From assembly GCA_023247445.1 (NCBI GenBank), contig JAHFGL010000002.1:128553-162603 (forward strand): DNA of 34,051 nucleotides. Direction: 5' to 3'. Both the position numbers and the translations under genes were made by a program. Every line of letters starts with the position of its first letter. Within the stretch, counting starts at the first letter, position 1. The stretch is from Candidatus Omnitrophota bacterium (GTDB lineage: Bacteria > Omnitrophota > Gorgyraeia > Zapsychrales > Zapsychraceae). Of this stretch, positions 1 through 34,051 are shown piece after piece. The notes below the pieces were generated by a model. It made no database searches. It worked only from the letters and a program-made list of their open reading frames with translations, and was not told the DNA's origin.

Positions 1-1281
1 TCCGAACGTAAAGCCCTCCCCGAGCGAATTTTTGCTACTTTCTTTGATGATTCTTCCAATTCAACCCCCTTGCCACTGCCTTCATCTCGACTCTGGGTGG
101 TCGGTCTAATTACGGGTGCGTTCTTTATTATTATGGCCGCCATCGCTTGGGGTCTGATGGCCTCGATGCACAGAGAGAAGATTAAGGATGTGTTCGACCT
201 TGCATTTTTTATTTTTCAGGCGTGTTGGGTTTTGGGCTGGTCAGTTTTTGTTGTCATTCTGGGGATGATAACAATTTTCTTTTTTCTTTATCGGGAATTG
301 GCTCGCCTACAAAACGGCCATTTGATTAGAGCCTTTCATTTAGGAATGTTGTGCATTCGTTGTGAGTATGATCTAACGAAGATTGAAGGTCTGCGCACTG
401 AAAGTGTGGCGGGACAAAAAATGCCGGATGCCGTACGGATTTATTTTGATTACCTAGGGGTGAAAGAAAGTCTTGGTGATGTGATGCCACAAGCGCAGGC
501 CAAAAAAATTATTTCAATAATCCAGTCCACCCCGCATAAAGTGATAAGTGAAGAGATTTCAAAAGTATCTGGGTTTGATTTGCTGTCGTGGATTAAAAAG
601 ATGCAAGCGCGTGGAGAATTAAAGGAAACTTCGGATCCTTTTCCTGTTCCAGAGACGGTCGCGCCATCGGTCGTGTGGTGGCAGTCTCCCTCGTCGATTG
701 TGCTCATCGGGGCGAATTGCGTGCCGCTCATCGGCGTGCTGTTTTTTCGCTGGCGTCTTAGTGAAGTTATGGTGCTTTTTTGGGCTGAGAGCGCCGTTAT
801 TGGTTTTTACAATGTATTAAAATTGGTTAAGGTTGACAAATGGGGAACGCTTTTTACCGCGCCTTTTTTTATTGGTCATTACGGCGGGTTTATGACAGGA
901 CACTTTTTATTTATCTATTATTTCTTTGTTCTTGGTTTGCCGACGAAAACTGTCGAGGAACATGTGCTGACGGCGCTGGCAAATTTATTTATTCCTTTGT
1001 GGCCGGCTCTTTTGGCGCTTTTCTTTAGTCACGGGGTTTCGTACGTTGTGAACTTCTTAGGGCAGAAGGAATATGAAAAGATGACAACGAAGCAACTTAT
1101 GAACGATCCCTACAAACGTATTGTTATTATGCATCTAACGATTATTTTTGGCGGTTGGCTGATCATGTTGTTTAAGACATCGTTGCCGGCGCTTGTATTG
1201 TTGATTATTTTTAAAATTGTCGTTGACCTTAATGGACATCGGAATGAACACAAAAAAATAGGGACACGTACTTTTTATTAG
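1..1281 (+). CDS. DUF6498-type multi-pass membrane protein, 5' end outside window
   Basis: The frame is open from the first base of the window with no in-frame ATG upstream, and the first possible start (TTG at 70) has no ribosome binding site, so the true start probably lies outside. Counting from the TTG, two hydrophobic segments (about residues 8-31 and 44-73) precede a soluble stretch (about 75-205). That stretch looks like a small bacterial PH-like fold: an LGMLCIRCEY strand pair, then an IYFDYLG strand. From about residue 205 to 395 come five or six further membrane segments with the pattern of DUF6498 (NCVPLIGVLFFRW, then WAESAVIGFYNVLKL, and a C-terminal KIVVDLNGHRNEH). The function of DUF6498 is unknown; location in the inner membrane is inferred. 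The last codons (GTRTFY and stop) are supplied by the left arm of a palindromic repeat, so the C-terminus may have been altered by it. Confidence 0.75.
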   Translation, partial: SERKALPERIFATFFDDSSNSTPLPLPSSRLWVVGLITGAFFIIMAAIAWGLMASMHREKIKDVFDLAFFIFQACWVLGWSVFVVILGMITIFFFLYRELARLQNGHLIRAFHLGMLCIRCEYDLTKIEGLRTESVAGQKMPDAVRIYFDYLGVKESLGDVMPQAQAKKIISIIQSTPHKVISEEISKVSGFDLLSWIKKMQARGELKETSDPFPVPETVAPSVVWWQSPSSIVLIGANCVPLIGVLFFRWRLSEVMVLFWAESAVIGFYNVLKLVKVDKWGTLFTAPFFIGHYGGFMTGHFLFIYYFFVLGLPTKTVEEHVLTALANLFIPLWPALLALFFSHGVSYVVNFLGQKEYEKMTTKQLMNDPYKRIVIMHLTIIFGGWLIMLFKTSLPALVLLIIFKIVVDLNGHRNEHKKIGTRTFY

Positions 1282-1304
1282 GACAAAAGGTACGTGTCCC
1301 TATT
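1257..1304. repeat. Palindromic element, copy 1 (GGGACACGTAC type)
   Basis: Inverted repeat with 20-bp arms at 1257-1276 and 1285-1304, one mismatch and an 8-nt loop. The arm core is AATAGGGACACGTAC. A second, perfect copy lies inside nadD at 4304-4348, and a half-copy (TTGTCCCTATTA) follows at 1309-1320. It spans the stop codon of the upstream gene and lies between two convergent genes, so the RNA hairpin could also stop transcription from either side. The REP/MITE-like nature is inferred from the two copies; no transposase is nearby. Confidence 0.85.
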
Positions 1305-1324
1305 AAAATTGTCCCTATTAAAAT

Positions 1325-2281
1325 TTAAAATTGAAATCGAAACCCGACATCAAAAGTATAGTAGCGGTAGGTTGGCTCTGTAGAATTTTCCATGTTAAAG
1401 AATATATTCCAGTTTTTAGAAAGTTGATAGGTAAGTGTGGCCGCCCCCGAATGAATCCAGATATCTTCTTCCCCTTTAGCTTGGGCAAATCCAAAATAAT
1501 AGCTTAAATCATATCGTAATTTAGAACTCAGTACTGCTCCACTAAAGCTTAGTTTGCCTTGATGGGTGCGCTGTTTATGTGGTGACCAGTAATGTGGTGA
1601 AGTTGATTTCGAATCCTGACTGACAAACTCATATCCAAGCTTAATAAGCGGTTTCTGCCAAAGGGCATAATAAATTCCTTCTCGGATCATCGTGCGTCGG
1701 TTCCCGTCATTATATAAATTTCTCTGAAAATAGGAAGCGACGCTCCATCGCTCATTTAAGGCTTGATTGATCAGTATATAATTTTTGTAAAATTTAATTT
1801 TATGCAAGATTGCTTTCGCTGTCTCGGTGTGGTCATAACTGTGTCCAACGCTCACGTTTTGTAACCAGCCTACGGGAGAGCTTCCTTCGAGGGCATAATT
1901 GTGAGAATCCTTAAGCTTTGCCCAATCGCGATATTTATAGAGCAATTTAAGCGCGACATCTTCTTTGTTCCAACCCCACGCTAAGGAGTGCCGGTTTTCA
2001 TAAACATGGTCCACGCCAATATCGCGGTAATTTCCCCTTGTAAAAATATATTGAAAATTCTGGTTTTGATCAGCGAAGATTTTTGCGGCAGTGTTATATT
2101 GAGACAAACGACTTTTGTCACTATCTCGAAAAGATGAATACCAGGAACTTACCTCGCCTCGAGCTTGCAAAGCAGTGGTGTCGGCTTGCGGTCCATTTTC
2201 TTGGGCCTTAACTGGCGCCGCATAAAATCCTAACGAACAACCCAGCGCAAACACAAAAATTATTTCTTTATAATATTTCAC
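1325..2281 (-). CDS. Outer-membrane beta-barrel protein of unknown role
   Basis: 318 residues. Residues 1-26 form a signal peptide (Lys near the N-terminus, hydrophobic core, VKA-Q cleavage site). The rest is rich in alternating aromatic/polar strands (for example HSLAWGWNKEDVALKLLYKY, TLTYQLSKNWNIFFNM) and ends in VGFRFQF. A C-terminal Phe after an amphipathic strand is the usual signal for BAM-mediated insertion into the outer membrane. The pattern is vaguely like YaiO/PgaA-type barrels, but I do not recognise the family. The start is GTG, supported by a GGGAG ribosome binding site 8 nt upstream. It is divergent from the TPR-protein operon and convergent with the DUF6498 gene. Substrate and function cannot be read from the sequence. 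Confidence 0.7.
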   Translation of the reverse strand: MKYYKEIIFVFALGCSLGFYAAPVKAQENGPQADTTALQARGEVSSWYSSFRDSDKSRLSQYNTAAKIFADQNQNFQYIFTRGNYRDIGVDHVYENRHSLAWGWNKEDVALKLLYKYRDWAKLKDSHNYALEGSSPVGWLQNVSVGHSYDHTETAKAILHKIKFYKNYILINQALNERWSVASYFQRNLYNDGNRRTMIREGIYYALWQKPLIKLGYEFVSQDSKSTSPHYWSPHKQRTHQGKLSFSGAVLSSKLRYDLSYYFGFAQAKGEEDIWIHSGAATLTYQLSKNWNIFFNMENSTEPTYRYYTFDVGFRFQF

Positions 2282-2396
2282 GAACTTAACTCCCGGGGAT
2301 CTTCATCAATGGTTATCATTTTAGCTTATAGTTTTAGAAGCCAAAATGAAATGATAAAAATCATTAATTGCCAGATAATTTCATCAATATTACATT

Positions 2397-2425
2397 TTGA
2401 CGACTTCTTTGTTTTCTGATAATAT
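2397..2425 (+). promoter_or_regulatory. Sigma70-type promoter of the TPR-nadD-pgm operon
   Basis: TTGACG (2397-2402), a 17-bp spacer, then TAATAT (2420-2425), with a TG one base before the -10 (extended -10). It leaves a leader of about 75 nt before the ATG at 2509, which has a GGGAG about 11 nt upstream. A small palindrome, AATGAT-AAAA-ATCATT (2350-2365), lies in the divergent region and could be an operator for either side; that is speculative. Confidence 0.6.
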
Positions 2426-2508
2426 CGTCGATAAACATTTAAAATTATTATATATATCTGACCAAAAAATAATTTAGGTTATGATATGAACTGGGAGTTA
2501 TTAAAATT

Positions 2509-3204
2509 ATGCATAAATTAAGCAGCCTAATTTCGAAATACTGTAAAATTTTTAGTATTGCCTGTTTGGTTTTTAGTTCCTTGTTTTTATTTGTTTTCAA
2601 TGGGTATTCTCAATCGCCAGAGCTTAAAAAGTCTTCGGTTTTATTTGCGAATGAAAACTTTCAAGAAATTGAGCGTATTCTAGGGGATGCTTTTACGCAT
2701 GCGCGCAATTATCCTCCTGAATTTAATTCAGAAATCCAAAGAGAGGATCTCGAGCGTGATCTAAAGAAGATCATTTCACAATTGGAACAAATGATTAAGG
2801 ATTCCAGTTCTGATAAGGAAATTTTATTTAAACTTGGAGCAGCGAACACATTTGCTTTTAATTTGGATATCCCCGGCAGCAGAGAAAAGGCTGATGAATA
2901 TTTTAAACAGCTATTTCAGTTGGAATCCAATCATGGGGAAGGACATCTGTTTTATGGACAGCATCTCTCAGGGCGAGGGGAATTTGAATTGGCGATTTCA
3001 CATCTTCAAATGGCCGCGGACGCTCAATTGGACATCGCATTAAGTATGATTGGTTTAGTGTATATACAGATGGGTAAGAAAGATGAAGCTAAAACATATT
3101 TTCAGAAGTTTCTAAACAAATATCCCGGAGATTCCCAGACTCAAATGATGCTTGATTCACTGGAATCATCAGGCGCATATGAACTAAAATCAATGCATCA
3201 ATAG
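2509..3204 (+). CDS. Exported TPR-repeat protein
   Basis: 231 residues. A signal peptide or N-terminal membrane anchor covers about residues 11-35 (SIACLVFSSLFLFVF core). The mature part is helical. At least two tetratricopeptide repeats are visible at about 130-220: GHLFYGQHLSGRGEFELAI, then ALSMIGLVYIQMGKKDEA followed by YFQKFLNKYPGD, the usual G-x-Y, A and YP spacing. TPRs are protein-protein interaction scaffolds. The protein is probably periplasmic, and its partner is unknown. It is the first gene after the promoter at 2397-2425 and is followed after 13 nt by another exported protein, so the two may act together. No enzymatic motif is present. Confidence 0.75.
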   Translation: MHKLSSLISKYCKIFSIACLVFSSLFLFVFNGYSQSPELKKSSVLFANENFQEIERILGDAFTHARNYPPEFNSEIQREDLERDLKKIISQLEQMIKDSSSDKEILFKLGAANTFAFNLDIPGSREKADEYFKQLFQLESNHGEGHLFYGQHLSGRGEFELAISHLQMAADAQLDIALSMIGLVYIQMGKKDEAKTYFQKFLNKYPGDSQTQMMLDSLESSGAYELKSMHQ

Positions 3205-3217
3205 AAAAGAGGAAGTT

Positions 3218-3853
3218 ATGAAAAATAAGATTTTTAAGATCATTTTGACCTTGTTGTTTCTATCGCCGACATTTTGTTATGCATTAGATTCTCAGAATCA
3301 AGAGATGCCAATCGTGATTGAGAAAATTATAAATGAAAAAAGCAAACTAACTGGCACTCTGGATTTTTTTGATGAGAAGGAAAATAGAGTAAGGAATTTA
3401 AAATTATTAAAGGTCATTGATGAGAAAGAGACTCAGGCGCAGGCCGAGTTTCGGGATAATAGTAGCGGAGATATTGTGACGGTAAATTTTATTTTAACGA
3501 AAGATAATGGCCAGCTGACCATTACGAAGATGACAATTACTGATATTAAACCGAACGTTGCCAAGGTAAGCGCCGACACCATCTACACGGACGCCCAGAT
3601 TCAAGAAGTCATGACCACGTATATCATTGCCAAATCGCAATTTACCGAAACCTTTGATATTTTTGATGAAGCAAAAAATCAAATGCGAAAATTAAAACTT
3701 ATTACGCTAGACCCCGCGGTCAGACGATACGGAACGACCCTTATCTCAACAGGAACATTTACCGACACGCAGACACAGCAAGAGGTAAAGATTGATATCA
3801 CGGTTGAGAATAATAATGGCGAGCTAAGCGTCCAGGGTGTTCGGTTTAAATAG
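3218..3853 (+). CDS. Small exported protein with an internal domain duplication
   Basis: 211 residues. The signal peptide is at 1-22 (FKIILTLLFLSPTFCYA). The mature protein consists of two copies of one domain of about 80 residues: unit A at about 31-107 and unit B at about 127-210. Aligned landmarks are KSKLTGTLDFFDEKENRVRN against KSQFTETFDIFDEAKNQMRK, and DNGQLTITKMTI against NNGELSVQGVRF at the ends. Each unit looks all-beta. I do not recognise the family. A good ribosome binding site (AGAGGA) precedes the ATG. It sits 13 nt after the TPR gene and 14 nt before nadD, so it is co-transcribed with them. A periplasmic structural or binding role is inferred only from export. Confidence 0.7.
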   Translation: MKNKIFKIILTLLFLSPTFCYALDSQNQEMPIVIEKIINEKSKLTGTLDFFDEKENRVRNLKLLKVIDEKETQAQAEFRDNSSGDIVTVNFILTKDNGQLTITKMTITDIKPNVAKVSADTIYTDAQIQEVMTTYIIAKSQFTETFDIFDEAKNQMRKLKLITLDPAVRRYGTTLISTGTFTDTQTQQEVKIDITVENNNGELSVQGVRFK

Positions 3854-3867
3854 AGAAATTATTTACG

Positions 3868-4473
3868 ATGAAAAGAATTGGCATATTAGGCGGCACATTT
3901 AATCCCATTCACCTCGGTCATTTGATGATGGCCGAGATGGCGCGGGAAAAATTGAAATTGGATAAAGTGATTTTTGTCCCATCCTGTTTGCCGCCGCACA
4001 AAAGTGAAGTGGGCGTTTTGCCAGCCCAAGATCGTTATAAAATGGTTCGACTGGCAACTCAGGGAAATTCAGCCTTTAGCGTTTCGGATTTTGAAATTAA
4101 AAAAGGCGGTAAGTCTTATTCGATTGAAACCGTCACACATTTCAAGAATCATTTCGCTAAAGGCACTAAATTTTATTTTATTATCGGGCAGGACAGTTTG
4201 GCGACGCTTCATTTGTGGAAGAGGATTGATGATCTTTTAAAGATTGTTTCCTTTGTGGTGATGAACAGACCGGACGCAAGTCGTCATTCTAGTAAAAATA
4301 GTAAAAATAGGGACACGTACCTTTTGAAAAGGTACGTGTCCCTATTTTCGATGCCAGGGGTAGACATTTCTTCGTCTTACATCCGCCAGGCGTTCGCCAC
4401 GGGAAAAAGTGTAAAATATCTGTTGCCAGAGAAGGTCATTCGTTATATAGAGAAGAGACAATTGTACCGCTAA
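3868..4473 (+). CDS. nadD: Nicotinate-nucleotide adenylyltransferase with in-frame palindrome insertion
   Basis: 201 residues. It catalyses nicotinate mononucleotide + ATP to deamido-NAD, the adenylation step of NAD synthesis in the cytoplasm. The nucleotidyltransferase signature GGTFNPIHLGH is at residues 8-18. FVPSCLPPHK (36-45) matches the substrate loop, and GQDS (107-110) and VDISSSYIR (165-173, the ISSTxIR motif) are in place. Length is near the family norm (about 190-215). Residues 146-161 (KNRDTYLLKRYVSLFS) do not resemble NadD. They are encoded exactly by a perfect palindrome (4304-4348) lying in the variable loop before the ISS motif. All catalytic motifs flank it intact, so the enzyme is probably functional. 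It is third in the operon begun at 2509 and precedes a phosphohexomutase by 24 nt. Confidence 0.93.
   Translation: MKRIGILGGTFNPIHLGHLMMAEMAREKLKLDKVIFVPSCLPPHKSEVGVLPAQDRYKMVRLATQGNSAFSVSDFEIKKGGKSYSIETVTHFKNHFAKGTKFYFIIGQDSLATLHLWKRIDDLLKIVSFVVMNRPDASRHSSKNSKNRDTYLLKRYVSLFSMPGVDISSSYIRQAFATGKSVKYLLPEKVIRYIEKRQLYR
4304..4348. repeat. Palindromic element, copy 2, inside nadD
   Basis: Perfect 22-bp inverted repeat (4304-4325 and 4327-4348) with a 1-nt loop, 45 bp in all, a multiple of three. It shares the core AATAGGGACACGTACC with the copy at 1257-1304. It is preceded by a 9-bp tandem duplication (AGTAAAAAT at 4291-4299 and 4300-4308), which could be a trace of insertion. It is translated as part of NadD without a stop codon. 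Confidence 0.93.
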
Positions 4474-4497
4474 TAAAACAAACGAAAGGGTTTAAGG

Positions 4498-5928
4498 ATG
4501 TCTGAACAATTAAAAGCTGATATTAAATTTGGTACCGATGGATGGCGTGGTGTTATCGCGGATAATTTTACATTTAAGAACGTTGAGATTGTTACCCAGG
4601 CGATTGCCGATTGGGCTAATAGTCATAATATTACAGGTAAAGCTGGCGAGATCAAACGCATGGCCATTGGCTATGACGCACGGTTTTTATCAGAGGAATT
4701 CGCTGAAATTGTTGCCGGTGTTTTAGCCGCCAACAATATTGAAGTCTTTCTTTCGGATACGCTCGTTCCAACGCCCGCGTTAAGTTATGGCGTTGTCGAG
4801 ATAAAGGGTGTTGCGGGCGTCATGATCACCGCCAGCCACAATCCAGGAAAATTTAACGGTGTTAAGATTAAGACATTTCAAGGTGGTGGCGCTGGAAAAG
4901 ATATCACTGATAAGGTTGAAGCTAATTTAGGAAAAACTCCTGTGAAGCGGATCTCTCTAAAAGATGGTTTGGCTTCTGGCAAAATTAAAATGTATGATTT
5001 CAAAGTTGCGTATTTAAAGTTTATGAAAAATTATTTGGATTTAAAGAAGGTTAAGAGTGCCAAGTTTAAGGTCTTGATGGATGTGATGCACGGCAGCGGT
5101 GGGCGTTTGATAGAAAAAGTTATCGCTGGGTCAAAGCTTAAGGTCACCATTATGCGCGATGACATTAATCCGTCATTTGAAGGGGGAAAACCCGAACCGG
5201 TCGTGGAATATTTGGGTGAGATTTTAAGCCGTGTTAAAAAAGAAAAGTTTGATTTGGGGCTTGTTGTTGATGGCGACGCCGATCGTATCGCGGCGGTGGC
5301 CCCCGGTGGAGAGTTTATTCATCCGCAAAAGATTTTAGGGCTTTTGATTTTGCATTTAGCCAGAAATCGTGGGCGCACGGGTGGGGTTGTTAAGACGCTC
5401 TGTGGCACGACGATGATTGACAACATTGCAAAAAAGCTCGGGCTTAAATTATATGAGACTCCAGTAGGATTTAAATATATTTCGGACTTAATGGTGACCG
5501 AGCGCATCATCGCCGGTGGAGAAGAGGCGGGCGGCATGGGCGTTCAAGATTATATTCCCGAACGTGATGGAACTCTTGCTGGTTTACTTTTGGTTGAGAT
5601 GATGGTTTATCAGAAGAAAAACATTAAAAAGATTGTCGATGAAATGGAAAAAGAATTTGGGCGATACTATTACGAACGTGCGGATTTAAAGTTGGACGGC
5701 CCGCCACTTAATATAAACGAAGTCAAATCGATTAAAGAACTTCTTGGCAAAAAGGTTGTCGAAGTAAAATCTTTCGATGGTGTAAAACTTATTTGTGAAG
5801 ACGGAAGTTGGCTCATGCTTCGTCCATCGGGAACAGAACCATTGGTCCGCGCTTATTCTGAATCCACATCGCTTAAACGCTCAAAAGATCTGCTTAAATT
5901 CGGCGAGTCGTTGTTGTTTAAGAAATAA
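4498..5928 (+). CDS. Phosphoglucomutase/phosphomannomutase (alpha-D-phosphohexomutase)
   Basis: 476 residues. It interconverts hexose 1- and 6-phosphates and feeds nucleotide-sugar and polysaccharide synthesis. All four active-site signatures of the superfamily are visible: TASHNPGKFNG with phosphoserine S113; the Mg-binding DGDADR loop (D258, D260, D262); the sugar-binding GGEEAGG (340-346, usual GEESG); and the phosphate-binding RPSGTEP (442-448). The N-terminus (FGTDGWRG) is typical. Whether glucose, mannose or glucosamine is the main substrate cannot be told; the GEEAGG variant and the length fit the PGM/PMM group rather than GlmM. It is last in the putative operon 2509-5928, and its stop codon is 1 nt from the end of the convergent PEP-CTERM gene. 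Confidence 0.9.
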   Translation: MSEQLKADIKFGTDGWRGVIADNFTFKNVEIVTQAIADWANSHNITGKAGEIKRMAIGYDARFLSEEFAEIVAGVLAANNIEVFLSDTLVPTPALSYGVVEIKGVAGVMITASHNPGKFNGVKIKTFQGGGAGKDITDKVEANLGKTPVKRISLKDGLASGKIKMYDFKVAYLKFMKNYLDLKKVKSAKFKVLMDVMHGSGGRLIEKVIAGSKLKVTIMRDDINPSFEGGKPEPVVEYLGEILSRVKKEKFDLGLVVDGDADRIAAVAPGGEFIHPQKILGLLILHLARNRGRTGGVVKTLCGTTMIDNIAKKLGLKLYETPVGFKYISDLMVTERIIAGGEEAGGMGVQDYIPERDGTLAGLLLVEMMVYQKKNIKKIVDEMEKEFGRYYYERADLKLDGPPLNINEVKSIKELLGKKVVEVKSFDGVKLICEDGSWLMLRPSGTEPLVRAYSESTSLKRSKDLLKFGESLLFKK

Positions 5929-5929
5929 G

Positions 5930-6550
5930 CTATACTGATTTTTTTCGTCGGAGAAATCCAACGGCTAGTCCACTGCCTAAGAGAGCCATGCTCGCGGGCT
6001 CAGGCACACTTGGAATGTCAGTTGTTATTACGGGGCATGGATTGTCAAAATCATGTGTAACACACCATTCAACAGGACGTCTAATCGATACCGTTGCGCC
6101 ACCTTGGCTTGGTCCTAGATCAAGACCTTGCGCCCAAGCGTAATATCTCCCGTCCGCAGGCACACCATTTGAAGGAACCCATGTTCCAAATAAGAAATGT
6201 AATTTCTCACCAGGGGCAATTTTAGGATCAAACTGCGAGAAAATAACTGGACTCCATACAAAGCCGTAAATATGAGGTCCTGTACCATTAAGCGTTGGCA
6301 GAGAGGCTGAGGCATAAGCTGGTTGCCAATCGGCACCTGTTCCGTAGTATCCTATGGTTTCACCAGCCGTTGAATCGTTGGAGACAGTTGCAAAAAGTGG
6401 AATGCTATCCGTTGGACTAACGACAAAGTGATCTTGATCAAAAACTATGTCCCAGACGAGTGTCGCGTGTGCGTGGTTGGTTAGCATCAATAGGGAAAGG
6501 ATGGTCAGAAGAACGAACTTTGCTGATACTTTGGAAATGTTAGGTTTCAT
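5930..6550 (-). CDS. PEP-CTERM sorted exported protein
   Basis: 206 residues. The N-terminal signal peptide (about 1-29, ending NHAHA) and the C-terminal sorting signal VPEPASMALLGSGLAVGFLR followed by RKK are unmistakable: a PEP motif, a hydrophobic span and a basic tail. In known systems an exosortase (EpsH family) recognises this signal, usually in organisms that make exopolysaccharide. The exosortase itself is not in this window. The central part (about 30-180) is beta-rich and rich in Pro, Trp and Gly, with no recognised domain. The ATG start has only a weak purine-rich binding site. Its end abuts the phosphohexomutase gene. The molecular role beyond surface or biofilm localisation is unknown. 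Confidence 0.85.
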   Translation of the reverse strand: MKPNISKVSAKFVLLTILSLLMLTNHAHATLVWDIVFDQDHFVVSPTDSIPLFATVSNDSTAGETIGYYGTGADWQPAYASASLPTLNGTGPHIYGFVWSPVIFSQFDPKIAPGEKLHFLFGTWVPSNGVPADGRYYAWAQGLDLGPSQGGATVSIRRPVEWCVTHDFDNPCPVITTDIPSVPEPASMALLGSGLAVGFLRRKKSV

Positions 6551-6736
6551 TTTTTGTTTTTCTCTTTCATATAAAGGTTTTTATTTAATCCTTAACAAAC
6601 ATTTATTTCTTATGCATGCGCTTATAAAATAGTTACATGACTATATAGGATTCATTTTAAATGTCAATATGACAAAGCCGGACAGACTGGTAATTATAGA
6701 TATTCGCGCATTGAATCATCCTCTATTTTCATATTC

Positions 6737-6765
6737 TTGACTCAATAATTTGTTTATGTTAGTTT
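6737..6765 (+). promoter_or_regulatory. Candidate promoter of the acyltransferase gene
   Basis: TTGACT (6737-6742), a 17-bp spacer and TAGTTT (6760-6765), with TG one base before the -10. It is about 40 bp upstream of the GTG start at 6805. The -10 is weak, so this is a moderate call. Confidence 0.4.
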
Positions 6766-6804
6766 AGTGACCATTATTGAAATAATATTTTGAGGAATTT
6801 ATTT

Positions 6805-7395
6805 GTGATCTATTGGATCGCCTACCTTTTTATGAAGCTTTTAAGTAAGCTTTGCTTCTCGTGCAAATTTTATGGCACAGAACATCTTCCTAAGCGCGGC
6901 AGTTTTATTATCGCCAGCAACCACGTAAGCAATATTGATCCGTTTATCCTCGGCATTTCTTGCTGGCGCCGATTTAGCTACGTCGCTAAAGAATCATTAT
7001 TCAAAAATAAGATTGGTGCATTTCTACTTTATAAAGTGGGCGGCTTTCCAATTAAACGCGATTCTTCGGACTTTCGTGCGCTACGCGAGACGCTTAAGCG
7101 TTTAAAAAATGGTTGTCCGATTGTTCTTTTTCCAGAAGGGACCCGCAAAAAGGAATCGCAAGAAAAAAGAGTTCAGTCCGGTATTGGATTTATCGCCCAG
7201 AAAAGTGGCGTGCCGGTCATTCCCGCTTATATCCGCGGCTCTGAGAAAGTTCTCCCGCCTGGCGCCAGAAAACTTAGTCATCATCACGTTACAGTTTTTC
7301 TGGGTGCACCGCTGTATTTTACTGCGGATCAAACTTACCTTGATATCGCTAACCAGATCATGGACAAGATTGAAGATCTGGCGAAGCAATCCTAG
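6805..7395 (+). CDS. plsC: 1-acyl-sn-glycerol-3-phosphate acyltransferase (PlsC family)
   Basis: 196 residues from the GTG at 6805. It transfers an acyl chain to lysophosphatidate to make phosphatidate on the cytoplasmic face of the membrane. The family motifs are NHVSNIDPF (catalytic H40 and D45, the HX4D motif) and FPEGTR (109-114, phosphate binding), with the VIPAYIRGS block near residue 145. The N-terminus has one hydrophobic segment. The GTG is chosen over a TTG at 6790 because TGAGGA (6791-6796) lies 8 nt before it, whereas the TTG has no binding site; the TTG would add five residues. It stands alone between a PEP-CTERM gene on the other strand and the repeat-bearing gap before the giant gene. 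Other LPLAT acyltransferases share these motifs, so the exact acceptor is inferred. Confidence 0.85.
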   Translation: MIYWIAYLFMKLLSKLCFSCKFYGTEHLPKRGSFIIASNHVSNIDPFILGISCWRRFSYVAKESLFKNKIGAFLLYKVGGFPIKRDSSDFRALRETLKRLKNGCPIVLFPEGTRKKESQEKRVQSGIGFIAQKSGVPVIPAYIRGSEKVLPPGARKLSHHHVTVFLGAPLYFTADQTYLDIANQIMDKIEDLAKQS

Positions 7396-7452
7396 TTTTT
7401 TTATACTTCTATGAAATTTAATTAATCGATGGCAGTAAAATGTTGAGGCCTG

Positions 7453-7642
7453 AGGTTTTGCCATATTATTATTCGCTCAGACAGTCCTCGCGCGATCGAC
7501 TTTTCTCCATGGTTTAGACATATGATCACAAAGCGAGTTTGCGACCGAAGGGAGCATGTTTGAGCGACTGATCATATGTCTAAACCACATTTTTGTAGTC
7601 GATCAGCTGCGGAACTCGCTCTGTAATAATATGGCAAAACCT
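7453..7642. repeat. Long imperfect inverted repeat in the 336-bp gap before the giant gene
   Basis: The gap 7396-7731 has no gene. It contains an outer pair of perfect 19-bp arms (7453-7471 and 7624-7642, AGGTTTTGCCATATTATTA and its complement) and an inner pair of perfect 18-bp arms (7511-7528 and 7569-7586, GGTTTAGACATATGATCA). Between them are weaker matches such as CGATCGAC against GTCGATC, and a 40-nt centre. The whole 190-nt unit can fold back on itself. It looks like a non-autonomous palindromic element or a large structured RNA; no open frame is carried. Confidence 0.8.
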
Positions 7643-7668
7643 TAAATTATCCTGCAAGTCACCCCACC

Positions 7669-7697
7669 TTGACGCTACCCCGTTTATATTACATACT
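7669..7697 (+). promoter_or_regulatory. Candidate promoter of the giant gene
   Basis: TTGACG (7669-7674) with a 17-bp spacer to CATACT (7692-7697), 35 bp before the ATG at 7732. The -10 is weak. No Shine-Dalgarno sequence is visible before the ATG (the leader is TA-rich), so translation of this gene may start by an SD-independent route. Confidence 0.4.
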
Positions 7698-7731
7698 TTC
7701 TTGGTTGTTAAACTAAGTATTAATATTACAT

Positions 7732-10700
7732 ATGTATATATATACATCTAAAAATTTATTTAAAGTATTAAGGCCGGTGGTTTCGTGGCTGTTGTGCGTG
7801 AGCTTTAGCATAACAACCATTATTCCTCCGCAGGCGGCCTATGCCCAGAATTTTTTGTCTCTGCCTTCCCCGGGAACAGTCGTTTCATTAACCCCTGCTT
7901 ACAATCCTGCAATTATCCGTGGGATCACGCTTTATCCCGACAATCCGCTTAAATTCGATTTTATCGTCGATGTTGGTGATGATAATTTGCAAGGCCTGGT
8001 TTTAAAGAAAGAATCGGAGAAGCTGATTAAATATTTTTTAGCTTCGTTAACCGTGCCGGAAAAAGAGATGTGGGTCAATCTTTCGCCATATGAAAAGGAT
8101 CGTATTATTCCACAGAGTTTTGGCAAAACGGAGATGGGCCGGGATTTACTCATGCAAGATTATATGCTCAAACAGCTGACGGCATCTTTGATGGTTCCTG
8201 AAAATTCACTAGGTGAACAATTCTGGCAACGCGTTAGAGCAAAGGTTAAGGAAAAATTTGGCGATGTCAATATTCCAACGGACACTTTTAATAAAGTTTG
8301 GATCATCCCTGACAAAGCGGATGTCTTCGTCAACGATCACAGTATTTTTGTCATTGAAAGTCATTTGAAGGTGATGCTTGATGAAGACTACGTGGCTATC
8401 AGCTCTCAGCCTTCAGCTATCAGCAGCAATCAGCCCACAGCTCAACTGAAAGCTGATAGCAGAAAGCTGACAGCCCCGATAAAAGAATTGCTAAGGGAAA
8501 TAATTATTCCCGAAATCGAAAAGGAAGTTAACGAGGGCAAGACCTTCGCCATGCTTCGCCAGATTTATAATTCGGTGATTCTGGCCACGTGGTACAAAAA
8601 GAATCTGCAGAAAAGTTTGCTCGGCCAGATTTATGTTGATCGCAGCAAGACCGCCGGCGTTGAGAATAATGATCCACAGATGAAGCAAAAAATTTATGAT
8701 CAATATCTTCAGGCGTTTAAACAAGGCGTTTATGATGTTGTTAAAGATGATTACGATCCAGCAACGCAAGAGGTTATTTCCCGAAAATATTTCTCCGGCG
8801 GCGCTGCTTTTAACAAAACACCTGTCAAGGCCTTGACTCTTCCTACTCCGGCTAAGGTACTTCGTTTTATCAGCCGTCCACATGAAACAGAAACTGTTAA
8901 TTTAGCAAAGCTTACTAAAGAGGAAACTCAAGCCGACGTTCCTCTGGCCGATGCGGCGATGCTGACGCTATCGAAGGCGTTTGACGCAATCAGAGAAAAG
9001 CCGCGTGCGGGTAATGGTCAATACTTTACCCAGGCTGCTGATCTACTTGTTGCAAAAATGGAAGAGACTGTCCGCGCCCAGGATCGTGTGGAGCTGACCG
9101 GCGATCAGTTTAGATCTTTAGTTGAAAAGGCGTTACCACACAGAGCCGAGGGAAGAGAATTGCCACTGAGTCCAATATTTGCTAAGGGCTGGCGAGTCTT
9201 TTTGATTAAAGACAGTGCCTATCAACAATCAGAAATTCAAGGCAGTTATTTTGAATATGTTGAATTGTTGGAAAAAGCCGAAGGACTTGATGCGGGTCAA
9301 AACGTTTTATTCTTTCGGGCGCCTGATGAATCAGGAGATATTTATAAAAATTTTATGAAAAGTATTGAAAATTATGACGATGAAAATTGGAGTCCCGGAG
9401 ACATCATTGACTTAAAAGCATATTTTATGGAAGAGATCGGACATTTTGTTGCCTGGCAATCAGCAGTTGTTGGCACAACCCGCACTTTAGAACAAACGAT
9501 TCAGGAAAAATTATCGCAAAAACTTCCCAAAGGTTCTGCGGCATCAGCAACGCATGAAATTATACGCATGATGTTTTATGGTTTGTGGGGGGCAACGTCC
9601 GTGCTCGAGGGAACGTCAAAGAATGCGCGCGAAACGGCGAAAAAAGAATATGGTGCCGTTGTTGATGACGCCTACACCGCGCAGTTTATGTATGTGTTTA
9701 ATCAACGGCCGCCGAGCCTTGATGAAGACAAAGCGTTGCTGGCGCTGAGCACAGAAGAGATTCGACAATACGTTGAGGCTGTTAAAGCAACTCATCCTCA
9801 TTGGAATTGGAATAAGGCGGCGGAAGTTGTTAATGAGGAACTAATTCGCGAGTTAATCGAAGGCATTCAGTTAAGAAATACAAATGAAGCATTGTCCTTT
9901 AAGCGGTCCGTATTAGTGCGAAAGGATCTTCTAGAAATTCTTCGTGATTTAGCTACGGGCAATCTCAAAGACGCAAAAACTCTTTCAGAACGTTTTAGAA
10001 CCATTAACCGTCATTATCTTCTGGGCCTTCGCGGTAATGAGGAGATTTTAAGAACTGAAACAACGTATAGCGATATGTCAGATGATTTTATTCGATCAAT
10101 CGCTGGTATTTTTGATCGCGATGAGAAAGAAAATTTAGCTTACTTTGAAGAAATTCTAAAGAGATTACAAACGTTTTTACAGTTTAACGCCAATATATCG
10201 AAAGAAGATGTGGGACGATTTGTCGCGAAATTTTATGAAGAGTTGATTCGTAGTCAAAATATGTTTGTTAAAGGTAATCATTCGCTCTATGTAAACTTAA
10301 TGAATACCATGCTTCGTTTACACGGTCTTAATGGCGTCAATCACGGTTGGTTGGATATTTTAATTAAAAGTGATTCGATCGATGCCGCTGAATATTTTTA
10401 TGAAGAGATGATTCTAAAACGTAACCCTGAGTTAGCTCAACCTGCTAAGTCGACTTCCGCGCCGGCAAGAGTTGCCGATAGACCGTTTGGTTCAACGAGA
10501 TTTTCGTTTTTTCCATTAGGATTGGGGACGTTGTTTTACGGGCACGAGTGGCCGGTTGGTGATCCTAATTATGTCGAACCAACGCAAGAAGAGGTTGATG
10601 CGCATCTGTTGATGGCCTTTGAGCAGATGCATAACGAACAAGGCATTGTGATGATTGACACCGCCGCCGCGTACAAATGGGGAGAAGAAAAAATTGGGAG

Positions 10701-13700
10701 ATTCTTTGAAACTCACCCAGAACTGCGGTCTCGGGCTTTTATTGCCACCAAGTGGGGACTTGGCGCTGACTTTAAAGAAACGGATTATTCGATGGAGAAT
10801 CTTCTCGATTCTTTTTCCCGAAGTGTTGGACATATGGGCCATGTTGATTTGCTTTATATGCATTTCCCTTCGGTAACGACCTCTGAATCGCTCGAGCCTT
10901 TACGTGAAAGTCATCGTAAAATTGTCGATAGGATGATACGCATGAAAGAACAGCATGAAGGTGAATTGCAATTAATCGGCGTTACCTTTACAACGCCAGA
11001 ACAATTAGAGATGGCCATTAATGAAGGACTCATCAAGGATTTTGATGTCGTGCAGATGTATGCCAAAACATTTTTAGAGCGACCTGATTTGATTGCGAAA
11101 ATACAAGCGATGAACGATGGCAAAGGTAAAGCGATCGTTTTAAATTCACCTTACCGTAAAGCGGCTGATGAAGATAAAGAAGATGCCAAAGAACTTTATC
11201 AAAACATTCTAAGGCAAAAAGGATTCTCAGTTCTTTTAACCGGCACCCGTCATCATTTGCAAGAAACGATTGGTTATCTTGACGAAGCGATGTTGACTAA
11301 AGTTTTACGATTTGATGATAAAGTTAAGACTTTAGAAATTGAAGAAGATGGAGTTATAAGAAAATTAAACTCAATGGGAGGTTCAGGGATTAATGCCATC
11401 TTTGATCTTGGGGATACGGTTATCCGAGTTATGAAAAATGGTGGGAGATATTCTGAACAGCATAAATTTTTTATCCAATCATTAAGTCAAGGCACAGATG
11501 CGCATATTCCAACTTTTATTCGAGATGGTGAAACAGAAGATGGCTTCTATTTTACTGAAATGGGAAAGGTCAGTGGTGTAGTGCTTAATGAATACTTAGA
11601 TCGTTCGTTATCTAGGGAAGAGTTGGATCAGATTAAACAGTTACTAAAATGGCTTATTAAGAATAAGTTGGTTGTAGCCGATGGATTATTTAAACAAGGA
11701 CAGATGATGATAGGACGGGAGGGGGGTAGTCCTCTTTCAAAAGCCTATGCGGTGGATATTGATTTGTTAGGGCGGACAACACGATGGTCGCGGTCCATGC
11801 TGATTGAATCTTATTTAGATGATATTCAACAACGATCACGCAGAAAAATAGATTGGACTAAACTAGATCCAGAAAAAGAAATTAAGAAATATTTGGAGTC
11901 ACTGTTGCAGGATCCTGATTCTCTCGGATCTGATGAAGATCGGGCGATGCTGACCATTAACGATAAAGTTTTTGATATCTTGCATCGATATTTTGGAATC
12001 GCAGGGGATATAACCAAAGCCGACTTGGTAAATATTGTGGAACGATTTAAGAACGATAAAAAAGAATTTAATGATAAGCGTGCTAATGATTTTACGCGTG
12101 AAATTGCTAAGGCAGTTATTGAAGAGGAAGAAATTCCTGAGGCTGTTTTTGGGGCTGAAGAGTTATTAAAAGAAATGAAAGTGGCCGGCGTTTCTCTTTC
12201 ATCGCCCGCGGATGTGACACTCCTTTGGCGTACAAATCCAGATGGAAAAACGCTTGAGCTAGTTGACGCCCGCATTGATGCCGGCGGGACCACGATTAAT
12301 GCCGCGCGGACTTTTGGTTTGCAAGATAAAGGTTATGCTTTTACGTCTCTAACGGGAACTGGTCCAATTCATGATGCCTGGAAAGGAAAACTTTCAAACA
12401 AAAATATTGTGCCATTTCTTATCGCGATGGGATTGTCAGATACAAAAGTTAATGTTCGGCACATTATCGATGATCCAACGGAAAAAGATTCTCTGTTGTT
12501 TATGAATGGAAAAGGCGAACCGATTTCAAAAATTATCCTTGAAGATTTTAAAAAGAGAACCCAAGAGATGATCGCAGGTGATCGTATGCCTCAATTGGAG
12601 TGGTTGATGATGACCGCTGGCGGCGGCATTGTTTTTGAACCAGGAATTGAATCCCATGAAGTTTATGGGTCAATTATTAAGATGGCGCATGATGCAAAAA
12701 AAGAGGTCTTAATTGGTTTTAAAGAAACATCGACTGACAGCGATATGCTGGCTGTTTTAAATGTTCCTCGAGCAGAGCCTCAAGATATTCTTACACCTAC
12801 GGTTGAAGAGTTTATTAAAATGATAAAAGCGGTTTATTTATCTGAAGAAGGAAAAGTATTGGCGCAGGAAGATGAAATTAATATTGAGGAAGTCAAGAAA
12901 TTAAAAAGAGGAAATCTCTTGGTTGCAACAAGATTTGCTGAATATGCCCAAAAACTTATTGCCAGATTTAAATTGAAGGGGATTCTTATTAATCGTGATT
13001 ATCAAGGGATGATTTTTGTTTTAAATGATGGGCAACTTATAGATGGGAATGGGATTAATGTAAAACAAGTTAGTCCTACAGGGGCGCGTGATGCTGCTGC
13101 GGCAGGGTTTTTAATGGCGTTAACAAATGGGAAGGGATATAAAAAGGCTGTTGAATTGGCCAATCTTTTTTGGGCGGCAACGGTGAGATTGCCCGGAAGT
13201 GAAGTGGCAACTCCAGAAGCTCTTCCCAAAATTAAGGAAGAAAGAGATGTCGGATCATTTCGAAGAGTGTTAATCCATGATCTTAAGAATGCTTTGATGG
13301 TACTCGGTGGCTATGCTGAAATGAGGTCAGAGGAAGAAGAATTAATAGCAAAAGAAATGGCAATTGAAATGATGGTAAAAGATATAGCTGAAAGAATGAT
13401 GGATTTATTTTCTACCTTAAAAAATTTAGAACCTTCCCTGGAGATTTTGGCTCAACGCGAAAGTATTAAAAGAAGAGTTTTGCGACTTACTAAGATTATT
13501 AAAAATAAAATTAACCCAAAAGGGATAGAATTGCAGTTTTTGGGGGTACAATCTCGAGGGATTTTAAAGAATTTGAAAAAGATAGAGAGTTTTCTAAACA
13601 TATCAATTGATGGAAGTTTAATGAAAACAAAAGTTGATTTAAATCAGATTATTGAAGATATCGTTGATGACTATAATCTTATTTCCAGAAAAACGAGTGA

Positions 13701-16700
13701 TGACAACACGAAAAGTAAAGATGTTGAATTTGTCCTGGATTTGGATCAAGAGAATGAACTTCTTAGAGAAGCTTCGATTGATCAGTTGGGGTTATCGAGA
13801 GTTATTCAAAATTTGGTTGTTAATGCCCATTTTGAATTGCCTACTAATCGAAAAGGGCGAATTACGATTGCTACACAAATGATTGATCAGAGGCAAGTTA
13901 AAATTACAGTAACAGATAACGGAAATGGAATCGCCCCAGAAAGATTTGAAAAAATTTTTGAGGCTGGAGAATCAACCAAGGGAGAGCAAGGTTCAGGCCT
14001 CGGGCTTTATTCATCACGACAAATTATCGAGGCGCATGGTGGAACGATTCGCGTGGCGGAATCAATCCCTGGCGAGCGAACAACATTTGAAATCATTGTG
14101 CCGATTACAGAGGCTCATGATGAGGCGATGGTGACGTCAGAGCCAGAAAAATTTATTCTAAATCAGATTAAGGAAATGAAACGAGTTATTAATAGTGGAT
14201 CAAGAGATTATCAGCCGCTCTACGATGAAATTAAGTGGAATTTATCGATGAATTTGAGAAGTAAGTTGGAGTCTGCTCAAAAGCGATACGTTAACCCAGA
14301 TAATCCCACGGCGATCATAGATCTTCAGGCTTTCATGGCGATGGGGTTATACATGCTCGATCAAATGCGTCAATTTCCAGAAAATCCTTTTTCCAATAAT
14401 GTATTTGTAGAATTAAGGGAGTTAGTTAATCACTATAACGAACAAAAAGGAGATCACAGTTTCTTCTTAGAGTGGATTTTCTTGTCAGTTCAGTCGGGGT
14501 TTAATGCGGATACAAAAAAAGAACTTGAACTTACGGAGCAATTGCTTAAATTACCATCAGATATTCGAGATAAAATTATTCTATTAGCCTTAATGGATTT
14601 AGGTTGGCATATTTATAGCTTAGGCCAAAATCACATTAAGGCTGATGATGTTCTGGTTGATTTAAAGAAATTTAAATTACTTTTAAAGGCGACCTCCCTG
14701 ATATCGGATACCTCTCAAAAACAAAACATAAAATTGGCCATCGTCCGCATATTAGTTCCAGCCATCAACAGATGGTTTATTAACAGCAGTATCGAGGATG
14801 CCACTTTTGAGCAAATGATTGAAGAAGAAAAGACAAAAGCAGAGATCATTGTTGCGTTGGACTCTCAATTTGGTCTTGATCAAGTGATTTCTTGGATAGA
14901 AGAGGCAAAAGAAAATGATAGTAAAAGTAAAATCCCTCTTATATTCATGGGTAATCCATTAGAGATGGAATTGGGAGATGCTCACGAGAAAATTTTTAAT
15001 CCTTGGGAGGAAGACAGTCAGTATAGTTTGCTTCTTATGAATGAACAGCATGCGGGGCAGCAAAAAGCGGTTGAATATTATTCTAATGCTAAAGAATATT
15101 TGGTGAATCAACGTGCAAGACTAGGCGCTTTTCTTCTCTACAGGCCTATCACGAGAATTAATCAAACGAGGACTCAGTTTCTTAATCATGCAAAACAAAT
15201 TTTTAATTACCCTCAAAGTCCCTACACCTTTCTCCCTAGAGAAAACCTTAATCTTATTACAGTTAATCATGATATTGATAGTCAACATCGCTTTAGTGAT
15301 TTTTCAGTATCCTACTTTGATAAGAGCATAAAAGCATTGGGTAAAAAAATAAGGCAGGTAGTTATCTCTTTTTATAATCAGAGAACCAGAAAAAACGATG
15401 GGGATTTTATTCTAGATTATAAAGATTATCTAAAATTTGTCAGAAGCCATACGATTGATCCACGTATTATTCCTATTAAAGCGGTTTTCTTCGAAGATCC
15501 AACCCATACGATTGTGATCATTGATGACCTAACTCAAGATTATTTTAAGGGAAAGGAAGTCGAATTTCGTAGAGAAGACGGCTTTTTAGTCGAGATGTCG
15601 ATTCGTTTTATGACGGTCTCTGAAGCCATGCAGTATCCTGAAAAATTTAAAGAAGCGATGACATTGAAATCTGACGAAGCGATGGTGACGAGTGCTCGAG
15701 ATCTTGTTGGCGGGCAGTTAAATGATAAATATCTTGAGCGTATTCGGGAAATTATTAATCCGCAAGCCCAGTCACCCCAGAAAAAAGTTGCGCTATATTT
15801 TGGCGGGGCGGCGGATGTTTCAACCGCGCTTCGGGTAACGGAAGCTTCTGATTTAATAATTGTGGATAAGAATTCTTTTTATAGTACTTCATCTAACGTT
15901 CAAACAACTCCAGAATTACGAGAACAAAAAATAAGAGAGTATTTAGCTTACAAAAAAGATGGGGGTTATGGTTCGTATGATCATTTTGAGCAGATGGGAA
16001 TTTGGTTGTATTTAGAAGCAGAATTAAAAATTATGGGAGCGGAAAATATTGCTCTAGAAAATGATGATGCGAACCCACGGCACATTACAATTAACTTTAA
16101 ATGGCAAGGCCAAGAACGGACGTTGCACTATGTTAGTGAAACCAATATTTTTGATGTCGATCAATATAGCCAGTATCTTCGTCAATATGGCGGTGTTGAT
16201 TATTTAATATTGAAAGCATCAGCCTACGGAGCCAGCACACTGGTTTTGAGTCAGTTGCTAGATAGAGTCATTGGAGAATTTCTGAATCTTCAGGGGGCAC
16301 TAATTTCAGATGGAGATCACGGGTTTTCCTTCGAGACAACAGATGAGAAAGTTTTATCTCGAATAGAAGATGATGATCTTGAAAATTTAGAAGATCAGGG
16401 AGCAACGTTTGGTTATGGTAATCGTGCGCTTATTTTTCAAAAGCATGATGCGGCGATGTTGACTGATCGAAGACATTTTACAACGAATCAACATAGCGAA
16501 TATTATGGTCCATTTGTAACAACGGCGGTTAATGTTCTTAAGGCCTTAGAGGAGTCAATTGCAACACCAAAAGAAAAACGAAGTTCGCGTAACGATGAGC
16601 TTGCCGCACGTTATAAACTGCCAGAATTCTTTCACGATAAGTTACATGGTATTGCACAACAAATGATTGATGGCAATACTCCTGCCGCAGGTCGATATGT

Positions 16701-18894
16701 TGCGGGTCAAGGATTTTCTGTAGAAGCGATTCGTAATGTCGCGAATATATTAACCAATCGTGTCGATGAATTTAAAAATATTCGTGCGGAGGTGGACGTT
16801 CATTATGAGATAGCGGCCCAGCAGGGTGTTGCATTGGATCAGGAAACATCGCGGTGGCTTAAGATAGCATTCGCCTATTTACCAATGATCTTGGACCAAG
16901 TTAGGAGCAATGACGATCTTTATAAAATGTTAACTCATGAATCAGATCCTTATTTTACTATTGTCGTCATGAAATGGTTGGGGAATATGGCGGAAATGTC
17001 CAGCGAGCCGGTTATTCAAAATAAAGCTAAAGGTTTTTTGGAATATTTTATTAAACGATATCTGAAAGAGCATAAAGACATTCTTGATTCTTATGCCACG
17101 TTGACGCTGGGCAAAATTAAAAACGCCTATAAACAACATGGGCAAGATCATACGCGCGTCTACACGATGCTGACGGGGGCAGAGCTGTTAGGTTATTTTA
17201 TCCAGAAGAGAGCTGAAAAATTAGGGATGGACATTAATGTTAGAGGGCTTCTACTTACCTTTGCGATGGTTAATAGTTTGCAGCTTGAATATAGAACTCA
17301 GTCAGATTTAGTTGAGCCAAAATTTATGGCTTATTTAAAGATGCAGGGACTATTTGACAATGCCAATGGCCACAGTGTTTTTATTGAAACTGGGTTTCGT
17401 GCGACACTTAATAGTGTTATAAAACCTATCTTAGGAAGATTTGGCATTAGTCAAGATTTTCTTATGTTAACTTATGATCATGACGCGAAAAATCCTCGTT
17501 TCGGTGAAGGGTTAAATGAACAATCTGCTTGGGATTCTCAGGAAGATCGCTTGGGAGAATTCACAATGATTTTTGATGACGGGTTTGAGGCGTCCACCAC
17601 GTCGCCTGTTCGCATCAACGAAAATTTACAGACAGTTGATCTTCTTCCAACGTCGCGTCCATGGATGCATAAAATTATAAAAAAGGAATTAGAAGCGCTG
17701 GCTAATGACACGGCGATGCTGGCCAAGAAGTTGTATAGCAGGATTTTATCTGAGTCGATTGATTTTGACGAGTTATCTGATTCGATGGAAGCTGTTTATG
17801 CTGAATTGGATCGTGTAAAACAAGAATATAAAAGAAATAAAACTAGAAAGAATTTTGTAAGACTCAAGCTTGTCAAGAAATATACAGAATTGGTCGTTAA
17901 TCTGTTTGTTAACATGGAAGCTTCATATGATCGAACGCCCGATTTTGTTGATCATGATCCTGAAGATGATAATGCATTGCTAGGGGAAGAAGATCAAGAA
18001 AGAATTAGTCAGGCTGCGCTTAAATTGGTCAAAGAAATCCGTGATCAAGGCATTGAATTTATTTTTCTTTCAGGAGGGAGTGCGCCTTTGACCCAGACCC
18101 TTTTCGAATCTGCTTGGAAAAGGTTGGATGAATTAGAGGGCATATCAAAGCCTGGTCCTCAGCTCTTTAAGTTTGAAGGGGCCTTAAATTATTTTTATGA
18201 CCGCGCTTCATGGATATTGAAAGACGGGTATTGGATTCCTTTTATGGTTTCGTTGGAAGAAGAAATTATTTCTGATGTTAAGGGAATGACTAGAGAAACA
18301 TGGCAAAGGATAAAAACGGCAAAGGTTATGTATCTTGATGATACGGCTGAATCAGGAGAGAAAATACAATTAGCTAATGATTTTTTTGAATCGGCGGGAT
18401 TTACTTCACTACGCTTAGGTGTTTTTTGGAGTGCTGATAAGGCTTTAAGGGGATGGCAGAAAATTAAAGGTTTATCGGAAAAGATTTATGTTGGAACAAA
18501 TGACGATTTATCTTATAGAAATTTTTATAATTTAGCGAAAGACGTTAGTAAATATTCTTCAAATGATTCGCGTATTATGGAGCAGTTGACTGCTTTAAGA
18601 AATAGAATTGCTGTCACCATGGCTTCAACTCAGAGTCCAGGGGGTATCGATTTAAATCCTAATCGTATTAATTTTAAGACGCACGGGATGATGGAAGATT
18701 TAAATATTCCGTTTGATGCAAGTGCCTTTCAAAATATTGAGATCAATGGTTTTTATCCGGTGATTATTAATATTACACCGACAAGCAATCTACCGCTTCT
18801 ATTGGGAATGAATGATCAGCCTGTTTCCGAGCCGCCTTTAGTAAGCACTAAAGACCCTATATATAATAGGGAAGAGGTTAGCTCATTACGGTAA
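7732..18894 (+). CDS. Giant exported mosaic protein, 3,720 aa, modules joined by a D-x-A-M-[LV]-[TA] tag
   Basis: One uninterrupted frame. Residues 1-39 are a signal peptide (basic start, VVSWLLCVSFSITTII core, AAYA-Q cleavage); no other membrane span is evident. Modules in order: conserved N-terminal domain (about 42-360), helical region (413-900), aldo/keto reductase (924-1183), kinase-like fold (1190-1402), PfkB sugar kinase (1484-1825), histidine-kinase core (about 1840-2129), unknown (2136-2647), Rossmann-like domain (2654-2905), unknown (2912-3325), phosphoribosyltransferase-like (3332-about 3600) and a GGIDLNP C-terminal domain (3637-about 3700). The tag D-x-A-M-[LV]-[TA] begins at D407, D1184, D1403, D2130, D2648, D2906 and D3326, close to module boundaries. 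Several enzyme modules keep their catalytic residues. The layout suggests a polyprotein or a modular scaffold; this is inference. The N- and C-terminal domains recall giant Omnitrophota proteins. No NRPS or PKS domain is present. Confidence 0.88.
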   Translation: MYIYTSKNLFKVLRPVVSWLLCVSFSITTIIPPQAAYAQNFLSLPSPGTVVSLTPAYNPAIIRGITLYPDNPLKFDFIVDVGDDNLQGLVLKKESEKLIKYFLASLTVPEKEMWVNLSPYEKDRIIPQSFGKTEMGRDLLMQDYMLKQLTASLMVPENSLGEQFWQRVRAKVKEKFGDVNIPTDTFNKVWIIPDKADVFVNDHSIFVIESHLKVMLDEDYVAISSQPSAISSNQPTAQLKADSRKLTAPIKELLREIIIPEIEKEVNEGKTFAMLRQIYNSVILATWYKKNLQKSLLGQIYVDRSKTAGVENNDPQMKQKIYDQYLQAFKQGVYDVVKDDYDPATQEVISRKYFSGGAAFNKTPVKALTLPTPAKVLRFISRPHETETVNLAKLTKEETQADVPLADAAMLTLSKAFDAIREKPRAGNGQYFTQAADLLVAKMEETVRAQDRVELTGDQFRSLVEKALPHRAEGRELPLSPIFAKGWRVFLIKDSAYQQSEIQGSYFEYVELLEKAEGLDAGQNVLFFRAPDESGDIYKNFMKSIENYDDENWSPGDIIDLKAYFMEEIGHFVAWQSAVVGTTRTLEQTIQEKLSQKLPKGSAASATHEIIRMMFYGLWGATSVLEGTSKNARETAKKEYGAVVDDAYTAQFMYVFNQRPPSLDEDKALLALSTEEIRQYVEAVKATHPHWNWNKAAEVVNEELIRELIEGIQLRNTNEALSFKRSVLVRKDLLEILRDLATGNLKDAKTLSERFRTINRHYLLGLRGNEEILRTETTYSDMSDDFIRSIAGIFDRDEKENLAYFEEILKRLQTFLQFNANISKEDVGRFVAKFYEELIRSQNMFVKGNHSLYVNLMNTMLRLHGLNGVNHGWLDILIKSDSIDAAEYFYEEMILKRNPELAQPAKSTSAPARVADRPFGSTRFSFFPLGLGTLFYGHEWPVGDPNYVEPTQEEVDAHLLMAFEQMHNEQGIVMIDTAAAYKWGEEKIGRFFETHPELRSRAFIATKWGLGADFKETDYSMENLLDSFSRSVGHMGHVDLLYMHFPSVTTSESLEPLRESHRKIVDRMIRMKEQHEGELQLIGVTFTTPEQLEMAINEGLIKDFDVVQMYAKTFLERPDLIAKIQAMNDGKGKAIVLNSPYRKAADEDKEDAKELYQNILRQKGFSVLLTGTRHHLQETIGYLDEAMLTKVLRFDDKVKTLEIEEDGVIRKLNSMGGSGINAIFDLGDTVIRVMKNGGRYSEQHKFFIQSLSQGTDAHIPTFIRDGETEDGFYFTEMGKVSGVVLNEYLDRSLSREELDQIKQLLKWLIKNKLVVADGLFKQGQMMIGREGGSPLSKAYAVDIDLLGRTTRWSRSMLIESYLDDIQQRSRRKIDWTKLDPEKEIKKYLESLLQDPDSLGSDEDRAMLTINDKVFDILHRYFGIAGDITKADLVNIVERFKNDKKEFNDKRANDFTREIAKAVIEEEEIPEAVFGAEELLKEMKVAGVSLSSPADVTLLWRTNPDGKTLELVDARIDAGGTTINAARTFGLQDKGYAFTSLTGTGPIHDAWKGKLSNKNIVPFLIAMGLSDTKVNVRHIIDDPTEKDSLLFMNGKGEPISKIILEDFKKRTQEMIAGDRMPQLEWLMMTAGGGIVFEPGIESHEVYGSIIKMAHDAKKEVLIGFKETSTDSDMLAVLNVPRAEPQDILTPTVEEFIKMIKAVYLSEEGKVLAQEDEINIEEVKKLKRGNLLVATRFAEYAQKLIARFKLKGILINRDYQGMIFVLNDGQLIDGNGINVKQVSPTGARDAAAAGFLMALTNGKGYKKAVELANLFWAATVRLPGSEVATPEALPKIKEERDVGSFRRVLIHDLKNALMVLGGYAEMRSEEEELIAKEMAIEMMVKDIAERMMDLFSTLKNLEPSLEILAQRESIKRRVLRLTKIIKNKINPKGIELQFLGVQSRGILKNLKKIESFLNISIDGSLMKTKVDLNQIIEDIVDDYNLISRKTSDDNTKSKDVEFVLDLDQENELLREASIDQLGLSRVIQNLVVNAHFELPTNRKGRITIATQMIDQRQVKITVTDNGNGIAPERFEKIFEAGESTKGEQGSGLGLYSSRQIIEAHGGTIRVAESIPGERTTFEIIVPITEAHDEAMVTSEPEKFILNQIKEMKRVINSGSRDYQPLYDEIKWNLSMNLRSKLESAQKRYVNPDNPTAIIDLQAFMAMGLYMLDQMRQFPENPFSNNVFVELRELVNHYNEQKGDHSFFLEWIFLSVQSGFNADTKKELELTEQLLKLPSDIRDKIILLALMDLGWHIYSLGQNHIKADDVLVDLKKFKLLLKATSLISDTSQKQNIKLAIVRILVPAINRWFINSSIEDATFEQMIEEEKTKAEIIVALDSQFGLDQVISWIEEAKENDSKSKIPLIFMGNPLEMELGDAHEKIFNPWEEDSQYSLLLMNEQHAGQQKAVEYYSNAKEYLVNQRARLGAFLLYRPITRINQTRTQFLNHAKQIFNYPQSPYTFLPRENLNLITVNHDIDSQHRFSDFSVSYFDKSIKALGKKIRQVVISFYNQRTRKNDGDFILDYKDYLKFVRSHTIDPRIIPIKAVFFEDPTHTIVIIDDLTQDYFKGKEVEFRREDGFLVEMSIRFMTVSEAMQYPEKFKEAMTLKSDEAMVTSARDLVGGQLNDKYLERIREIINPQAQSPQKKVALYFGGAADVSTALRVTEASDLIIVDKNSFYSTSSNVQTTPELREQKIREYLAYKKDGGYGSYDHFEQMGIWLYLEAELKIMGAENIALENDDANPRHITINFKWQGQERTLHYVSETNIFDVDQYSQYLRQYGGVDYLILKASAYGASTLVLSQLLDRVIGEFLNLQGALISDGDHGFSFETTDEKVLSRIEDDDLENLEDQGATFGYGNRALIFQKHDAAMLTDRRHFTTNQHSEYYGPFVTTAVNVLKALEESIATPKEKRSSRNDELAARYKLPEFFHDKLHGIAQQMIDGNTPAAGRYVAGQGFSVEAIRNVANILTNRVDEFKNIRAEVDVHYEIAAQQGVALDQETSRWLKIAFAYLPMILDQVRSNDDLYKMLTHESDPYFTIVVMKWLGNMAEMSSEPVIQNKAKGFLEYFIKRYLKEHKDILDSYATLTLGKIKNAYKQHGQDHTRVYTMLTGAELLGYFIQKRAEKLGMDINVRGLLLTFAMVNSLQLEYRTQSDLVEPKFMAYLKMQGLFDNANGHSVFIETGFRATLNSVIKPILGRFGISQDFLMLTYDHDAKNPRFGEGLNEQSAWDSQEDRLGEFTMIFDDGFEASTTSPVRINENLQTVDLLPTSRPWMHKIIKKELEALANDTAMLAKKLYSRILSESIDFDELSDSMEAVYAELDRVKQEYKRNKTRKNFVRLKLVKKYTELVVNLFVNMEASYDRTPDFVDHDPEDDNALLGEEDQERISQAALKLVKEIRDQGIEFIFLSGGSAPLTQTLFESAWKRLDELEGISKPGPQLFKFEGALNYFYDRASWILKDGYWIPFMVSLEEEIISDVKGMTRETWQRIKTAKVMYLDDTAESGEKIQLANDFFESAGFTSLRLGVFWSADKALRGWQKIKGLSEKIYVGTNDDLSYRNFYNLAKDVSKYSSNDSRIMEQLTALRNRIAVTMASTQSPGGIDLNPNRINFKTHGMMEDLNIPFDASAFQNIEINGFYPVIINITPTSNLPLLLGMNDQPVSEPPLVSTKDPIYNREEVSSLR
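7855..8830 (+). other. Giant protein module 1: conserved N-terminal domain after the signal peptide
   Basis: Residues about 42-360. Landmarks: SLPSPGTVVSLTPAYNPAII, VNLSPYEKDRIIPQ, EMGRDLLMQDYMLKQLTASL, FNKVWIIPDKADVF, then EIEKEVNEGKTFAMLRQIYN and ISRKYFSGGA at the end. I associate this domain with exported proteins of Omnitrophota, where it follows a signal peptide and precedes very variable sequence. Its function is unknown. It is interrupted at about 222-248 by a repeat-derived low-complexity insert. The first joint tag (D407) follows. Confidence 0.6.
8395..8474. repeat. AGCTGATAGC-type palindromic repeat inserted in-frame in the giant gene
   Basis: The stretch is made of iterated GCTATCAGC / GCTGATAGC units. 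GCTATCAGC occurs at 8395-8403 and 8416-8424, and its exact complement at 8452-8460, followed by a related AGAAAGCTGACAGC. It encodes a Ser/Gln/Ala-rich run (ISSQPSAISSNQPTAQLKAD, about residues 223-242) that breaks an otherwise well-ordered domain between DEDYVA and IKELLREIIIPE. The frame is kept. It is unrelated to the GGGACACGTAC palindrome. Confidence 0.75.
8968..10500 (+). other. Giant protein module 2: helical region with a Fic-like patch
   Basis: Residues 413-923, between the first tag and the aldo/keto reductase. It is mostly alpha-helical and without a confident family. FVKGNHSLYVNLMNTMLRLH (845-864) resembles the GN(H/G)R loop and following helix of Fic-type proteins, but the catalytic His of HPFxxGNGR is absent, so an active Fic enzyme is unlikely. 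EEIGHFVAW (567-575) is another conserved-looking patch. A Pro/Ala/Ser-rich linker (about 905-915) precedes the next module. Confidence 0.35.
10501..11298 (+). other. Giant protein module 3: aldo/keto reductase
   Basis: Residues 924-1183. The TIM-barrel NAD(P)H oxidoreductase fold is recognisable from LGLGTLFYG (929-937), IDTAAAYKWGEEKIG (from 975), FIATKWG, VDLLYMHFPS, IGVTFTTPEQL and the cofactor-loop strand LLTGTRHHLQETI. The catalytic tetrad of the family is complete: D976, Y981, K1007, H1044. The module ends directly at the second tag (D1184-T1189). An active reductase with an unknown carbonyl substrate is likely; why it sits inside a protein with a signal peptide is unclear. Confidence 0.85.
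11299..11937 (+). other. Giant protein module 4: protein-kinase-like fold, probably degenerate
   Basis: Residues 1190-1402, bounded by two tags. It starts with a glycine-rich loop (SMGGSGINAIFDLGDTVIRV, from 1214) and a TVIRVMKNG strand where kinases carry the ATP-binding Lys. YFTEMGKVSG follows as a hinge-like segment, then VVADGLFKQGQMM and YAVDIDLLG at the places of the catalytic and DFG loops. The key Asp/Asn pattern is not canonical, so an inactive or divergent kinase (aminoglycoside-phosphotransferase-like superfamily) is the best guess. Confidence 0.4.
12181..13215 (+). other. Giant protein module 5: PfkB-family sugar kinase
   Basis: Residues about 1484-1827. It has the ribokinase-fold landmarks: DAGGTTINAARTFG (substrate-side GGxxxN motif), LMMTAGGGIVFEP, EVLIGFKET, and the C-terminal ATP/anion-hole motif VSPTGARDAAAAGFLMAL with the catalytic base at D1787. 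The usual GAGD is GARD here, a change beside the catalytic Asp that could alter activity. The closest look is to 1-phosphofructokinase/tagatose-6-phosphate kinase types. A helical linker (1409-1483) separates it from the tag at D1403. Confidence 0.8.
13249..14136 (+). other. Giant protein module 6: histidine-kinase catalytic core
   Basis: Residues about 1840-2129, ending at the tag D2130. The dimerisation/phosphoacceptor box HDLKNALMVLGG has H1849. The HATPase_c domain carries the N box (NLVVNAHFEL, 2027-2036), the G1 box (DNGNGI, 2062-2067), a phenylalanine segment (RFEKIFEAG) and the G2 box (GSGLGLY, 2087-2093). All catalytic boxes are present. No sensor or receiver domain is attached, and there is no transmembrane helix nearby. 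The segment looks more AT-rich in codon choice than modules 3 and 5, which hints at a separate origin. Confidence 0.88.
14137..15690 (+). other. Giant protein module 7: unknown region
   Basis: Residues 2136-2647, between tags D2130 and D2648. The first half is helical, repeat-like and Leu/Lys-rich. The second half is mixed alpha/beta (VVISFYNQRTRKNDGDFILD, IPIKAVFFEDPTHTIVIIDD). Just before the tag there is a decayed copy (K-E-A-M-T-L at 2640-2645), also encoded with GCG-ATG. I recognise no family. Confidence 0.5.
15691..16464 (+). other. Giant protein module 8: Rossmann/methyltransferase-like domain
   Basis: Residues 2654-2905, cleanly bounded by tags. It opens with a strand and glycine-rich turn, KVALYFGGAADVSTAL (FGGAAD at 2690-2695), followed by LIIVDKN, the order expected for a Rossmann nucleotide-binding fold with an acidic residue at the end of the second strand, as in class I methyltransferases. 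Later strands include VDYLILKASA and GALISDGD. No methyltransferase NPPY-type motif is seen, so the fold is suggested but the activity is not. Confidence 0.45.
16465..17724 (+). other. Giant protein module 9: unknown region
   Basis: Residues 2912-3325, between tags D2906 and D3326. It has a long helical first part (about 2912-3190), then an alpha/beta part with SVFIETGFRATLNSVI and FTMIFDDGFEASTTSPV. I recognise no family. The boundary with the last module is the tag variant D-T-A-M-L-A. Confidence 0.45.
17725..18894 (+). other. Giant protein module 10: phosphoribosyltransferase-like domain plus GGIDLNP tail
   Basis: Residues 3332-3720. IEFIFLSGGSAPLTQTLF and VMYLDDTAESGEK (3532-3544) match the first strand and the PRPP-binding loop (hydrophobic-D-D-x-x-x-[ST]-G) of type I phosphoribosyltransferases. 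The C-terminal piece starts at GGIDLNP (3637-3643) and runs into GFYPVIINITPTSNLPLLLG. I recall this tail at the end of other Omnitrophota exported proteins, so it may be an anchoring or secretion tail; that role is not established. Confidence 0.55.
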
Positions 18895-18916
18895 AAATTT
18901 TCGGCAAGAATTTCAA

Positions 18917-18944
18917 TTGACAAAAAAAGATATTTTGCGATAAT
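18917..18944 (+). promoter_or_regulatory. Promoter of rpsA
   Basis: Consensus TTGACA (18917-18922), a 16-bp spacer and an extended -10, TGC-GATAAT (18936-18944). It leaves a 60-nt leader ending in a GAGGGG ribosome binding site before the ATG at 19013. Confidence 0.7.
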
Positions 18945-19012
18945 TGGGTACTTTAGAAATGGACCGCAAGGATCATTTACAAAGAATCTAAAAACCAGAG
19001 GGGTAATATTAT

Positions 19013-20560
19013 ATGAGTGAAGATAAACAATCAGCCATGGCCGAGATGTACCGCGTTACATTTCGAGACATTATGGAAGGAGAAATCGTTAAAGGTCGCA
19101 TCGTTGCTTTTAACCAAAAGGAAGCTGTTGTTGATATTGGTTTTAAGTCCGAGGGATTTGTAGCGATTGAAGAATTCCGTAATATGGATAATTTCGCGAT
19201 CGATAGCGAAATTGAAGTTTTAATTGAATCAATTGAAGATGATCAGGGACGTCTAATTCTTTCCCGCACAAAAGCCGAAAAGCTAAAGGGATGGATGAAG
19301 ATTGGCGACACTATTAAGGAAGGCGATGATGTTGAAGGTCGTATCCTTAAACAAGTCAAAGGTGGATTTATTGTTGATGTTGAAGGGGTCGAGGCCTTTT
19401 TGCCTCTTTCTTTATCAGCCTTTAAAGGTGTAGCCGCCTCAGAGATCATGACTAACAAATATAGATTTCAGATTGCCAAATTAAACAAACCACGCCGTAA
19501 TCTTATTCTTTCCCGTCGAGAAGTTGTTCAAAAGGAAAGAGAAGTTGTTCGTGATAAACTTTGGACAGAACTTGCCAAGGGTCAAAAGCGAACTGGTTTT
19601 GTTAAGGGCATCACAGATTTTGGCGCCTTTATTGATTTAGGTGGCGTTGATGGGTTGCTTCATATTACTGATATGAGCTGGACACGTATTAATCATCCAT
19701 CAGAGATTGTTTCGGTAGGACAAAGACTTGAAGTTCTTATTTTGGATTTTGATAAAACAAATTCCAAGGTATCTTTAGGTCTTAAACAAATTGTCGACAA
19801 TCCTTGGACAGATATTTATGCCAAATATCCAACGGGCACCAAGGTTAAAGGAAAAATTGTTAATGTTATGCCTTATGGGGTTTTTGTTGAGATTGAACGA
19901 GGCATTGAAGGCCTTTTACACTCTTCCGAGATCACTTGGCAGAAAAAGTTAGTTAATCCGCAAGAAATGTTTAAAGTTGGCGATGAAATCGAGGTTCAGA
20001 TTATCAACGTCGACAAAGATTCAAAAAGAATCTCTTTAAGTATGAAACAGTTAGAAACCAACCCTTGGTTAGAAGCTGGAAAGAGTTATCCTATCAATTC
20101 AAGCGTTAAAGGCAAGGTTCGTGGATTTACCGATTACGGCGCCTTTGTGGAACTCGACTCTGGTTTAGAAGGGATGATCCACATCTCCGACATGTCTTGG
20201 ACAAGAAAAATTAATCATCCCCAAGATGTCCTACAAAAAGGGCAAGATGTTGAGGTTATTGTCTTAGCCATTGATTCAGAAAATCGCAAGATTAACTTGG
20301 GACTCAAGCAACTTTCATCTAACCCCTGGACTAAGATTGCTGAAGAATATCCTGTGGGCATCGAGATTGAATCTGAAGTTGTTTTAAATTCTAATTTTGG
20401 TGTTTTTGTCAAATTAGGCGATGATATTGAGGCCTTGGTTTATTCTTCTGAAATCGATAAAGAAAAGGCAGAGAAATTAAAGCCAGGTGATAAGCTTAAA
20501 GTTAGAATCATCAAGGTTGATATCGAGCAGATGAAAATTGGCGTCAGCGCTAAAGTCTAG
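19013..20560 (+). CDS. rpsA: 30S ribosomal protein S1
   Basis: 515 residues. S1 binds mRNA at the 30S subunit and helps initiate translation. Six S1 (OB-fold) domains are visible in tandem. Their signature strands are GEIVKGRIVAFNQKEAVVDI, VEGRILKQVKGGFIVDVEG, GFVKGITDFGAFIDLGGVDG, KGKIVNVMPYGVFVEIERG, KGKVRGFTDYGAFVELDSG and IESEVVLNSNFGVFVKLGDD. The first two are the divergent, ribosome-binding pair; domains 3-5 carry the strong G(F/V)F-LLH-SD core. Length fits the six-domain form found in many Gram-negative phyla. It has its own promoter at 18917-18944 and is followed by a strong hairpin. It lies just after the giant gene on the same strand. Confidence 0.96.
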   Translation: MSEDKQSAMAEMYRVTFRDIMEGEIVKGRIVAFNQKEAVVDIGFKSEGFVAIEEFRNMDNFAIDSEIEVLIESIEDDQGRLILSRTKAEKLKGWMKIGDTIKEGDDVEGRILKQVKGGFIVDVEGVEAFLPLSLSAFKGVAASEIMTNKYRFQIAKLNKPRRNLILSRREVVQKEREVVRDKLWTELAKGQKRTGFVKGITDFGAFIDLGGVDGLLHITDMSWTRINHPSEIVSVGQRLEVLILDFDKTNSKVSLGLKQIVDNPWTDIYAKYPTGTKVKGKIVNVMPYGVFVEIERGIEGLLHSSEITWQKKLVNPQEMFKVGDEIEVQIINVDKDSKRISLSMKQLETNPWLEAGKSYPINSSVKGKVRGFTDYGAFVELDSGLEGMIHISDMSWTRKINHPQDVLQKGQDVEVIVLAIDSENRKINLGLKQLSSNPWTKIAEEYPVGIEIESEVVLNSNFGVFVKLGDDIEALVYSSEIDKEKAEKLKPGDKLKVRIIKVDIEQMKIGVSAKV

Positions 20561-20608
20561 TCGTTTATACAGCCTCTGTATAAATAATTTATAAAATCAA
20601 TTCTTTTT

Positions 20609-20641
20609 GCACCTTCCCTATATATAGGGAAGGTGCTCTTT
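20609..20641 (+). terminator. Intrinsic terminator after rpsA, abutting tyrS
   Basis: Perfect 28-nt palindrome (20609-20636: GCACCTTCCCTATA and its complement) followed by TCTTTTT. It ends 12 nt before the tyrS ATG and contains GGGAAGG, the only purine-rich sequence near that start. It may therefore terminate rpsA transcripts and also influence tyrS initiation. Confidence 0.75.
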
Positions 20642-20648
20642 TTCTCAT

Positions 20649-21815
20649 ATGGATATTCAAAATATTATCCAAACTATTTCTCGCGGAACTACAGAGATTA
20701 TTAGCGTAGACGCCTTAGAGAAAAAGTTATCCGCCAGCCAAAAAAACAAAAAACCTCTTCGTGTTAAAGCCGGATTTGATCCAACGGCCCCAGATATCCA
20801 TTTGGGCCATGTCGTTTTACTGCGTAAATTAAGACAATTTCAAGACCTGGGACATCAAGTTTTCTTTTTGATTGGTGATTTCACGGCCCAAATCGGTGAT
20901 CCAACCGGACGCGATCAGCTCCGCCCAAAATTAGACCGAAAACAAATCGAGAAAAATGCAAAAACTTATAAAGATCAGGTTTTTAAGATTTTAGATCCAA
21001 AGAAAACAGAAGTAGTTTTTAACAGCGAGTGGTTAGGAAAACTATCTCCGTATGAGGTTTTAGAACTGACTAAATATTCGACGGTGGCGCAAATGTTAGC
21101 GCGCGCGGATTTTAAAAAGCGTTACGAGGAGAAAAAAGAAATTAGTATTTTGGAATTTATCTATCCTTTGCTACAGGGATACGATTCAATTCATCTAAAG
21201 GCTGATATTGAGTTAGGTGGTTCCGATCAGAGATTTAATCTTTTGATGGGACGACAGTTACAGGAAATTTGTGATCAAGCGCCTCAAGTTGTCATTATGA
21301 CACCGCTTTTAGAGGGAACAGATGGTGTTCAGAAAATGAGTAAGTCGTTGGGCAATTATATCGGCATTAATGAGGACCCAAAAGAAATTTTTGGCAAGAT
21401 TATGTCGATTACAGATGAACTGATGTATAAATATTTTGAGTTTTTGACGGATTTGGATTTGGTAAAGATAAAAACATTGCATCCTAAAGAGGCTAAATTA
21501 TTGTTAGCGCAGAAAATTGTTGAGCAATTTTATGATAAAGATTTAGCGCAGAAAGCCAAAGATAATTTTGAAAAAACATTTAGTCAGGGGCAGACCCCGG
21601 ATGAAATTTTAGAATATAAGTTAACTAATAGCACAGCCGAAAAATTGTTGGATGTTTTGTTGTCGCTTAAGCTGGTTGAGTCAAAAAATGAAGTGCGCCG
21701 GTTGATTAAACAGGGGGCGCTTAGTCACGACGGTGAAAAGATCAGCGATGAAAATTGGCCCCTTAAAAAGGGTGTTTTAAAGCTCGGCAAACGCCGTTTT
21801 TTGAGGTTATTTTAA
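20649..21815 (+). CDS. tyrS: Tyrosyl-tRNA synthetase
   Basis: 388 residues. A class I synthetase that charges tRNA-Tyr with tyrosine. The HIGH motif is HLGH (51-54), inside the family block [27 protein letters not shown] is the tyrosine/tRNA contact block, and the KMSKS loop is intact at 229-233. The C-terminal 60 residues form the S4 RNA-binding domain ([20 protein letters not shown]). This is the TyrRS type with KMSKS and [16 protein letters not shown] (TyrZ-like) rather than the E. coli type. The ATG gives the usual N-terminal length, but no free Shine-Dalgarno is seen because the only candidate lies within the upstream hairpin. Confidence 0.95.
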
Positions 21816-22069
21816 GATTTTTGAAGAGCTGTAACTGCAGTAATTGCGCCTAATTATATTCGAAAAATAATGAAAATAATTTCTTGACAAGAAAAAATAA
21901 TTAGTTATACTTGACTAACTTGTCGTGACTGGACTGATTTCTATTATAAGAGAAGGACGTCAGCAGGGCTTTTTAAATAACAAATTTGCCCCTGCCCTGA
22001 CTTATCTGGAAAATGTATTGTTGAAGTCAGGACTGGGTCATGCCTCTCTAAAAAATATTATGGAAGCAT
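21816..22069 (+). promoter_or_regulatory. Leader region with promoter for the tRNA-Thr/rpmG/secE cluster
   Basis: A 254-bp gap without a gene. TTGACA (21884-21889), a 16-bp spacer and TATACT (21906-21911) form a near-consensus promoter. Transcription would start near 21918, leaving about 150 nt before tRNA-Thr. That leader holds an imperfect hairpin (GTCAGCAGGGC near 21959 against GCCCCTGCCCTGAC near 21988). A short open frame from 21925 runs into the tRNA and is not considered a gene. Confidence 0.65.
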
Positions 22070-22142
<73 letters not shown>

Positions 22143-22193
22143 TAAATTAATTCGCAGTAAACAATAACCCTAAAACAATCAAGACTATAAATC

Positions 22194-22346
22194 ATGCGCG
22201 AACCAATCCAATTTGAATGTACCGAATGTCGACGGATCAATTACAGTGCGACAAAAGATAAGAAAAAAACTCCTGCACGTATTGAGGTTAAGAAGTTTTG
22301 TCGTTTTTGCCGTAAACATATTCTCCATCGAGAACTAAAAAAATAA
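22194..22346 (+). CDS. rpmG: 50S ribosomal protein L33
   Basis: 50 codons from the ATG at 22194 to TAA. The product begins MREPIQFECTECRRINYS and ends HILHRELKK. It has the bL33 pattern, with two Cys pairs (C9/C12 and C36/C39) forming the zinc ribbon of the Cys-containing (C+) form. L33 is a small protein of the large subunit near the E site. It lies between tRNA-Thr and tRNA-Trp, a classic place upstream of secE-nusG. No elongation factor Tu gene precedes it here, unlike in many bacteria. Confidence 0.93.
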   Translation: MREPIQFECTECRRINYSATKDKKKTPARIEVKKFCRFCRKHILHRELKK

Positions 22347-22362
22347 CCTAGAGGAAAGCTCT

Positions 22363-22436
22363 AGGCCTGTAGCTCCAATTGGTAGAGCGATGGTCTCCAA
22401 AACCATGCGTTGTAGGTTCGAGTCCTACCAGGCCTG
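22363..22436 (+). tRNA. tRNA-Trp (anticodon CCA)
   Basis: Cloverleaf: acceptor AGGCCTG/CAGGCCT, D arm GCTC/GAGC, anticodon stem ATGGT/ACCAT with loop CTCCAAA (anticodon CCA), variable GCGTT, and T arm GTAGG-TTCGAGT-CCTAC. 74 nt with discriminator G, the Trp identity base; CCA is not encoded. It sits 15 nt before secE. Confidence 0.96.
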
Positions 22437-22451
22437 CGAGGATTATTAAAA

Positions 22452-22637
22452 ATGTTTTCTGGTATTCGAAAATTTATTGGCGAAGTAACTAGCGAGCTCA
22501 AGAAAGTATCTTGGTCAACACGTAGCGAAGTTATTGAAGCGACATGGGTCGTTCTAACCAGCACCGCGCTTTTAGGTATTTTTATAGCGACTGTCGATTT
22601 TACTTTGGCCAAGTTTATAGGAGTGATCATTAGGTAG
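22452..22637 (+). CDS. secE: Preprotein translocase subunit SecE
   Basis: 61 residues. SecE is the clamp subunit of the SecYEG channel in the inner membrane. The conserved cytoplasmic amphipathic helix (IRKFIGEVTSELKKVSWSTR) is followed by one transmembrane helix (about 29-58, ATWVVLTSTALLGIFIATVD). This short, single-span form is the common one outside the gammaproteobacteria. It is directly between tRNA-Trp and nusG, with 5 nt to the latter, as in most bacteria. Confidence 0.95.
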   Translation: MFSGIRKFIGEVTSELKKVSWSTRSEVIEATWVVLTSTALLGIFIATVDFTLAKFIGVIIR

Positions 22638-22642
22638 AGGAT

Positions 22643-23185
22643 ATGACTGAGACGACTGATATGAAATGGTATGTAGTTCATACCCAAACAGGATCTGAAG
22701 AAAAAGCCAAAGCTGGTTTGGAAAGCAAGATGGCCGCCACCGCGCTAAAGCAGTATATCGGTGAAATTATTGTTCCAACTGAGCAGGTTTCTGAAATTCG
22801 AAGCGGGAAAAAACGTATCACAGAACGTAAATTTTTTCCCGGATATATTTTGATTAGAATGGTGATGACCAAAGAGAGTTGGTATTTGGTTAAAACAACA
22901 CCAGGCATCACAGGATTCATCGGTCCAGGACACAAGCCTACCCCGATTTCTGCTGATGAAGTTAATGCTATTTTAAAACGAACGGTTGATACAGAGACAA
23001 AGCCTACCCCGAAAATTACTTTTGATATTGGAGAATCGATGCGTATCGCCCAAGGGCCATTCGCGAATTTTAATGGTCAAGTTATGGAAGTTTATCCTGA
23101 ACGTGGGAAGCTCAAGGTCAGCGTTTCCATTTTTGGTCGATCAACGCTTGTTGAATTAGAATATTGGCAAGTAGAAAAATTATAA
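22643..23185 (+). CDS. nusG: Transcription termination/antitermination factor NusG
   Basis: 180 residues. NusG binds RNA polymerase, suppresses pausing and links it to Rho or the ribosome. The NGN domain (about 7-115) has WYVVHTQTGSEEKAKAGL, the FFPGYILIRM strand and TTPGITGFIGPG. The KOW domain (about 125-180) has GESMRIAQGPFANFNGQVME. A second in-frame ATG at residue 7 (MKWYVVH) could be the real start; the first is kept because AGG lies at the end of the secE-nusG gap. Neighbours and order are canonical. Confidence 0.96.
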   Translation: MTETTDMKWYVVHTQTGSEEKAKAGLESKMAATALKQYIGEIIVPTEQVSEIRSGKKRITERKFFPGYILIRMVMTKESWYLVKTTPGITGFIGPGHKPTPISADEVNAILKRTVDTETKPTPKITFDIGESMRIAQGPFANFNGQVMEVYPERGKLKVSVSIFGRSTLVELEYWQVEKL

Positions 23186-23194
23186 AGGACGATC

Positions 23195-23620
23195 ATGGCT
23201 AAAGAAGTAGTCGCACAAATTAGATTATACGTTTCAGCAGGACAAGCAAATCCAGCTCCACCCGTCGGTCCAGCGCTAGGTCAGCACGGCGTTAACATTA
23301 TGGGTTTTTGTAAACAGTTTAATGAGAAAACCAAGGGGCGCGAAGGGTTGACGCTTCCGGTTATTATCAGTGTTTACAAAGATAAGTCATTTGATTTTAT
23401 TATCAAAACCCCGCCGACATCAGTTCTTCTTAAAAAAGCTGCTAACCTTGCCAAAGCCTCAGGCACCGCTGGAAAAGAAAAAATTGCTAAAGTAACAAAA
23501 AAACAAATCGAAGAAATTGCAAAAATAAAAATGGAAGATTTAAGCACAGGGGATATGACTAAAGCCTTAACCGTAATTGAAGGAACAGCCCGAAGCATGG
23601 GTATAGAGGTGGTTGCCTAA
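23195..23620 (+). CDS. rplK: 50S ribosomal protein L11
   Basis: 141 residues, the normal length. It binds 23S rRNA at the GTPase-associated centre. The N-terminal domain contains [20 protein letters not shown] (the proline-rich thiostrepton-contact region) and the C-terminal RNA-binding domain carries [20 protein letters not shown]. An AAAGGACGATC ribosome binding site precedes the ATG. It is followed by rplA after a single base. Confidence 0.97.
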
Positions 23621-23621
23621 A

Positions 23622-24305
23622 ATGAGCCGAATAGCCAAAAGATTAAAAGAATTAGATAAAAAATTATTTGATAAAGAAAAATCATATTCACTCGATGAGG
23701 CTGTGGCAAATATTGCCAAGTTTCCCAAGGTTAAATTTGACGAGACGGTTGAGCTTCATTTTCATTTAAATATGGATAAGAAGACAGCTGATCAGTTGGT
23801 CCGTGGAACGGTATCATTGCCGCATGGACTTGGGAAAAAGGTTCGAATCGCTGCTTTTTGTAAGGGTGAATTTGAACAAAAAGCGAAGGCCGCTGGCGCC
23901 GATTTCGTCGGAGCACAAGAACTAATTGACAAAGTAGCTCAAGGATTTCTTGATTTTGATGTCGTCGTTGCAACGCCAGACATGATGAAAGATTTAAGTA
24001 AGTTAGGGAAAATTTTAGGTCCACGAGGACTTATGCCTACCCCTAAAGCTGGAACGGTTACAAATGATGTTGAAAAGGCAATCAATGAAGTCAAAGCCGG
24101 TAAAATCGAATTTAAATCAGATAAACAGTTTGGTATTCATGTTGGCATTGGCAAGGCATCGTTTCCAAAAGAAAAAATTTTAGATAATGCCAAATTTTTG
24201 ATTGAAGCGATCAGCCACGCAAAACCAAACAATGTCAAAGGCGAATTTTTTAAAAGTTTATTTATTACAACAACCATGGGTCCTAGTCTGAGGGTTGCGT
24301 TATGA
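23622..24305 (+). CDS. rplA: 50S ribosomal protein L1
   Basis: 227 residues from the ATG at 23622, the family's usual length. L1 forms the mobile L1 stalk at the E site and often represses its own operon by binding mRNA. Landmarks are FDETVELHFHLNMDKK and ILGPRGLMPTPKAGTV, the L1 signature. ATG 23622 is preferred over the TTG at 23613 because AGAGGTGG (23605-23612) lies 9 nt before it and the TTG would sit directly on that site. Its stop overlaps the rplJ start by 4 nt (ATGA). Confidence 0.96.
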   Translation: MSRIAKRLKELDKKLFDKEKSYSLDEAVANIAKFPKVKFDETVELHFHLNMDKKTADQLVRGTVSLPHGLGKKVRIAAFCKGEFEQKAKAAGADFVGAQELIDKVAQGFLDFDVVVATPDMMKDLSKLGKILGPRGLMPTPKAGTVTNDVEKAINEVKAGKIEFKSDKQFGIHVGIGKASFPKEKILDNAKFLIEAISHAKPNNVKGEFFKSLFITTTMGPSLRVAL

Positions 24306-24832
24306 CAAAAATTGGGCAAATATATCGAACAGGATTAGCTAATCGTGTCAGAAATGGTGTTGAGAAAAATAGCAATATTTTCTTGTTAAGTTACACTGCG
24401 CTGTCGACACCACAGCTCAATGACATTCGTAAGACTCTTAAAAAAGCTGGCGCAGATGTTTGTGTTTCGAAAAATGCGATTGCACAGTTGGCTTTAAGAG
24501 AATTGAAACAGGACAAGTTAGCTGATCGTATTTCTGGACAAACAGCTTTTGTTCTTACCAATAAAGACTCTATTGAAGTTTCTAAAATTTTAATCAAATT
24601 CACAAAAGAATTAGAAAGTCTCAAACTTCAAGGTGGTGTGCTCGAAGGTAAACTTCTTGAAAGAGAAGATATCAAGCACTTATCCGAGTTACCATCGCGC
24701 GAGGTTCTGCTTGCTATGCTTTTGGGAACGTTACAAGCACCTTTAACGCGGTTAGCCAGTGCGTTAAATGCCAAGTCTTATGAATTATTATCTATATTGA
24801 AACAGTTAAGTGAGAAAAAGGGAGGAAATTAA
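24302..24832 (+). CDS. rplJ: 50S ribosomal protein L10
   Basis: 176 residues. L10 is the base of the L7/L12 stalk. The N-terminal rRNA-binding domain has [20 protein letters not shown] and [11 protein letters not shown], and the C-terminal helix that binds L12 dimers follows (about 135-176, [20 protein letters not shown]). The ATG overlaps the rplA stop codon, implying translational coupling. Because of the overlap there is no room for the L10 leader RNA that normally lies between rplA and rplJ. Confidence 0.95.
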
Positions 24833-24833
24833 C

Positions 24834-25256
24834 ATGTCTGAAAATGCCGTTGCAGAAAAGAAAGAACTCTCCTCGAAGTTAGAAGGAGTTGTAAAATCAA
24901 TCGAAACTTTAACAGCGCTTGAATTATCTGAATTGGTGAAGGGTCTAGAAGACCGATTCGGAATCAAAGCTGCCGCTCCTATGATGGGTGGAATGATGCC
25001 CATGGCTGGTGGTGCTGCTGGTGCTGCTGCCCCTGTGGAAGAGAAAACAACTTTCGATGTTGTTTTAGCTGAAGCTGGTCCTAATAAAATTGCCGTTATT
25101 AAAGAAGTTAGAGGCGCAACAAATTTAGGATTAAAGGAAGCTAAAGATTTAGTTGAAGGCGCTCCTAAGACGGTAAAAGAAGGGGTTTCAAAGGAAGAAG
25201 CTGAAGAGTTGAAGAAAAAACTCGAAGCAGCTGGTGCTAAAGTTCAATTGAAATAA
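24834..25256 (+). CDS. rplL: 50S ribosomal protein L7/L12
   Basis: 140 residues from the ATG at 24834, placed 1 nt after rplJ with a strong GGGAGG site inside rplJ's last codons. A GTG at 24810 would extend the frame but has no such site and adds a non-family N-terminus. L7/L12 recruits and activates translational GTPases. N-terminal dimerisation helices ([20 protein letters not shown]), an Ala/Gly/Met hinge (about 45-68) and the globular C-terminal domain ([33 protein letters not shown]) are all present. Confidence 0.96.
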
Positions 25257-25284
25257 CGGGTTTTAGTAATTCGTAACCCGTTAT
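25253..25284 (+). terminator. Hairpin at the rplL stop codon, possible attenuator or RNase site
   Basis: Perfect 10-bp arms ATAACGGGTT (25253-25262) and AACCCGTTAT (25275-25284) with a 12-nt loop. The first arm includes the rplL stop codon. There is no T-run after it, so it is not a classic terminator. In E. coli the same rplL-rpoB gap holds an attenuator and an RNase III site, which makes partial termination or processing plausible here. Confidence 0.5.
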
Positions 25285-25360
25285 CCTGATCCGCCATGGG
25301 TGGAGAAGGATCTTAATATTGTTAAATATTTTGAGATTCTTCGTACACTCAGAATGACGA
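25280..25360. repeat. ATCCTGA/GAAGGATCT-type palindromic repeat between rplL and rpoB
   Basis: The left half (GTTATCCTGAT ... GAAGGATCTTA, 25280-25314) is an imperfect inverted copy of the right half (GAGATTCTTCG ... CTCAGAATGAC, 25333-25358). The pattern resembles a short palindromic repeat that I have seen scattered in many bacterial genomes (CCTGAG...GAAGGATC facing GATTCTTCG...CTCAGAATGAC). It lies in the 143-bp gap before rpoB and partly overlaps the hairpin at the rplL stop. Confidence 0.6.
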
Positions 25361-25399
25361 CAAATTAACTTTAAACCAATTCCCTAAAAAAGCTATATT

Positions 25400-28300
25400 A
25401 TGAAAAAATTAAAGATTAGGAACTTTGGTAAATATCAAGATTCGTTTAAGTTGCCTCATTTGCTTGATTTGCAGTTAGTTGCGTATACTCATTTTTTACA
25501 ACGTGAAGTTGAACCAACGAAGCGAAATGACCAAGGATTGGAAGAAGTTTTTCGTGAGGTTTTCCCTCTGGAAAGTTATGATGGTCAGATTCGTTTAGAG
25601 TATATCAGCTACACATTAGGCAAAGAAAAATATTCAGCAATTGAATGTAAACGTCGTGGCCGAACATATTCAGCCGCTTTAAAGGTGAAGCTACGTTTGA
25701 TTACTCCTGTTGATATTAAGGAACAGGAAGTTTATTTTGGTGATTTCCCTCTTATGACGGACACCGGCACGTTTATTATCAACGGTGATGAACGTGTTGT
25801 TGTGTCACAGATCCAACGACCGCCAGGGGTTTCCTTTGAACAAGAAGTTCATCCTACCGGCAAAAGCATTTATCATGGACGTGTTATTCCTTCCCGTGGA
25901 GCTTGGTTTGAACTTAAATATGATTTAAACAATGTTTTGCTCGCGTATGTTGATCGTCGACGTAATTTTCCTGCGACCCAAATTTTAAGAATCATGGGAT
26001 TGTCAACCAATGAAGATATTCAAAAGTTATTGGGTGATGATTATGAAAAAGTAAAAGAGACTCTTGAAAAGGATCATACACAGACCAAAGAAGAGGCCTT
26101 GTTAGATTTTTATCGTAAAATGCGTCCGACAGAGCCGGCAACGGTTGAAGTCGCGGACAATTTATTTTTTAGATTATTTTTTGATCCTAAACGATATGAT
26201 TTGAGCAAGGTTGGCCGACACATCATTAATCGTAAACTCAACATGGAAGTACCACTTGAGAATCGCGTTCTTGATATCGCAACAGTTGTTCAAGTTATTC
26301 GTTATTTATTTGGGCTTCGTCAAGGTGTTGGTGAAACGGATGATATCGACCATCTTGGTAATCGACGTATTAAAAGCGTCGGTGAATTAGTCCAAAATCA
26401 AGTCCGTATTGGTTTGGCTCGTTTAGAGCGTTCGATCAAAGAACGTTTGGTTGTCATGAGCAATTTTGAAAACTTAACCGCACATCATTTAATTAATTCT
26501 CGACTTTTCTCTAATCAAATTCAAGATTTCTTTGCCCGCAGCCAATTGTCACAGTTTATGGATCAGGTCAATCCGCTTTCAGAGATGACACATAAACGTC
26601 GTTTAAGTGCTCTTGGTCCTGGTGGTTTATCTCGTGAACGCGCTGGATTTGAAGTCCGTGACGTTCACCCTACACACTACGGTCGTGTATGTCCGATTGA
26701 AACTCCAGAAGGTCCAAACATTGGTCTTATCGCATCATTAACAATTTGTGCACGTGTTAATGAATTAGGTTTTATCGAGACGCCTTATTACAAGGTTGTT
26801 GAAGGTCGCGTAACAAAGAGAACCGAATATTTAACAGCCGATAAAGATCAGTCAGAATATATTTCGCAGGCCAATTCTCCTATCGATGATAGTGGAAACT
26901 TTTTAGAGAAGGAAGTCACCTGCCGTTACAAGCAAGATTTTCCACGAGTTGGATCAAAGCAAGTTGCCTACATGGATGTTTCTCCTAAGCAAATTGTTTC
27001 CGTCGCCGCTTCACTTATTCCATTCCTCGAGCACGATGACGCTAACCGTGCTCTTATGGGATCAAACATGCAACGCCAGGCTGTTCCGCTGATGGTTCCT
27101 GAAGTTCCTTTCGTTGGAACTGGAATGGAAGAAAAAGTTGCTCGCGATTCTGGTGTCGTTGTTATTGCACAAAAATCTGGAACAGTTACTAAAGTAGATG
27201 CCCGAGAAATTGTCATCGGAAGTACTGTTTATCCTTTAAAAAATTATCAACGAACCAATGCCAACACATGTATTCATCAAAGACCGCTTGTTCAAGTTGG
27301 CGATAAAATTGATGAAGGGCAAACCATTGCCGATGGTATTGGAACCGAACATGGACGTCTAGCTTTAGGGCGAAATGTTTTAGTTGCCTTTATGCCTTGG
27401 CGTGGATACAACTTCGAAGACGCCATTTTAATTAATGAACGCATTGTTCGTGAAGATGTTTTTACTTCCATTCACGTTGAGAAATTTGAAGTTGAATGCC
27501 GTGAAACGAGATTAGGAAATGAAGAAGTCACCCGTGATATTCCTAACGTCAGTGAAGAAGCGCTCATTAACTTGGATGAAAACGGAATTGTCCGCATTGG
27601 GGCTGAAGTTAAGGCCGGTGATATTTTAGTTGGTAAAGTTACGCCAAAAAGTGAAAAAGAATTATCTCCTGAGGAAAGATTGTTACGTGCTATTTTCGGT
27701 GAGAAAGCCGCTGATATCCGTGACACGTCATTAGCCCTTCCTCCAGGGATTGAAGGAATTATTGTTCAAACAGAATTATTTCAGCGTAATGAGCGCGGTC
27801 GACGATCCAAAGAAGATAAGGTTAAGGAATCTGAAGCTGTTGAAAAGATAAAAGCTTATTACGCCCAAGAAATTCAATTTTGCGAAGAAGAACGAGAAAT
27901 AAAACTCGCTAAATTATTAGGTATTGACAAAAAGAAAATCGGTAAGTTTAGAGCCGATGATTTTGAAGAGGGCTCAGAAGAACGTGAAGTTATTGCCTTC
28001 TATAATGATAAAGTTGCTGAATTAACCGAAGAAGAGGCTAGTGAAATTGAACGCGTAAAACGTGGTGATGAACTTCCTGCTGGCGTTTTGAAACGTGTTG
28101 TGGTTTATGTGGCAACTAAACGAAAATTAGCTGAAGGTGACAAGATGGCTGGTCGTCACGGAAATAAGGGTATTGTTTCCCGTATCGTTCCAGAATCAGA
28201 TATGCCATTTTTAGAAGATGGAACTCCTGTTGATGTTGTTTTAAATCCTCTCGGCGTTCCTTCTCGTATGAACGTTGGACAGTTATTTGAAACACATTTA

Positions 28301-28894
28301 GGCTGGGCCGCTAAAGCTCTTGGGTTTCATATGGAAACACCTGTTTTTAATGGAGCCACTGAAGAAGAAATCCGAGCTTGCTTAAAGGAAGCTGGACTTC
28401 CACAAGAAGGTAAAACAACTGTTTTTGATGGTTACACCGGAATGCCGTTTGATCAAAAAGTTACCGTCGGTGTTATTTATATGTTTAAGCTTAATCACTT
28501 GGTTGATGAAAAAATCCATGCGCGATCAATTGGGCCATATTCACTCGTTACACAACAACCATTGGGGGGTAAGGCTCATTTTGGTGGTCAGCGATTTGGA
28601 GAAATGGAAGTTTGGGCGCTTGAAGCTTATGGCGCTGCGTACACACTTCAAGAAATGTTAACCGTTAAAAGTGATGATGTTATTGGTCGAAGCCGTATGT
28701 ATGAAGCTATTGTTAAGGGGCAGCAACGCTTGGAACCTGGGACACCAGAATCTTTCAACGTTCTTATCAAAGAACTTCAAGGATTGTGTCTTGATGTGAA
28801 TTTGGTCAAAGTAACACCAGATGCAAGCGGTTCAAAGGAAGAAAATCCCGAAACAGAACAGTTAGCACAGACCCCAAAGGATAATAAAAAGTAA
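25400..28894 (+). CDS. rpoB: RNA polymerase beta subunit
   Basis: 1,164 residues, shorter than the E. coli protein (1,342) and without large lineage insertions. It is part of the catalytic core together with beta'. The rifampicin pocket is of the sensitive type: [20 protein letters not shown], with D388, H398 and S403 equivalent to E. coli D516, H526 and S531. Other landmarks are [52 protein letters not shown] (active-site lysines) and the C-terminal [20 protein letters not shown]. The ATG at 25400 has no evident Shine-Dalgarno. rpoC begins 1 nt after the stop, so the two are translated in series. Confidence 0.98.
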
Positions 28895-28895
28895 T

Positions 28896-31800
28896 ATGTC
28901 AAAAAAGACCGAAGAACTTTTAAAACGCGACAGAATTACAATTAAAATTGCCTCTCCGGAAATCATCCGTTCCTGGTCTAAGGGCGTTATTAAAAAAGCG
29001 GAAACGCTTAATTATCGTACTCTTAAACCTGAAAAGGATGGTCTGTTTTGTGAAAAGATTTTTGGACCTGTCCGAGACTGGGAATGTAATTGCGGCAAAT
29101 ATAAAGGTATTAAATTTAAAGGGATTACCTGCGATCGCTGCGGTGTTTTAGTCACACGTTCCTCTGTTCGTCGTGAACGTATGGGGCATATTGAATTAGC
29201 CTGTCCGGTTACTCATATCTGGTTTTATAAGGCCGTACCCAGCCGATTAGCCGCTATCATGCAAATTGGCCTACGTGATTTGGAAAAACTTATTTATTAT
29301 GAAGAATATGTCGTCATTGAGCCTGGTGATACCCCACTCAAGCGAAAACAGTTTTTATCTGAAGACGAATATCAAGAAGCTTTGGTTAAATACGGCGGGG
29401 CTTTTAAAGTTAAAATTGGTGCCGCTGCGGTTTGTGACCTTTTAAAGGAAGCGAACTTAACAGAGCTTTGTAAAAAATTACGTAAGGATTTGGAAAAAGC
29501 AAATCCACTAGGAAGTAACGCCAAGAAAACAGCTAAGACCTTAAAGATCGTCGAAGATTTTAAGAATTCTGGCAATTTGGCGGAGTGGATGGTTTTAGAT
29601 GTTCTGCCTGTCATTCCTCCTGATTTAAGACCGCTCGTTCCTCTTGAGGGTGGACGGTTTGCTACTTCAGACTTAAACGATCTTTATCGACGTGTTATTA
29701 ACAGAAATAACCGTCTTAAAAAATTAATTGATTTAAAAGCTCCAGAAATTATCTGCCGTAACGAAAAGCGTATGCTTCAAGAAGCGGTTGATGCCCTTTT
29801 AGACAATGGCCGTCATGGACGTCCAGTCTTAGGTTCTGGTAACCGACCCCTAAAATCTTTATCTGATATGTTAAAGGGTAAGCAAGGTCGATTCCGTATG
29901 AACCTTTTGGGTAAACGTGTTGATTATTCTGGCCGTTCCGTTATCGTCGTTGGGCCAAATTTGAAATTACATCAATGCGGACTTCCTAAAAAGATGGCGC
30001 TTGAACTTTTTGAACCATTTATCATCCGTAAGCTTCGTGAAAAAGGTTTTGTGCACACGATTAAAGGTGCCAAACGCATGGTTGAAAAAGCAAAGACAGA
30101 AGTTTGGGATATATTAGAAGAAGTGATTAAAGATCATCCCGTTATGCTTAACCGCGCGCCAACATTGCACCGTTTAAGTATCCAGGCCTTTTATCCTGTT
30201 TTGATTGAAGGAAAAGCCATCAAGTTGCATCCATTGGTTTGCGCCGCTTTTAACGCTGACTTCGACGGAGATCAGATGGCTGTTCACATCCCGCTTTCTT
30301 TAGAGGCGCAGATGGAATGCCGTTTGGAACTACTTTCGATTAACAATTTATTTTCTCCAGCTGACGGTCGTCCAGTTTGTTCTCCTTCACAGGACGTCGT
30401 TTTAGGGTTGTATTATTTAACCAAGGAAAATCCACAGAGCAAAGATAATGATAGAGTTTTCTCGACCATGGAAGAAGTTATTGTGGCTTATAACGATGGA
30501 ATGCTTGATTTGCATGATCGTATAAAATTAAGATTACAGACTTCAGTGTGGGGTGAAGAAAAACCATCGTTGGTTATTTCAGAAGAATCAGAGGTTCAAG
30601 ACAAATCATCAAAGAAAGAAATTATTTATAAACCAAGCATCATTGAAACGACCGTCGGACGCGTTATCTTTAATGAAATTCTTCCTGACGTTTTTGGTTA
30701 TGTCAATGAGCTCTTGGATAAAAAGAGAATCGGTGCAGTTATCTCTTATTGCTACAATAAATTTGGCCAAGATCAAACCATTCGATTGCTCGATGATTTG
30801 AAAGATCTTGGGTTTACTCACGCGACACTTGCTGGTATCTCAATCGGTCTTTCCGATATGACAATTCCAGAAGCAAAGAAAGAGATTCTAAAAAATTCAA
30901 AACAAGAAGTTTCTAAAGTTGAAGATCAGTATCGCAAAGGTATTATTACTGGTCGCGAACGATATAACAAAATTATCGACATCTGGACACACACGACAGA
31001 AACACTTTCTGATTTAGTCTTTAAAAATATGGATCCATTTAATCCGGTTTTTATTATGGCGGATTCCGGCGCTCGTGGATCAAGGTTACAGATTCGTCAG
31101 TTATCAGGTATGCGTGGTCTTATGGCGAAACCTTCAGGTGAAATTATTGAAAATCCAATTACCGCGAGCTTCCGAGAAGGTTTAACGGTTTTGGAATATT
31201 TCATTTCAACTCACGGTGCGCGTAAAGGGTTGGCAGACACCGCTCTTAAAACAGCCGACGCTGGATATTTAACCCGTCGACTTGTTGACGTTGCTCAGGA
31301 AATTGTTGTTACCGAAGATGATTGCGGAACCATCAATGGTATTACTGTTGCCGCTATCGTCGAAGGTGATGAATTAGTTGTTAGCTTGAAAGAACGTATC
31401 ACCGGACGTGTTGCGTTAGATAGTATCGTTGACATCGTCACCGATCAAAAGGTTGTCGAGTCCGGAGAACTTATTACGGAAGAAAAATCAGAATTTATTG
31501 AACATCTTGGTATTGAAAAAGTTCGTATCCGAAGTGTTTTAACCTGCGAAACAGAACGCGGCTGTTGCATTAAATGTTACGGACGCAATTTAGCGACGCA
31601 GAGAATGGTTGAGATTGGCGAAGCGGTTGGTATTATTGCCGCTCAAAGTATCGGTGAACCTGGAACTCAGTTAACGATGAGAACTTTCCACATCGGAGGT
31701 ACGGCTAGCCGTTCTATTGAACAATCATTCTATAAAGCTAAGAATGTGGGTACAGCGAAGTATCACCAATTACGTGTTGTTGCTAAGGGCAAAGAATTTA

Positions 31801-33014
31801 TCGTTTTAAATCGTAACGGATCCATTAGTATTAACAATGAATTCGGTCGCGAATTTGAACGTTATCAACTTCCTCAAGGGGCCAGTATTAAGGTCGCTGA
31901 TGGAGATACTGTCAAAAAAGAAGAAGTGTTTGTTACCTGGGATCCGTATACCGTTCCTATTATTACAGAAGTTAAGGGGGCTGTTCATTCGGAAGATTTA
32001 ATTGTCGATGTGACAGTTCAAGAAGAGCAAAATCCTGTGACTGGTGTCGTTGAACGTGTTGTCGTTGAGCACAGTCAAGAATATCATCCTCAAATTATTA
32101 TTACGGATGAGAAAAAAGAAATTATTGGTATTTATTCGATTCCTATCGGCGCGCACATTCTTGTTCAAGATAAGCAAGAAGTTAACGCCGGGGATTTGGT
32201 TGCAAAGATTCCTCGTGGCGCAGGAAAAACGCGCGATATCACGGGTGGTCTTCCTCGCGTTGCGGAATTATTTGAAGCCCGACGTCCGAAAGATCCAGCT
32301 GTTATTAGCGAGATCGATGGAATTGTTGAATTTGGTGAAGATAAACGTGGGCGTCGTACGATCATTGTAAAAAGCCCTACAGGGATGACATCAGAATATA
32401 CGATTCCTCACGGCAAACACCCTAATGTGTATAAGGGCGATCGTGTTTTTGCTGGACAACAATTAACAGATGGTCCAGTTGTTCCTCACGATATTTTACG
32501 TGTTTGCGGAGATAAAGTTTTACAAGAATATCTTTTGAATGAAGTTCAAGAAGTTTATCGTTTGCAAGGTGTTCGTATTAACGATAAACATATCGAACTT
32601 ATTATTTCGCAAATGTTAAAGAAAGTAAAAATTGAAGATTCTGGTGAAACAGATTTATTAGTTGGTGAACAAATTGATCGTGTTGTGTTTAAAAAAGCAA
32701 ACGAAGAAGTATTAAAGAAAAAAGGAAAACCAGCCCAAGCAACGCCTCTTCTTTTAGGGATTACAAAGGTCTCTTTGACGACGGAGAGTTTTATTTCATC
32801 CGCAAGTTTCCAAGAGACAACAAGAGTGTTGACAGAAGCAGCATCCGCTGGTAAAATCGACTTTCTTTTTGGGTTGAAAGAAAACGTCATTGTGGGGCAT
32901 TTGATTCCCGCCGGGACAGGATTAAAACAATATCAAAATGTGGAAATGGTAAAATATGCCGACGATACAGCAGTTGATCAGAAAGAGCAGAACACAGAAA
33001 TTAAAGAAAAGTAA
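28896..33014 (+). CDS. rpoC: RNA polymerase beta' subunit
   Basis: 1,372 residues. It holds the catalytic magnesium: [12 protein letters not shown] with D455, D457 and D459. The N-terminal zinc site is [20 protein letters not shown], and the second zinc site is [13 protein letters not shown]. The bridge helix/trigger loop regions ([35 protein letters not shown]) are in order. The tail after GHLIPAGTG is short and acidic; its last 59 nt are shared with the start of rpsL in another frame. It follows rpoB after 1 nt. Confidence 0.98.
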
Positions 33015-33345
33015 ATCACCGGCACTTACGAATTGTTCATTTCGTCGAGGGGTTTGTTTGCAGGTGAAGACGATGACGCCAAAGAAACCAAATTCGGCGC
33101 TTCGTAAAATTGCTAGAGTTCGACTTTCAAATAAATTCGAAGTCACTTCATACATTCCAGGTGAAGGCCATAATTTGCAAGAGCACTCCATTGTTTTAGT
33201 TCGTGGTGGAAGAGTTAAGGATTTGCCAGGTGTTCGTTATCACATTGTTCGTGGAACGCTTGATACCTCGGGTGTTGCTAAAAGAAAAAAATCACGATCA
33301 AAGTATGGAGCCAAGCGAGAAGAAGCAGGCGCTAAAGGAAAGTAA
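32956..33345 (+). CDS. rpsL: 30S ribosomal protein S12, overlapping rpoC
   Basis: 129 residues. It is the decoding-centre protein of the small subunit. The N-terminus [20 protein letters not shown] is the conserved S12 start and fixes the ATG at 32956, which lies inside rpoC; the two frames overlap by 59 nt. [11 protein letters not shown] and [19 protein letters not shown], the streptomycin/decoding loops, are intact with the wild-type lysines. The binding site is weak (GGAAATGG), so re-initiation by ribosomes finishing rpoC may matter. rpsG follows after 8 nt. Confidence 0.95.
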
Positions 33346-33353
33346 TTTAAAAC

Positions 33354-33824
33354 ATGAGAAGACGTAGAGCCGATAAAAGAGAACCCGCAGCAGATCCTAA
33401 ATACAATAGCCGATTGTTAGGCCGGTTTATTAATTCCCTTATGCTTACAGGGAAAAAGAGTGTGGCTGAAAATATTGTGTATGATACTTTGCAGATAATT
33501 GAACAAAAAACACAGGAAGTGACTCCAATTAAAGTGTTTGATAAGGCTATTGAAAATGTTCGTCCAAAACTTGAATTAAAATCCCGACGCGTTGGTGGGG
33601 CAACATATCAAGTCCCCATTGAAGTTCCTGTGGCTCGTGGACATTCCATTGCCATGCGTTGGCTTCGTGATTTCGCTCGAAAGAAAAAAGGACGCCCGAT
33701 GCAGGTTAAGCTAGCTGATGAGATTTTGGCTGCTTATAAAGGAGAAGGCGCCGCTATTAAAAAACGTGATGATACGCATAAGATGGCTGAGGCCAATAAA
33801 GCTTTTGCGCATTTGAGGTGGTAA
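33354..33824 (+). CDS. rpsG: 30S ribosomal protein S7
   Basis: 156 residues, the normal length. It nucleates assembly of the 30S head and contacts the E-site tRNA. Typical blocks are MRRRRADKREPAADPKYNSR, INSLMLTGKKSVAENIVYD and the family signature VGGATYQVPIEVPVARGHSI. Order rpsL-rpsG-fusA is the conserved str operon. An AAGGAAAG site overlaps the rpsL end. fusA starts 3 nt after the stop. Confidence 0.97.
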   Translation: MRRRRADKREPAADPKYNSRLLGRFINSLMLTGKKSVAENIVYDTLQIIEQKTQEVTPIKVFDKAIENVRPKLELKSRRVGGATYQVPIEVPVARGHSIAMRWLRDFARKKKGRPMQVKLADEILAAYKGEGAAIKKRDDTHKMAEANKAFAHLRW

Positions 33825-33827
33825 TCG

Positions 33828-34051
33828 ATGTCTAATGACTTTTTAAAAGATACAAGAAATATTGGGATTATTGCACATATTGATGCGGGCAAGACCACAA
33901 CGACTGAGCGTATTCTCTTTTATAGCGGTGTTATCCATAAATTAGGTAACGTTGATGATGGGAATACCGCTATGGACTGGATGGAGCAAGAACAAGAAAG
34001 AGGAATCACAATTACGGCGGCGAGTACCCGATGTTCTTGGAATGGTAAAAG
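33828..34051 (+). CDS. fusA: Elongation factor G, 5' part only
   Basis: Only the first 74 codons are in the window. EF-G drives ribosomal translocation by GTP hydrolysis. The P-loop [15 protein letters not shown] (K22, T23) and the switch I block [15 protein letters not shown] are clear. The start ATG at 33828 follows GAGGTGG (33815-33821) at a good distance. The gene runs off the right end of the window. Confidence 0.95.

Follow-up and report, generated by a model that had tools for sequence, protein, structure and literature searches.

A single reading frame of 3,720 residues in a Candidatus Omnitrophota genome joins modules that have little to do with one another, and a six-residue tag, D-x-A-M-[LV]-[TA], recurs along it. 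Does this tag mark where the chain is cut, where it is bound, or where it was once assembled? We addressed this question for the window, which is the whole stretch of 34,051 nucleotides analysed here, and for relatives of the protein in 55 related genomes and in a wider sample of the phylum.

A giant reading frame and its tags

Re-translation confirms the coordinates and the length that the first-pass annotation had given for the frame. Its parts, in window positions, are:

7732..18894, +, giant ORF of 3,720 aa, member of the Omnitrophota giant family with N-domain and C-domain (ORF translation and family comparison)
7732..7845, +, Sec-type signal peptide, likely cleavage after AYA, residue 38 (by eye; hydrophobic stretch, then a near-invariant A-Q in alignment A1)
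7846..8802, +, conserved N-domain, residues 39-357, terminating in YFSGG (present in 52/55 relatives)
8950..8967, +, tag 1, DAAMLT, residue 407 (motif scan)
9727..9744, +, looser tag DKALLA, residue 666 (wider motif, enriched in giants of the same genome)
10516..11157, +, aldo/keto reductase module, residues 929-1142 (Pfam stretch; homologue within a G020 giant)
11281..11298, +, tag 2, DEAMLT, residue 1184 (motif scan)
11311..11907, +, kinase-like module, residues 1194-1392 (relative in giant L076 of G021; without Pfam match)
11938..11955, +, tag 3, DRAMLT, residue 1403 (motif scan)
12211..13242, +, PfkB / hexose kinase module, residues 1494-1837 (profile match)
13591..14118, +, histidine kinase core, residues ~1954-2130, with HATPase_c at 2017-2126 (profile match)
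14119..14136, +, tag 4, DEAMVT, residue 2130, 4 residues past the end of the HATPase profile (motif scan)
14137..15672, +, cargo between tags 4 and 5, without Pfam match
15673..15690, +, tag 5, DEAMVT, residue 2648 (motif scan)
15691..16446, +, module common to the window giant and giant L018, tag-bounded at both ends in both (30% identity, E 9e-30)
16447..16464, +, tag 6, DAAMLT, residue 2906 (motif scan)
16465..17706, +, cargo between tags 6 and 7, without Pfam match
17707..17724, +, tag 7, DTAMLA, residue 3326 (motif scan)
17968..17985, +, looser tag DNALLG, residue 3413 (motif scan)
18640..18891, +, conserved C-domain GGIDLNP...GFYPVIINITPTSNLPLLLG and variable tail (alignment A2)

Profile matches bear out the aldo/keto reductase, PfkB and histidine kinase modules named at first reading. 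The module called kinase-like aligns with that of L076 at 24% identity over 229 columns (E 4e-7), and the Rossmann-like call finds its one support in a paralogue in another giant. For the phosphoribosyltransferase-like call at residues ~3330-3640 Pfam gave no support in the window protein. An AF2 model of the stretch holding tags 5 and 6, made from a single sequence, has a pLDDT of 40 and is unusable.

The motif D.AM[LV][TA] occurs exactly seven times in the protein, at the residues and nucleotides first reported, compared to 0.009 copies expected from composition (P ~1e-18); in 2000 shuffles the maximum was one copy. The two looser copies fit D-x-[AS]-[ML]-[LVFM]-[TSAG], and the core of the tag is D-x-[AS]-M. 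A genome-wide search for the tag in its DNA form gives 19 matches, mostly in giant genes (contigs C10, C23, C67 and C68), with 1 match for the reversed control. The giants of this genome, taken as 12 ORFs or fragments with 23,128 residues in total, contain 34 copies of D.AM where 2.8 are expected. As the counts lie far above composition, shuffles and reversed control, a chance motif is rejected. The genome also holds a true chance copy, NMDEAMLDS in a MetH-like protein.

Conserved ends and variable cargo

The window protein belongs to a large and apparently undescribed family of Omnitrophota giants with a common architecture, in which a Sec-type signal and an N-domain of ~320 residues are followed by variable cargo and a C-domain of ~70 residues. 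In alignments the N-domain, with its terminal YFSGG, is 43-64% identical to members in other genes and genera. Up to 45 matches per genome were found in the 52 related genomes that carry it. Within the same order 17 of 18 genomes have the domain, as do some other families of the class, and across the phylum sample it was found in 42 of 145 genomes. Its distant homologues in the class are likewise giant ORFs (967-3785 aa), and the named relatives among those listed are all Candidatus Omnitrophota, Omnitrophica or Aceula. Family ORFs are mostly 1,000-6,000 aa long. The hydrophobic start and the near-invariant A-Q are conserved, as judged by eye, across 35 aligned members; we infer export from this signal and its conservation. 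At the protein end stands the C-domain, with the consensus GGIDLNP...GFxPVIINITPxxNLPLLLG. Sequence searches of Pfam, NCBIfam and PDB gave no match for the N-domain, nor did a PDB sequence search for the C-domain. A structure model of the N-domain reached a pLDDT of 77 and a pTM of 0.71, and Foldseek returned no meaningful fold match for it (best E 0.49).

From these comparisons the window giant appears to be one of ~10 giant, probably exported polyproteins in its genome. An assembly artefact is rejected, since the frame, the tags and the N- and C-domains were found again in many independent genomes. Some giants are split at contig ends: the end of L060 and the start of L019 have 50 identical residues, and the end of L059 and the start of L020 have SYGWEIVDR in common. 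Single contigs therefore underestimate the true number and length of giants.

Between the two end domains lie ordinary enzyme and signalling modules, several independent ones per frame, as seen from Pfam and NCBIfam domains in 16 giants. Apart from the modules listed above, the cargo of other giants includes adenylate kinase, phosphoribosyltransferase, low-molecular-weight phosphatase, Fic-like, NDK, acyltransferase, MutS domain V, acyl-CoA dehydrogenase, ThiG, WD40, HPr, protein kinase, receiver, phosphoglucomutase, class-I aldolase, TIM, FBPase, glutamate dehydrogenase, PPDK and PGI modules. These are extra copies of ordinary enzymes. The ADK of the window genome is also present as a standalone gene, and the genomes with a TIM module (G002, G014, G026, G027, G038 and G050) each have a standalone TIM as well, which scores ~330-350 bits versus 22-228 bits for TIM in giants. 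With standalone copies present, the idea that essential enzymes reside solely in giants is rejected for ADK and TIM. For PGI, G004 (79% complete) has the giant copy only. The PGI in giants (G004, G007, G019, G022) belongs to a longer type, whereas the standalone PGI of these genomes is short; the giant copies retain the GGRYSxWSAxG signature, with FDQWGVELGK in G022 and one further isolate. The TIM module of G050 is apparently intact (NWK, GHSERR, AYEPIWAIGTGK), and the second TIM copy of G002 is apparently dead (LMYQPSW). Glycolytic second copies were seen in probably exported giants for both PGI (L065, L241, L242) and TIM (L086, L246, L247), some of them with all catalytic residues and others degenerate. 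The window genome itself (G000, 95.6% complete) has no PGI family match; most relatives have a standalone PGI. Cargo turnover is fast, as just 1 other genome of the 55 has a strong match to the window aldo/keto reductase, also inside a giant.

By sequence comparison, modules reappear elsewhere as tag-bounded units in the company of other modules. In L018, the counterpart of the module between tags 5 and 6 is bounded by DEALLA and DEALVT and is followed by the C-domain. The aldo/keto reductase ends in IGYLDEAMLT in the window and in IGYVENNDVDLAILS in the G020 homologue, and the next modules differ. The kinase-like module is preceded by DEAMLT in the window and by DTSILS in G021.

Tag position, tag forms and the level of selection

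At first reading, copies 2, 4, 5, 6 and 7 had been placed at module joints. We find that all seven, not five, lie outside recognised domains, with copy 3 between the kinase-like and PfkB modules and copy 1 downstream of the N-domain. We compared 116 tags in 16 giants with Pfam domains to the domain envelopes. A single tag makes contact with an envelope, right where ThiG borders on WD40, compared to 17.8 expected, and in 5000 runs of random placement there were never fewer than 4 tags inside envelopes. The suggestion that tags sit at joints rather than within folds is thus strongly supported. Closeness to Pfam edges is marginal (median distance 90 versus 123 residues, P 0.05), because much of the cargo is not recognised by Pfam. 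Tags cluster at both end domains, lying in the 45 residues after YFSGG in 48 of 119 cases (11.7 expected) and just upstream of the C-domain in 47 of 109 (9.9 expected); in the window genome a tag stands upstream of 8 of the 9 C-domains. The residues flanking the tags are polar. Not every module joint bears a tag.

The form of the tag differs between lineages. The window genome uses D.AM[LVF][TS], or D-x-[AS]-M-[LVF]-[TS], G023 uses D.AM[TA][TA], G004 D.AM[TAS], G008 D.AMV, and some lineages D.SM. S-S-P-[VIL] occupies the same kind of place in G022, G025, G026, G039, RS_10_7 and RS_8_54, and in distant families of the class, with 13 copies in a G168 giant and 7 in a G103 giant. Its carriers include L235 (G168), L238 (G103), L086 (G026), L089 (G039) and L065/L066 (G022); in L089 a tag stands directly before two receiver domains (KKILVVDD). 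Few or no tags of either form were found in several genomes, for example G003, G034, G038 and G044, which implies that the tag is lineage-specific and not universal. Either the code is non-universal or further tag forms went unrecognised. A switch of form by lineage is what one would expect if the site has to match a factor.

The first-pass annotation had left a choice between a processing site and a scar of module shuffling; the evidence favours a signal at the protein level and disfavours a DNA scar. The tandem modules of G023 giants retain D, A and M at 14 of 17 joints, while Ala is encoded by GCC 6, GCT 4 and GCG 4 times and the Asp codons split 7 to 7. The upstream flanking columns are only 29-57% conserved there and the linkers diverge. 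In G023 and USDV202 alike, tag codons vary freely and the residues are constant. The conserved Ser of the SSP tag in RS_10_7 and RS_8_54 is encoded by AGY as well as TCN codons. At the DNA level the information lies within the 18 bases of the tag, and the flanks carry almost none; the conserved site beyond the coding tag and the symmetric or flanking bases that would mark a DNA cassette array were not found. With D, A and M retained against changing synonymous codons and flanks, it is the residues themselves that are selected.

Codon use in the window genome has a feature of its own. Tag Ala codons there are GCG in 33 of 42 cases, GCA in 9, and never GCT or GCC; GCG makes up 25% of Ala codons in giants (Fisher P 1.7e-13). 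The preference for GCG before ATG is partly general, as it occurs in 15 of 33 non-tag AM pairs. GCG, CTG and GAC are over-used in the tags of the window giant, L015, L018, L019, L020 and L058, and several other genomes are without bias. Protein-level selection does not explain this bias, which could stem from tagged modules having been copied recently, or from an effect on translation. An internal translation start at the tag ATG is rejected, as no ribosome-site signal lies upstream.

Readings of the tag and known systems

The reading that we favour, at a little short of an even chance, is that these are exported polyproteins whose tags are recognised and most likely cut by a lineage-specific factor, so that the modules are freed. 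Sec would export the giant chain, and the tags would be cut by a factor that recognises them, most likely a protease for processing that co-evolved with the tag. Outside the cytosol, the modules would then be released as individual enzymes, stripped of the N- and C-domains. Because the cargo consists of fast-changing second copies of metabolic and signalling enzymes, these probably act in the envelope or on a nearby cell rather than in the central metabolism of the cell itself. Release is favoured by the excess of tags, their avoidance of domains and clustering at the end domains, the retention of D, A and M, and lineage switching. The modules that keep an end tag beside different neighbours, the extra-copy nature of the cargo and the PGI signatures kept point the same way, and processed bacterial surface polyproteins provide a precedent (PMC5266723). 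Against release count the genomes with few or no recognised tags, the untagged joints, and degenerate cargo such as the second TIM of G002, which can be explained without it. Caspase-like processing is rejected: in a search of this one peptidase class, C14 peptidases were absent from all 55 genomes. A broader proposal sees a general Omnitrophota export system in which a conserved frame carries exchangeable enzyme cargo, a dedicated protease reads a cleavage code whose form depends on the lineage (D-x-[AS]-M or S-S-P-[VIL]), and a second enzyme set is delivered outside, possibly to a host or prey cell; in this generality we hold it to be unlikely.

The main rival to cleavage holds that the tag is a short linear motif which stays uncut in the linkers and serves for docking or assembly, with a scaffold, the envelope or another giant as partner. 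The chain would then remain in one piece outside the cell, as a multi-enzyme or structural array. Protein-level selection and the linker position fit such a site equally well. Adhesin-binding motifs lie between the domains of gingipain polyproteins (PMC5266723), and the accessible text of PMC10066038 proposes adhesion or a coat for Omnitrophota giant proteins. However, the tags beside both conserved end domains and the independence of the modules are more simply explained by release, and S-S-P-[VIL] has little in common with D-x-A-M as a binding epitope. Docking is thus possible, if on the improbable side. A scar or recombination site left in the DNA by module shuffling, without protein function, could explain why modules recur between tags with different neighbours and why GCG dominates the tags of the window genome. 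Free codons with fixed residues in G023 and USDV202, 18 informative bases between silent flanks, and Ser codons of AGY as well as TCN type make it a distinctly improbable account, and the GCG bias is in part the general one before ATG. We give slightly less credence still to a gene-fusion fossil, in which the Met would be the old start codon of captured genes, passively kept. A signal-like hydrophobic stretch does follow 12 of 310 tags, compared to 1.3% at random positions (P ~9e-4), a lipoprotein-type signal, MLTGRSLLLGIALSGLLTVFGGGCSS, follows a tag in L058, and a G039 tag lies just upstream of the KKILVVDD of receiver domains. Yet D and A before the Met are as conserved as the Met itself, SSP tags have no Met, and the ribosome-site signal is missing upstream. 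L058 has internal twin-arginine-like (SRRDFGRGSLL) and lipoprotein-like signals at residues ~260-300 and ~729-760, the second of which begins at a tag Met.

Should the tags prove to be cut, an entire bacterial order would export many enzymes through one signal peptide, as virus-style polyproteins and by a new mode of protein delivery, and the giant proteins of an abundant uncultured phylum would gain a first functional handle. The lineage-specific code makes the partner factor searchable. Even uncut, a family with up to 45 copies per genome and fast-changing cargo would be a main investment of small genomes.

Gingipain precursors of Porphyromonas gingivalis (RgpA, Kgp) are cut into domains (PMC5266723). 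Among bacteria, gingipain/HagA polyproteins offer the best precedent for cutting as well as for binding motifs in linkers, with a signal peptide, a long conserved N-terminal region, several domains, inter-domain motifs and domain rearrangement (PMC5266723). The Omnitrophota giants similarly combine a conserved N-terminal export signal, judged by eye, with several modules and a recurrent inter-module site. Gingipain/HagA polyproteins, however, come from few genes, contain adhesin and protease domains only and are cleaved at Arg/Lys by their own protease domains, whereas the giants reach 45 genes per genome, carry unrelated metabolic enzymes and have a different tag; the likeness seen is one of architecture. 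Giant ORFs of the same phylum, including the Velamenicoccus archaeovorus giant protein, are also very long, poorly conserved overall and presumed extracellular according to the accessible text of PMC10066038. That text describes them as adhesin- or coat-like, >20 kb long and with transmembrane helices, and mentions no conserved N/C frame, enzyme cargo or tag. The window ORF (11.2 kb) and the longest family member seen (~6,000 aa) fall below the >20 kb of the giant ORFs of Seymour et al. 2023. A search of the open-access literature, with subscription papers and preprints outside its scope, found no description of the tag or of Omnitrophota polyproteins. Polymorphic toxin systems also pair a conserved export frame with exchangeable cargo, but the cargo of the giants is internal, multiple and mostly of housekeeping type, with a conserved C-domain behind it. 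In viral polyproteins the cleavage, the protease and the stoichiometric need have been shown. They resemble the giants in placing several unrelated proteins in one frame with short, repeated, lineage-varying sites at the joins, whereas the giants are chromosomal and lie near housekeeping genes.

In the window a small protein with a PEP-CTERM sorting motif (5930-6550, - strand) adjoins the giant gene. Housekeeping genes follow the giant at 19013-33824: an S1-domain protein, a class I tRNA synthetase (Trp/Tyr type), tRNA-Thr and tRNA-Trp, and further downstream ORFs that resemble nusG, ribosomal proteins, rpoB and rpoC in size and sequence.
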